Below, piece by piece: positions 1 to 64,000 of a stretch of 64,000 nt of DNA. The position numbers were made by a program, and so were the translations under genes. Numbering within the stretch: position 1 is the stretch's first letter; each line of letters starts with the position of its first letter. Below the pieces are notes generated by a model. The model made no database searches. It saw nothing but the letters and a program-made list of their open reading frames with translations, and had not been told where the DNA came from. The DNA is taken from positions 579,316 to 643,315 of the forward strand of contig JAFMSR010000015.1 of NCBI GenBank assembly GCA_022818135.1, read 5' to 3'. The DNA is from Saxidomus purpurata (lineage: Eukaryota > Mollusca > Bivalvia > Venerida > Veneridae).

Positions 1-454
1 ACCATAACGTCTTATATTAAGTGTTTGTTCAAGTCAACGTTTTTGTATACCATTTTAAGTTGCATCCCTTCTTTACCACCATGTTCTTTATATGTAGGCA
101 AGAGTAAATGCATCTGCAAAGGATTCTACTGAATTATGTCCTCTTTTTATGAGAATAGAAAACATCCACAAATAGTGTAAATACAATGTATTGAACTTTT
201 GTGGACAGTTCAAAATGAATAATCGCGATCCACAAGTGCGAAAACAATTGTAGTAAACGAGTGTGGGCTATGCTGAAGAATTTAAGGAGTTGGCATGATC
301 CCAGATGTATTGCTAAGTAAACCATGGTCGGAAAACTGTTCAACAATATGACAAAAAGCAAGAAAGGGCGCCCGATCGTTTACATCTTCCAAAATTGGCC
401 ATCATTGGAAAATTAATGGGGGTGTGGTGAAATGAATAAATCTATTTATTATGA
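1..454. other. Gene-free AT-rich sequence
   Basis: I see no credible coding exon, RNA gene or repeat here. The open frames are short and lack splice signals or recognisable motifs. Confidence 0.6.
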
Positions 455-1303
455 GTGCACTGCGGGTGAACGGCCACCGGATATTGGGGCGAAAGTGAGC
501 ACAGATAATTAGTTTTCGCGAGGAACGTGTTACAACCGGTGTAAGTTAAAACCCGATTTTCACTCTGATGCATATGATATTGTGTTTATTTGTGTTTTTT
601 CATATACGATAATGACTGTCCAATCTGAAAATATTCTCGATGTGTAACATAAATATGTTGAAATGTTGAAAACAAATTGCCTGCTCACTCGAAAAAACTC
701 GACCGTTTGCAAGTTATGCCGTTTTATTTGATAAATCATTAACATATTAATAATCTGACAAGGGCATATCATTTGCCTACAGACAAGATAATAATGTTCA
801 AAATTTCATCATTTTAGACAAGAGTATAGCGAAGATACGGTTCTCGAAACATTTCAATTACTGTACTGCGTATTGGCTAAACGTGTACTGAGTATTGGCG
901 GAGTGAGCGAACCACTGTACTGAGTATTGCATCAGGAAATGAGTAAAAAAAAAAATTGAAAAGGGAAATGTATATATTTGTTATCAGTTGAAGGTATTGA
1001 TTCATCAAGTGTCTTGTTTTGCACAAGTCTTATTAAACGTTAATATTTCGAAATATAAAAGTGTATAATAAACTGTTTTGTCCGGCGGTATTAGACACGC
1101 ATGTAACAATTACATTTATATTTTTAAAATTTCACCAAATAATTATACAGTACCGCACCAGCAATTTAATGGCTCGGACATGAAGTGACTTCAAATGCCC
1201 GCTAGAACTAGTAAACATTTGTCTAAATACGTATAAGTTGTAAGATAAAATGCAGTGTTTTGTTCTAGGTAATAAAAATAGCAGAACTTTCTGCCACATC
1301 AGC

Positions 1304-1342
1304 ATTGTGTGCGTGCGTGCGTGCGTGCGTGCATGCGTGCGA
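1304..1342. repeat. (GTGC)n microsatellite
   Basis: About eight near-perfect GTGC/GCGT tetranucleotide units with one A interruption. The histidine/threonine-rich open frame across it on the minus strand is a by-product of the repeat. Confidence 0.85.
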
Positions 1343-1424
1343 GTAACGCAATAAAACAACATTTTTACGAATTCTCCTTAAGCATCGCTACAACATTCAT
1401 TTTTATCGAAATGTAGATACATAT

Positions 1425-2700
1425 TTGACCCCATGACCTAGTTTTTTTACCCCAGATGACCCATATTCTAACTGTATCAAAATTTTATAAAGGCTGTCAT
1501 TCTGACCAAGCTTCATGAATGCAATATGCTTTTAATCACTTTATATGCGCGTGATCTTTATTTCACGAAACACATGGTCCTGTATTATTTATTTGTTTCA
1601 TGATTCGCGGCCTATTGTCCATTACTTTAATCTCATGAAAACCAAATACTAAATGAAATAAATAGATACAATATACTACTTAAAATTGGTACAATAATAA
1701 AATTTAGTAACAAAAGTATTAAAAGAATATCAGTTTTTGTGTTGAAGATTTACCTTTACATCAGGTGATTATAATCCATCCTCAAACAGTTTTAAAATGA
1801 TGAATCATACAATTCTTTGAAAAATGGTCCGTTAATCCCTACTTTTATCTAAACAATTACGTCAGATTTTTCGGTTTGTACAAAATATCATTATCCCGTG
1901 TTGATATTGTCAAAGCTGAATTGGACCATCCTTCCCTCAGACATCACACGCTTTGTTAGATGTATACAAGAGAATATATACTAAGCACCTTTAAACACGT
2001 GTCCGTGATGTGAATATTAAGTTTTCCGGGATGTGTAAATTCAAATTATTTTGTAGAAATAGAATTGATTTTGGATATGCAACATATCATACTGTAACTT
2101 GAATTGATTTGATCAAAACATTTTAAAATTAACTCAAATAGATACACCAATTAACATAGAATATTGCATACACAAGATGTTTCTAGGATTTTATTTGGAC
2201 CAAAGATGATCCATATGCACACTCAAACTAGAATTCATCAAGTGATTCTGACTAACGGTCATGAAGATTCAATGAAAAATGCAACATCTATTGTATACAC
2301 AAGTGTTTTCTATGATTTGATCCAGTGACCTGATTTTGGACCCAACATGATTTATATTCTTACTCGACCTAAATTTCATCAAAGAAACCATACTGACTGA
2401 GTTCATGGTCGAATGAAAAATGGAACCTTTGTTGCATACAAAATGTTTTGTCTATGATTTGACCCCGTGACATAGTTTTTGAAAAAATATAACCTATATT
2501 CGAACCGACATAGATTACATGAAGGCAGTCGAATGATCAGAATTGATTAAGTGTCCTGAAGATCCAGTGCAAAAAGCAGTCTCTTTTGCATACACAAGGT
2601 TAAATGTGTACAGACGACACGCAGACGATAGACAGACATACATACGACGGACACCAGGCGATCACAATTACCAACCTTGGATACTTCGTGCTCTGGTGAG
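1425..2700 (-). repeat. Diverged bivalve-type dispersed tandem repeat
   Basis: Units of roughly 140-150 bp recur near 1425-1510 and then at 2180-2330, 2330-2455 and 2455-2600. Each carries the core TTGACCC..GTGACCTAGTTTTT, then TCATCAAG..TTCTGAC and TGCATACACAAGG. The 2600-2700 tail is rich in CAGACGA/GACAGACAT and ends in CTGGTGAGCTAA. The same repeat in the opposite orientation is inserted in intron 1 of HEPN paralog 1 (25810-26669). It has no coding potential. Confidence 0.65.
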
Positions 2701-3245
2701 CTAATACAACTTTGTAAAGACAGCAGAATATTTCTATTACTCACTTTAATGCCCAATACTCAGTACACGTTAGTATCAAGACTCCGGTACACCAGAAAAC
2801 AAAATAAACAATACCTAGTACACTAACTTTAGTTACATATGTATCAATATTTTGGCCCAAAAAAGCACGTTTGTTGATAAAATCTTGAACACTTATGTCT
2901 GGTACTTGCGCAAATAAATTGCTCGATTCAGGTTATTCAAATCTAAGCACATTTGCAAAATAAACCGGTAAACATTACCAACGGTCGAAATTTTCAAGTG
3001 AGCAGGCGATCTTCTTTTTGATATTTTAACATATTAACCGACATTATTTACAGCTGGGGTATACACTGGACTAAGATAGCCATCGAAGTATCCAAAAACA
3101 CACAAAGAAACACTAGATAGTGTGTATTAGATTAAATATCGGATTTTAACTTACACCAATTGTAAATCGTTCCTCGCGAAAACTAATTATCTGTGCTCAC
3201 TTTCGCCCCAATATCCGGTGGCTGTTCATTCGCGGTGGAGTGTAA

Positions 3246-4485
3246 AGCTTCAATAGAATGTATGTCTTTTCAACGATTTATAATGAAGTACATTTTCAAC
3301 TTTGGATTTCAAAATTTTAATAAGATAATGAAAATAAAATAAAACAATTGCCACATTCTGTTTTGTTCTCTCAAGTAACATATATATTATGGAAGCTATT
3401 ATCGGTTGCATAGTCCTGGGCATTATTTTAAAGAAGGAATTAATTGTTAACCTGTTTAGCGGATGTCCAATTGATTAAACATTCGAAGCATCTTCATGAT
3501 TCGTGTATGTCAGGCAAAAGTCTCTAGAAGATAAAGCATGTATAAAAATCCCTAAACACCATCGAACATACAATATACACACAAACAGACACACTTGCAC
3601 AAAAATAAATAAATCTACCAGCTAAGAAAAAAGGCAGCAGCCAAGGTACACACATCAGCTTATAAATATATTATATTACCCTTTAAGAAGTTTCCCGTTC
3701 CTCGGTTTGCGGCTGTTTCACCTGAAACACTTCAAACACAGTTTAACCCCCGTGATCCTGGGACATGTCTTTGAAGCTTCCCTGACATGTCATCAGGTGT
3801 CGTGTGCGTGCTTTGCCGCTCCAATCAAACAAGAGCAGAAGGTTGACAAGGGGCGGGACTTACAGGTGATTGTTGCGCCAGTTACAGAGGAAAACAGAGG
3901 AAAACTCGCTTTATAGAAAAATAGTGGCGTCGTCAAAATTACTGTGTAGTAACCTAGTCTTATAAAATAAGACCGCGAAATACTTACTTTCATTTTTCAT
4001 GTTCATATTTTATTATATATCACCACAGGAAGTAGATATTTTGTCAAAAAATAAAAATGCGCAATGTATCTTAGGGAAAATCACCCCTCTATATAAAAAA
4101 CACCAGGAAGGACACAGTTTTGGGAAAACCCATCAAGCAGAGTTAGCTCTTACAAACGGTGCAAATAGAACCGAATATAATTGAAGTCTTCCTATGATTT
4201 CGCGTCAAATGCCAGGTTTAATCGTTTTGCTTCAATTTCCAATAGTACTTCTGTACGATTTCATGCGGCTTACAAACAATTCTGAAAATAGTTTTTATGA
4301 AATATTCCAACACTGAAACATATTATTTTTTAATCACTCGAAACAAAACAGGTATTTCGTTTACCTTATAAATCATTATATTATCCGGGTAGAATTTCCT
4401 CGCTAAAGTCATGTTTACATTTCGTATACTACTGTATTGGGAATTGTGCTACGTGAATTTCGTGCAAAACGTTTAAATTTCATTA
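3246..4485. other. Gene-free interval
   Basis: No supported gene. A more GC-rich patch at 3710-3915 has open frames on both strands and a GGGGCGGG box, but no splice-consistent model. The remainder is AT-rich. Confidence 0.5.
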
Positions 4486-4489
4486 TTAA

Positions 4490-4926
4490 AGTGGAATTAT
4501 GCGCATTTTTTTCAAGTAAAAATCCAGCTGAAATAGGTGTGTGTACAAAAGGGTAGAGGAAATAATAGCTTTTAACCCAATACACCAAACTCTTCCCGCT
4601 ACCAGTATGAAATAATAACTTAATAATAATAACTTTCCAAATATTGATTTTCTTATTTTGACTGGGAGAGTCATTTTAGAAAAAAAAAACAACTGCATGC
4701 AGGAGTTGCTTCCCTTCCACTGCCGAAATCTCTACCAACAACAACAACGACACAATCAACTATCATTTTATCAGTCCGATTTTTTTATTTCTAAAGCACT
4801 TACTTCAAATACTATTGCGGTATTATCATTAATTTAAAACATTTCAATGTACAGCAACCAAAAATTGCTTTTATAAAACTGTCACCAAAAATACACTATG
4901 TGCAGTAAGATGCGCATAATGTCACT
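4490..4926 (-). mobile_element. TTAA-flanked MITE, copy A (piggyBac-like ends)
   Basis: A 437-bp element is bounded by TTAA on both sides (4486-4489 and 4927-4930). Its terminal inverted repeats match AGTGACATTATGCGCAT; the left end reads AGTGGAATTATGCGCAT with two changes. The interior matches copies at 28455-28864 and 36054-36439 in the opposite orientation. TTAA target duplication is typical of piggyBac-superfamily elements. No transposase is present. The minus-strand open frame across it is incidental. Confidence 0.88.
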
Positions 4927-4930
4927 TTAA

Positions 4931-5564
4931 GGCAGCGCACCATTTTCCTTAGTGGATGGAGTGTATGTTTGAGTATTTTGCATTCTTTCTTTTTACATCA
5001 AACTTTCATCTTGGTTAGGATGCCATAGCATTGTAGTATACTTACACTAGAAGTTCATGTAAAGAAAAATTGAAATTAGTGAATTATAATGAAGAACGTA
5101 TACATTTTGACATATGATCTTGCTCATTCACAAACATGGACTGTGAAACAGAATCAGTGAAAATAAGGGAACTAAAACATAGTTGACACCACTATCAACA
5201 AACTTTTGTTTCATTTGAACTATAACAAATACATACTTTGAAAAATATCTATAGAAAATGAGGGGTGTCTTGCAGTAAATCGTTGATTTTTTACATTTGA
5301 CATTTTTACAACAAGATAATGGTGTAAACTATATTTTAGTTCCTTTATTTCCACTGATTATGTCATATAGTGAGCAAGAACATGTTTCAAAATGTATCCG
5401 TTCTTCATAATAATTCACTAATTTATATTTTTCTTTACATTAATTATTAGTGTAAGTATACTACAATATTATGGCATTCCAACCAAGTGAAACACAATTG
5501 ATATTATATGAAAAAAACGAAAAACAACATGCACCCCGCCCTCTAAGGAAAATAGTGCGCTACC
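4931..5564. mobile_element. TTAA-flanked foldback MITE
   Basis: A 634-bp element bounded by TTAA (4927-4930 and 5565-5568). The ends are GGCAGCGCACCATTTTCC and, inverted, GGTAGCGCACTATTTTCC. Both halves are long imperfect reverse complements of each other, for example ATGCCATAGCATTGTAGTAT against ATACTACAATATTATGGCAT. The single-strand form would therefore be a ~300-bp hairpin. It shares its left TTAA with the preceding MITE. Confidence 0.85.
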
Positions 5565-5568
5565 TTAA

Positions 5569-6190
5569 CGCGGATAAATGTGAAAAAAAAATGTAAAAAA
5601 GAAATTTCAACGTTAAAACCTGTATGGTCGGTCTTGGAAATAATTATGTCGTCTTTGCAAAATTCTATATTCTAGGCGTTGCGTACGATACCGAGTACTG
5701 ATTTTCTCTGTCGTTCGTTTCCAGTAGTTAACAAATGTACGCTCTAAATATCTGCACCATATGGAACTCATATAGATCTTCTGTACATTAAGAGACTTTG
5801 ACACAGACTGTTATAATGACGATACCGGTATTTTTGTAATTTAATAGTAGCTATATGTCATTATGAGAATGACTTCAAAAATTGCAAGTTGAACAATAAA
5901 GCCGATCGTGTTAACCCAAATATGACCGCTCTGATCATGGAATGGCTTCATTGATAAACGATGTAGTATATATATCCAACTGCCTCCGTTGACAACTTTC
6001 CTAGGCACGATGTTTAGGTGTATACCAAAAACATCTGCCCATAAAAACAACTGCAATGCGTTTGACAAGACAACAATTGCACGAAGTGACAGGGTCAAGC
6101 AGATTTCTCTGGTGGAACAAATTCCCGGGATCGTGATGTCTGCAGTTGGCACCACTGTAAATGACATCAGAACAAACCATACGCTACTTA
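5569..6190. other. Gene-free interval
   Basis: Two overlapping open frames of 69-108 codons on opposite strands at 5841-6198 lack splice sites, domain signatures or a convincing start context. No gene is supported. Confidence 0.45.
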
Positions 6191-6361
6191 TGAAATAAAA
6201 TCCGTTCCAGCGGTGTTCATCGTTTAATAAACAATGATTTGGAGTACTGATACGCAGTAATTAGCCACGAAGGCCGGAGGCCTGAATGGTTAATAACTGC
6301 GAATCAGTACGACAAATCATTGTTTATTAAACGATGAACACCGCTGAAAAGGATGCTATTT
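6191..6361. repeat. Palindromic element (~35-bp near-perfect arms)
   Basis: The arm CAGCGGTGTTCATCGTTTAA (from 6208) is repeated inverted, ending at 6346. Arms extend through ACAATGATTTG and, with mismatches, outward to about 6191 and 6361. The spacer contains GCCGGAGGCC and a further GTACTGAT/ATCAGTAC pair. It is likely a small foldback element. Confidence 0.75.
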
Positions 6362-6685
6362 CGATTCTAACATGACCAGATATTACAAAAGGTGAATAAA
6401 TGCAAAGCGTTATTTTCTACGCGAACGCTCATTTAACGTCATGCGGCGCAATATGACGTCATGTTTACAGCATATCGGTTCTCGCGTTGTTCATGGTTTT
6501 AATATAGCATAACGTGTCTGCTATTTGTATATAGAGACAAAATCATGAGTCATGTTAGAAAAAATAATATACGACGAAACGAATTAATCATTGGCTGCCG
6601 TTGCGGGACTTGAATAACTGTTTATGGCAGTTAGTTTATCTTTTAAAAGTTATTTCTTGTTTTCTCTTTCATAAAATATTTTCTG

Positions 6686-6722
6686 GACGATAACAACAAC
6701 AACAACAACAACAACAACTTTA
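6686..6722 (+). repeat. (AAC)n microsatellite
   Basis: About nine AAC units followed by TTTATTTTGTGAAGG. The tract marks the left edge of the repeat-rich island that contains the Rep-like gene. Confidence 0.75.
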
Positions 6723-6754
6723 TTTTGTGAAGGTTACATACTAAGTGTACAAAC

Positions 6755-6835
6755 ATACTAAATGAAATCGGGTTTGACTGACTCTTGTCCTATAGGTATA
6801 AGAGAGGCGAAGCATCATAGCACACATGGCATACA
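6755..6835 (+). repeat. Direct repeat 1a of the Rep island
   Basis: The ~75-bp block starting CTAAATGAAATCGGGTTTGA and ending GCATCATAGCACACATGGCA is repeated almost perfectly in the same orientation at 8041-8117. In both places a Rep-derived tandem array follows, so the two ~1.3-kb spaced modules appear duplicated as larger units. Confidence 0.85.
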
Positions 6836-6887
6836 TTGCACAATATTGGTTTTCTAATTGTCTGCTTGAAAATCCTACATATATTGT

Positions 6888-7042
6888 CATAAAGGGACAA
6901 CTGGTTTCACGGCAGCTCACTTGTCATAACAGATCAAGTACGGCGTTGCAATGAAATGATTAAGGGACAACAAAAAGGGACAACTAGATTCACGGTAGCT
7001 CACTTGGCGAAACAAATCAGTACGATGTGAATCGTTTCGCTC
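6888..7042 (+). repeat. Degenerate Rep-derived tandem repeats (2 units)
   Basis: Two ~80-bp units contain AAAGGGACAACTGG, TTCACGG[CT]AGCTCACTTG and ATCAAGTACGGCGTTGCAAT. They are homologous to the larger array at 8185-8580 and to codons around the KYDVAMK segment of the Rep-like gene (about 8808-8865). They are non-coding as they stand because of stops and small indels. Confidence 0.75.
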
Positions 7043-7349
7043 TGCTCTGTCTAAACGACAGTGATCGTTGTTTGGGAAAACATCTTAACTATACTTGTAA
7101 CCAACAGCTGATTTTCAGCTCCCATTTTACACATGCTTGCAACTGTTTTTCACATAACTCAAACTAGTTAATCAACAGAGCTGAGTTAGAATTCAGATCT
7201 CAAAACATTCGATCACCTTCATACGAAACAATGTCATTCAACCTCCTTTTATTATGTTCTTTTTCGAGAATGGGGTGGTGACTACATGCTGTTTTTCTTC
7301 AGTCCTCGATTGGATGTTGAAGAAGCAAGTAGAGATATACCTAAGCACA

Positions 7350-8040
7350 CCCTGACTCGAGTTTCGAGCCACGGCAGGACAGATTGAATTCATGTCTGAA
7401 AAATTCGTTGACTCTGCATTAGATCGGGCTTGTCACCGACATGTTTCGGAGGAGATACTGTGAATATACCTCCGACACATGGCTGCATTACCGAATTTTG
7501 TTTTGACAATATGCAGAAGTTTTACAACGCATGAATATGTAACCAAGAGTTTCTCACATCAAGGAATAAGCTGATTTTCAATTCTGCAACAATATTCCTA
7601 CATATAGTGTTTTATGCCTCACATGGCTGCATTACCGAATTTTGTTTTGACAATATGCAGAAGTTTTACTTCGATGTAACCAAGAGTGTCTTGATTTTTC
7701 TCAAATCATGAAACCATACTTTTAACCATAAGCTGATTTTCTGCTTGCAATTCTGCAACAATATTCCTACATATAGTGTTTTATGCCAAGAAGAGATGTT
7801 ATTACTTCAAGGTAAAATTCGTTGACTCTGCATTTGTTCGGGCTTGTCACCGACATGTTTCGGAGGAGATACTGTGAATATACCTCCGACACGTGGCTGC
7901 ATTACCGAATTTTGTTTGGACAATATGCAGAAGTTTTACTTCAAGAGTGTCTTGATTTTTCTCAAATCATGAAACCATACTTTTAACCATAAGCTGCTTT
8001 CAATTCTGCAACAATATTCCTACATATAGTGTTTTATGCC
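7350..8040 (+). repeat. Internally duplicated island block
   Basis: A segment with GACATGTTTCGGAGGAGATA and ATGGCTGCATTACCGAATTT occurs at about 7401-7510, partly at 7618-7680 and again at 7803-7925. Its relatives recur right of the RING gene at 11622-11710. CTGCAACAATATTCCTACAT occurs at about 7585, 7755 and 8007. No coding frame spans the block. Confidence 0.75.
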
Positions 8041-8117
8041 TACTAAATGAAATCGGGTTTGACTGACTCTTGTCCTATAGGTATAAGAGAGGCGAAGCAT
8101 CATAGCACACATGGCAC
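8041..8117 (+). repeat. Direct repeat 1b of the Rep island
   Basis: Near-identical same-orientation copy of 6755-6835. It directly precedes the main Rep-derived tandem array and the Rep-like gene. Confidence 0.85.
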
Positions 8118-8184
8118 ACCTGGCACACATTGAACAATATTGGTTTTCTGATTTTCTGCTTGAAATTCTACATATAGTGTTTTA

Positions 8185-8580
8185 TCTTCACGGTAGCTCA
8201 TTTGGCGAAACAAATCAAATACGGTGTGGCAATGAAACGATTGAAGGACAACAGAAAGGGACAACTGGTTTCACGGTAGCTCACTTGTCATAACAGATCA
8301 AGTACGGCGTTGCAATGAAATGATAAGGGACAACAAAAAGGGACAACTAGTTTCACGGCAGCTCACTTGGCGAAACAAGTCAAGTACGATGTAGCCATGA
8401 AACGATTTAGGGACAACAAAAAGGGACAACTAGTTTCACGGTAGCTCACTTGGCGAAACAAATCAGAACGATGTGGCAATGAAACGATTGAGAGACAAAC
8501 AATTTTGGTGACGTCATAGCGCATAAAATTAAAGAAAACTGAGGGACAACCAAAAGAGACAACTGGTTTCACTGCAGCTC
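8185..8580 (+). repeat. Rep-derived tandem array (about 5 units of ~80-85 bp)
   Basis: Units share TTTCACGGTAGCTCACTTGG, GAAACAAATCAAGTACGATG, TGGCAATGAAACGATT and GGACAACAAAAAGGGACAAC. The Rep-like gene has the related run GGACAG...ACTTGGCAAAAACCAATCAAG, then TACGACGTAGCAATGAAAC, in its motif-1 region. One unit still encodes KYDVAMKRFRDN in one frame. The array ends about 40 bp before the Rep ATG, so it occupies the expected 5' regulatory zone. Confidence 0.75.
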
Positions 8581-8620
8581 ATTGTTAACGATAGATAAAG
8601 CTGCCGTTCTACATTTTACT

Positions 8621-9688
8621 ATGCCACGCAGAGATACTACAGCAAAGAGACACTGTGTTTTCTGTGAACAAGACATTTGTGTCGCTGTATGGGCGAGACA
8701 TTGTACAACTCAAAAGCACAAACGGAATGAACGTAAAGATGTCTCTAGTGTTAATGTCGGACCAGAAAAACACACACCACAAGCTTCTGGCAAAGGACAG
8801 CTCTTCTTTTGTACTTGGCAAAAACCAATCAAGTACGACGTAGCAATGAAACTTCAACACGATGTCAGGACAAATCCCATTCAGAACCACTTCATAGCCT
8901 GGGTTGTATGCAATGAATGGGGTGCAGATTTATTAGAACCCAATGGGCATTCCCATGGAATACTTAAGTCAAGAGTGAAATTAAACTTTGAAGAACTCCA
9001 ACAACTACTATGTGCAATGAAAATACCTCGCGCCGATGATCTATCTCGTGTAAGAAATTTGCGCGAGGCCATTAGGAACTGCACCAAAGAAGATCACAAA
9101 GCTGTTGTACAAGCATTTGACAAAGACTTAACTTCAGTATGTTACAAAGCATATCGTCATGCTGAAGCCACAGACATATTCTCATGGAATCATTACCCAG
9201 CAAGAAACATCGCTGCTCAAGACAGAAAGATGTACAAAGAACACTTTGATGCCTTCATACGTGATAAAGACAACATGATCGCTGCCTTAGAATTTGAGAC
9301 ATACAATCTACGACCCTTTCAAAAAGTTATCCTCAAACAAGTGTTATCTCAAACAGACAGAACTGTAACTTGGATTTGTGACAAGAACGGACACACTGGT
9401 AAGACCTGGTTAGCAAAATACATGAAGGTCAAACACAACGCTTATCTTGTAGAAAAACGAAAGAAGGCAGACATCATATCAGGCTACAGAGGCGAACCCG
9501 TAGTTGTGTTTGACTTCACGAGAAAAAACGAAGACTACATCAGTTACAGTGTCATAGAGTCATTCAAAAATGTACTTTGTCTAGCTAACTTTATGCCTGA
9601 CAGAGAGAAACTATCTAAAGACAGATGGGACATCCGGTCTGCAATAACTATTGACAATGTCGCTCATATTGTTAGTATGATACAATAA
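8621..9688 (+). CDS. Rep-like protein: zinc finger + HUH-like + SF3 helicase
   Basis: A single intact 355-aa frame from the first ATG at 8621; the frame opens at 8582 but has no earlier ATG. In order: (1) a C-x2-C-x11-H-x5-H finger (C12, C15, H27, H33) of U1/matrin type; (2) a motif-1-like LFFCTW around residue 62; (3) an H-x-H motif, GHSHGIL (H110, H112); (4) Walker A, NGHTGKT (256-262); (5) Walker B, PVVVFD (293-298); (6) motif C, ANFMPD, then LSKDRW (322-336). The ANxxPD...LSxDRW run resembles the SF3 helicase motif C of nanovirus/alphasatellite-type Reps, which start rolling-circle replication. A canonical Y-x-x-K nicking tyrosine is not evident, so the nuclease may be degenerate. An AATAAA overlaps the stop. 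It is either an integrated CRESS-like or plasmid-like element or a domesticated copy. Intronless, and convergent with the RING gene. Confidence 0.82.
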   Translation: MPRRDTTAKRHCVFCEQDICVAVWARHCTTQKHKRNERKDVSSVNVGPEKHTPQASGKGQLFFCTWQKPIKYDVAMKLQHDVRTNPIQNHFIAWVVCNEWGADLLEPNGHSHGILKSRVKLNFEELQQLLCAMKIPRADDLSRVRNLREAIRNCTKEDHKAVVQAFDKDLTSVCYKAYRHAEATDIFSWNHYPARNIAAQDRKMYKEHFDAFIRDKDNMIAALEFETYNLRPFQKVILKQVLSQTDRTVTWICDKNGHTGKTWLAKYMKVKHNAYLVEKRKKADIISGYRGEPVVVFDFTRKNEDYISYSVIESFKNVLCLANFMPDREKLSKDRWDIRSAITIDNVAHIVSMIQ

Positions 9689-9689
9689 A
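9684..9689 (+). terminator. AATAAA poly(A) signal overlapping the Rep stop
   Basis: AATAAA spans the last codon and the TAA stop of the Rep-like frame. Overlap of this kind is common in compact viral or mobile genomes. Cleavage would fall within about 30 bases downstream. Confidence 0.55.
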
Positions 9690-10228
9690 TGACAAAACAA
9701 ATCATATCCTCCTCCTTGTCAATCAAATTTAAGCATCTTGAAGAAGAAAGTGTAATAGCCCATGTAGTTTTTTTTTTTCATGCGTCCTACTGAGATTGTC
9801 TGCCAACAACCAAGCGACCTTTGTAGACTAGTCCTAAAAACTTCTAAGCTCTGACAATACATTGTAACAAGAACTCTTCAATCAAAACTGCACAATTTCA
9901 TTCAAGCAAATATCGCTACTAATTAACAAATCTTGATTCGAGTTTGAGGCCACAGTAGGACATAATTGTCAAACTGTTTTCATTACAGCTGTTCAAAGTC
10001 CCTAAAACTATACATACATAGCAAAACCTTGTAGCTTGGATTTTGAGCAGCATGGTAGTATTATAGTGTTGGCAAACATAAGCTCGTACAAGTGAGCAGA
10101 TTTCTCATTCTTCTGCTATCAAATTTAAACCAACAAGAGATACATGTTGGTGTGTTCGTTCAAATTTCCAGATAACAATATCTTACATAAGTCAAATAGA
10201 ATACCAAGACATAGAGTAAATTGTCACA
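9690..10228. other. Convergent intergenic region
   Basis: No gene is visible. A degenerate copy of the island's CTCGAGTTTCGAG motif sits at 9937-9948, followed by GCCACAGTAGGAC as at the 7356 copy. Confidence 0.55.
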
Positions 10229-10234
10229 TTTATT
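10229..10234 (-). terminator. Poly(A) signal of the RING gene
   Basis: AATAAA on the minus strand, 57 bases past the stop of the RING gene. It supports an expressed convergent transcript. Confidence 0.55.
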
Positions 10235-10290
10235 GCAAATAAGTCATCAGAGCAATTCCTGAGGTTTGGGTACATGTAGGATAGATATAG

Positions 10291-11106
10291 TTACATCAAT
10301 ATTGTAACATCAGTAGCAACGTTGCACTGTAAGCAAATTCTATCACCGTTGTGCTCCTGCAACATTTTATTGAAATAAGGCATGAAACAGGACACACAAC
10401 AGAATCTATGTCCGCAAGAGCCAATTACTTTCGGTGGGTTAGATAGTGGAGAACCATGACACCATTTACATTGAGGTATTTGTTCTATGCGATTTCGCAC
10501 ATTATCTATGACAGAGTTCCATGATTCCAACGAAGATAACATATCCTGACGGATACACTGATCGTTGTTATACTTGTCAATTGCAGCTGACATCTGCTGT
10601 TGTATATTCAACAAATCTCCAAGCTTTGTTGAAAGTTCATCATAAGTCGTTTTGTTTTCCTCGATTTGAGAAAGATGAATTTCTTTGGCTTGTTGTCTCC
10701 TCGCATTTTCCTGTTGATCTTCTACGTTTGTTTTCTTCTCCTGGGTCAATGACAGTGCTTTTGAATCTGGCGTCGTATTTTTGTTCGGAGTTTTCTTTGC
10801 TTGCTGAAATTGATAAAATGAAATAAGTACATAGTCAAAACTCTATCAAACAATCCTCGATACAAGTAACCTCAACAAAGATGAAATTCAGGAACAGTAC
10901 TATACCTTTTTCTTCCCGTTTGTAGTTTCTTTGATACTTGTTGCTGCGTGTTTCCTTTTGCTGGTCTGATTATTCTCAGTTATTCCCGAAGTTTTTATCG
11001 GTAGTGTGCCATTGTCTAGTGGGTATTCCGTACCCAAATTAAACATATCGTTGCCAAGTGACAAGACTGTATAGTCGTAATACGGATTTGGCATGTTGTA
11101 AGTCAT
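10291..11106 (-). CDS. Two-exon coiled-coil/RING-finger protein
   Basis: Exon 1 is 11106-10906 (67 codons from ATG). The donor is AAG|GTATAG. A 102-bp intron ends in a pyrimidine-rich ATCAATTTCAG acceptor. Exon 2 is 10803-10291, phase 0, giving a 237-aa protein. The N-terminus is low-complexity and Lys/Thr-rich (KRKH, NGKKK: possible nuclear signal). Residues ~88-175 are Gln/Glu-rich and likely coiled coil. The C-terminus is a C3HC4-type RING: C179, C182, C197, H199, C203, C206, C224, C227. RING proteins usually act as E3 ubiquitin ligases; substrates cannot be read here. The gene converges on the Rep-like gene inside shared repeats, so it may be cargo of the same element. RING proteins are also common in large invertebrate DNA viruses, but no such identity can be claimed. 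Confidence 0.72.
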
Positions 11107-13090
11107 TTTTAGTTGATGTTGCTCGATGAACGTTCAAATCAGAAATAAGGGAGTGAGAGCAAAATGTAGTAAAAATTAGTTGAGTTGAGTTAAAATCAGA
11201 TTTCAAAGAATTAGAGCCAAACACTTATGTATCAATGCTTTTCTGTTCAACTCTTGTAAGTCTTGACATTAAACTGCTACGGTAGAACATGCTAACTCGA
11301 GTTTCGAGTAACACCAAATGCTCGAGTGGATAAGTTTGACAAATAGAGAAATATTGGTACAAATAAGCAACTCATGACTCGAGTTTCGAATCACAGCAGT
11401 ACAGAATAAGTTGAACAGATTTGATTCACACTGTTCGATTTGATAAAAAGTATGCACAAGCAAGCCATTTTTTCTGCTATCGAATTTCAAGCATTTGCCT
11501 GTTGTGCTCACAGATTTCTTGTCTCTATTGACAAAATCATTGCTTTTAGATGAATGAACAAATACTAAGTTAACTCGAGTTTCGAGTAACAAGATACGTT
11601 TGATATTTGACAAACTGGTTTGTGCGAAATTCGTAGCTCTGCATTTCTTCGGGCTTGCCACCGACATGTTTCGGAAAAGATATTCAAAAACATGGCTGCA
11701 TTACCGAATTTCGGGAGCTTTGCGTGTCTCTCTGTTTTGAGCTTGTAATCTAAAGTTCATATTCTGTTTCAAGTTGTACAAACTGACAACTTAACAAACA
11801 AACTAGAAACTGTGACAGAACATGAACTCTTCTCTACAAGGCAGAGAGACAGGCATCGCTGTTTACCTATCTGTGATATCTAAAATTCAAACATATAGTT
11901 AAGTTCGTGCCAAAAGGAGATGCTGTGAGAGACTAACAAATCTATGTCGCCTTATAGAATGATGGAACATCCTGGCCATAATGCGAAAACCTCGCGGTTT
12001 CAACGCAGACACCGTCCCTCGAAAGGGACCCCTTGTAGGGTGCAACACAATTCCTCCTGATGACGGGGACAAGAACAGTTTAAGCGACACGGGCTGCATA
12101 TCGTGCCATACCGTTCCTCGCCCTACAGAAGTACCCCTATTAAGGTAGAACGTTCCTCTCTAATGCAGCATCTCCGAGACAAGATTTGAATGCCTATGAA
12201 AATATAGAAGAGATTTTGCTTTTCAAGAACGTATAACCAAATGAGAGCTGTTTTTTTTTCTGACTTACAACATGCAAAAGAAACAGCTCTCGGTTACATG
12301 CTCATGTTCAGCATTACTCTGCTCTAGCTTACTGACAATGATCCTTGTTTGACAAAATCAGTAATGTCAAAACATCTTAACAGCAAATTTATACTCGTAA
12401 CCAACTCCTTTGAGCCTATTCCAAATTTCATTCAAGAGTTTGAATTTTGAGACGATGTGAATGATCCGATGTACTCGCCGAAGCACAATCGACCCACAGC
12501 TCAGCAAGCACAGTGCCACGAATATAATGCGACGGGCAAGAGAGCGGAGCCTCGCACAACATAGACCAAACACATCGTTTTTTTGCCAAACTGACAGGGA
12601 GTCACCTCGAAAGTTTTGTGACTCCAAAGAAATTTTTGTTTGTTTGTAATTGTGCTTATTGGGTCCACCATCCTCGTTCGAGGCATAGTCGGTACGACCC
12701 GGCATGTTCTCCTGTTCATGCCCCTATCTAAATACCTAACTATATGTTGTCGAAAATAGGAGATCTTATCAGAAGGTTGGCAGATTGCAACCTTATTTAC
12801 ATGCTTTTGTTTTGATTGGTTCTTAAAATGTAGGTCACCACATTGACCAATGAGATCCTACTTGTGAATGACCTATTTTCCTAGTCCTACCTTAACCTTT
12901 AACTGAATGAATTCACATAATGATTACCCCTTTCTTTATGTACAAAATCATTATGTTTCATCATACTTTCTACATGTTGTACAGTTCAGTTATCATTAAA
13001 ACACAAAAATTGGGATATAAGAATGTGGACTTTGGGGTAGCCTTATGGGGCACTGAATTATACAACATGCTATTTTAAATGAAAAAATAT
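11107..13090. repeat. Right-hand repeats of the Rep/RING island
   Basis: No gene is supported. CTCGAGTTTCGAG occurs at 11296-11308 and 11574-11586, with a near copy at 11378. The block at 11622-11710 (GACATGTTTCGGAAAAGATA, ATGGCTGCATTACCGAATTT) repeats the 7401 block in the same orientation. Positions 12314-12405 (CTCTGCTCT..., AACATCTTAAC, then ACTCGTAACCAAC) match 7038-7110. The 11990-12180 and 12440-12720 stretches are GC-richer, with open frames on both strands but no clear domains. Confidence 0.6.
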
Positions 13091-13180
13091 GAGTATCCTA
13101 TCTTGAAATTTTGACCAGCAGACTCCGAAAAAAGGACGCCAAGGTATCACCGGAAGCCATCAGACTGTTGGGTTTCTTAC

Positions 13181-13350
13181 CAACGCCAGCAAAAGAAAAT
13201 ACTCCGCCATCTGCTCGCTCGTGTGCTTGGTCATTTGGCATGACCTTCAAAGGCAACCGGATCCTCTTCTTCAACCAGTCTTCAGTCCGCCCCTCGACGT
13301 CAGCAAGGCTTGGACGCGTAGTGTAGCCGGTGCCCCCATCAACTTGGCCT
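13181..13350 (-). CDS. Candidate first exon downstream of a TATA promoter (uncertain)
   Basis: On the minus strand a TATA-type promoter (13373-13470) is followed by a moderately GC-rich segment. It has an ATG at about 13241 and a good donor, GTTG|GTAAGA, at 13181/13180. The frame starts MPNDQAHERADGG and leaves in phase 1. The same region is open without a stop to 13098 if unspliced. No domain is recognised and no downstream exon was found. The plus strand is also open here, so coding status is doubtful. Confidence 0.25.
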
Positions 13351-13372
13351 TTAAAAAAAAACTGCTTGTGCA

Positions 13373-13470
13373 GCGCCTTATATACCACCCCAAGTAAGTG
13401 GGCGGGACCATTATTTTTTCGCAGCAATCTGATTGGCCGGAAAAATAATATTGTCAGAGAGCCAATCAGA
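13373..13470 (-). promoter_or_regulatory. CCAAT / GC-box / TATA promoter-like cluster
   Basis: Reading the minus strand: CTGATTGGCTC near 13460, GGCCAATCAG near 13436, CCCGCCC near 13403, then GGTATATAAGGCGC at 13386-13373. The order and spacing (CCAAT, Sp1-type GC box, TATA) match a classical RNA polymerase II core promoter that would start at about 13350 and run toward lower coordinates. Confidence 0.5.
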
Positions 13471-13616
13471 AGGGAGAAAATGTCACATGGTCAGAGCGAA
13501 AAATTATTTTTTTTTCTAAACTTTGGTCTCATAACCAATTTGGCCTTCCTAGTGAACAGACGTGTTTTTGTTTTCTCCTCTGTTCTTAAAGTATATTTCG
13601 CGTAGACGATAAAACA

Positions 13617-14075
13617 TACAAGGTTGATTTGTATCAAGGAGAAAATTCCCAGTTGTCATTTTGTCATTTTTGTTGAAATCGAGCAAACTCGAAAGCTTTT
13701 CTCCAAATTTCAGTCAAGATGGAATTACATCCTTGTATGTATTCATCTGATAATACAAGGAGGATTTGTATCAAGGAGAAAATTCCATTCAGTTGTAATT
13801 TTTATAGAGACAGCTTTCGAGACAGGATAGCTTTTCTCCAAGAGAGAATTTCATCCTTGTATGCATGCATCTGATAATACAAGGATGATTTGTATTAAGG
13901 AGAAAATTCCATAAAGTTGATTTTTTTAGAGACAGCTTTCGAGACAGGGCTGTTTTTTCTCCAAATTCCAGCCAGGCGAGAATTTCATCCTTGTATGTAT
14001 GCATCTGATAATACAAGGAAGATTTGTATTAATGAGAAAATTCAGCTTTCGAGACAGGACAGCTTTTCTCAAAAT
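13617..14075 (+). repeat. ~125-bp tandem repeat, about 3.5 units
   Basis: Units begin near 13617, 13753, 13878 and 14011 with TACAAGGAGGATTTGTATCA, then GGAGAAAATTCC, GACAGCTTTCGAGACAGG and TTTCATCCTTGTATGCAT. Each unit is bounded by TACAAGGATGA / TCATCCTTGTA, so each can fold back. Open frames through it follow from the repetition. Confidence 0.85.
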
Positions 14076-15030
14076 TTCATAGTGACTCAATGATAAATGT
14101 TCATATAGTACATCTATATCCTAACAACATGACAACATGACAAAGAACCATCATGATAGAGCATTGAAAAGGTATCTCCATTGACATTGGAGAAAAGATG
14201 CAAAATCTCGATTTCTACAGTGTATGACATTGCATTGAATAGAGTTAGAAGTTAAATTTGGTCATTGAGAGATGTTTTCCATTTTTCCATTAGCCCAAGA
14301 AAAATACTTGGAAGGAACTGGTTACTTTTTTCCATCTGTCATATTTTCTCAACAGTGTACTTTTCATACATAGGCATTGAGCTACTTTCCCTACTGATAG
14401 ATTTTGTCATGTTGTCATGTTTGAGGCAGAGATAAAATTTGGCAACGTTTTATTTCTGTCATGTTAGATGGAAACCGTCTTAACAAAAGTATACTCGTAA
14501 AAACTGCTCTCATAAAGTTTCGGGGCTTTGCGTGTCTCTATGTATGGTGTAGATGCTTTTACTTGGATAACGCTAGAAGCTTGTCATAGGTAGGCACACA
14601 TATGGTATACAGAGCTGATTTGTATTCCCGATCTAGTAATCTTCGCGGACATTTTAGGGCCAGGTCCTGTTACTAGACGGTGACACTCCTACCTTTCCAA
14701 GCCTATAGCGTCTCATGATGGCCAGAAGCGGTTCCTAATGCTAATTCGTGCATCACTTCACCATAGCATTAAGTCGGTCTAACGACACCTCCATACTTCT
14801 AGCTACCCTAGAATTTACTATCTCTTCTACAAGTCAGTGAGACACACAACGCATTTGGCTGATTTATGAATACCAAATTTTAGAGTCAAAACTTTTCGAA
14901 GTATGTTCAGCTTGTCGGCTGATAAATTGCAAAACATTAAGGCATTATCAGGACTGATGTTTTCGCATCAATGGAGCATGAGAAACAACGAACTTTTCAC
15001 AGTACACTCAAGTGATCACAAAATTTCCAC
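14076..15030. other. Gene-free interval
   Basis: No gene. A block at about 14470-14545 (CTTAACAAAAGTATACTCG, then GGGGCTTTGCGTGTCTCT) echoes the 12370 and 11715 island modules. The GC-richer 14640-14830 segment has no clear coding frame. Confidence 0.5.
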
Positions 15031-15036
15031 TATGTA

Positions 15037-15860
15037 AATAGTGGAATGGGTGGGGTGATGTGAACAGTTCGAGAGCTAAACAGAGTATGTGACCATTTTC
15101 ACAAATGCAATGGGTTCACCCACAAGATTCAAAATAAGTCTATAGCTGATCAAACTAAGAAAGGAAGCCTACTCAACTTATTCAATGCAAAATTCAGGTG
15201 GGTGGGGAATGTTTACTGCTCGAAAGTCAGTATGGTTATGTGACCATTTTCAATGATGCATAGAGTTCGCCCCTTAGATTTGAAACTTTTTCAACATGAT
15301 GAAAATTGATGGCAATTTTGCTAAATATCTACCATGCAAAATGAAGTGGGTGGGATGATGTGAACAGCTCGAGAGCTAAACAGAGTATGTGACCATTTTC
15401 TCAAATGCAATGGGTTCACCCACAAGATTCAAAATTAGTCTATAGCTGATCAAACTACGATCACAGAAAGGAAGCCTACTCAACTTATTCAATGCAAAAT
15501 TCAGGTGGGTTGGGAATGTTTACTGCTCGAAAGTCAGTATGGTTATGTGACCATTTTCAATGATGCATTGGGTTCGCCTCCAAGATTTAAACCGAAGGAT
15601 CACAGAAAGCAAACTTACTCAATTTATTCAATGCAAAATCAAGGTGGGTGGGGAACGTTTACTGCTCGAAAGTCAGTACGGTTATGTGACCATTTTCAAT
15701 GATGCATAGAGTTCGCTCTTAGATTTGAAACTTTTTCACCATGCACTATGAAGTGGGTGGGATGATGTGAACAGCTCGAGAGCTAAACAGAGAATGTGAC
15801 CATTTTTACCAATGCATTGGGTTCACCCCTATGATTTGAATTTTTATCTGTCAGCGTAAC
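15037..15860 (+). repeat. ~150-bp alternating tandem repeat (six or more units)
   Basis: Two unit types alternate. One has GTGATGTGAACAGTTCGAGA and CAATGGGTTCACCCACAAG. The other has GGAATGTTTACTGCTCGAAA and GATGCATAGAGTTCGCC. They share GTGGGTGGG and TATGTGACCATTTTC. Together they form a ~300-bp higher-order period with deletions toward the right end. Confidence 0.8.
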
Positions 15861-16089
15861 TAGCTTGGACGATGTAAATAGCTCGGAAGCATAACTGTGT
15901 ATGAGACTGATTTCAGAGATCATTCGAAGCTATCAATTTTTTACAATGATGGTCAATTGATCTGTTCCGAGAGAAAGCCAAACATCTCTGAATAGTCAAA
16001 TACCTAGTTTTGCATCCAGGCAAGCAATTCAGAAACACACATTTCTGAATTGCTCCTAAAGTATTTCAGTTTACGACTTGGGGACTCTG

Positions 16090-16505
16090 TTCACTGTATA
16101 GTAACTCTATAAAAGTGTCTGTCTCCCAGGTCGAGTTGAGCCATGAGAAGCACTCACTTGTGTTTGGCTCTGTTTGAAAAACGAAGCTCATACTGCTTTA
16201 CTTTGTTGGGGTCAGATGGCCAGAACTTTGGGAACTCCATACACTAAACTAAAGTGCCTGTCTCTCAGAACGAGTTGAGCCATGAGAAGCAATCACTCGT
16301 GTTTGGCTCTGTTTGATAAACGAAGCTCACACTGCCTTACTTGGTCAGGGACATATGGTCAGAACTTAGGGAACTCCATACATTAAACTCAAGTGCCTGT
16401 CTCTCAGAACGAGTTAAGCCATGAGAAGCAGTCACTCGCGTTTGGCTATGTTTAAAACACAAAGCTCACACTGCTTTACTTCGTCAGGGATAGGTGGCCA
16501 GGTCA
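16090..16505 (+). repeat. ~130-bp tandem repeat, three units
   Basis: Units share GTGCCTGTCTCTCAGAACGA, GAGCCATGAGAAGC, CTCGTGTTTGGCTCTGTTTG, AACGAAGCTCACACTGC and GGGAACTCCATACA. The first unit starts near 16100, the third near 16392. No coding function is seen. Confidence 0.82.
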
Positions 16506-16929
16506 AAAATGTCATTGCATGAGATACCCCCGAGACTTTGATAAGCAACACTTGTATGCATGTTTTGCAATTAAGTTGCAACTGTTTTGCCTTTCAGTCC
16601 AAAAGAACTGAAAATGGTAAAACAAATGCATCTCTCCAGTCAAGATCATCGACTAGCAAGACAGATTCAGTTGTTGCCTAGGCTAGGTGGGTCTTGTGCT
16701 AACTGCATAAAGCGTTGTTTTGATGTATACCTTTGCTTCTCAAGAGTATTCATGCAATGTTTTAATACTAGCATGACAGACCAGGCCTTTGGTTTCTCAC
16801 AACCTTTTAAGAGAATAACTCCATACAACACCACAAAACAACAACACATGGCCACTTTATGGGGCAACCTTTCAAAGTTTTTCTTGTCTGTACATTTTTT
16901 CAGTATACAATGTATAAACAAATCATCAT

Positions 16930-18190
16930 TTCATTTTTGCATCCTGGTGTGCCGCAGGGCGATGTAATATGTCATGCCTGATTCCTGTATTTTGACACAT
17001 CTATCTGAAATGAGAATTACAGAATTTCACAATTAGAAAACCATTGTTAAGCTGCATGATGTATACTGTATTTATTGTATAGTGAGATCATTTTCACTAA
17101 ACAATGAGTCAGGCTATTTCTGTGTTCTATCTAAATTTATGTATGATGAGTTTGCATCATCTCTGTGATAAAGCAAATAGGAACAAAGTGCTTATAACAG
17201 ATCAAATAGGTCATACCTTTTGTCAGTCAATACAACTGTGTATCATTTCTGTCAGTATGCATGAAATCTGTCTTGATGTTGAGATTTTCATCTGTGAGAT
17301 ACCTGTTGTAAAACAAGAGTTTTGTTGTGAAATACAGAGGTCTGTTGGAGAAATTTCCATAAATCAGATAACTGTGAAACAAAATTTACACTGTATCATT
17401 TGAGTTTACAATGAACTGCTCTGAAATTACATTGACTTCTTGGCAAAAGAATCACCTTACCAAGATAGACAATAGTGTATCATGCAATCTCTCCTTTCTA
17501 CTACTGTACAATCAATTGGTACATGTTTCAAATAGATTTGTTTTGTGCTCTGAGCATATAAGTCTAGATAACAATAAGAGAGACCTGGGACTGATCATTT
17601 ATATCAGTTTGAAATATTTCACTTTGAAAATTGGTGTCCCTCAAGGTGATGTTTTTTGTCAGGACTTGTACATTAAACATTTAATGAAAAATAATTACTT
17701 TCATCTGTTGTTGAGACCCTTGTAAGCAAGAGTATTTTGTTGTGATTCATAACTTGTAATTTGGCTTTGGCTTAATTTCCATCTTGTCTGAAAATTATAC
17801 ATACATATATGAAAGTGTTTGATCATACCTTCTTCAAGCAGAGAACATATCTTTATACAGACATCTTCTGGGTCTGAACAGCTTAACATCAATCTGAAAT
17901 ACAGAGATTTCTTGTTTTGAATGACTGCTGTATCATCAATTGGATACTTACAAATTGTTCTCAAGTACATGTTTGAAACTGATTTTGAAAAGTCTTTTTG
18001 TGCTCTGAGCATATTGGATGCAACAATAAAACAGACATTAGACAATAATCATCATTTATCTCCCTACATCATGAACAAAACAGCTGAGACAAAATTGTTT
18101 CACTCTGAATATTAAGTTCAATTTTGGTGTGCCACAAGGTAGTGTTTTCTGTCAGGACTTGTACTATGCAAAATTAATGAGTTTTGTCTG
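16930..18190. repeat. Degenerate ~500-700-bp repeats with a GVPQG-encoding core
   Basis: Three copies of a segment encoding G-V-P-Q-G-[DS]-V occur at 16946, 17633 and 18126. Two continue into TTTTCTGTCAGGACTTGTAC-like sequence. TGTGCTCTGAGCATAT occurs near 17549 and 18000. CCTCTGTATTTCA-type segments recur on the minus strand. The units are interrupted by stops. Confidence 0.5.
17829..17893 (-). CDS. Candidate internal exon (65 nt)
   Basis: On the minus strand a TGTATTTCAG| acceptor and a GAAG|GTATGA donor bracket 65 nt. These read LMLSCSDPEDVCIKICSLLE when entered in phase 2, leaving in phase 1. The surrounding frame is open from 18045 to 17701. Composition looks protein-like, but no family is recognised and the flanking exons could not be joined in phase. 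It may belong to the same unresolved minus-strand gene as the exon at 18830-18732. Confidence 0.25.
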
Positions 18191-18731
18191 CTGTTGAGAC
18201 CTCTGTAAACAAGAGCATACAAATTTTGCACTCTATCATCTGATTAATATTGTCAACAATCATTAAACAATTTTCCATCATTGAACAATGTTTGGTCTGG
18301 TAAACAGGCATATTTGCTATCAAGAGTCTTTTTTGCACAAACAGAGAGATAAGTTGGGATCTTTGGTGTGAGATAACATGCAATGGGTTTCTCCATATTG
18401 CACAATGAATGAAATGAGCCTACCATGTTTTTTCTTTGTCGTATATCCTCTAGTTTTCATTCAGACACACACACACAATAACACAGAAAATCTGCTCCAC
18501 AATGTAAGCCTACAAATGTAAAAAGATACAACTACATACAAGAAGAAAGGATATGCCATAGTATTTGGAATTGATAATCAGAATGTGTTGTAAACTGGTA
18601 GACAAGCAAATATTTTAGCATGGTCCATGTTTTTTTTTCTAGCATACAACCATTTGATAAAAACAATCAGTCACTACAAACACTGAAACAGACAATATTT
18701 CGTGAAACATGTCCAGGATAAATTCACTCAC

Positions 18732-18830
18732 CTCTACTGTTCTAGAATTTTCCCCACCCAGCATGGTTTTCATCCTTTGCCAGTTCAAATCAGCCAGATT
18801 CACACAAGTCGCCAAATTAGGATACATCAT
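18732..18830 (-). CDS. Candidate first coding exon, minus strand
   Basis: Thirty-three codons from ATGATG at 18830 end in a consensus donor GAG|GTGAGT (phase 0). An in-frame TGA lies just upstream, so the ATG is the only start. A perfect TGACGTCA (CRE/ATF-type site) lies about 150 bp upstream at 18973-18980. The encoded peptide contains NLADLNWQRMKTMLGG. No family is recognised and no following exon is certain; 17893-17829 is one possibility. The opposite-strand frame of 129 codons is the competing reading. Confidence 0.35.
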
Positions 18831-18971
18831 AGAGACCGTGGTCACAATTTCTCAACACTTTTTTGTCTTTTTTCGACCAAAAATACAACAGATATTGCTA
18901 AAACATCTCTCAACACTTCGCCAAGCGCTGGCCATTTGCATTTTCGAGAACAAGCCCAAACACGCATCGTG

Positions 18972-18981
18972 TGACGTCAGC
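18972..18981. promoter_or_regulatory. CRE/ATF-type site (TGACGTCA)
   Basis: A perfect palindromic TGACGTCA. It sits upstream of the candidate minus-strand first exon at 18830 and may drive it. Such 8-mers occur by chance, so support is limited. Confidence 0.35.
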
Positions 18982-19099
18982 ATATACCACGTGGTTCAGC
19001 TGAATAGTTCTCAATGGCGTATACAACCCTCGTTGCAGTTAAGCCCAAAATATCAGTCTTTCTCCTTTGATGATTACTATGACACATTAATAGCGTAAC

Positions 19100-20072
19100 A
19101 AGGAAGGTTTTTACTATCGAACGGGACCAAGATCAGGCATTTCTGTCCATAATCAAATAAATTACGACCCTTTGAAAACCGGCCATTTCATGATTTTCGA
19201 GCAGTTTTCACGCGTTTTGAGACCCCTGCCCAAATCCAGTCAAAAATTTTCATCATTCGCCTTGAGCGAAAATTCTGGTAAATTTATTCTGAAACAAGCA
19301 AGGTTTGCTCTGTCGAATGAGACCGGGTTCAAAGTTTTGCATCGCGGAATGAATAAAAAAATCGAGATTGAAAATGGGTCAAAATGAGTCAAAATATCCG
19401 CCATTTTCCGACTGTTTTCACGCATTTTCAATGTCGATCCCTAAAAATTCTAGACCAGCAAGAAATCAAATCCTACATTGAATCAATCCTTATACATACA
19501 CTAGTTCTCGTCCTTAAACAGATATTTTTTATCTATAGTACTTTACGAAATACAGTCGCTCAAAGTTGGCCAGTCGAAACGGTATGCAAGATTTCTGCCC
19601 GTGCTGTTTCCGTGTAAATACAATGGGTCTTTCGGAGAATATTTTGCAGTGTTAAAACAGTTTTAAAACAGCCAAATGTCCTTCGCGGACAGAAAAGGAA
19701 CTAACCTTTCATTGTGTATTCCTAGTTTTATCCTACAGCATCCTAACAACGTTTAAATTTACATTTCTGCTGACCGACGCGCAGCCGATACTTTTCATGT
19801 GCAAATGGCGATAACCCACCAAGGGAGCTTACCGGACTGTAAAAACCTATACCGTACGGTATCGTTTTAGTTAGGGTACCTAAGCGAGTCATTGAAAAGG
19901 GGTCTCATGTTAATCTAACATACTGAAACAGCATTTACATTCAACAATTAAGGTACTTTGTCATAAAAAGGCAAAATGCAGTGAAGTTATGTATGAATAT
20001 ACAACTACTTTTCGATTTTCGATTGAAATTAAACGGGCCTGTTGTATGAATGAGAAAACAGCTTACAATCAA
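19100..20072. other. Gene-free interval
   Basis: Small open frames at 19172-19617 lack splice or domain support. Two ~220-bp segments (about 19170-19230 and 19380-19440) share a GTTTTCACGC phrase preceded by CATTT, a weak internal repeat. Confidence 0.4.
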
Positions 20073-20376
20073 TCACTTTACTCTTAGGGAAATACGTTGA
20101 GTTTCTGGGAAGGGTCGGTTGTAAAAAATAGGAATGAATATCAAATATAGATGACTTTTATTGCAGAGAAACGTAGCATATTTCGCATTGTCAAGTTCAT
20201 ACAGAAATAATTCATTGTACAGCAATTTCTTTTCAAGAATTTCGCACAAATAATAGTCAACGGCTATGTCTTGTACAAAATGTTCAGCAGTTTTACTGCA
20301 ATCCCTCAAATCTCCGATGAGTAGTTTTTATCTACACGATCGCTTGAGAAGAAAACCAGCTCGGGGTCAACACTCT

Positions 20377-20649
20377 TTACCACTCTGCTATTGTCAAAAT
20401 ACAATCGATTCCCATCTCGAAATAAAACGACTGTCGCCGTAGTTCTACAACATCATGTATTTGAACAATGGTGTAATTCTTTGTCTCTTCTCCAAGATGA
20501 GAATGGTCTGTAGCTAAACCTTTGTTGACATACGATACAAACGACCAAGCAGAAACTAGTGTTGATCTCTGTTTGCGGTTGCACTTTAAACAAAACAGCC
20601 TTCTTTGACCAGTCAGATCAGGCATCTGACTCTTAACTTTAGCAACCAT
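20377..20649 (-). CDS. Hypothetical 90-codon frame or first exon
   Basis: An ATG-started minus-strand frame of 90 aa with a CLKCNRK cysteine pair and a protein-like composition. It could run to its stop or splice at VNKG (AAAG|GTTTAG, weak donor). A second frame (20309-20073, 78 codons, no ATG) follows on the same strand but is out of phase. The pair may be a decayed gene or two exons. No family recognised. Confidence 0.3.
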   Translation of the reverse strand: MVAKVKSQMPDLTGQRRLFCLKCNRKQRSTLVSAWSFVSYVNKGLATDHSHLGEETKNYTIVQIHDVVELRRQSFYFEMGIDCILTIAEW

Positions 20650-20788
20650 GTACTAACTGAAATCATTTTGACTGACCCATTTTCGGCTTTTTCAGAATTT
20701 AACTGTTTGGTGTTGTATCAAACTAGACCTACAACAATCATATAAACTCGTATGGCAAAATGTCGTAAAAATACCACCCGGATTATAG

Positions 20789-20828
20789 GCGGGGGGGGGG
20801 GGTCTTCCTACACATAGCCCCCCCTCCC
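20789..20828. repeat. Poly-G / poly-C hairpin tract
   Basis: Twelve consecutive G's (20791-20802) are followed about 16 bases later by an eight-C run and CCTCCC. The strand can form a very stable G:C hairpin, or a G-quadruplex if G tracts stack. It is an outlier in this AT-rich context. Confidence 0.75.
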
Positions 20829-21184
20829 TTTTTACTCAGATGTTCAGTTTTAAAACCTAGCCTCATTTTCGCGATTTTCTAAAGAAAACACCATGAAATT
20901 AAAATCCCGTTTTGGTATTTTGTATAAGGCTGACCATTTGTTAATGTTTAATGCTAAAAAAGATGAGTCTACGTCAAGTCTATAGGCATTGTTTCCTCTG
21001 TATGGAAATTGGCTGCTGTCACATTATTGAATTACAAATCATTGAAATAATAATTTTTTTTTATTTTCCTAAGTCTAGAATTCTAACATATAAATTTGCT
21101 TCAATTTATATTATTCTTGTACGAAAGAAAAATTATTTCCAAGATATAAATTAATTTGTTCCCCACTATATAAAATAAATAAAG

Positions 21185-21262
21185 TTAATTCCACTCCGGC
21201 GAGGTTTCGATCTCTGATCTCCCGCGTGCCAAGCGGGGATACATTGCACATCGAGTTTCATA
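21185..21262 (-). repeat. tRNA-like fragment, probably a decayed SINE head
   Basis: On the minus strand CCCGC-TTGGCAC-GCGGG forms a perfect 5-bp stem with a 7-nt loop, like an anticodon arm (GGC). A GATCGAAACC box-B-like element follows. No complete acceptor stem or D-arm forms, so it is not a functional tRNA. Confidence 0.35.
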
Positions 21263-24200
21263 GCGTATAACTTCGTTATTCACCAATACAGACGTTCGTT
21301 TCGGAATGGCGGTACAACTTTATGTAAACAAACGAATTTAACTTCCCAGACACTTTAAATAAGAAGTGGACACATCATAAGCTTGGTAGTTTCGTAAAGT
21401 ATATGAAAATATCTGTTAGAAAAAAAATCAAAGTCGGTTTAAAAGACTATCTTCAGCCGCTACCCGTCGGAATCTCAGTCGTTCGTAGTCATTCGTTTAA
21501 AATCGGCTATTTCCGTAAAATTTAGACTAGTTCGCGATCTCAAATCAAAAGACCGCTTGTTACAAAGACACACTGTGAAATCATTCTACAGTCTAAAAGT
21601 AGTTACGTCACCCCATGGAAATTTTACTTACTGCATTCCAATATACGCACCGCCTCCTGGCGGCGCGTAATCACGAATAATTGCCTCTTCATCAGGTATG
21701 ATATATTTATAGTTTATAAACCATAAACGATGACTAAACCAAATTTGATGGTGAACTCATGGACACTTAGAGATATGTAGGCGATCTTAAAAAGACGATA
21801 CAACAAAAATCATGAATGATCTAACGTGTAAACTATTAGCAGAACTGAAAGAGAAATTGATTCGGTCATGACTGGGAAGAAGCAAATTCCAACACGGACT
21901 CCGGTATTTAAGAACAATATATAAAACAATATAACAGAAAGAAATTTATGCTAGAACTCCAGCGAATTCATTTACACCTGGTAAACTTTTAGAAAGGTTT
22001 AGAAATGTCTCAAATCGGCTAGTTATGTATTCTTATTATTTATTGCTGGATTAGATGTTTAGCCAATTTCATATTCAAGTCTAAACAGCTTAAACTTTAC
22101 AATTTTTATCAAAAAGGGGAACTAATTCATGCTTTTCCTGAAAACACAACATGTAAGATTAACTACGCTGTTATGAATACAATATATCCCGTATTACTAT
22201 CACGTTAATATGCGTCTTTGTATACACTAAAATTCAAGTGCTTACTTGTTCTTGTATACCCGCGTATTTGCTGTGATTTTTCAATATTACTCGAAGGGCA
22301 TACATTGTAGCTTTTGTAAAAATTGAGCTTCCACTTCGAAAACTAAGTTAACATTATGTTAGGGAAAGCATTGTATTGTATATAGCATGTTATGAGATTT
22401 ATTAAAATTGACATTAACTCGCTATAGGGTAGGGACGCAAAGTAAAACATGAAAAGCATTTTTGAATCAGTTTAAAAATATATCAGTTTGAAATATCACG
22501 CAACATCCAGTTGAACTCACTTATTTCCACTGACAATGCCTATTCAAACTCTGATAAGTGGTCTACCACTCGGAGACCAGATCCTACCACTGAGAGATGT
22601 ACAACAGGACGGAGGATTTCATTGCTATAGCCAGGTGAAAAATAACGTTGCGCGTAATGAATACCATTATGATTCAAAAGCAACCAATTGCATTGAAATG
22701 TAATATGATAGATCACTATTCTATAGTATACTATTTTCAATGCTAGGTCATTTCACGCTGACGATATTGGCGAATTATAATGACATTGGCAAAATAAATT
22801 TGTATACCGAATGGAAAACAAATCCGATCTGTTATTGAGAACCAATCAAATGCCGTTAGCCAGCCAAAATTATCATGCCATTATGCGTTTAAGTTACGCC
22901 TATAAACATATGATATGGTATATTTGCGGACGAAAACTTGTTTCTTGCCGGTGTTTTTGCGATCAATTTGGAATAAGTGCTGACAGAAAAGTAAGAAAAG
23001 ACAACATAGATATGGAATTTTGACGTATTTTGTAAGTACATTTTCACTAAAAACCGAACTATTGAGCTTTCACTTCAGATAGAACTAATGTAGGAACACA
23101 TCGTAACACATTGCCACATTTTTATTGCCTTGGTTTACCAGAGTAGACAATGCTTTACTTATGAAAGCGTTTAAGGTAGATCGCGCTGTTCCTCGATCAA
23201 AATCGAAGTTTATCAAAATTATCTGAAACTTGAAGCGATTATAGCTGAAGTAATTGCCTTAGGTGAAACGAAGGGTTCATTTTACTTCATTTTCATTTCA
23301 TTTCGGTAACCTAGCAACAAAGTGCCCTAAAACGCCACCTAGCGGGGTAGTCTATATGAGTGATATATCGTGCGTTTTTATTTTTAACGTGGCTGCAATT
23401 TATGGTAAAATGAAAATTCAAAATGCGTTTTTGACATGATGGAATTTTCTATCGATTGGTGTAACGATGTCATTCTACAATAGTTGACACATGGTAGATC
23501 TACATGTATATACTTGAAATTTAAATTATATTTCCTATCTCTGCATAGTGAATGTTGCTAAACGATAAATTCCTCTATTTAAGCAAGCACATTTATTATG
23601 TGTAAACAGGCTTTGATAGCAGTTTTTGTTTCGGACGGGTCGGTTATGCTATGCACGTTGCGTTTTGCTAGCAGGATCCTTATGCCGTACCTGCTCGTAG
23701 ACAGATAAGCGATTTAACCTGTCAAATTACCTAGTTATTTGCTTAAAGTTGACCTCATTGTAACCAAGGATTAAATTGAATTGAATTGCATTGAAAGAAA
23801 ATGAAATGTTATAATAAAGGGCCAACACATAATGTATCTGATATTGGGTATAATAGGTACTACGCTTAAAGATCACCAATATTACAATATGGCAACTTGT
23901 ATGAATTCCTAAATGTTCGATGAATTAACCTTGACCGTATTGGAAATATTATAAAGATCTATTGTAATTATGACTGTGTGCTTCAATCTATCTCCCCAAA
24001 TGTATTTCTATACCAAAAGGTAACTGATATTAATGAACAAATTCCTATCTATTATTGAGGAGCAACCAACTACCGTGAAGAGGAAGACATGCTATTATGC
24101 GTTTTAATGACGCCTTCATTTTTCGGACAAATACTTGTTCAGTTTTATTTGCACATTAACGGTAAAGTGTGTAAAAGTTTACTACAGAAAAGATTTTCCC

Positions 24201-25040
24201 TGAAATTAACATGGATAAAAATGTGCCCTATTTTGTAAAAACATTTGAACGTACAGTTTTCACAATAGAGTGAACTATTGAGCTTTCAATATAAACTGTA
24301 CTATTACATTTAGATATCAAATTCACGGCAATTCCGCAGCCATAGTTTAGAATTGCATTGGTTCACTAGAGTAAGGACAAATTTGGTTTTACGTGAATCT
24401 ATTTTCGTTGAAAGAAAATTCGAAGTTAAGTTTATTCTACATGAAAAATTCGCTATACTACAAAAATGAGCAAACATATGGTCGATCTACATGTATACTT
24501 GAAATTTATTATCTTATTTACTGTTTGTTTCCGTTTCCCGAGAGCCATTTATTTGTGTAACTTGCGTAAAGCTATTGAGATTCTCATGGTCGCAAAGGAC
24601 AAATAACATCGCTTAATAGGGCGTCTTTCACCCGACGCAATCAGTCATTTATATCTCTAACAATCCTAGAACCTACTATTCGCAAGACATTATATTCAAG
24701 AACGTCAGCTTTATATTTCCAACAAGGTTTTCCCCAAAGAGGTACACCAGGAATCAGCTCTTGTGGGTTGATTGGTCCGTGTGTTTCATTTCTATATCTT
24801 AATTTTCTATGCATATGCCAATTCTTTTTTAAAAACAAAACCACACAACCACATTATGTGAAATACCATTGCCATAGCCAAAATATATACACATATTACA
24901 AATTGTTACCATTCGTTAGGATACTTTGTATTGAGTGACAATTAAACATTCATTTGTTTTGAATTTAGCATGAAACTACATGTATTATGTATTAATATGC
25001 TATCAATTTTCACAATCAATAAACGAATGCATAATAATTA
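21263..25040. other. Gene-free AT-rich interval upstream of HEPN paralog 1
   Basis: No credible exon found in about 3.8 kb. A 5' non-coding exon of the HEPN gene should lie somewhere upstream, because the first coding exon begins at a splice acceptor, but I cannot place it. Short echoes (for example ACTATTGAGCTTTCA at about 23060 and 24271) suggest an old internal duplication of the 22800-23530 and 24030-24500 stretches. Confidence 0.45.
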
Positions 25041-25046
25041 CAGGTG

Positions 25047-25659
25047 ATGGACGTACAGACAGAATATTATATACGACTCCTGCTACTCCTTGTAAAAGGA
25101 GGGATGCAGGTGTGTAAAGCCATCATTCTCAGAGAGCTAGAAGGCCTCGGACTTGATGTCGTCCTGAAGCCACTTGAACCAGCCTTGAAAAAGAAACTTT
25201 TAAAGTCACAGTATATCGTACTTTTTCCGAAAGTCGGGACACCGGATGTTGAAGACCTTGACATTTCTCTGTTAACAGTCGTTCTTCTTAATGTGTTAGT
25301 CCTTTCAACAACTGACGCACAATATATCAAGGTCATTAAACAAACCAGGAACAAACTGGCACATAACACTGTAGCATCCATCGACCAAACCGAGTACACC
25401 AAGACAAATACAGATCTAGAAGATGCATTGACTAAGCTGACTGAAGGACTTGACACAACTCTGCAGAAAGAATGTTCTGAGCTGATTCAAAAGTATACAA
25501 CTGAACCGCTAGATGAGATGACGATAATCAAACACGTGAAGGAATTAAGGAACGATGACGAGTTGCTCCATGATTTTGAAGAAATATTGGAAAAGCAGTC
25601 CACAGACATCAAGCACGAAATAAAGGCATCTGAGAGCCGAATGCATGAATCGCTATCAG
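25047..25659 (+). CDS. HEPN exon of paralog 1 (exon with ATG)
   Basis: This exon encodes residues 1-204. The catalytic HEPN signature R-N-K-L-A-H (R101, H106) is intact, matching R-x4-H with the usual polar residue after Arg. The helix-rich region around it (QYIKVIKQTRNKLAH) resembles the HEPN domain of DZIP3/hRUL138 proteins. It ends in phase 1 at CAG|GTTTGT. If the donor is ignored, the frame continues 29 codons (to 25748) with a hydrophobic tail, giving a 233-aa alternative product. Confidence 0.85.
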
Positions 25660-28600
25660 GTTTGTCCATCTTCTTAATTTTTAGATTCTTTTCAAGAAAT
25701 GTCATTACTACTTGTATGTTAAAAGACTTGCTTGCAGTTTTATTATGAAAAATAGTGAAATGTTGATGTAACGTGGTTCGCTACCGTCTGTCACAATTGT
25801 AAGTTTGTTAGCTCATCTGAGCATGAAATGTTCAAGGTGAGCTATTGTGAGGTATGTCTTGTCAGGTATGTCTGCCTGTCAATATTTATTCTTGTGTATG
25901 CAATAGACGGCTGTGTTTTTCAGAAGATCGTCATGAAACTTGGTCAGAATAGATGTCTAGGTCGAGTTTGAATATGGGTCGTCTTGGGTTAAAAACTAGG
26001 TCTCGAGGTCAAATTATAGAAAAACCTTGTGTATGGAATAGAGGTTGCAGTTTTCATTGGAGCTTCATGAAACTTGGTCATAATGACTGACTTGATGAAA
26101 TGCAGTTCGAGGTTGAATCTTGGTCATCTAAGGTAAAAACTAGGTCATCCGGTCAAATCATAGAAAAACCTTGCGTATGCTATGGAGTCTGCATTATTCT
26201 CTGGAACTTCATGCAATCTAGCCAGAATTACTGCCTTGATAAAATCTAAGTCAAGTTCGAATATGGGTAATTTCGGGTTAAAAACTAGGTCACCAGATCA
26301 AATTATAGAAAACCCTTGTGTGTGCCATAGAGGTGACATTTACGATCCAATCATCATGGACAATTGTTCACACTGTTTTTCAATGATTTCTAGGCAAAGT
26401 TCGAATCTGTGTTATCTGAATCCGAATCTGGTTACCTGTGGCACGGTCAGATAAAAGAAAACCTTGTTAACACTCTAGAGGTCGGATTTATTACCCAATC
26501 AACATCTGGAAATTGGACATAATCTTTATCGCATTGAGTTCTGTATCAAGTTTGAATCTGAGTAATCTTGGGTCAAAAACTATGTTACACAGTCAAATCA
26601 AAGGAAAAACTTTTTAACACTCTGGCGGTTTCAGGTGAGCGATATAAGGCCATCTTGGCCCTCTTGTTTCTTTATCATGTATCATTTTCAAATTTTGTGA
26701 CCTGATTTCGAAATAATTTGGATATTCCAGTAACAAGTCATTGGCTTTGTTTTGAAACTAAATAAGAGGGTCAATAGATACATGTATCAAGCTTTAGCAA
26801 GAAGCAAAGAACTGGAACATTTATTGTCACACAAAGTTAGTCCTCCATTGATATATTTGCCTTTATTTAACTCGTGAATTTGTTCAAAAAATCGAGTGTG
26901 CAGTCAAATGACAATCATTTTCTTAAATTGAATAAACTGAAAGAGAATGTGTGATCACTACAGCAGAGCCAATATTAAATAATATAAATCATTTTTAATA
27001 AATGTGGACGTATTCCCATGCTCATAGGCAGGTTGAATGCAGACAGTTACCATTAGTTACATTTTTTGTGTGTTACTGTGAAATATACGTATATTTTTCC
27101 TACGTTAAATAAAACATTGAACAATTTCGTTTCAATTACAGATGTCCGGGAAAATATAATTGATGCAATTCAGAAACTTCAACGAGGTAAAAAAATCTTT
27201 TTATTTTATGCTTTTCAGTGAAATACTGAAATATATCAGTGAAATAAAATTGGTATTACACTGTTTCAAAGTAGTGAAAATATAATTTTTATTTTCACTG
27301 TTTTTGCCGAACTACTTTTTAACCTCATTCTAAACAAAAGGCCCATATTTTCACACCAAGAATCTCCAGGTCGTCATCCATACAAAAGTTTCATACACAT
27401 GATTGACAGTGAGTGATTAATTACGTTAAAATACTTAGCTTTATCCAATTTCTCACGTATGAGATACATATTCCCCCTCATTTATCGGTGATAGAACTTT
27501 CTTAGTTAGATCATTTTCTATCCATCTGTAGCAATTTTGAATAAAAATTTGAGAAAAATTTGATTTTCTTTTTTTCACCACCATCCAATTTTCACAGTAG
27601 TTTCTTATACTTGTATGATCATGATCTGAAACCTATAAGTCACCTATAAAAAGTGGAAAACTACCTCTACAATCGCTCATTATTCACAAATGCATTAAAT
27701 TGTGACAAATTTTGCACTTGGGTAAGCCCTGGACCGAGCATTATTTTAATGAATGAACAGCTGATTGAGTATTACGCCACGATTCATTGTGTGACGAAGT
27801 GCAGACTTATTTAATAAAAAAAATCAATTTAGGCCTATATCTAATGAATTGATGTTTCATTTTCGTTGTATGATAAAGATAGATATGACTTCTTAAATAC
27901 TTTTATCTGAAATAATCAAAATATTTTGAACTACTTTTGTTGCGTTTTCAGTAATGATGGTAGTAATCATTCTGGGGTTCTCCATGGGGAATAAGAAATA
28001 CTATAATTCCAAATTTTACCGAATATTTTGCCAATAAACATAAAAGAAAAAGAAAATATGTTTGTTTCAGTGAAATATCAATTTTATTTCTTTCGTGAAC
28101 ACCAAACAAATAAACAAAGGAAAGACAAATGTTTGGTTTTCACTTGTGAAATAAAATTGATATTTCACTGAAACAAACAAATATCCTCTATATATTAATA
28201 TCAGTAATTAAAATGCACTATTTATGTTATTTAGATATTTTTATATGCATGTAAATTATATTTCAAGAGTTAACATTTTCTAGATAAGTGGTTACGATGG
28301 CAACAAACATTGTTTACTGTTTGACAAAGTAAGTTAAAGGATTAATATATTTTTACATTTGTCTTTCCTCTAGTTTGGTATACAGTATTATGTAACATTA
28401 TAATATCAATAGCATGTTCCATTTTTTATCAAATGAGATTTATTTTCTTTTTAAAGTGACATTATGCGCATCTTACTGCACATAGTGTATTTTTGGTGAC
28501 AGTTTTATAAAAGCAATTTTTGGTTGCTGTTCATTTAAATGTGTTAAATTAATGATTATGCCGCATTAGTATTTGAAGTTGGTGCTTTAGATATAAAAAA

Positions 28601-31600
28601 TCGGACTGATAAAATGATAGTTGATTGTGTCTTGGTAGAGATTTCGGCAGTGGAAGGGAAGCAACTCCTGCATGCAGTTGTTCTTTTCTTAAATTGACTC
28701 TCCCAGTCAAATAAGAAAATCAATATTTTGAAAGTTATTTTTTCATACTGATAGCAGGAAGAGTTTGGTGTATTGGGTTAAAAGTTATTATTTTCTCTGC
28801 ACTTTTGTACACACACCATTTTCAGCTGGATCTTTACTTGAAAAAAAATGCGCATAATGTCACTTTAAGAACCACATATGTCTTTCTTTTCAATAGCATT
28901 TGCTGTGATTTTATAATTTTGCTTCCACTGTCATATATGATATAACACTATATTCAAAGGACCACAATGGAATTAAGAGTTTATCCATACTCTTTTTTAA
29001 GTAATCCTTTGCATATAATGTTAATTGATATGGCAATAATTATTCATGCATGTTTGTTACTTGTTTATTGTGTTTTAATTATGTATTGCCATGCAATTGT
29101 ACATTTCATGCAGAATTCTAACATGCCTATACTATATTTCTATAGTCAATTCGAGTGCTTTAATATGATTAAAGCACTCGGGAAAGTAGGCGGAGTTTCG
29201 GACCTGGAAGTAGCTCCCTCCGACTTTTCTAATTTACTCCCGCGCAGAAAAATAAAATATAGAAATAGAAATAATATCTGTACAAATACATCAGTCGCAT
29301 GAGATAGTTGGGATTAAGAACCTAAATATTTTTTGTGGTTGCGACAGTTAAGCATTAGAATACCTTCACCTTGTTTTCCTTTAAAAAGGCCAAAAAAAAT
29401 TCAGGATTAACCGTGACGCAGTGTTTTGATTCTGGGTGACAAAACAATGTTTAAAAACGTTTACGTCATCACAATGAAGTCATTACTCTACGTTAAAACA
29501 TTGTACAGCTAAGTTTAGCTATATGCATTTAAATCGATTGTCTGCTTTGTAAGGTTCTAAACTCTGACGTCTTCTGCATAATGTCACGGTCAGGTATTTA
29601 ATTTATTCTATATATTAGATGATACAACTGAAATAAGTGTGTATAATAATGCTATGTATGATATCTTGAACGGTTGCCCGAATATTGGTCCAGGAGTGAA
29701 TTCCAACAGCCACTATTTATGCCAATTTACACATTTCCGCCGAACTGAAAAAAGATCCGTAGAACTTACGATAGTTTTCATAAATTCGGCTTATAAGAAT
29801 CGAAATAATCTATGGCTTGAAGTGCTTTATCAAAATTGAAGCATTTTATGAAAACTATCGTAAGTTCTACGGACCTTTTTTCAGTTCCTTATTTCCTTAT
29901 TTCCTTCTTTCTTAAATAAATCTATCCATCTATCTAACAGAAAATAAAAGTCCATTTGTCACAAAACAAGACTATTAAGAAAATCATCGTAATTTCTATG
30001 CCTTTAATGCCAAAATATCAAAATCAAATATGATTTGCAACGCGACAAAGGGGCCCTTAAGATGGTGACTACGTAATTTTGAGATGATGACCTAACAATA
30101 GCAGACACCATTAAGAAATAGTTCAAATCCAGTGCACAAACTACTGCATTGTTATACACTTTTAAAAACTATCCAAAGTAAAAGTGGTCCTTTTACGGTA
30201 TAAAAAGTTTATACCATGTCAAAGAGTACTATCAAAGTACAGCACAGTACTAAAAGCACTACATAAACATTACAACAGTTCCATAGAGTTTTGTTCGAGT
30301 ACTGCAGTACAATAAGTACTTCAGAATTATACTGCGCTATACAGTAGTATACTAGACTACGGTCTAAAGAGAACTTCAGCACTTTACCATATTTCACTAC
30401 TGCAGTACTTTACACTAATAACGTTCTGTGGAACCGAAAGTTCCATATAATAGTACTGCAACTGTTCATAAATGTACTTTGATAATATACAGAACTATAG
30501 TACTGTACTACAATACTATTCAGTACTAAAAGTACTACACTTATACAGAGTACTACAATACTAGTAGAGTGGTTCTCTAGAAAGATTGTTCCAAATTTGT
30601 CACTTGCATCAAATTGTCCCGCCCTGGAGTCTCCTAATTGATATATACTTTCCCTATAAATATCGCTTGAATTATATTTTTGAAACAATGCATCAGGTTG
30701 TTTGTGCAAACTGTTCAGTTAACTGCGGTGGTGCAGAGGTAAAGATGTCTGCCGCTCATCCCGGAGGTTGCGGGTTCGAGCCCCACAAGGGTCACGCCCG
30801 TACCTTCTCACATGACACCAGTACTGTTCTTTTCCAGGAAGCGGACTCGAAGGTGACTACAAGCTACAAGCTTTCTTCACAATCGAGCTAAAATAAATAG
30901 GTATAAACTAATTAACCGAGCTATTTCATGAGTTTATTCTGAAAGGGCAATACAATAATTGTGACGTCTCACGGAAAAATCTACGCAGTTCCTTGTAATT
31001 ATGGGTCTTTTGTATGTATGGAAAGATAACAAATGTCACAGCGAAGAAGAAAAAAGAAAATGATTTTAGGAGTTTTAAGTTTTTACAGTCACATTTTAAT
31101 GCACTATCAACTTCATTCAAATTCTTACTGGTATCCCTCCATAAAGTCGCTAAATTTCTGTCAATAATTCGTACATTTGTAAAAACAGCAAATACATAAT
31201 TTCTCTTTTTTAATAAGTGTTACATCATAAGTCTTATAAGTAAAAATAATGCAGTACTTTGACACTTACATCTGATACTTATAACAAACTGTAAGGCGAG
31301 TGCATTCAGAATCTAGTCACTTTGACGAAAAACGCTGACGACGTTAGGTTCATGTCTAAAAACGTAGTTTTGTGTCGACCTTTGGCCAAAGTAGATGGAT
31401 ATAGAGAAAGGAAAATTAATTTGTGTGTAAACATAGCATAACACTTAAAAAAACACACAATACTAAAAAAGTATTTTTTTCCATAAGGACCATTTTCTCA
31501 CGTTGTAATAAATATGTATGTTAATCATAAAGTGTATTTATTATGCATTATTCAGGACAAAGCTCAGAAGAGTCCCTTCATCACAAAATCACTGGTAGTA

Positions 31601-33207
31601 TACCGGAATGTGAGTCGTGTTGTCTAGGTAACAGTGCTAACACATCATCGTGGTATTGTGAATTCTGTTCCACTTTTGCTTGTTTTGAATGCAAAAAATG
31701 CATGCATACCAGTGGCAAAAAACACAAATGCCATCGCATAATGAAAGGTGAACCGATAACATTAGACATGAATGGCCTCAATATGTGTGATTCACACAGT
31801 AAAATTCTTTTATATTTTTGTGTAAAAGACGAGAGACTCTGTTGCGAGAGATGTCTAGATGAGCGACATGAACAATGCCAAAATATCGTTTCCATTTCGG
31901 ACATTAATGATGGATCAACATTTAATCCTTCACTTGAGATATTAAGTTTTCAAAATGAAGCCAAACAAATGATAGCGTGGACTGATTCCATTACAAAAGA
32001 TCTTAATAAGGAAATCGAAAATATACCATCATACCTAGAAAAACAGAGAAATACTGTCTTAGATCTGTTTGACCGCGAAGCGCAAACATTGAAAGCGAAA
32101 GCAAATACAATACAAAGTACTACATTAAAATACATACAAGAAAATCATAAATACTGTGAAAATTTCATAGAAAATATTGAGTTTGCCAAACGTTCACTAG
32201 TCCACATGGCTAAATTCGGTTCAAGCGAACAAAAATTCATTGCTAAATTACGAACGAGGGAGTTTCAGGAAAAGGTTAAGCTACTGACAAGTATAAGCGT
32301 ATTTATTTGTAATGTTGTAGAGGAGCGAATGTCTGGTCTAAGTTTACGTCAATCTGAAGCACTGTCAATACAAGTGAAATCTCCGGACATAGCGCCTGTA
32401 AAGCTGTTTCAGGCAGCTTCAGTGGAATTGAAACAGAGTGAAGACGACGAAAAGATGCCATTTTACACAGGAATGGACTTTCTTCCAGATGGTAGACTGG
32501 TTGTTGCGGATAATTACAACAAGAAATGTTTGATTTTCGATGAGATGATGGAGAAAGTAGGATCGTATCAGTTATCGTATAATCCACATAGTGTTATTGC
32601 TGTATCTGAAGTGGAAGTAGCAATTACAAGTGGCAGTCAGTGCAAGATATACTTTTTACGTGTCAGTAAATCGAATGAAATAATTCTAATAAGGCAATGT
32701 GAAGTAAAGACACAGTATTGCTCTATAATTATGCGAGATGGAGGACATTTTGTCGTTGGAACTATCGATGATGAAAGACCTGCTCGTATTGTTTCTCTCA
32801 CAGGTGTAGAGAAAGATTTCAATATAAACTTTCCAGACAAGAAATATCCTATAGGTACCAGTGCTTGTACATACATAAGAAACTGTGACAAAGTGGTCCT
32901 GACAGACAGAAATGAGCATACTGTCTATATATATGACGTCGCAACTAAACCCGAAATGGTTGTAAAAGACGTCCAGATCCAGGAACCTAGAGGTGTAGCT
33001 GTTGGACCATTTGATCGTCTATTTGTCTGCAGCAGGGCAACTGACAGCATAGTACAGCTTTCTCATACAGGGCGTATCATAACATCACACAAGTTAAATA
33101 TGAAATTTCCATACAGGATATGTGTTTCAAAGGACAAAACCCGAATAGCCGTCTCAAACTCTCACATTGATCAGAAAATTTTGCAAGTGTTCAATATAGC
33201 ATTTTGA
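25047..33207 (+). CDS. HEPN-B-box-coiled-coil-NHL-like protein, paralog 1
   Basis: Coding exons are 25047-25659, 27142-27186 and 31556-33207, giving 769 aa. All junctions are GT-AG and phase 1 (CAG|GT, GAG|GT; ACAG and TCAG acceptors). The first coding exon opens at an acceptor (ACAG|GTGATGGAC), so a 5' UTR exon lies upstream. Domains: DZIP3-type HEPN (~1-140), linker, microexon, B-box1 (238-276), B-box2 (297-327), coiled coil (~352-460), NHL-like beta-propeller (~520-769). This is TRIM-like, but the RING is absent and a HEPN domain takes its place. HEPN domains often cleave RNA; B-box/coiled-coil parts oligomerise; propellers bind protein or RNA. An innate-immune or RNA-decay role is inference. 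The tandem paralog is at 53937-59038. Confidence 0.88.
25810..26669 (+). repeat. Dispersed bivalve-type repeat inserted in intron 1 of paralog 1
   Basis: About five ~145-bp diverged units carry GTCATCT..GGTAAAAACTAGGTC, TCATGAAACTTGGTCA and AGAAAAACCTTGTGT. The left end is TTAGCTCATCTGAGCA and the right end GGCCATCTTGGCCCTCTTGT. Paralog 2 lacks the whole block: its intron runs directly through the equivalent TTTCTTTATCAT sequence. The insertion therefore postdates the gene duplication, or was cleanly lost in copy 2. It is the same family as 1425-2700, opposite orientation. Confidence 0.8.
27142..27186 (+). CDS. 45-nt microexon of paralog 1
   Basis: Fifteen residues (VRENIIDAIQKLQR plus split codons) between TTACAG| and GAG|GTAAAA. 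Being a multiple of three and in phase 1 on both sides, it can be skipped without a frameshift. Paralog 2 has the same 45-nt exon (55187-55231; VQENIMDAIQKLQI). The peptide is amphipathic and may extend a helix between HEPN and B-boxes. Confidence 0.82.
28455..28864 (+). mobile_element. TTAA-flanked MITE, copy B, in intron 2 of paralog 1
   Basis: A 410-bp element between TTAA duplications (28451-28454, 28865-28868). Perfect ends AGTGACATTATGCGCAT and inverted ATGCGCATAATGTCACT. The interior matches copies A and C. Absent from the corresponding intron of paralog 2. Confidence 0.92.
29153..29181. repeat. Perfect 13-bp hairpin
   Basis: CGAGTGCTTTAAT and its exact reverse complement are separated by three bases. 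It lies in intron 2 of paralog 1 next to a GC-richer patch (29185-29245). Confidence 0.8.
29742..29887. repeat. 43-bp inverted repeat in intron 2 of paralog 1
   Basis: The left arm GAACTGAAAAAAGATCCGTA, then GAACTTACGATAGTTTTCATAAA, is mirrored on the right as TTTATGAAAACTATCGTAAG...CAGTTC with about one mismatch and a ~60-bp loop. It is probably a small foldback element; the transcript would form a strong hairpin. Confidence 0.85.
30225..30575. repeat. AGTACT-rich block, intron 2 of paralog 1
   Basis: The palindrome AGTACT and half-sites GTACT/AGTAC recur dozens of times over 350 bp. The block is shared, in the same orientation and order, with intron 2 of paralog 2 (56045-56420), so it predates the duplication. 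Confidence 0.8.
30723..30899 (+). mobile_element. tRNA-derived SINE, family 1, plus strand
   Basis: A tRNA-like head with a box-A-like GGTGGTGCAGAGGTAAAG and a perfect box B, GGTTGCGGGTTCGAGCCCC. The body contains CACATGACACCAGTACTGTT and the tail AATCGAGCTAAAATAAATAG. A sister copy lies on the minus strand at 59921-60063. Confidence 0.72.
31261..31410 (+). promoter_or_regulatory. Conserved intronic block upstream of exon 3, paralog 1
   Basis: About 150 bp ending ~145 bp before the exon-3 acceptor is nearly identical to 57109-57258 in paralog 2, although most surrounding intron has diverged. The core is ACGCTGACGACGTTAGGTTC, then ATGTCTAAAAACGTAG. It could be a splicing or transcriptional element, an internal promoter for a HEPN-less B-box/NHL transcript, or a trace of recent gene conversion. 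Confidence 0.5.
31556..33207 (+). CDS. B-box/coiled-coil/NHL exon of paralog 1
   Basis: A single 1652-nt exon. B-box1 ligands are C238, C241, C254, C257, C262, C265, H270 and H276. B-box2 ligands are C297, H300, C308, D311, C316, C319, H324 and C327. The propeller begins near FYTGMDFLPDGRLVVADNYN and has repeating YIYDV- and GVAVGPFDRLFVC-type strands typical of NHL-like repeats. A methionine at 31543 just before the acceptor is intronic, not a start. Confidence 0.88.
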
Positions 33208-34215
33208 AACGCTCAATGAAAGAATTTACGTTGCATTTCGTGTCATCAAATTGCTGATATTTTAAAAAACAAAGAGTACCTTTCCTTGTTCACAAATATT
33301 ACTAGAATGATGCCTAACTCTTTTCGTTGTAGTGATACATATTGATATAAAAGTACATTATTAACCAAGGAGATCAGTCCATCATTTTACCATTTTCCCT
33401 CCCTATATCACCAGAGTCTTAATTACTGACATTTTTAATAATTTAAACCAGTATGCTAGTTGTATCTGTAAGTCTACGCTTACATAAATGTAGCAAAAAC
33501 ATAATCACAAATGTTTTAAATATTAGATCTGACTTGTTCTTATTTATTTTATTAAATAATCACATGGGTTCATACAAAATGTAACTGAGCATTAGAACGA
33601 CAGGAAATTGTTTAATGAACGACAAACAACGCGTAGAATTGAAAAAAACAACGATATTTCAATTCTGAAAGGACCATTATATCACTAAAAGATTAATAAA
33701 TGCAAATGTTTGTTTTCTACGGGGAAGCTTTTGCGACGTGATGTTCTTTATTACTTCAGATTGAAATGAACTATAGGGTATGAATCATTTCAGTCGCCTT
33801 TAGACTGGAGTTTATTGTGAAAACCAGAGACACTTTTAGAACTTTATAAACTAACTTTAGACTTACCTTATACTTACGAATCAAATAGTTTAGGACAATT
33901 AAACATTATGTGATATTCAGATTTTTAGGTTAACATACAACGGGCACATTTTGTATAGGAATCTTGGTCATTATTTTTAAATACTCCATTATCTTAAACG
34001 TGTGTTTATTCTCTATTACATAATATACATGTTAAAAAAGAGCTGTTCGTAAGGCAGCATGCTCGACTATACTCAGTATTTGTGCCAATAAAACAAATCT
34101 TTTATCAGTAAATAGCGAAACAAATTCTGTTGACTCTCTAAGTATAAACTAGAACACTGTAATCATCAAAAAAGTCTAAAGTTATCTATAGTAACTTAAT
34201 TGTTTTATAACCCTG
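33208..34215. other. 3' flank of paralog 1
   Basis: The first ~25 bases (AACGCTCAATGAAAGAA) match the 3' UTR of paralog 2. Positions 33750-33960 match 60740-60930 (CCAGAGACACTTTTAGAACT, TTTATAA). No further gene is seen. Confidence 0.6.
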
Positions 34216-34735
34216 AACAATATTGCTAAGTTTCAAATAACTCCTCCAAGTGGTTACTGAAGTATGTGCATGGTAGTACCTTGCAGGTTAAACTTTTAAC
34301 CAAAGTTTCTAAGTTCAACATGGGCCATAATTTGTAATTAATTCAGTCAAGGGTATTCTTACTTGATTGTTGGAGACCCTGATCATTCCTAAGATGTTTC
34401 AAATCAATTTCAGCAATGGTAACTTAGACATATGCCTGATAGTAGCTTATTAATAAAGCTTTAACCAAATTCACCTTGCATGCAAAACTTTAACCAAGTT
34501 TTCTATGTCAAACAAGGGCCATAATTTGTACTAAATCCATACAAGAGTAATTTTATATGACTGTCTGATACCCTTGAAGACATTAATGAAGCTTCAAATC
34601 AATATCATAAGTGGTTACTAAGATATGTCCATGAAAGTACCTTGCATGCAAAACTTTAACCAAATCTGCAACGCCGACATCGACAACGACGCCGAGGCAC
34701 AAGTGACTGTAACAGCTGTACACATTCTTTGAATA
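34216..34735 (+). repeat. ~180-bp diverged dispersed repeat, 2.5 units
   Basis: Units contain AGTGGTTACT, CCTTGCATGCAAAACTTTAA, GGGCCATAATTTGTA and ATCAATTTCA. They end in a CG-rich GACATCGACAACGACGCCGA tail. Non-coding. Confidence 0.75.
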
Positions 34736-36049
34736 GTCCAGCTAATAAAAGTGAATATTTATTGATAAATGTATAATTGATTTGTACATATTTATTATGT
34801 TAAAGATTGAAATATGCAGTCAAGATTGAAGAAAATGTCTTTGGCCAAGTTATAATATGAAAATAGGCAATACCTATATCGGGCGAAAACATAACAGGAA
34901 TTTCATTTTTAGAAATGGTTAGAATTTTCAAGAGACGCAAAAACAGTTCAAGTTACGAAAATTATTGGTACCGAATATCCATAGAGTCATGAATAAGGAT
35001 TGATTGCGAAAATAAAGGGTGCGTTTAATGGCGTCACAAGAAACTTTCCGAAAGACTTTAGGAATGTGTATAAATAGGATCTCTTTATATTTTAATGTAC
35101 AAACCTGCATTCAACGGAAAAGCTTCGCATTTTCAAAAAGAATGGCTGACATTTAATGACGTCACAATTTCTTTTGACAGATGCCGTCACTTTGTAAATA
35201 AAAGTTGCAGCGGAAGTTGTATAAACGGTGCAGCGTTATAAGTATGTTATTGTATCGCCACGGAGTCGGCACTTTCTTATTTTGCATGGTTATATATGTC
35301 AAATCATTTATTTTATTGCTTTCAGTATTCAATGAAATACTCGTGCATACGTTTACCTATCGTCGGGCTTCGCCCGTATAATTTTATATTTTTTCTATCA
35401 TTTTTCATTAATCAAAAGCAATGTGTGCCTATAGTGTATAACTTAAGTAACCATCTGTTGTTTAAAACGTTTAATTACATCTACATTTCATAAATTCCTC
35501 TTTCAGATGTCAAATAGTCAGTAAATATGTTTTTGATAAGTAATCACACAGTTTAACAGTTGACAATTGAGTCTGATTGTTGTAAACACTAACCCCAGGC
35601 TTAGGCTATATTTTTGCCATTATCAAACGGAACCCGTTTTCTCACATTTAGTCGCTAAAGCCTGGAGCGTTGCGTGTCCAACACTTCTCGGTCTTTTTTT
35701 TTATTAGCTGTTGAAGTACGAACACTTTTGTAACAGGAACTGTAATTGTTCCGAACCCCTTTTTGGTCTTTCGGTAAAAAGTTGTTAAAGTCTCTCTCAT
35801 TGTAGACTTTACATGTGTAACATTTTTTTTACCATTATCTTAAAATGATTGGCAATAAAACAAGAATAGGACGCATACATTCTCTTGATATTTTAGGGTA
35901 AGAAATTACTGCTCTTGTTTTCAGTTCTTAAGAACTCATTTTGTGAATTATAAGTTTTATCTTTTTAGCAATGAAGCTGTAATATAATGAATGTATTTTG
36001 TAACCTTATGATTTATTCCGTGAGATATATTATCTGTAAGAAATAGATT
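34736..36049. other. Gene-free interval
   Basis: Mostly AT-rich. Positions 34740-34830 resemble 61000-61075, part of the homologous 3' flank. Two TGACGTCA/GGCGTCAC segments at 35030 and 35157 face a short inverted pair. No exon is supported. Confidence 0.45.
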
Positions 36050-36053
36050 TTAA

Positions 36054-36439
36054 AGTGACATTATGCGCATCTTACTGCACATAGTGTATTTTTTGTGACA
36101 GTTTTATAAAAGCAATTTTTGGTTGCTGTTCATTTAAATGTGTTAAATTAATGATTATGCCGCATTAGTATTTGAAGTTGGTGCTTTAGATATAAAACAT
36201 CGGACTGATAAAATGATAGTTGGTTGTGTCTTGGTAGAGATTTCGGCAGTGGAAGGGAAGCAACTCCTGCATGCAGTTGTTCTTTTCTTAAATTGACTCT
36301 CCCGGAAAGTTATTATTTCATACTGGTAGCGTGAAGAGTTTGGTGTATTGGGTTAAAAGCTATTATTTCCTCTACGCTTTTGTACACACACCATATTCAG
36401 CTGGATTTTTACTTGAAAAAAAATGCGCATAATGTCACT
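36054..36439 (+). mobile_element. TTAA-flanked MITE, copy C
   Basis: A 386-bp element between TTAA duplications (36050-36053, 36440-36443), same ends and interior as copy B. It lacks a ~25-bp segment containing GTCAAATAAGAAAATC that copy B has. High similarity to copy B suggests recent activity. Confidence 0.92.
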
Positions 36440-36443
36440 TTAA

Positions 36444-38190
36444 TAATTATACAAAAAACTGTATGTTGAGTTAAAAGAGTATCTTTTTGTTTTAGTGAAT
36501 TGTACATACATGTATGTGTCAAAAAGAGAACCTTTTGATTTAAGTTATATTTTGTAATTTTGTTTGATTAAGTTAGAACACATAGTTCATTAAGACATGT
36601 TGTCATACAGGTAGATAAAACGGTTCCCTTCTTGCGGTGTGGTACTTATTTAGCAGAACATTGTCAACTGCAGAAATACATTTCTTCAAAAGTTATTTAT
36701 CAAAATTATTGAATAGCATGTTTATTGCCTAACAAGATAAGTATTGCACGTACAGAAAGGGACGATTTCGTAAGATGTTGTACATATTTTGTTGATATTT
36801 TTTTTATATTTTATGCACTATTCATTTTCAGTTTACTTTTGTCAGCATTGCTGAATGTTTTTTTACATGTATTTATGTATGTTGTTCCATGATGGTTAGA
36901 ACAGAACTGTGATCGTATGCCATTTTCCGGCAAAAACATGCACATGAATTTCAGTGGGTACAGCTAAAATGTTGTGATTTATACGATGAAAATATAGTGT
37001 TCATATGTATACTTAAGGACAAAAGTTTTGTGCGGTTCGAAATTGTTTAATCAAATTTTAATTGTACGTTACTTTTAACTTTTTAATTACACATTTATAT
37101 TTTGAGACTACTTGCTACATCACATGGTGTTTAGAATTCTATACAAAAACATTCAATCAACTGTGACGGCATAAACCATGAATTTCACATTTATCTTGAT
37201 TTCATGTACATGAAGCTTATAATCACAAAAATTTAAAGTGAACTTTTTCACCAAAGGATAGTCCTATCGAAAGTCGTAACGATTTAAAAAATAATCAACG
37301 TATGTTGTAATTACAAAGCTTTCAAGATAGCAAAATGCGCCCGTTTTGTCGACTTGAGGTCAGTGACTAACTTTTAAGCCTATTAAGGCCTTTGTTATTT
37401 GTCTTATTTTATAGAGTCAGAGTGAAAAACATTGAATTGATATTGTGTTAAATATTTGTATAATAAAAGTGTAAAGTTTTCATTTTTGGTGAGTGTATAA
37501 TGTTGCCATGTGCATTGCATTATGAAAGGGAGGCAATTATAACTTTATTTAGTATAAAAACGAGCAACACCTACTTCCCTACATTGCTGAATTCGAAATG
37601 GACATGCGCATCCTTCAATATTGACAGTTCCATTAATTATTCATCTATTTATGTAAACCTAATTTAAATGTACCTGACTGCTAAGCAGACTAGGCCGCAA
37701 AGGTAGAATCGTTTGTCACCATGGCAGCAGGTATGAGGTGGAATGAATTAAGTAAGTAGGATCCAGAGTATTCGACGAATAATTCTTTCATCTGATCGCC
37801 TTAATATGCTCAAGCTGAACCAAAGTCCTTGGGCATTATGTGCTGACAAACATATAACTATGTAAGACAACAAATAGTGTAGACAATTTGTTAAACCGTA
37901 ATCTTAACAGATACGAATTCTTCACACGGAGTATGCTACTTATTTGTGTTAGAATAAAGAGGAAGTAACTGGGTCCTTATGCATTACTCGAAAAAGGAAT
38001 AAAGAACGGGTATCTAAACTTATTGACATGTGTTTGCTGAGGGTTCAAAGCGTAAGTGTAAAGCGTATAGGGGTCGCAAATTAAATTTAAGTAAAACAAT
38101 GAACACAAACTTCGCAATTCGTCAGTACCGTTTTCCTTACGCTGTAGAAGTATTGGAATAGTATGTATGTATATTCGAGCTTTATCGTTG
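36444..38190. other. Gene-free interval with duplicated flank
   Basis: 37490-37615 matches 61105-61225 (AAAACGAGCAACAC, GGACATGCG), extending the two-locus homology about 4.4 kb past paralog 1. No gene is supported. Confidence 0.5.
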
Positions 38191-38196
38191 GCACCG

Positions 38197-38450
38197 GTTT
38201 CCCGTATGACCAACGCCCCCAGAAGAGGTTAGTTATTTTAGGTTTCGGAGGATAGTGCGAGATACAGAAAGCGTCCCAATTCCAAAGACACCCCTGGTTC
38301 TTATACATGCAAGGTGTATAGCACCCATACATGGGACCTCGGTTTTTAAGTCTCAGCCGAAAGACTGTTAATAATTTTTAGTTGGTCAGACCCAGGAATC
38401 GTACCCGCAACCCCGAGATTACAAATCTCGTGTTCTACCGATTGAGCATT
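38197..38450 (-). mobile_element. tRNA-Thr-like SINE, family 2, minus strand
   Basis: Reverse complement of the 62716-62976 element, 5'-truncated: it begins at GCTCAATCGGTAGAACACG and keeps anticodon stem, T-arm-like region and the body GGTCCCATGTATGGGTGCTA. The tail is AAATAACTAACCTCTTCTGG. Confidence 0.82.
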
Positions 38451-38810
38451 GTTGAAACTACAACATTTAAGATTAATTCCGCTGCCATGAACATGCCGCG
38501 ACCTCAGCCAGTGAAAGTCGATAAGATTTCCGGTAAAGATGGAAACATGTTGCTGAAGCGAAACTTATTGTGAAACATTTTGTAAGTACACAGAATATTT
38601 GATCCTCTGTCACTAGTTGCTGCTATTTTCTCATGAAATATTGATAAAGAAACTGAGGTATATTAACTACCCCACATGTTTGCTTCACTTGGGATTCCTA
38701 ATAATATAGCCAGATAGCAATACATGATGACAAAATATTTGGCTCGTAGATCTATACATTATAAATCTCTTTGGATTTAAAGTACTTTGGATGATACATT
38801 AATAATTTCT

Positions 38811-39175
38811 ATCATGAGCACGAGGTTCAGATCGAAATATCCGTCACCGAGGGTAACTGTTTTGGCGGGAACGAGGCTCTGCCGAGTTCCCGTAAAACAG
38901 TTACCCGAGGTGACGGATATTTCCATCTGAGCCAAGTGTCTCATGCATGCCGTCTTGCATTTTAAAGTAGATTTCTTAATGCAAACTTCTCAAAATGATG
39001 AATTTTCATGAAAAACGATTTTCCGACGTTGTGTTTGGGAAATTGACGTCACAATGTTTATAACGTTACGTCATAAGTGATTCACGAGAGTCGTCTGGCA
39101 TAGGAGGGGTGCCAGACCGGTTTTTCCGGCATGGGCAAAATCACCGGAAATGCCGATCCGATATGCAAGAAAATT
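38811..39175 (+). mobile_element. GC-rich hairpin element, copy 1
   Basis: The core 38824-38933 is an almost perfect hairpin: AAATATCCGTCACC and GGTAACTGTTTTGGCGGGAA pair with their complements around a GAGGCTCTGCC loop. The element continues through CAACGT/ACGTTG and TTTCCGGCATGGGCAAAATC to about 39175. An inverted sister copy is at 61665-62050. Confidence 0.82.
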
Positions 39176-39595
39176 GATGCTTAATTACATAACTAAATGA
39201 TTAAAATAGTGAAGTCGAAATGCATAGTTACTTTTCCTGATGTAACAACATAGCTGAATGATGAGTAGACCATTAGGCACGAGTTCAGGAGTAATTGTTG
39301 TTCAAATCAATTTTTAAGTTTGTCATTTACAAAGACATTTAATTTGCATATAAGTTGTCGCAAGTACAAGTCGTAAAACGGCCTATCAGTTAAAGACGAG
39401 ATTTCATAGTCAGAATTAAATCAAGTTATCTAGAGAACAGATGACTAACATAATTATAGGCCTGATCATTTGAACGTTTTCAGAAAAATGCACACTTTGT
39501 TCGCTTGCTAATTTGTATTTGTCGAAAATCCTAATTTCTGAAAGTCCTTCATAACACATTTAAGATAAGCAGGGAAAGATTAACTAATTTAATCA
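39176..39595. other. Gene-free interval
   Basis: Nothing recognisable; AT-rich. Confidence 0.5.
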
Positions 39596-39599
39596 TAAT

Positions 39600-39880
39600 T
39601 CAAATGAAATCCTTGACAGAGTTATTTGCTCCTGCGTATGATGATGGTAAACAAGTATTCTAACTTTCAAAGTATTATCTCAAACAGTTCAGTCAAAAAG
39701 TGGACTGGTACAAAATCTAAGTCGATAAAGGGCCTTAATTTTTAAAAATCCTTGACAGAGTTACCTTCTCTTACCTACAGATGGGGGTAACGATACAAAC
39801 AAGTATTCCAATTTTCACAGCAACATCTCCAAGGGGTAAGTCAATAAGTCAAAAAGGGGCATAATTCTGACAAAAACATT
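39600..39880 (+). repeat. ~145-bp dispersed repeat, two units
   Basis: Both units contain AATCCTTGACAGAGTTA, AACAAGTATTC, CAGTCAAAAAG / TAAGTCAAAAAGG and GGGC(C/A)TAATT. Diverged and non-coding. Confidence 0.65.
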
Positions 39881-40015
39881 CACAGTTAGACCTTTATTGG
39901 ATGTTCACGGCAAAACAAATGACAGAAACATACCGTAATCATATTTGTCTGCGTACAATACGTATTTTGCATGATTGCAATTGCTGCAAACACAAATACA
40001 AAATAAAGATGTATA

Positions 40016-40948
40016 GGAAGTAGGCAGTAGCAGTAGCTCAGCAGTAGGAAACGTGAAGTTGGCAGTAGCAGTAGCACAGCAGTAGCAGTAGCTCAGCAGT
40101 GGCAGTAGCTTAGCAGTGGCAGTAGCTTAGCAGTGGCAGTAGCTTAGCAGTAGCAGTAGAAAAATTATAAAACGTGAAGTAGCAGTAGCTAGCAGTAGCA
40201 GTAGCATAGCTCAGCAGTAGCAGTAGCACAGCAGTAGCACAGCAGTAGCAGTAGCTCAGCAGTAGCAGTAGCAGTAGCAGTAGCAGTAGCTCAGCAGTAG
40301 CAGTAGCACAGCAGTAGCAGTAGCTTAGCAGTAGCTCAGCAGTAGCAGTAGCACAGCAGTAGCAGTAGCAGTAGCTCAGCAGTAGCAGTAGCACAGCAGT
40401 AGCAGTAGCAGTAGCAGTAGCTCAGCAGTAGCAGTAGCAGTAGCAGTAGCACAGCAGTAGCAGTAGCACAGCAGTAGCAGTAGCTTAGCAGTAGCAGTAG
40501 CAGTAGCAGCAGCTCAACAGTAGCAGTAGCACAACAGTAGCAGTAGCTTAGCAGTAGCAGTAGCTTAGCAGTAGCAGTAGCAGTAGCAGTAGCAGTAGCA
40601 CAGCAGTAGCAGTAGCACAGCAGTAGCAGTAGCTTAGCAGTAGCAGTGGCAGTAGCAGTGGCAGTAGCAGTAGCAGTAGCTTAGCAGTAGCAGTAGCTTA
40701 GCAGTAGCAGTAGCAGTAGCACAGCAGTAGCAGTAGCACAGCAGTAGCAGTAGCTTAGCAGTAGCTTAGCAGTAGCAGTAGCAGTAGCACAGCAGTAGCA
40801 GTAGCACAGCAGTAGCAGTAGCTCTGCAGTAGCAGTAGCACAACAGTAGTAGTAGCTCAGCAGTAGCACTAGCAGTAGCAGTAACTCAGCATTAGCAGTA
40901 GCTCAGCAGTAGCAGTAGCAGTAGCAGTAGCTTAGCAGTAGCAGTAGA
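40016..40948 (+). repeat. Compound (CAGTAG)n / AGCTTAGCAGT satellite array
   Basis: About 930 bp of AGCAGT hexamers broken by AGCTCAGC, AGCACAGC and AGCTTAGC spacers. Two interruptions carry AACGTGAAGT (about 40050 and 40165), the second with AAAATTATAAAACGTGAAG. The same interruption recurs inverted in the 44990-45422 array. Leu/Cys/Tyr-rich frames across it are artefacts of the repeat. Confidence 0.95.
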
Positions 40949-41880
40949 TTTTTAGTGCTCTAAGGTATTTGTGACATCATTATAAAAAACGTAAATGATG
41001 TGCGTTTATAACATCAGAATGCGCGGTGCTTTCTGGTTGTTACATTTTATACAGAGGTGTGGCAATTCCCTGATTTTAACACTAATTTCTTGCCTTGGCT
41101 ATTCTTCTTCGATTTACATTAAAGTGAAAGGATAGAGGATGTAGATATTTTCCTCAAGTTCTGATTGAGTTATTTTCTATGAGTTATGGCTGTGGCTAAT
41201 TCAACATAAAACAAACAAGAAAAATATTTAAAAAAGATAAACGGCTTTGAGCCGAATAAGATACCCGGGAGCCGGACCTGCAGCCAGACTTTTATACCGT
41301 ATAACATTTAATTCATACAAGAAATGTATACACCGGAAGCATGAATAACAGTCTATTTCTTGATAGTCACGTGTATATTTTGGTATGGAGTACATACATG
41401 GCTAAAACAAACATGAATGCAATAAAACAATATCACAACATGAACATAATAACCATGGCATGCACACCGACACTAGGGATAACACAAAAAAGAGTAAACT
41501 CTTATTTCCATTGTAGTCCCTTTGTGTTGGTGGCATGACAGAGAGAGGCAATGAATCAATGTACAGTAATCAGTATCACAGAATATCACATAATTTAAAT
41601 ATCACATATTGCTTTAACATTTATATTTATCGCATATTTAACTTGAATCTTATCACCAAAATAATAATTTAATTTAATGTAATTATCACATTTCATTTCT
41701 GTGAGACAGTAATTATATCACATGAAAATATCGCAGTTGACTGACAATTAAAAATGCCTACATTTTAATCTTATTTATGTAACAAGCTGTGTAAATGCAT
41801 TTAAAAAAACGAAAGCGGAAGATCTAAGAAACATTGAACTATATGAACCATACCAAAATTATACATGTTACACATAACTA
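40949..41880. other. Gene-free interval
   Basis: No gene. 41560-41730 is AT-rich with repeated ATCACAT / TATCACA; this together with 41731-41880 is probably the 3' untranslated part of the LINE on the minus strand. Confidence 0.45.
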
Positions 41881-41883
41881 AAT

Positions 41884-42155
41884 TCAATAAAAAATTAAAA
41901 AATACTTCAGATTATCTAAGAAATGTTTTTTAACAGCAACCTTAAAAGCAGAGAGTTTAGTGATTTTTGTGACCTTATGAGGTAATCTGTTCCACAAAGT
42001 GCAACCCATAAAGCAAACGGATTTGGACCCAAAACTCTTTACCTTAAGAATAGCAAAGGCACCTTTATTACTAAGTCTTGTGCTATAATTATGAACATTA
42101 TCTTGGGACACAAAAAACTTTCTATTAAGCCGACGGTGGAAAAAATTAACATAAT
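41884..42155 (-). pseudogene. LINE (non-LTR retrotransposon) ORF2 C-terminal remnant
   Basis: A 75-codon minus-strand frame ending at 41884 has the layout found at the end of many LINE reverse-transcriptase ORFs: NYSTRLSNKG, then GSKSVCFMGCTLWNRLPHKV, then a Lys-rich FKVAVKKHFL. The RT core is missing, so it is a 5'-truncated, dead copy. Confidence 0.7.
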
Positions 42156-42159
42156 ATTA

Positions 42160-43525
42160 CGACGATCAGTGGAGAAATAAGTGGACAGTTAATTAGTTTA
42201 CATAGTTTGATATCTCGTTCGTTGTTATTGACATGTGCACGCAAAATTCCTACTGTTTGATATCATAGGAGGTTTATCAAAGAATGCAAATAATCATGTA
42301 TAATAGTCTACATGACATGAAGGTATGATCATTGTTATCATTAACTGTTACTTTCAAAATTTTCGAAAAGTTGACCGTGTTTTAAGAATCGTTGATGTTT
42401 TATAAATTCAAGCATAAACATCAATCACCCATGTAAACATTACATTTTTATAATATTATACCCACTCCAGACCGACTTCCGACAAGATACAGTTTAGAGT
42501 GTGTAGGTTGTGTAAAATGGTTCAATCATTGACAGAGATACTATCAAATAGCTTTGCATGGTGTATTCTGTGAAGTTTGAAGATTTGTTTCTGAATCATT
42601 ACCATCACGAAAAAAGAAAGTTTCTGGTCCCGTGCTTATAAAACTTTATTTCGAGAACAAATTCATCTTTCAGGCCTGTAACGAATATTTTAGCTTTAAA
42701 ATGAGATTATGATCGGGATATTTTTCGTAAACACAGGCCGACGTTAGCACCTTGACTTGCTATGTACCAGACATTATTATAAGGGATTGGTTATATCCCA
42801 TTACAAACGGTACTTTCCGGACAGAACATTAAGAACTGCCCCTTACTATCTGGGCCAAACGCACAAACAGATCTCATTGGTCGCCACGGTTTACCCACTT
42901 TCGGCAACCAATCAAAACAATTTTAGCAAACATTGACTGGAAACTTTCTCCTACTTTTGACTCCAAAAAGCTCATTTTGGTAATATAAGCATGATGGGAG
43001 ATATACCCGGGTCTCATCCACGAAAATAAGCTAACACAAATGCTCTCATGGACGGACCTTGATAAAATTCTATTCATCTTGGTGTCAACAGCATACTCTT
43101 CATCTTGGTGTCAACAGTTTTCTACACTTCATACCGAAGTAGAACACTCGGCTGACGGCAATCATCAGCATTTTTGTTGGAAATGCTAATACTTGTTGTT
43201 CAATTATAAGTGTAATCGTCAATGAAAAGTTGCTGTTTTCTAAGATACTTGTATCAGTAACAAATCTGAACTGCGTTCTGTTATCAAGTTACACATTTTT
43301 CATGCGCATATTTTGGCAAACCTCGTAAATTTTGGAAAAGTGTCTGTTGTGTTTTACAAAACCCACACACAAGCTATGTACATGTACAAGTCATGTATAT
43401 CCGAATTTATCTATTATAAGAAATATAATGTCGAATAATTTTAAAAAATTGATTTTTTAGAGCAAACGTTCTGCCCTTTATCAACATAGCTCTGAAGACA
43501 AAATTATGTAAGAACTGGTTCTGGC
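42160..43525. other. Gene-free interval
   Basis: No supported exon. A duplicated phrase TCATCTTGGTGTCAACAG occurs twice in a row (43076-43118). Confidence 0.5.
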
Positions 43526-43529
43526 CCAT

Positions 43530-43795
43530 TGTGTTTGTTTGTTCGAGGTTTAACGGTCGTTTTCAACAGTATTTCAGTTGTTTACAGGTGGGCAGTTTAC
43601 CTGACCATCGTTCCTGGGAAGAACCAGTATTAGACTCCGATCCTACGTACGAAACTGACAACTTTCTCACATAAAGAGACATGGCCGGTAGGAGGGCTCG
43701 AACCCATAACCCTCAATCAGTGTCAGTACAGTGAGAGTTTACAGTGATTTCAAGTCAGTGACTCTATAGTCACTCGACCGCGGACTGTAGTTATG
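43530..43795 (-). mobile_element. tRNA-Ser-like SINE, minus strand
   Basis: The minus strand starts CCGCGGTCGAGTGACTATAG and has an anticodon-arm-like CTGACTTGAAATCA (anticodon TGA, serine). Its box B is GGGTTCGAGCCC. The body contains AACTGCCCACC, and AACGACCGTTAAACCTCGAA is near the 3' end. Structure and boxes fit a tRNA-Ser-derived SINE. Confidence 0.72.
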
Positions 43796-44985
43796 TGCTT
43801 GAAAAAGAATAGAATAACAGCCGCTCTTGACAAATGCATACATAGTCTTTTTTTATAAAAGTGTAAACGCACACAACTCACAATTTTTAAGTAAAGATTC
43901 AGATGAAGGGTTAAACATTTCACTTTCAAAATCGTTAAAATTTAAATTTAGTATCATTTATAGTGTCCAATATTGCCTTGTGCCCTCACTGATACATCTA
44001 TGTGTGTTCATGGTTTTGTTAAGCATATATGCACATAAATAGAAGAAAAAAGCCTCTTCATCTCGAGGTTGTTAAATAGTTTTTTCCTTCTGATAAACAT
44101 GGATTACCTTTTCAGCTTTATATCGAATAAAATATAATTTTGAGTTCCATCATAAAATTACAAACTTTTAATATTCAAATATGGAGATGCACGTGTGTTT
44201 TCATAATTGCTTGATTGCTCTAAAAATTACTTGATGTATTATATAGTTCGATTTCTAGGTCATATGTGTTTTTTGTACTTTTGAAGTAGACCGCTCCAGT
44301 GCCGAGGTAAGTCGGCTGAATAAGTTTTAATTTATACAGTAATTTTACAAAAGGAAATCGTGCAGCGACATTTTTCGACGGTGACTAATGCTAAATTTTC
44401 CACTGATATTGTGGTACTGCGAAAGGCAACCATCGAAACATGAAATATATAAGTTTAGACTACAAACCACCTTTACATCTATGGGCTCGATACTACAGTT
44501 TAGCAATTGTCAAAATGTATTAGCTGCCATGGATGTACGAGAGGTTGCGCATTAATTTGTAACGGATATGAAAGAATCCGAAGGCGATTGGAAGTGAAAG
44601 TAAAAGCATTTAGTCAACAACAAAAAAAAAGTCTGCTGTAGCATCGAAATAAAAATTCATACATATTGAATTAACACCAATTCCTAAATGATATTATTCT
44701 TGTAAATTTATCCTGCCGGTCTTCGATTGCAGAATTAAAAGAACATAAATAAAACTTTAGAAAATACCATTATATACCTGTTAAACAAAACCTTATAAAA
44801 TACCTTTTTTTTCTTTCTTTATGAAACATAACACTTACATGTACAATGATTGATTTACTCTATCCCGTTTGTTATTATACAATAAGTGTTATAGTTTTTG
44901 AACAAATTGATGCTAAACTGCAACGTTTTCACTTAAAACTGTCATATTTTGGGAGTTTTACTATATATTATTGCTAATATAGTTA
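43796..44985. other. Gene-free AT-rich interval
   Basis: No exon, tRNA or clear repeat seen. Confidence 0.5.
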
Positions 44986-44987
44986 AA

Positions 44988-45422
44988 AGCTACTACTACT
45001 GCTAAGCTACTGCTTCTGCTGAGCTACTGCTACTGCTACTGCTACTGCTCAGCTACTGCTACTGCTACTGCTACTGCTGTGCTACTGCTACTGATACTGC
45101 TGTGCTACAGCTACTGCTACTGCTGTGCTACTGTTACTGCTGTGCTACTGCTGTGCTACTGCTGTGCTACTGTTACTGCTGTGCTACTGCTACTGCTAAG
45201 CTACTGCTACTGCTGAGCTACTGCTACTGCTGAGCTACTGCTACTGCTGTACTACTGCTACTGCTGTGCTACTGCTACTGCCAACTTCACGTTTTATAAT
45301 TTTGCTACTGCTACTGCCAAGCTACTGCTACTGCTGTGTTACTGCTACTGCTAAGCTACTGCTACTGCCAACTTCACATTTTTAATATAGCTACTGCTCA
45401 CTGCTACTGCTCACTGCTACAC
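44988..45422 (-). repeat. Compound CTACTG satellite array, inverted relative to 40 kb
   Basis: About 430 bp of CTACTG hexamers with GCTGAGCTA, GCTGTGCTA and GCTAAGCTA spacers, the exact complement of the 40-kb array. Interruptions GCCAACTTCACGTTTTATAA (about 45280) and GCCAACTTCACATTTT (45369) are the complement of those in the first array, so both descend from one sequence. Confidence 0.95.
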
Positions 45423-47204
45423 ATAAAATAAAGTGTTATTACAGAAATTCGGTCCGTCCAAAATTCATACCAACTTATTTATAGGCCCTTCACTCGGAAG
45501 ACTGTCATGCATACGGGTACAATTATTTTGAAATAATCGCTGAATGATAGATCACAAATGAAATATGAAGAGAAAAATCTGGTTATAAATTTTAATTAAA
45601 ATATTTGGTACATGTATTTGAAAATACTGACATATTTGGTCGGTGACCACTAAAACTGCCACGTAAATGGGGGTGGTGTCATTCAGCTCCAAATTACTGG
45701 CATAAAGTATTGGATCACATGTATAAATTTTGTTATTTTTATGTGGGACTAGGATGATTCTACAAAATAAAGTGCATTTCAGCAGTCTATGTGATTTTGG
45801 GTAGTCGCACCGGCAGAAAACCTTATACTGTAAGTCTATGGAAATGTATTTAGGCTACTTATACCTAAAGTCTGATTAACTTAAAACACAGAATGTCTAA
45901 AATATTTACATACATGTACATGACTGGTTAGAAGACTATTTTATGTCACTAAAAGAAGAAGTGATATGAACAGCATAACAAGAGAATTAATGGAAATATA
46001 GGCCCGATTATTTTCCTATGGTCGTAAGCGCGTGCCAGGTTAGGCTAGCAATCTTTACACATTAAAAAGGAGATCTAGTGGCCGATCTTTCTTTTGCGTG
46101 CGAAGGTATCAATGCCACTGTCGGCAATGATCTCTTGATCTCTGTGTACTTGCATCAACCCCTATCCGGACATCCTGTCAGTGGACATGGTAGTTCTTAA
46201 ATATGTTTTGAGCCTTTGCAGGCTGTTAAAATTACGACTGGCAATAGTTTCTTCAAACAAAACTATAGCTCTTTAGTACTCCATTTTGAGCGCTGTATTA
46301 TTGCAAGTTCATTTCAAATTTGCAATCTGAAAACACAAGTTTGCGAGAACTGTAAATCAGGTTTGATTTCCTTGACATTAACCTCCATCTCTAGTTCACA
46401 TTTTGACGTCTTGGATTTGAGCAGTTAAATCTATTTTAATTGAGCTTTTAAAATCTTACTTAGTAATTGAACAGAATTTCACAGAATATATCATGATATA
46501 ATAGTATACCAAGACAATAGGGAAATATAAACCCTTACAAAAAATTATTATTTTTTCTGTCAGTCTCTCCAGCGTTATCAAGTCGCTCCTGCTTTATCGG
46601 GTTTATTCATTCGGGGTTTAAGTTATCATTTTCGTTTTACACAGTACGGCAAACAGAGTTGCTTCCCATCTATACGTGACGTGGCGTGACTTTGATAAGT
46701 AAAACTCGGTATTGCTCTCTGATCTAGAATATTCAATATAGCTTTACAACATTGAATACATGTGTAAGTACATAAATTAAATATTATTATTAGCATCTAT
46801 TGTTTTTTTTCTCATTTCCTAATAGATTAGTTCTAATGTGATATCGAAACTAAGCCACTTTAAACTTTTTTTTACCTGACACTGTTTACATGTATAAAAT
46901 CAAAAGTTAATATTATACTAGTTTAATCGTTTATTAATTGATATTAACAAGTGTTTGATAGATTTCCTATTTCTTAATGCTTATATTGGCTTAATTTACC
47001 GTACACATTGAAGGGATAGAGATTATGGGAGTCCTGAAAGCTATAATTAGCAAATTGGAGGGATACCATGACATAACGTTATATTTTATACACTATCAGC
47101 GCTTGGAGATAGCTTTAGACCTACTTATTAACGATAACTTTATAACAAGGCAGTATGGAACGCCATAGCTGCCTTCCATATGATGAGGTCCTTTTGATAT
47201 AGGG
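45423..47204. other. Gene-free AT-rich interval
   Basis: No supported gene. 46020-46190 is GC-richer (GCGCGTGCCAGGTTAGGCTA) without an open, spliced frame. Confidence 0.5.
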
Positions 47205-47690
47205 TGCTGTAAGTTTGATAGATGGTGCTGTGGTTTTGATAGATGGTGATGGGGTTTTGATAGATGGTGCTGTGGTTTTGATAGATGGTGCTGTGGTTTT
47301 GACAGATGATGCTGTGGTTTTGATACATGGTGCTATGGTTTTAATGGATGATGCTGTGGTTTTTATAGATGGCGCTGTGGGTTTGATACATGGTGCTGTG
47401 GTTTTGATACATTGTGCTGTGATTTTGATAGATGGTGCTGTGGTTTTGATAGATGGTGCTGTGGTTTTGATAGATGGTGCTGAGGTTTTGATACATGGTG
47501 CTGTAGTTTTGATAGATGGTGCTGTGGTTTTGATACATGGTGCTGTGGTTTTGATACACGGTGCTGTGGTTTTGATACGTGGTGCTGTGATTTTGATATA
47601 TGGTGATGTCGTTTTGATAGATGGTGATGTCGTTTTGATATATGAAGATGTCGTTTTGATAAACGGTGCTGTGGTTTTGATTAGTGATGT
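47205..47690 (+). repeat. 21-bp minisatellite, about 22 units
   Basis: Units are variants of GGTGCTGTGGTTTTGATAGA. Because 21 is a multiple of three, all frames are repetitive and open (VLIDGAV on the plus strand, NHSTIYQ on the minus). Variants (GATACA, GATATA, GGTGATGTC) increase toward the right end. It should not be annotated as a gene. Confidence 0.95.
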
Positions 47691-48285
47691 CCCGATTGTC
47701 GCTAGTCGCCGACGATCGGTTAGTAAAATGAAGGGCGATAATAATCGATTACACTACCGGTCGGGACGTCGGGTAAAAGTTTATACCATACCCAAGGGAG
47801 AAACAGACCACGTTATGGAAGACAACTGAGTCTGAAGAAAGCTTGCGGCTTTTCTCCCATCTGGGAAAAAACAAAGCAATAGCTTGGATTATTATCATTG
47901 ACATTGACACTCTCGGATTTTTGCCAATACAACTTTCTGTTCATATTCGTGTTGTCTGTCTAGCATAAAAGCATACTCGGCCATCAGTTCTGTGTTAACA
48001 ATTTATTTCAAAAACATCTTCTAGTCTTCTACCAGTTTCTGGCCCTTACCAGAAGGCCAACATTGTTGAAAACATGACCTCGGGCCTTGGGGTCTCTTGA
48101 TTTTACACAAACCTTTGAATATTCCCTTTAAAAATCTCTTATTAGGCCCAATGCTTCGATTGGTGACATGTAGCATTACCTTTTTACTGTTCCAGCATTA
48201 TAAAGGGTTAACCTGCCATAACTGTGGCAGAAACTACTTCATGTAACGGTGTAGATTGTAGCGCCTTGCTTGAATGTTACTTTTG
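47691..48285. other. Gene-free spacer between minisatellites
   Basis: Begins with a GC-rich segment (CCGACGATCGG, GGTCGGGACGTCGG; 47690-47790). Otherwise featureless. Confidence 0.5.
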
Positions 48286-48372
48286 GTTCAACCGATTATT
48301 AATCGGAAGGTTATCGATTATACCCCATCCGATTGAACCGATAATCGATTGTGAAAAATTCAACCGATTTCT
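48286..48372. repeat. Cluster of AATCGATT/CCGATT palindromes
   Basis: CCGATTATTAATCGG is an almost perfect palindrome. ATCGATTATA, CCGATTGAACCG and ATAATCGATT follow. They abut the second minisatellite; AATCGATT also occurs at 47735. Confidence 0.65.
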
Positions 48373-48377
48373 ATCAC

Positions 48378-48578
48378 TAGTTTTGATAAATGGTGATGTG
48401 GTTTTGATAGATGGTGCTGTGGTTTTGATAGATGGTGATGAGGTTTTGATAGATGGTGCTGTGGTTTTGATTAATGGTGGTGTGGTTTTGATATATGGTG
48501 ATGTCATTTTGATATATTGTGCTGTCATTTTGATATATGGTGCTGTCATTTTGGTATATGGTGCTGTCATTTTTGGAT
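48378..48578 (+). repeat. 21-bp minisatellite, second plus-strand array (about 9 units)
   Basis: Same unit as the 47205-47690 array. Terminal units drift to GATATATGGTGCTGTCATTT. Confidence 0.93.
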
Positions 48579-50130
48579 CGATTGGATTTATTCAATCGTA
48601 TCCAAAGTCAACAGAGTATTTCAGACCCTCACGGCCGAACTGTTAACACAATTTTTTGTCGAATACGACCGAAAAGTAGTTCTATATAACTGTCCTCTGT
48701 TTTAAAAATTATATAGTAACAGATCTAAATAATATCAAAAAATTACAGAATAGTGTAATATTATATTGTTGTTTTTCTTATAATTTGTAACTTAAATCAA
48801 CGAGGTATCTGTTCTATATAGAACTATTTTCCTACGCGGTTTTCAACGTCAGACCGGTGTGACATGAGAAATGTAAGACCGTGAAATACGTATCGCTACA
48901 CTGGATACACTTAATTCAGTGTTCCGCGAGAGCGCATTTTCTGCTGTTTTGACGCACTCATTTTGTCAATGACGCAGCAGAAATAATAAAGAGCGTCTTC
49001 TATGACACAATTAAAATGTGTATGATCAAATTACTACAAAAACAACATTTCAAAACCTCTCAAAACGCTTCGAAGTTGATAAAATACGCTGCCGGTATGG
49101 GATATGTCTAATTTTGACCCTATTGCGTCGTCGTTGCCGTCTGATTTCGGATCGACCCGCATTTTGTACCATTGTACCATTTTTGTGTGTGTTGATTGCT
49201 ATGATACCGTCATCATAGATCGTAGACGCACAACAAGAGATGTTCGACGAACCTTAATACGGGAAACAAAAACGTCTTTTGAGTGATTTTAATGATCATT
49301 TTGTAGTCATTTCGATCAGACTGTCACTATTGAAAGGGGTTTAAGTGTGCCAAATAATATCCAAGTTTAATGTCTATGGTTGAATGCACTTATGAAAAAT
49401 TCGCTTTGTGGACAAATTTGACTTTTGAGGTGCAGTGAAAAAATGGGAAGCATCCAAAGAGAAACACCTGTTGTCTTGCCAACCCTTTGATTACCCACCA
49501 TTTTGTGATGTATCACATGCAGTTTTACAGAAGTAAACTGAATAAGACTTCTTTAACACATAGTCATGACTTTTATTTTTTTACAATAAAGGGTATGACC
49601 CTCGGAGTTTCTAAATGACCCTCAAATTATGATACAGGGAATTGGCACCCAGGGTCTTCCTCTTCCATGAAAGCCGGAAGTTGCAATATGACCTTAGCTG
49701 TTGGGTGCGACGTTAAATCTGAATTAATTCGCACAATACAATCAACCTTATGGGCATATCCCATAACTTTTGAATGACATTTAAAGTTGTTCAAACCATG
49801 AATTTTCAGTTCAGTTTTGTCAAAATCCATTTCTCAGTTACGATTCACAGCTTAATACTTCATAGGGTAGTTGAACATAGTCACTGAATAACATAATGTA
49901 AGCACATGGGTTCCTGTCTCAAAAGTAAAGTTTACACAAATGGTGAAAGGTCAAAATATGGGACAGTTGTGTCTCCAGTTTATAACTTTACTCGTGCAAA
50001 GGTTTTTCTGATATTCACACATATATGTGTACAGTCTATGTTGTCCTGATATTTACACATGTATGTGTGCAGACTGTGTTGTTCAGAGACAATCGATCCT
50101 CCAGCACTTTCAGTCCTTTGATTATATATT
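48579..50130. other. Gene-free interval
   Basis: No convincing exon. 49085-49260 is GC-richer with open plus-strand frames in two phases but no splice-consistent model. TATTCACACATATATGTGTA and TATTTACACATGTATGTGTG (about 50012 and 50050) form a ~38-bp direct repeat. One isolated minisatellite unit sits at 50133-50163. Confidence 0.45.
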
Positions 50131-50221
50131 GTTCTGTGGTTTTGATATATGGCGCTGTGGTTTAGGATATTTAATTGAAAAATTTAACACTAATAGAGTA
50201 GGGATACCAGAGACAAAACAA

Positions 50222-50845
50222 TTAACTGATCAAAGCGACATCACCATCTATCATAACCACAGCCCTATATATCACAACCACAGCACCATCTATCAAAACC
50301 ACAGCACCATATATCAAAATCACAGCATCATCTATCAAAACAACAGCACCATCTATCAAAACCACAGTACCATCTATCAATTCCACAGCCCCATCTATGA
50401 AAACGAAATCACCATCTGTCAAAACGACAGCACCATATATCAAAACAACATCACCATACATCACAACCACAACACCATATATCAAAACCACATCACCATC
50501 TGTCAAAACCACAGCACCATATATCAAAACCACAGCACAATGTATTAAAACCACAGCAACATCTATCAAAACCACAGCACCATGTATCAAAACGACATCG
50601 CCATCAATTAAAACCACAGCACCATATATCAAAACGACATCACCATACATACAAACCACAGCACCATCTTTTAAAGCCACAGCACCATCTTTCAAAACCA
50701 CAACACAATTTATATAAACCACAGCATCATCTATCAAAACCACAGCACCATCTATCAAAACCACAGCACCATATATCAGAATGGCATCACCATTTATTAA
50801 ACTGACATCACCATATATCAAAAGGACATCACCATTTAAGAACTA
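50222..50845 (-). repeat. 21-bp minisatellite array in inverted orientation (about 29 units)
   Basis: Units are AAAACCACAGCACCATCTAT variants, the complement of the 47.2- and 48.4-kb arrays. With the plus-strand arrays it forms a potential stem of several hundred bp around a ~1.5-2.5-kb spacer. Confidence 0.95.
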
Positions 50846-50999
50846 TGTATAGAAGACACCTATGGCGTTTCATAAGGCAGTCTAAAATCAGCTATATCCC
50901 CGCCTGTAAATCTCGTGTTCTGTTAGAGGTGATTTCTTAAAGACAAATAAAATTACTGGTCTGTTTAAGTGGTCAAAAGGTCTATGTTACGAAGGTATG

Positions 51000-51500
51000 T
51001 GTAGGTTTTATGAGCGGACAGATTCAAATATTTGACTTTAAGTTGTGACCTTGACTTTGAGTCGGCGTGGCCAGATCATCGATTCGACACATTAACTTGG
51101 TGAGGTAAACATTTGATCACAGTTTCATCAAAACCCTTTAAAGGATTAAGGAGATATGAAGCAGACAGGAAATTAAAGACTGAAACGTTTGACCTTAAGT
51201 TGTGACCTTGACCAAAAATGACCAGATCATGGGTTCTGCTTATCGTCTTGAAACGGCCTGAGTTTCATTAAAAGGTTCAAGGGGTTTAGAAAATATGGAG
51301 CGGACACTTAATTTCAAGACTCAAACCTTTGACCTAAATGTGTCATGATCCAGTATAACCGGCGAATGGGTTCTGCTCAGCATCTAGATTTTCATCAAAA
51401 TCATTCAAGAGGCTAAGGAGACATAGAGCGGACAGGAAATGTTACGAACGGACGGAAGGACGGACGGAGGCCATTCCTATATCCCCCTCCCGTTTCGCGG
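51000..51500 (+). repeat. Dispersed repeat with (GGAC)n tail
   Basis: Three ~125-150-bp units contain TTGTGACCTTGAC, ACCAGATCATGGGTTCTGCT, TTTCATCAAAA and GAAGCAGACAGGAAAT. They end in GACGGACGGAAGGACGGACG, then TATCCCCCTCCCGTTTCGCG. This resembles dispersed bivalve repeats; the GGAC tail is the complement of the CCGT tract at 52033. Confidence 0.7.
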
Positions 51501-52000
51501 CGGTGGATAAGATTGGTAATAAACACGTGACTGTGATGATATACTTAGCTCCTTTTTTTATAGTGCCTAATAGCGAAAGGACGTTAACAACCGTGATTAA
51601 AGGGGCGCACCCTACATCTATCAGATTATATTCTCGAAACATAGATTATGTGTTCAATTAACGTACAATGATAAATAAATACAATTTTAAAGTAGAATCT
51701 ATGGCGAAAAATGCCTCATTTTACCACAATTAATCGATATAGAGGCTTTCTGTAATAAAACGCATCCACCCCTTAATTGTACAATAACAACTCTACATAG
51801 TTTATTGAATGGTTTACGGTACTGCAGTATATTTTAAACCGTTGAATTTATCGAAGCTTTTAGTGTGACATTAGTTATAGGGTATATCCCTTTAAGCAAA
51901 TAAAAGAATTTGTGTGGGGTGACCAAAGTGATCCTTTTTAACCCTCTGCTTTAAAGCTGCTCGTTCTCAGTTACCGTTGAAATTGTTGTTTATCCCCCCG
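51501..52000. other. Gene-free interval
   Basis: AT-rich with no supported exon. Confidence 0.5.
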
Positions 52001-52003
52001 CCG

Positions 52004-53275
52004 AAGGCGAAGGGGATATTAGTAATGGTCTCCGTCCGTCCGTCCGTCCGTGCTTCCGTCCCAATTTTGTCCAGAGCATAACTCCAGAAGTACTTGAGTG
52101 ATTTACTTCAAACTTCATACACTGACAGAGCACATTTGGAGGAAGTGCAGTGTGTAAGAACAAAAACTCTACCTCGCCTACTTTTAGAGTTATTCCCCTT
52201 TATCAGATTTACTTGAAAAACTTTTTCCGAAGCATAACTCCAAAAGTACTGGAGGGATTTTCTTCAAACTTAATACACTGACATAGCACATTGGTAGAAA
52301 GTGCAATGTGCAAGAACAATAACTCTACCTTGCCTACTTTTAGAGTTATTCCCCTTTATCAGATTTACTTTAAAAGTTTTGTCCAGAGCATAACTCCAAA
52401 AGTTCTTGAGGGATTTACTTCAACCTTAATACACTGATAAAGCACATTGGTAGGAAGTGCAGTGTGCAAGAACAATAACTCTACCTTGCCTACTTTTAGA
52501 GTTATTCCCCTTTATCAGATTTACTTGTCCGAAGCATAACTCCAAAAGTACTTGAGGGATTTTTCAAACTTAATACACTGACATAGCACATTGGTAGGAA
52601 GTGCAGTGTGCAAGAACAATAACTCTACCTTGCCTACTTTAAGAGTTATTCCCCTTTATCAGATTTCCTTGAAAAACTTTTTCCGAAGCATAACTCCAAA
52701 AGTACTTGAGGGAGTTTTTTCAAACTTAATGCACTGACATAGCACATTGGTAGGAAGTACTGTGTGCAAGAACAATAACTTTACCTTGCCTACTTTTAGA
52801 GTTATTCCCCTTTATCAGATTTACTTTAAAAGTTTTGTCCAGAGCATAACTCCAAAAGTACTTGAGGGATTTACTTCAAACTTAATACACTGACATAGCA
52901 CATTGGTAGGAAGTGCAGTGTGCAAGAACAATAACTCTACCTTGCCTACTTTTAGAGTTATTCCCCTTTATCAGATTTACTTGAAAAACAAATTCCAGAG
53001 TATAACTCCAAAAGTACTCGAGGGATTTTCTTCAAACTTAATACACTGATATAGCACATTAGTAGGAAGTGCAGTGTGCAAGAACAATAACTCTACCTTG
53101 CCTACTTTTAGAGTAATTCCCCTTTATCAGATTTACTTGAAAAACAATTTCCGGAGCATAACTCCAAAAGTTCTTGAGGGATTTTCTTCAAACTTAATAC
53201 ACTGACATAGCACATTAGTAGGAAGTGCAGTGTGCAAAAACAATAACTCTACCTAGCCTACTTTTAGTCAAATAG
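52004..53275 (+). repeat. ~155-bp tandem array, eight units, with CCGT head
   Basis: The head is ATCCCCCCGCCGAAGGCGAA and CCGTCCGTCCGTCCGTCCGT. Units starting near 52080, 52239, 52393, 52539, 52693, 52849, 53005 and 53161 share GCATAACTCCAAAAGTACTT, CTTAATACACTGACATAGCA, GGAAGTGCAGTGTGCAAGAA and TTATTCCCCTTTATCAGATT. Spacing is 146-159 bp, close to a nucleosome core length. Confidence 0.93.
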
Positions 53276-53522
53276 AAAAAATATCATACCTATACTGATA
53301 ATGAACATTAATATAATTATGCAAAACTTCTTTCATTGCCTTATTCTTTTTCCACTTACTTGAAAACTGTACTCAGCATGACCATAACTATACGGCTTTT
53401 TAAGGATTTCCTCTCACCAAGTAAAATGTACGAAAGTACAACCTTCAGGTAACTTCTTCCCAGCGGGTGGATTAACCATGTGTAACATGGCTCTTGGTTT
53501 TTTTTAAATTGACATAATTATA

Positions 53523-53705
53523 CATAAATATAAAACTAAAGGCTAGAATCAAAATATAAGCAAAAATCTAGGTAGGAATTTGCAGAAATCGATTGAAAAT
53601 GTCGGTAACACGGCACCGCTACACTATATGCTTATATTGATATTTCAAAAGCTTTTGAATTTGGTAGCGTATTTGTTTTAATTTAGAGATATACGCGACA
53701 GGAAT
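53523..53705 (+). repeat. Direct repeat upstream of paralog 2
   Basis: Matches 59297-59475 in the same orientation (ACACGGCACCGCTACACTAT, TTTGAATTTGGTAGCGTATT). The two copies bracket paralog 2 about 5.8 kb apart. Confidence 0.82.
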
Positions 53706-53936
53706 TTATACTGGAGCCTTTTTATATGACTATATGTTCTAAAATACGTTATTTATATACATTTTGAAGAACTTAATTTTTTTACCAAAATCTGAGAGCG
53801 AGCAGCTTTAATTCCTTCACATAGTAACCATAACTTTACCATGGATCTGCTGATCTCATATAGTATATCCTACACTATTGTCGAGATTGTAATATGGTAT
53901 TAATGAGTAACGGTTTTAAATATTTTGTTGCAGGTG

Positions 53937-54549
53937 ATGGACGTAGAGACAGAATATTATATACGACTCCTGCTACTCCTTGTCAAAGGAGGGATGCAGG
54001 TGTGTAAAGGCATCATTCTCAGAGAGCTTACAGGTCTTGGACTTGATGTCGTTCTGAAGCCACTTCAGTCAGTATTGAAAAAAAAACTTTTAAAGTCACA
54101 GTATATCGTACTTTTTCCGAAAAGTGGGAAACCAGATGTTGAAGACCTTGACCTTTCTCTGTTAACTGTCGTTCTTATTGATGTGTTAGTGCTTTCAACA
54201 ACTGACGCACAATATATCAAGGTAATTAAACAAACCAGGAACAAACTTGCACATAACACTGCAGCGTCCATTGACCAAACCGACTACACAAAGACAAAGA
54301 CAGACCTAGCAGATGCTTTGGCTAAACTAGCTAAAGGACTTGATACAACTATGCAGAAAGAATGTTCTGAGCTGATTCAAAAGTATACAACTGAACCGCT
54401 AGATGAGATGACGATAATCAAATACGTAAAGGAATTGAGGAACGATGATGAGTTGCTGCAAGATTTTGAAGAAATATTGGAAAAGCAGTCCACGGGCATC
54501 AAGCAGGAAATAAAGGCATCTGAGAGCCGAATGCAAGAATCGCTATCAG
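53937..54549 (+). CDS. HEPN exon of paralog 2
   Basis: Residues 1-204, start ATG three bases after the acceptor. If the donor is not used, the frame runs to 54638 and gives 233 aa, the same length as the paralog-1 read-through. Its hydrophobic tail (ILFLDFF, then IITTCVLQKLLAVLF) is similar to that of paralog 1. Confidence 0.85.
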
Positions 54550-57500
54550 GTTTGCGAATCATTTTATTTTTAGATTTTTTCAAGAAAAATATTATTACTA
54601 CATGTGTGTTACAAAAGTTGCTTGCAGTTTTATTTTGAAGGTCTACTAGCAAGAATAATATGTAACGTAGTTCGTTGTTACGTCTTACCGTCCGTCGCAG
54701 TTTTAAGTGTTTTCTTTATCATCTATGGTTTTCAAATTTTGTGAATTAATTTCAAAATAATTTGGATATCGCAGTACCCAGTAATTGGTTATGTTTTGAT
54801 ACTTAATTAGAGGGTCAAGAGATATCGAGGTTAATCAATAAACTAATACAGTTCCAGAACATCTATTGTATCACAATGTTAGAGTTGCTTTTAATTTCCT
54901 TGTGAAATTGCTCGAATAACCGAGTGTGCAGACAAAGACAGCCATTTTCTTAAATTGAATAAAATAAACTGAAAGAGCATGTTTTGTGATACAGCAGATC
55001 CAATATCAAATAGTACAAATTATTTGTATTAAAATGTAGACTTTTTCCCCTGTTCATATACAAGTTGAATGCAGATAGTTATCATTGATTGCATATATTT
55101 GTGACCATTGTTACTGTGAAATATACGTACATGTATAGTTTTCCTATGTTAACTCAAACTTTGAACACTTTTCTTTTCAATTGCAGATGTCCAGGAAAAT
55201 ATAATGGATGCCATTCAAAAACTTCAAATCGGTAAAACTATTTATATTACAAGCAGTTTATGAATTGCACTAGTTGTGCCATTTACATATTTAATATGCT
55301 TGTTAATCACATTTCAAGAGTTAAAGAAGCTGGCCTTCGAGAAGTTGTTACGATGACAACAAAAAGTGTTTGACAAGGTAACATAAAATAAGTGTTAAAA
55401 GTTCAACTTCAAGCAAGACTTTGTAAGTAAATCGTCCTAATTTATATGACTTTAAGTGCAAAAAATAAAAAGTCTGATATGATATATAACGCGTAAAGGG
55501 GTCCTTAAGACGTAGACTGCTTAAGCGTGAGATGATGATCTAACGATAGCAGGCGTTACTTTGGCGTTGTGTCTTGTCAAGGACACAAAAGCCACCCATT
55601 ATATGTTGTTTGTTTTATAGTGTGTTTTATTTTACTCTAAACTAGCATCTATATTCTTACAAGAAAATGCTAATTAATATTTGAATTATTCAAATGCCGT
55701 CCTACAAATTTATTCAAATTTCTGAAAAGAAAGTACAAAAAGAGAGCTTTTTCAAATGTAAAGAAAAGGTGAGTACCTTAATTTCGTGTGCGCATGTAAA
55801 ATGGTGATAATATATAAATAGTTGTATTTGTATTTCAAGATTTGTTTGCCAAAATGTTTGTATAAAGTACATTACTTGCTAAAACATCAATAAATGGTTC
55901 CGGTCCAGTGCACAAAATGATACTTAAATTAGGAAAGTCTTTAAACGGTTTTTTCTCATGAAGCATGTAGTGGTAACTTTGAAGTACTGTTGTACAATGC
56001 AGTAGTATATGGTATCAATCATTCAATGGTTCATACAATATCATCATAGAGTACTACCAAAGTACAGCACAGTACTAAAAGCACTACATAATCATTATAA
56101 TAGTACCATAAAGTTTTACTGTACTATACAGTTCTACAGTACAATAGGTACTACTGCACTATACAGTATTATAATATTATAAAGAGAACTCCAGTATTTT
56201 ACATTTAGTCTACTACAGTACTTAACACTTAGTGTACTAAAGTTCTATGGAGTCTAGAGTACTATACATTTCTATAGAACCCTACTGTAACTGTCCAGAA
56301 ATGTACTACGATAATATACAGAACTATAGTACTGCGAAGGACTGCAATACTATTCGATACTAAAGAGTACTATAGTTAAATAGAGTTTCATAGAGAACTG
56401 CAATACTAGTACAGTGGTCCTCTAGAAATATTGTTCAAAATTTGCTCTTGTATAAAATATGGTCCCATCCTGCGGTCCATTAATTGATATAGACGCTTCA
56501 TATATTTGCCACCTGAAAATATGCATTAGGTTGTTTATTAAATCGTGATACGCCCAAGGCGTATCGTGACACCCCTATTGTTTATGTCACGCAAAACTTA
56601 CAAACTGTTCAACTAACCACGCTATTTCGTGAAGGTTTAGTTAGAAAGGGCAATAGAATAATTGCGACGATACACGTTTTAAGAAAACAGAAGAATACAA
56701 GAAAACGCTTTTGGGAGTTTTAACTTTTTACAGTGACATTTCTTATTGATATCCTTCAACACAGTGGCTAAATTTCCTGCCTAGAATTCCTAACAACAGC
56801 AAATATATATAGATTCTCCTTTAATTTATACTAATTTATTTATTCTCGATTGCGAAACCAATTCTTACAACTTACATTAATCGCTCTCGAGACTCATTCC
56901 ACATGGAATCAACTTCAGAGAGAGAGAGGCAATGTGAAATTATTTGTGTCTTGCCTAAGGACACTACCGACATGGCGATGTTAGGGATCGCACCCGGGAT
57001 CCTTCGATCCTGAGTCGAACGCGCTATCACTGCGCCACGGCGGCTCCACCTCCTTTTTAATGAGTGTTACATTATGAGGAATTTTTATTTTAAAAAATGT
57101 AGTACTTTGACACCTACATCTGATACTTATAACCAACTGTGGCAAGTGCATTCAGAATCTAGTTACTTTGACAAAAAACGCTGACGACGTTAGGTTCATG
57201 TCTAAAAACGTAGTTTTGTGTCGATCTTTGGCCAAATCAGATAGATACAGAGAAGGGAATATCAAATTATTTGTAAATATAGCATATAACATTTTTATTT
57301 TTTAACATACTATTTTCAAAAGATTTATCGCCTTGTATTAATCATAACGATATAATAAAGTGCTTTCTTTATTACACATTATTCAGGGCAAAGCTCAGAC
57401 GAGTCCTTTCATCACATAATCACTGGTGCTTTACCTGACTGCGAGTCGTGTTGTCTAGGTGACAGTATTAATACAGCAACGTGGTATTGCGAGTTCTGTT

Positions 57501-59038
57501 CTAAATTTATCTGTTCTGACTGCAAAACATCCATGCATCCAAATGACAAAAAGCACAACCTCCAGCGCATAACGAAAGATAAACCGATAACATTAGAAAT
57601 GAATGGCCTCAATCTGTGTAACTCACACAACAAACACCTTTTACATCTTTGTAAAGAGGACGATAGTCTTTGTTGCGATAGATGCCTGGAGGAGCGACAT
57701 GAGCAATGCAAGAATGTTGTTTCCATTTCAAAAGTAGACAAAGAGTCAACATCCAACCCTACACTTGAGATTCTACGTTTGCAGAATGAAGCCAAACAAG
57801 TGACAGCCTGGACGGATTCCATTACAAAAGATTTAAATAAAGAAATTGAAAGTTTACCAGAACACTTAGAAAAACAGAGAAATGCTGTCTTAGATCTGTT
57901 TGACCAGGAAGCACGGATTATAAAAGATAAAGCAAATGCATTACAAAATAAAGCGGTGAAAGATATAACAATAAATCACATGCGCTGTGACAGTGTCATT
58001 GAGAAACTCGAGTTAGTCAAACGGTCACTGATAAATCTTGCTAAATGTGGATCAAACTCGCAAAAAGTGATCGCTAGATATCGGCTGAGGGAATTTCAGG
58101 AAAACGTTAAGCCGCTGACAAGTATAAACGTAGTTACTTGTAATCTTGTAGAGGAGCGTATGTCTGGTTCAAGTTTACGTCAATCTGAAGCACTGTCAAT
58201 ACAAGTGAAATCCCCGGACACAACACCTATAAAGCTGTTTCATACTGCTTCAGTGGTTCTGATACAGAGTGATGACGAAAAAAAGAAGCCATTTTACACT
58301 GGTGTAGATTTTCTGCCAGATGGTAGACTGCTTGCTGTGGATAATTTCAACAAGAAATGTTTGATTTTCAGCAAGAAGCTGGAGAAATTAGGATCGTATC
58401 AGTTATCGTATAACCCACAGAGAGTTGTTGTTGTATCTGAGGAAGAAGTAGCGATAACAAGTGGCGCACAGTACAAGATAGACTTTCTACGTGTCAGTAA
58501 ATCTAATGATATAACTCTAATAAGGACATGTAAAGTTAAGACAAAGTACAATTCTATATGTATGAAGGATGACGGGAATTTTGTCGTTGGGACTATCAAT
58601 AACACCAAACCTGTACGTATTGTGTCTCTGTCAGGGGAAGAGAAAGAATTCAGTATCAATTTCCCAAACAAGAAATATCCTATTGACGGTAGTTCTTGTA
58701 CATATATAAGAAACAGTGACAAAGTAGTTCTTACCGATAGATATGATCATACCGTCTATATATATGACGTCACAACCAACACCAGAGTCGTTGTCAAGGA
58801 CGATCAGATCAAGGAACCTAGAGGTGTAGCTGTTGGACCATTTGGTTGTCTCTTTGTCTGCAGCAGCAGAACTGACAGCATAGTACAGCTTTCTCAAACA
58901 GGACGTATCATAACATCACACAAGTTAAACACGGAATACCCAAACAGCATATGTGTTTCAAAGGACAAAACCAGAATAGCTGTCTCAAATAGTTCCACTA
59001 AACAGAAAAATTTGCAATTGTTCAATATTGTATTCTGA
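53937..59038 (+). CDS. HEPN-B-box-coiled-coil-NHL-like protein, paralog 2
   Basis: Coding exons are 53937-54549, 55187-55231 and 57387-59038, giving 769 aa with exactly the same exon lengths and phases as paralog 1. Acceptors are TTGCAG|GTG, TTGCAG|ATG and TTCAG|GGC; donors CAG|GTTTGC and CG|GTAAAA. HEPN R101-N-K-L-A-H106 is intact. By hand count the HEPN exon differs from paralog 1 at 24 of 204 residues. The first 61 residues of the last exon differ at 22, including most B-box1 loop positions, while all B-box1 and B-box2 zinc ligands remain. Introns are shorter (637 bp and 2155 bp). A 29-codon read-through tail past exon 1 is also open here. The likely role is as for paralog 1, with a possibly different ligand. 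Confidence 0.88.
56045..56420. repeat. AGTACT-rich block, intron 2 of paralog 2
   Basis: Orthologous in position to 30225-30575. Shared phrases include AAAGTACAGCACAGTACTAA and ATACAGAACTATAGTACTG. Confidence 0.8.
56547..56565. repeat. Perfect GATACGCC hairpin
   Basis: GATACGCC-CAA-GGCGTATC, an 8-bp perfect stem, GC-rich in an AT-rich intron; the flanking CGT/GTGAC adds imperfect pairs. Confidence 0.6.
56830..57048 (-). mobile_element. tRNA-derived SINE, family 3, in intron 2 of paralog 2
   Basis: The minus strand starts GAGCCGCCGTGGCGCAGTGA (box A). It has a perfect anticodon-like arm, TTCGA-CTCAGGA-TCGAA, and a box-B-like GGTGCGATCCC. An AT-rich tail contains GAATAAATAAATTAG. There is no counterpart in paralog 1. 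Confidence 0.75.
57109..57258 (+). promoter_or_regulatory. Conserved intronic block upstream of exon 3, paralog 2
   Basis: Near-identical to 31261-31410 and also close (about 130 bp) to the exon-3 acceptor. Its conservation against a diverged background is the only evidence for function. Confidence 0.5.
57387..59038 (+). CDS. B-box/coiled-coil/NHL exon of paralog 2
   Basis: 1652 nt, identical in length to the paralog-1 exon. B-box1: CESC, CEFC, CSDC and MHPNDKKH. B-box2: CNSH, then C..D, CCDRC and RHEQC. The coiled coil keeps SITKDLNKEIE and LEKQRN. The propeller keeps FYTGVDFLPDGRLLAVDN and GVAVGPFGCLFVC. The exon is open upstream of the first internal ATG (57533) back to the acceptor at 57387. 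Confidence 0.88.
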
Positions 59039-59920
59039 AACGCTCAATGAAAGAAATAAGGTTGTCTTTCTTGTAATCAATGCCATTCCAATTTAAAACA
59101 TTTTCAAAGACGTTTTTTAACAATTATAAATATAAAAGTAACTCTTATCGGACAAATTTATGTGTTTTCTTAGAAAAAACTTGAAAATTCAACTCAGAAC
59201 TTTTAAATATTCAAAATACTTTCAAAAATGGCAGGATTCATGGACACAGTGTTTAGAGCTGCTCGCTCTCGCAAAAACATTGACATTTTTATTCATCAGT
59301 ATAAAACTAAAGGCTAGAATTAAAGAAAGCAAAGATCTAGGTAGGAAGGAATTCGCAGAAATCGATTGAAACGGTCGGTTACACGGCACCGCTACACTAT
59401 ATGTTATATTGAAATTTCAAAGTGTTTGCAACGCTTTTGAATTTGGTAGCGTATTTTTAAAAATTTAGAGATGTACGTCATCTTTCTGTGAACTTGTACA
59501 CGACCACAATATAATCTATCTGAGCTTTTTTGCCTAAGTGTGCTTATTGCGATAAACTTTCTGGAATTCTCACCCAGCCAGTTCGTGTTGAGTTTATTCT
59601 GGTCAAATACAAAATAGCAAAGGTACTGGCACTTGATATCTACTGAAATAGTACTGTAGACTTTAAGCCATTATTAAAACACGCATAAAACCATTCAAAA
59701 GTAGAATATTTGCCCAATTAGTCGAGGTAGAAGTGGAAGAAAACAATTACGGTGATTTATTTATATGCCTAAATTCTGTAGCTCTACAGCGACATAGTCA
59801 AGGTAGACAATACGTTTTTCAGTTTATCACTAACAAACCGAGCAGAGCGGTATACGGTATCCATGAATCCTGTTATTTTAGGAAGTATTTTGAATACTTA
59901 AATGTTAGTTTATACTTATT
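59039..59920. other. 3' flank of paralog 2
   Basis: Starts AACGCTCAATGAAAGAA like paralog 1. Contains the second copy of the bracketing direct repeat (59297-59475). No further gene is seen. Confidence 0.6.
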
Positions 59921-60063
59921 TATTTTGGCTCGATTGTATAGAAAGCGTGAAGCTTGGAGTCACACTCGAGTCTACTTCATGGAAAAAAAGTACTGGTGTC
60001 ATATGAGGAGGTACGGTCGTGACCCCAGTGGGGCTCGAGCTCGCAACCCCTGGATGAGCGATG
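59921..60063 (-). mobile_element. tRNA-derived SINE, family 1, minus strand
   Basis: The minus strand reads CATCGCTCATCCAGGGGTTG, box B GAGCTCGAGCCCC, CATATGACACCAGTAC and a tail AATCGAGCCAAAATAAATA. This is the family seen on the plus strand at 30723-30899. It is 5'-truncated relative to that copy. Confidence 0.72.
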
Positions 60064-61660
60064 TTCTTCTTTAAATTATTTTTTTAAAGAGAGTGGGTAC
60101 AAGGTGACATAAAACTCAACATTTTGTTCGATAAGAGATTATCTTATGTTTGTAATTGTTAAAAAACGTCTTTGAAAATAATCCGTGAAACACGAATTGG
60201 AACATTTTCGTTGTATCGTCAATTGGAGCCTGAATCGTTGTATTTTTAAATGGGTAAGTTTTGCCTAAAAAAAGTAGCAGATCGGTAAAGTGTTGGTATA
60301 TGCTTACGACATTTGACCCAAAGTTACATGCCAATGCAAATCCTTTATGCTAAACACCTTAACTTCGATAATTTTGAGCAAAATCCATGCATTTTGGGTG
60401 TGTTTTGCACTTTTTACTGTTGAATCCTCTGCATTCAACTTGCATTACTTTCACACGCATCGATGTCTGAAACAGCCGACTAGCTACGGCCATGCAGGAA
60501 AGAAGTGAGCATTCCGTAAGAGTATTCGTTTCTTCAGAAGATGCGATTTACCATATAAAATAAACGAATCTGTTATACTGACCTGGGTTTTGTTTACTAA
60601 ATCAGCCATTTTTATCGGAGCCGGTTCGTTACGTTAGTCGGAGCATTATCGTTAAATTGGAGCCAGTGCGTTTTGCCGATACAGTGTGATTATATCACTA
60701 ACACTTCTTTATTACTTTAGGTAGAAATGCGCTTTAGTAGCATTCAGTTGGGGGGTATGAATTGCTGCAGTTGCCTTTAGACTGCAGTTTAGCGTGAAAA
60801 CCAGAGACACTTTTAGAACTTTATAACAGTACTTATTAATAAAATGTTCCAGGACAAGAAAATTATATGTGATATATAGATTTTAAAGTTTAACATAGTT
60901 TCAACAGGCACATTTTGTATAGGAATAATGATCACTGGCTTTGTTTTAAACGTGTACAGAATATACATGTATCATTCACAATGTGTTAAAATAGTAGTGA
61001 CTTTTGATTGATAAATGTAGAATTGATCTGTATATAGTTCCTTAGATTGTGTGAAAGATAGAAATATATGTATATATTAAACGGAACAAAGATTTTGTTT
61101 GTTAGTAATTGGTGCCTGTAAATGTGGCCCTGTGCATTATATTATGAACGGGAGGTAATTAAAACTTAGATTGGGTATCAAAACGAGCAACACTTACCCC
61201 CCTTCATTCCTGAAACGGACATGCCTGACATAGGTTTATTATCTCTTCTGCTGGGATGGCGCTTGTGTCAACCAGGCCTGCAAAGACACAAGGAAATAAA
61301 TAATGTTCTAGCGTAGAAAAGAAACATTACAAAATAACAGGCGCGCAATGCAAACAAATGGCATGAAACGAAAGCAAATAAAATGTACAATCCAAATGAA
61401 GCAACTAATAACCTGTAAAGGCACAACGAAACAAGGAAATAAATAATTTTCTGGCGGAGAAAAGAAAAAAGTCCGGCTTAAGCCATACTGATTATTTTTT
61501 CAAGTGCACATGCGCCACGTGAAAAAAAAACTCGTTAAAGAGGCCCGTCATGCAAGATCATGGTGTATCATATATCTAATAATTATTTCGAGAGCCGTAG
61601 CGTATTAATGCGTATATGCTTGTTTAGCTTTGCATAGAATCAACAATTATCGTACGGAAC
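60064..61660. other. Gene-free interval with duplicated flank
   Basis: 60740-60930, 61000-61075 and 61105-61225 match 33750-33960, 34740-34830 and 37490-37615 respectively, in the same order. They mark the distal part of the segmental duplication. No exon is supported. Confidence 0.55.
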
Positions 61661-61664
61661 ATGC

Positions 61665-62050
61665 ATGCTTTCTTGCATATCGGATCGGCATTTCCGGTGA
61701 TTTTGCCCATGCCGGAAAACCTGTCTTGCACCCCTCATATGCCAGACGACTCTCGTGAATTACTTATGACGTAACGTTATAAACATTGTGACGTCACTTT
61801 CCTAAACACAACGTCGGAAAATCGTTTGTTTTTCATGATAATTCATCATTTTGATAAGTTTGCATTTAGAAATCTACTTTAAAGTGCAAGACGGTATGCA
61901 AGAAAAAAGTTTCCACCATGAAACACTTGGCTCAGATGGAAATATCCGTCACCTAGGGTAACTGTTTAGCGGGAACTCGGCAGAGCCTCGTTCCCGCCAA
62001 AACAGTTACCCTTGGTGACGGATATTTCGATCTGAGCCTCATGCTCATGA
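61665..62050 (-). mobile_element. GC-rich hairpin element, copy 2 (inverted)
   Basis: Reverse complement of 38811-39175. Hairpin core 61929-62038 with AACTCGGCAGAGCCTCGTTC loop/arm sequence. Flanked by TCATGCTCATGA and a GCATGC-rich left edge; no clear target duplication was fixed. Confidence 0.82.
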
Positions 62051-62715
62051 CATATATTATAACTATTAAAGGCTACGTCGATAGCTCATGAATACTGAAA
62101 AATCAGAGACGAATGCTGACACTTTTAAACAACATTGAAAACGATTTTAACAGGTTAAATTACAGTCCCCTGTGGGATTTATGTTTTGATTGCGTGCAAT
62201 TATTTTTGCAGACATGTCGTGTTCAAACCCAGTTGTATTGGAATCCTTACAGAAGGTTTTAAATCGACCTCTCGTAAAGCGCACACTATTTCAGACAGGG
62301 TGACCACTGCGCGTCACCCCTGTAAGTGGACCAATGAAAATCTTACTTTCGTGTTTAAGCTCAGTCCTTTTGCTGACGTGAACAAGATATCTGGTGAAAC
62401 TGAAAGAACCATGACGTCATGTGCAGTATTTACAAAAGGAAAGGGAGCGCGACAAAACACCGACAGACAGAACGCCGACGATGACGCGTCAAAACATCGA
62501 AAATTCTGTTTGCAATTAGAATAAAATCCCCCATGTCTTTTGACAACAAAACGTAACAGTTATGGTTCTTGTACACTGTCCTTCCTCTCATTGTGCTCTA
62601 TCACTGTATGAAGTTTCAAGTAATTCCCTTCAGTTTTGTTGAAGTTATGCTCCGGACAAGAAAAATCAATAAAGAGAGACAATTTAAAAATAAGGGAACA
62701 TAGGGTTATACTATT
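62051..62715. other. Interval with a weak exon-like stretch
   Basis: A pyrimidine-rich ATTATTTTTGCAG acceptor at 62213 precedes ATGTCG and 29 codons ending in TGA. A second open frame runs 62186-62524 in another phase. A TGACGTCA lies near 62412. None of this makes a gene I can support. Confidence 0.3.
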
Positions 62716-62976
62716 GTCAGCCCGGTTAGCTCAATCGGTAGAGCACGAGACTTGTAATCTCGAGGTAGCGAGTTCGATTCCCGGGGCTGACCAACTAAAA
62801 TTACTAACAGTCTTTCGGATATGACTTAAACCGAGGTCCCATGTGTGGGTGCTATACACCTGGCATGTTAAAGAACCAGGGGAGTCTCTGGAATTGGGAC
62901 ACTTTCTGTATCTTGTACTATCCTCCGAAACCTAAAATAACTAACCTCTTCTGGGGGCTTTGGTCATGTGGGAAAC
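62716..62976 (+). mobile_element. tRNA-Thr-like SINE, family 2, plus strand
   Basis: The head has a 7-bp acceptor-like pairing (GTCAGCC with GGCTGAC), D-arm GCTCAATCGGTAGAGC, a perfect anticodon arm CGAGA-CTTGTAA-TCTCG (anticodon TGT, threonine) and GAGTTCGATTCC. It is not a true tRNA gene: six bases instead of two separate acceptor and D stems, the T stem is broken, and a ~180-bp conserved body (GGTCCCATGTGTGGGTGCTA) is attached. Confidence 0.85.
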
Positions 62977-63506
62977 CCTAATAAACGATACGTTTTACTA
63001 TTTGGGTACTGTACTTTCCCCGAGTGTCCTCTCTCAATGTATGAAATTTGAAGGAATTTCAGTACTTTTAGAGTTATGCACCAGACAAGAAAATGTAACA
63101 GAAGGGGATATTTAAAAAATATACACAATGTCGAGTTATCGTTGTTTGGCACTGCACTTCCCCCTCATCGTGATAGGGGTTTGGACCCGGACGATGTGGG
63201 GACGGAAGGACAGACGAACAGGTGGCATGCATAAAAATATTGCGAACTAAGAACGATTTCTAGTACTAGTATATATTTAAATCATATTTAAGGGAACTCA
63301 CGTCTCACTCGGTCGACCTAGGAAGAATTATGGGGATTATGGTGCGCGTCAACACCATGTTATCGTGATTAAACAGTGTGACGGACCAATCGAATGTCTT
63401 CCTTTCATCTCACTCACCAAGCTGAACCGAACACGTTATATATAATACTGCGTTGTATGTGACTTTTAAAAATGAACTATTCCAAATGCACGTATGTAAA
63501 GTCGCT
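62977..63506. other. Gene-free interval
   Basis: Nothing supported. 63020-63080 (TATGAAATTTGAAGGAATTT, AGAGTTATGC) echoes the 62590-62650 stretch, a diverged dispersed repeat. Confidence 0.5.
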
Positions 63507-63507
63507 A

Positions 63508-63700
63508 TACAGTAAACTCCATTTATAACGAACTCCTTTGAACCATTTTAATGTGTTCCTTATATCCGAAGTTTGTAATATCCATATAACATTTTCAAAG
63601 AAACTAAAGAAAGAAAGAAAACTCGGGCGGAGAAAATGTGTTCCTTATATCCGGAATTTCGCTGTATCCTGAGTTGTTATATACCGAGTTTATATCAACT
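63508..63700 (+). mobile_element. Possible pogo/Tigger-like transposon terminus
   Basis: A TA dinucleotide is followed by CAGTAAACTCCATTTATAAC and GAACTCCTTTGAACC, resembling pogo/Tigger terminal repeats with TA target sites. A partly repeated TGTGTTCCTTATATCCG follows at about 63550 and 63640. The opposite end was not found inside the window. Confidence 0.4.
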
Positions 63701-64000
63701 TTTACCTATCAAAATTCTTACAGCAGTCGGTTAGAATGAAGAAAACCAAGCAATCCGTGGAAAGTACTTGACTACAACATATATATAACAGAAATTGCTA
63801 AAATTTCTGTATTGATGTAGCGGTGATGCGACAGAAATATTCATAAATGTGTAGTCTGGGCCGAAATTGTCGTCGCGTTCACCTGCATGAGCACGTCCGC
63901 GGCATGAAGAAATTAAATAGGATGACAAACAGCAGCAGCAAGAACGACCAGTCTGAAAAGTCACCTTTGAGGACTTTTCACGCAACACAAACCCTAAACC
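63701..64000. other. Unassigned right edge
   Basis: A minus-strand open frame (63988-63731) has a Cys-rich start but no splice or domain support. Nothing else is visible. Confidence 0.4.

What the first reader, a model, noticed from the sequence alone, without database searches (positions are those of the whole stretch)
25047..33207. RING-less TRIM-like protein with an apparently active HEPN domain
Reading the exons together gives HEPN - microexon - B-box1 - B-box2 - coiled coil - NHL-like propeller. TRIM proteins normally start with a RING; here a DZIP3-type HEPN domain occupies that place. The R-x4-H motif (R101-N-K-L-A-H106), which is catalytic in RNA-cleaving HEPN domains, is intact. A B-box/coiled-coil oligomer with a propeller sensor and an RNase-like head would be a plausible antiviral or RNA-surveillance effector (inference).
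Basis: partly seen in the sequence, partly recalled or inferred. Interest (0 to 1): 0.8.

Follow-up and report, generated by a model that had tools for sequence, protein, structure and literature searches.

The report
TRIM-like protein with RNase-like head
In a clam-like mollusc genome, a gene related to TRIM immune proteins lacks the usual ubiquitin-ligase (RING) end and carries instead a domain resembling RNA-cutting enzymes, a combination that also occurs in other venus clams and suggests an untested RNA-attacking relative of TRIM proteins.

Summary
Three exons (25047-25659, 27142-27186, 31556-33207) with GT-AG junctions give a 769-aa protein: DZIP3-type HEPN (Pfam E 1.5e-9, above cut-off), two B-boxes with all zinc ligands, a predicted long helix and a C-terminal NHL-like propeller. 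Eight annotated proteins of Mercenaria mercenaria and Ruditapes philippinarum join HEPN to the same downstream part, so the exon joining is right. R101 and H106 are intact in 11 of 11 such sequences. A 58-sequence AlphaFold model of the HEPN part is confident (pLDDT 90.8); its best structural match is Csm6, at a Z that for helical proteins is only supportive. The same chromosome carries a single-exon RING-B-box-coiled-coil-NHL gene and RING-less B-box-NHL exons, so HEPN sits where a relative has RING. No paper in my ten searches describes this combination. RNase activity and antiviral function are inference. Most likely: a propeller-targeted, clustering-activated RNA-cutting effector. New variant of a known kind; interest 0.6.

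The parts
25047..25659 (+). Exon 1: HEPN domain (DZIP3/hRUL138-like) and following long helix, residues 1-204 (codon 205 split)
   Evidence: Pfam PF18738 E 1.5e-9; AlphaFold pLDDT 90.8; donor GT
25347..25364 (+). R-N-K-L-A-H motif, R101 and H106
   Evidence: translation; R and H kept in 11 of 11 B-box-joined sequences; R101 near the C-end of helix 88-105, H106 just after it
27142..27186 (+). Exon 2: 45-nt phase 1-1 microexon, extends the helix linker
   Evidence: AG...GT; aligned without gaps to the annotated clam proteins; counterpart 55187-55231
31556..33207 (+). Exon 3: B-box1, B-box2, helix, propeller, stop
   Evidence: 558-aa open frame; acceptor AG
31609..31725 (+). B-box1, residues 238-276, C-x2-C-x12-C-x2-C-x4-C-x2-C-x4-H-x5-H
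   Evidence: pattern; ligands invariant in 8 sequences
31786..31878 (+). B-box2, residues 297-327, C-x2-H-x7-C-x2-D-x4-C-x2-C-x4-H-x2-C
   Evidence: Pfam PF00643 E 4.4e-4, below cut-off in this copy; PF00643 above cut-off in P0006-P0009; pattern
31930..32286 (+). Predicted long helix / coiled coil, residues 345-463
   Evidence: model helices 345-440 and 443-463, low pLDDT; profile matches TRIM28 6h3a over 229-419, E 0.004
32383..33204 (+). NHL-like beta-propeller, residues 496-769
   Evidence: pLDDT of ten-residue blocks mostly 74-92, four of 27 at 51-68; Foldseek Brat, TRIM71, Mei-P26 NHL, TMt 0.69-0.72; Thin NHL E 1.7e-5 by sequence
53937..54549 (+). Second copy, exon 1 (HEPN, 88% identical)
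55187..55231 (+). Second copy, microexon
   Evidence: 7 mismatches of 45; frame holds
57387..59038 (+). Second copy, exon 3 (B-boxes, helix, propeller, stop)
   Evidence: 68% identical exon

Best explanation
This is a pair of RING-less, TRIM-like genes, 29 kb apart, in which a DZIP3-type HEPN domain holds the N-terminal effector place that RING holds in a related single-exon TRIM-NHL gene on the same chromosome. Proposed working: the propeller binds a target (RNA, or a ribonucleoprotein or viral protein), the B-box/helix part holds the protein in dimers, and clustering on a multivalent target brings HEPN heads from different dimers together; the paired Rx4H sites then cut RNA, giving antiviral or anti-transposon defence. 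Shown: gene structure, domains, conservation, the intact motif, a confident helical model, and the relatives. Inferred: dimer geometry, RNase activity, RNA as substrate, clustering as the switch, and defence as the role.
Confidence: 0.5

Rival explanations
1. The HEPN head is not an enzyme here but an RNA-binding or pairing module: it joins the protein to other HEPN proteins (for example the HEPN-NACHT receptors described in bivalves) and so recruits a B-box/propeller platform to a signalling complex.
For: This genome has at least 149 PF18738 matches; HEPN-NACHT proteins are abundant in pearl oyster (PMC9646362, passages); 14 of 49 related HEPN exons have lost R or H, all 14 without internal stops in the matched part.
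Against: R and H are kept in 11 of 11 B-box-joined sequences from three species, which a mere pairing module would not need; the sequences are related, so this is not 11 independent cases.
Confidence: 0.3
2. A RING-less TRIM that still works in the ubiquitin pathway or as a scaffold through its B-boxes and propeller, with HEPN as a passenger.
For: B-box-helix-NHL exons without RING or HEPN in the same exon occur repeatedly in this genome; humans have 6 B-box proteins without RING (PMC2533329, passages).
Against: HEPN is the most conserved domain and under the strongest constraint (dN/dS 0.25).
Confidence: 0.12
3. Gene-model artefact: the HEPN exon and the B-box exon belong to different genes.
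For: No transcript of this species was seen; intron 2 is 4.4 kb.
Against: Same exons, phases and order in the second copy and the same joined protein annotated in two other species; whether those annotations rest on transcripts was not seen.
Confidence: 0.03
4. A decaying or recently duplicated gene without function.
For: Some paralogous exons in this genome carry internal stops or are broken.
Against: Two intact copies, dN/dS 0.38 overall, conservation in two venerid clams.
Confidence: 0.05

Closest known systems
TRIM-NHL proteins (TRIM2, TRIM3, TRIM32, TRIM71/Lin41, Brat, Mei-P26, Thin)
   Same: B-box, helix and C-terminal NHL-type propeller in this order; NHL domains have the highest target-normalised fold scores among the rows shown; a RING-bearing member lies on the same chromosome (L068)
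   Different: No RING found; N-terminal HEPN instead; no filamin domain by Pfam
DZIP3/hRUL138-like HEPN proteins of animals
   Same: HEPN_DZIP3 above cut-off, R-N-x-x-A-H motif
   Different: Listed fusions are TPR, Zn-ribbon, RING, ankyrin, CARD, NACHT, DEATH and LRR (PMC3710099 Table 1 passage); B-box is not in that list
HEPN effector-sensor proteins of bivalves (HEPN-NACHT; HEPN-Ig-DED-TRADD-N with WD40)
   Same: N-terminal HEPN joined to a sensor such as a repeat or propeller domain (PMC9646362; PMC8195603; passages)
   Different: Those use NACHT or TRADD-N as the switch; here a B-box/helix oligomeriser takes that place (inference)
RNase L, Csm6, Cas13 (ligand-switched HEPN RNases)
   Same: HEPN with R-x4-6-H (recalled); Csm6 and Cas13bt3 among fold matches
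   Different: Different sensors; their activity is established (recalled), here it is not tested
RING-less 'incomplete' TRIM proteins (TRIM29 type)
   Same: B-box and coiled coil without RING (PMC2533329, passages)
   Different: TRIM29 has no HEPN and no NHL propeller (recalled)

Membership tests
TRIM (tripartite motif) family | RING at the N-terminus | tested here: not met
   No RING by Pfam in the protein; a RING pattern scan of frames of 40 aa or more in the window found one match only, at 10470 on the minus strand; an undetected 5' exon is not excluded
TRIM (tripartite motif) family | B-box1 and B-box2 with zinc ligands | tested here: met
   Patterns at 31609 and 31786, ligands invariant in 8 of 8, PF00643 in 8 of 8 at E<=0.05; last B-box2 ligand is C rather than H; homologue P0008 lacks B-box1 (sequence)
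TRIM (tripartite motif) family | Antiparallel coiled coil dimer | tested here: inconclusive
   Long helix predicted with low pLDDT; profile match to TRIM28 E 0.004; no dimer modelled
NHL propeller | NHL-type beta-propeller | tested here: met
   Model and Foldseek TMt 0.69-0.72 to NHL structures, though a Gbeta and a lyase propeller rank first by E-value; Thin NHL by sequence E 1.7e-5; Pfam NHL itself below cut-off in this copy (17.6 against 20)
HEPN_DZIP3 (PF18738) | Profile score above curated cut-off | tested here: met
   38.3 bits, second copy 41.3, cut-off 27
RNase-type HEPN | Intact R-x4-6-H | tested here: met
   R101, H106; 11 of 11 B-box-joined sequences
RNase-type HEPN | HEPN fold with motif at the end of a core helix | tested here: inconclusive
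RNase-type HEPN | Dimer with composite active site; RNA cleavage | not testable with these tools
   No complex prediction or assay available

The most novel reading that the evidence does not exclude
A family of HEPN-TRIM proteins in venerid clams in which RNA cutting has replaced ubiquitin transfer as the output of the TRIM scaffold: propeller binding clusters B-box/helix dimers, HEPN heads pair between dimers and become RNases only on the target, a TRIM-style counterpart of RNase L or Csm6 with a propeller sensor that may recombine among paralogues.
Probability: 0.33. Interest if true: 0.82.

Novelty: new variant of a known kind. Interest (0 to 1): 0.6.

Why it matters
If true, the TRIM scaffold is a general clustering platform whose output can be exchanged: ubiquitylation in RING TRIMs, RNA cleavage here. 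It would join two defence themes, HEPN RNases and TRIM sensors, in one polypeptide and give a simple test of whether HEPN activity can be switched by proximity alone. It would also name a concrete candidate for RNA-level immunity in clams, where DZIP3-type HEPN genes are numerous and their function is untested as far as I saw.

Tried and rejected
Chance or mis-joined exons: rejected by the second copy and annotated homologues. Hidden RING elsewhere in the window: by pattern in frames of 40 aa or more only one match, on the minus strand at 10470. Other HEPN relatives as B-box fusions: of 20 loci of about 10 kb fetched around the nearest HEPN exons (L011 cut off most of its exon), only L001 on C8 has a B-box exon downstream, with no propeller within the stretch; nine open frames downstream of HEPN exons and one HEPN frame scanned by Pfam gave no B-box. 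By eye, the HEPN lists and the B-box-exon list lie within 20 kb on one strand at three places only: both window copies and C8. These lists are lower bounds (150 of 193, 150 of 213 and 79 of 1160 candidates scored), and the list does not even contain the window's own two HEPN exons.

Propeller exchange: B-box/helix and propeller alignments reject each other's best tree (AU p 2.8e-7 and 0.0025), but a propeller tree keeping the HEPN-joined genes together is not rejected (AU p 0.138), so exchange between HEPN-joined and HEPN-less genes is suggested, not shown. The full-length 8-sequence model is poor outside the propeller (mean pLDDT 56.9). Foldseek on the HEPN model: nothing at E<=0.001; top rows TNFAIP8, Smac and a plant hemoglobin. 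Whether the aligned parts of Csm6, AbiF and Cas13bt3 are their HEPN domains I did not check. Profile A2 against PDB hit B-box, NHL and other chains because six of its 58 rows were full-length proteins; not used. Conservation of R/H in B-box-joined (11 of 11) against other HEPN exons (35 of 49) is not an independent-sample test, so I give no p-value; the 49 come from 59 other fetched loci, ten of which gave no match to the seed profile and were dropped.

Literature: ten searches in an open-licence PMC library. Twelve papers were looked into by word search only: passages seen in eleven (of PMC8905726 only a reference entry), no occurrence in PMC8917759. Others, such as PMC7773633, were seen as listings only. 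None described HEPN with B-box, coiled coil and NHL; subscription journals, figures and supplements were not seen.

Full report
What is there. On the + strand, exons 25047-25659, 27142-27186 and 31556-33207 join in frame, with GT-AG at each junction, into a 769-residue protein. Both introns are phase 1 and the 45-nt microexon is symmetric. Pfam gives HEPN_DZIP3 above its cut-off (E 1.5e-9), and a B-box, an NHL repeat and HEPN_Swt1 below theirs. Scanned over the 8-sequence alignment, HEPN_DZIP3 and B-box match in 8 of 8 members, SGL in 6 and NHL in 5 at E<=0.05. The zinc ligands of B-box1 (C238, C241, C254, C257, C262, C265, H270, H276) and B-box2 (C297, H300, C308, C316, C319, H324, C327) are invariant in the alignment; the aspartate at 311 of B-box2 is histidine in P0006. 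A sequence profile of the alignment matches TRIM28 over residues 229-419 (E 0.004) and the NHL domain of Thin over 659-727 (E 1.7e-5).

A second copy. The same window holds a second complete gene at 53937-54549, 55187-55231 and 57387-59038 with the same splice positions and a 769-residue product; HEPN is 88% identical, the third exon 68%. dN/dS between the copies is 0.25 (HEPN), 0.37 (microexon region), 0.41 (B-boxes), 0.36 (helix), 0.40 (propeller), 0.38 overall, which speaks for working proteins.

Homologues. Two searches with the whole protein (single sequence and 8-row profile) found the same 6 proteins, covering 98-100% of the query: five from Mercenaria mercenaria and one from Ruditapes philippinarum, 46-56% identical, named 'uncharacterized', with PF18738 precomputed in all six and PF00643 in four. 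A search with the HEPN part of P0001 added P0007 (Ruditapes) and P0008 (Mercenaria) with HEPN and B-box, and P0009 (Mercenaria), whose model starts after the HEPN core and has B-boxes (domains rechecked for P0006-P0009). P0008 has only one B-box by its sequence. Both species are Veneridae. It is probably neither of these two species, since no listed match other than the pair itself exceeds 46% for the HEPN exon.

The propeller. The 8-sequence full-length model is good only there (ten-residue blocks mostly 74-92, four of 27 at 51-68). Foldseek's 50 listed rows mix Gbeta/WD40, lyase and NHL propellers, with a Gbeta chain first by E-value; the highest target-normalised scores are NHL domains: Mei-P26 0.72, TRIM71 0.69-0.71, Brat 0.69-0.70. 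Several of these entries are RNA complexes by title (TRIM71 with Trincr1, Lin41 with lin-29A, Brat with RNA). That makes RNA a reasonable but untested ligand; the net charge of the propeller (0 to +10 over eight sequences) is not telling.

Where it came from. The genome has at least 78 match rows to the third exon, 35 of them on the window's own chromosome C15, the two window exons included and some genes counted in two pieces. Five further genes were read in full or in part (L061/L064, L062/L065, L063, L066, L067): all are B-box-helix-NHL exons without RING or HEPN in the same exon as far as read; an ATG shortly before the B-box was seen in the first three, the other two were fetched without their 5' end, and upstream exons were not examined beyond the short flanks. 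L068, also on C15, is a single exon with RING (PF13445 E 1.1e-8), two B-boxes, helix and propeller. L001 on C8 has a HEPN exon followed by a B-box-helix exon and no propeller within the 10 kb fetched. So a series exists: RING TRIM-NHL, RING-less B-box-NHL, and HEPN joined by splicing to the front of the latter; its direction is inference. HEPN-joined genes form a clade on the B-box/helix part (bootstrap 100) while the propeller gives a different tree; each part rejects the other's topology (AU p 2.8e-7 and 0.0025), but a propeller tree with the HEPN-joined genes together is not rejected (p 0.138). The window gene's propeller is 62-66% identical to those of HEPN-less L064-L066, whose B-box/helix part is only 20-21% identical, against 45% and 35% for Ruditapes P0006. 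Propeller exchange or gene conversion is a fair suspicion.

How it most likely works. HEPN RNases act as dimers with a shared Rx4-6H site, and TRIM proteins form antiparallel dimers that keep their two N-terminal heads apart and pair them on higher-order assembly (both recalled). Putting these together (inference): the propeller picks the target, dimers cluster, HEPN heads of neighbouring dimers pair and cut RNA. Context favours defence: DZIP3-type HEPN genes are expanded and tied to NACHT receptors in pearl oyster, where 194 of 202 keep Rx4-6H (PMC9646362, passages), are named among expanded families in a clam study (PMC11592408, passage), and recur in cnidarian receptors (PMC8260672, PMC10236652, passages).

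Known or new. The 2013 HEPN survey lists for DZIP3-type domains fusions to TPR, Zn-ribbon, RING, ankyrin, CARD, NACHT, DEATH and LRR (PMC3710099, passage). The 2021 study of TRADD-N proteins names HEPN, B-box and propellers among variable parts of bivalve proteins built around TRADD-N (PMC8195603, passages). The Mercenaria genome paper does not contain HEPN, DZIP3, TRIM or B-box as whole words (PMC8905726). The ten searches gave no description of this combination. The clam sequences themselves are in public databases, unnamed. I therefore call it a new variant of known kinds: TRIM-like by B-box, helix and NHL, not a TRIM by the RING criterion, and a DZIP3-type HEPN protein by profile.

Verdict (my estimates). 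The anatomy is secure (above 0.95); a working gene is very likely (0.9); RNase activity about 0.55; a defence role about 0.5; the clustering switch about 0.33.

Noticed in passing
window 8543-9688 (+): A 381-aa open frame matches PF00910 (RNA_helicase; 23.6 bits, cut-off 21.5); it looks like a relative of a viral Rep-type replication gene inside the animal genome (inference). Only described.
   Followed up: partly
window 10291-10842 (-): A 183-aa open frame ends in a RING-like C3HC4 pattern, though Pfam gave no RING match at E<=0.05.
   Followed up: no
window 40024-40947, 44989-45420, 47192-47681, 48380-48567, 50229-50835, 52066-53267: Large tandem arrays between the two HEPN genes: degenerate GCAGTA/GCTACT repeats, 21-bp repeats in both senses and a 156/456-bp repeat.
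   Followed up: no
window 62720-62788 (+) and 56973-57044 (-): Two Rfam tRNA matches above the gathering score that ARAGORN does not report; perhaps tRNA-derived repeats.
   Followed up: no
L063 (C15:1883702-1886500): A HEPN-less B-box-NHL gene whose B-box and propeller parts lie in different frames, so broken in this assembly.
   Followed up: no
HEPN exons L029, L035, L037, L038 (C17), L032, L034, L039, L040 (C6), L027 (C2372): Nine of the 14 HEPN exons that have lost R or H of the motif come from two groups of look-alikes with open frames, as if whole sub-lineages had turned non-catalytic.
   Followed up: partly
L002, L004, L005, L007, L010, L014, L018, L019, L020: HEPN exons followed within a few kb by open frames of 141-169 aa; of nine scanned, eight match no Pfam family at E<=0.01 and one only weakly and below cut-off; a possible unnamed partner domain.
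   Followed up: partly
window copies, HEPN exon against the rest: dS between the two copies is 0.22 in the HEPN part and 0.41-0.54 in B-box, helix and propeller, perhaps gene conversion of the HEPN exon.
   Followed up: no
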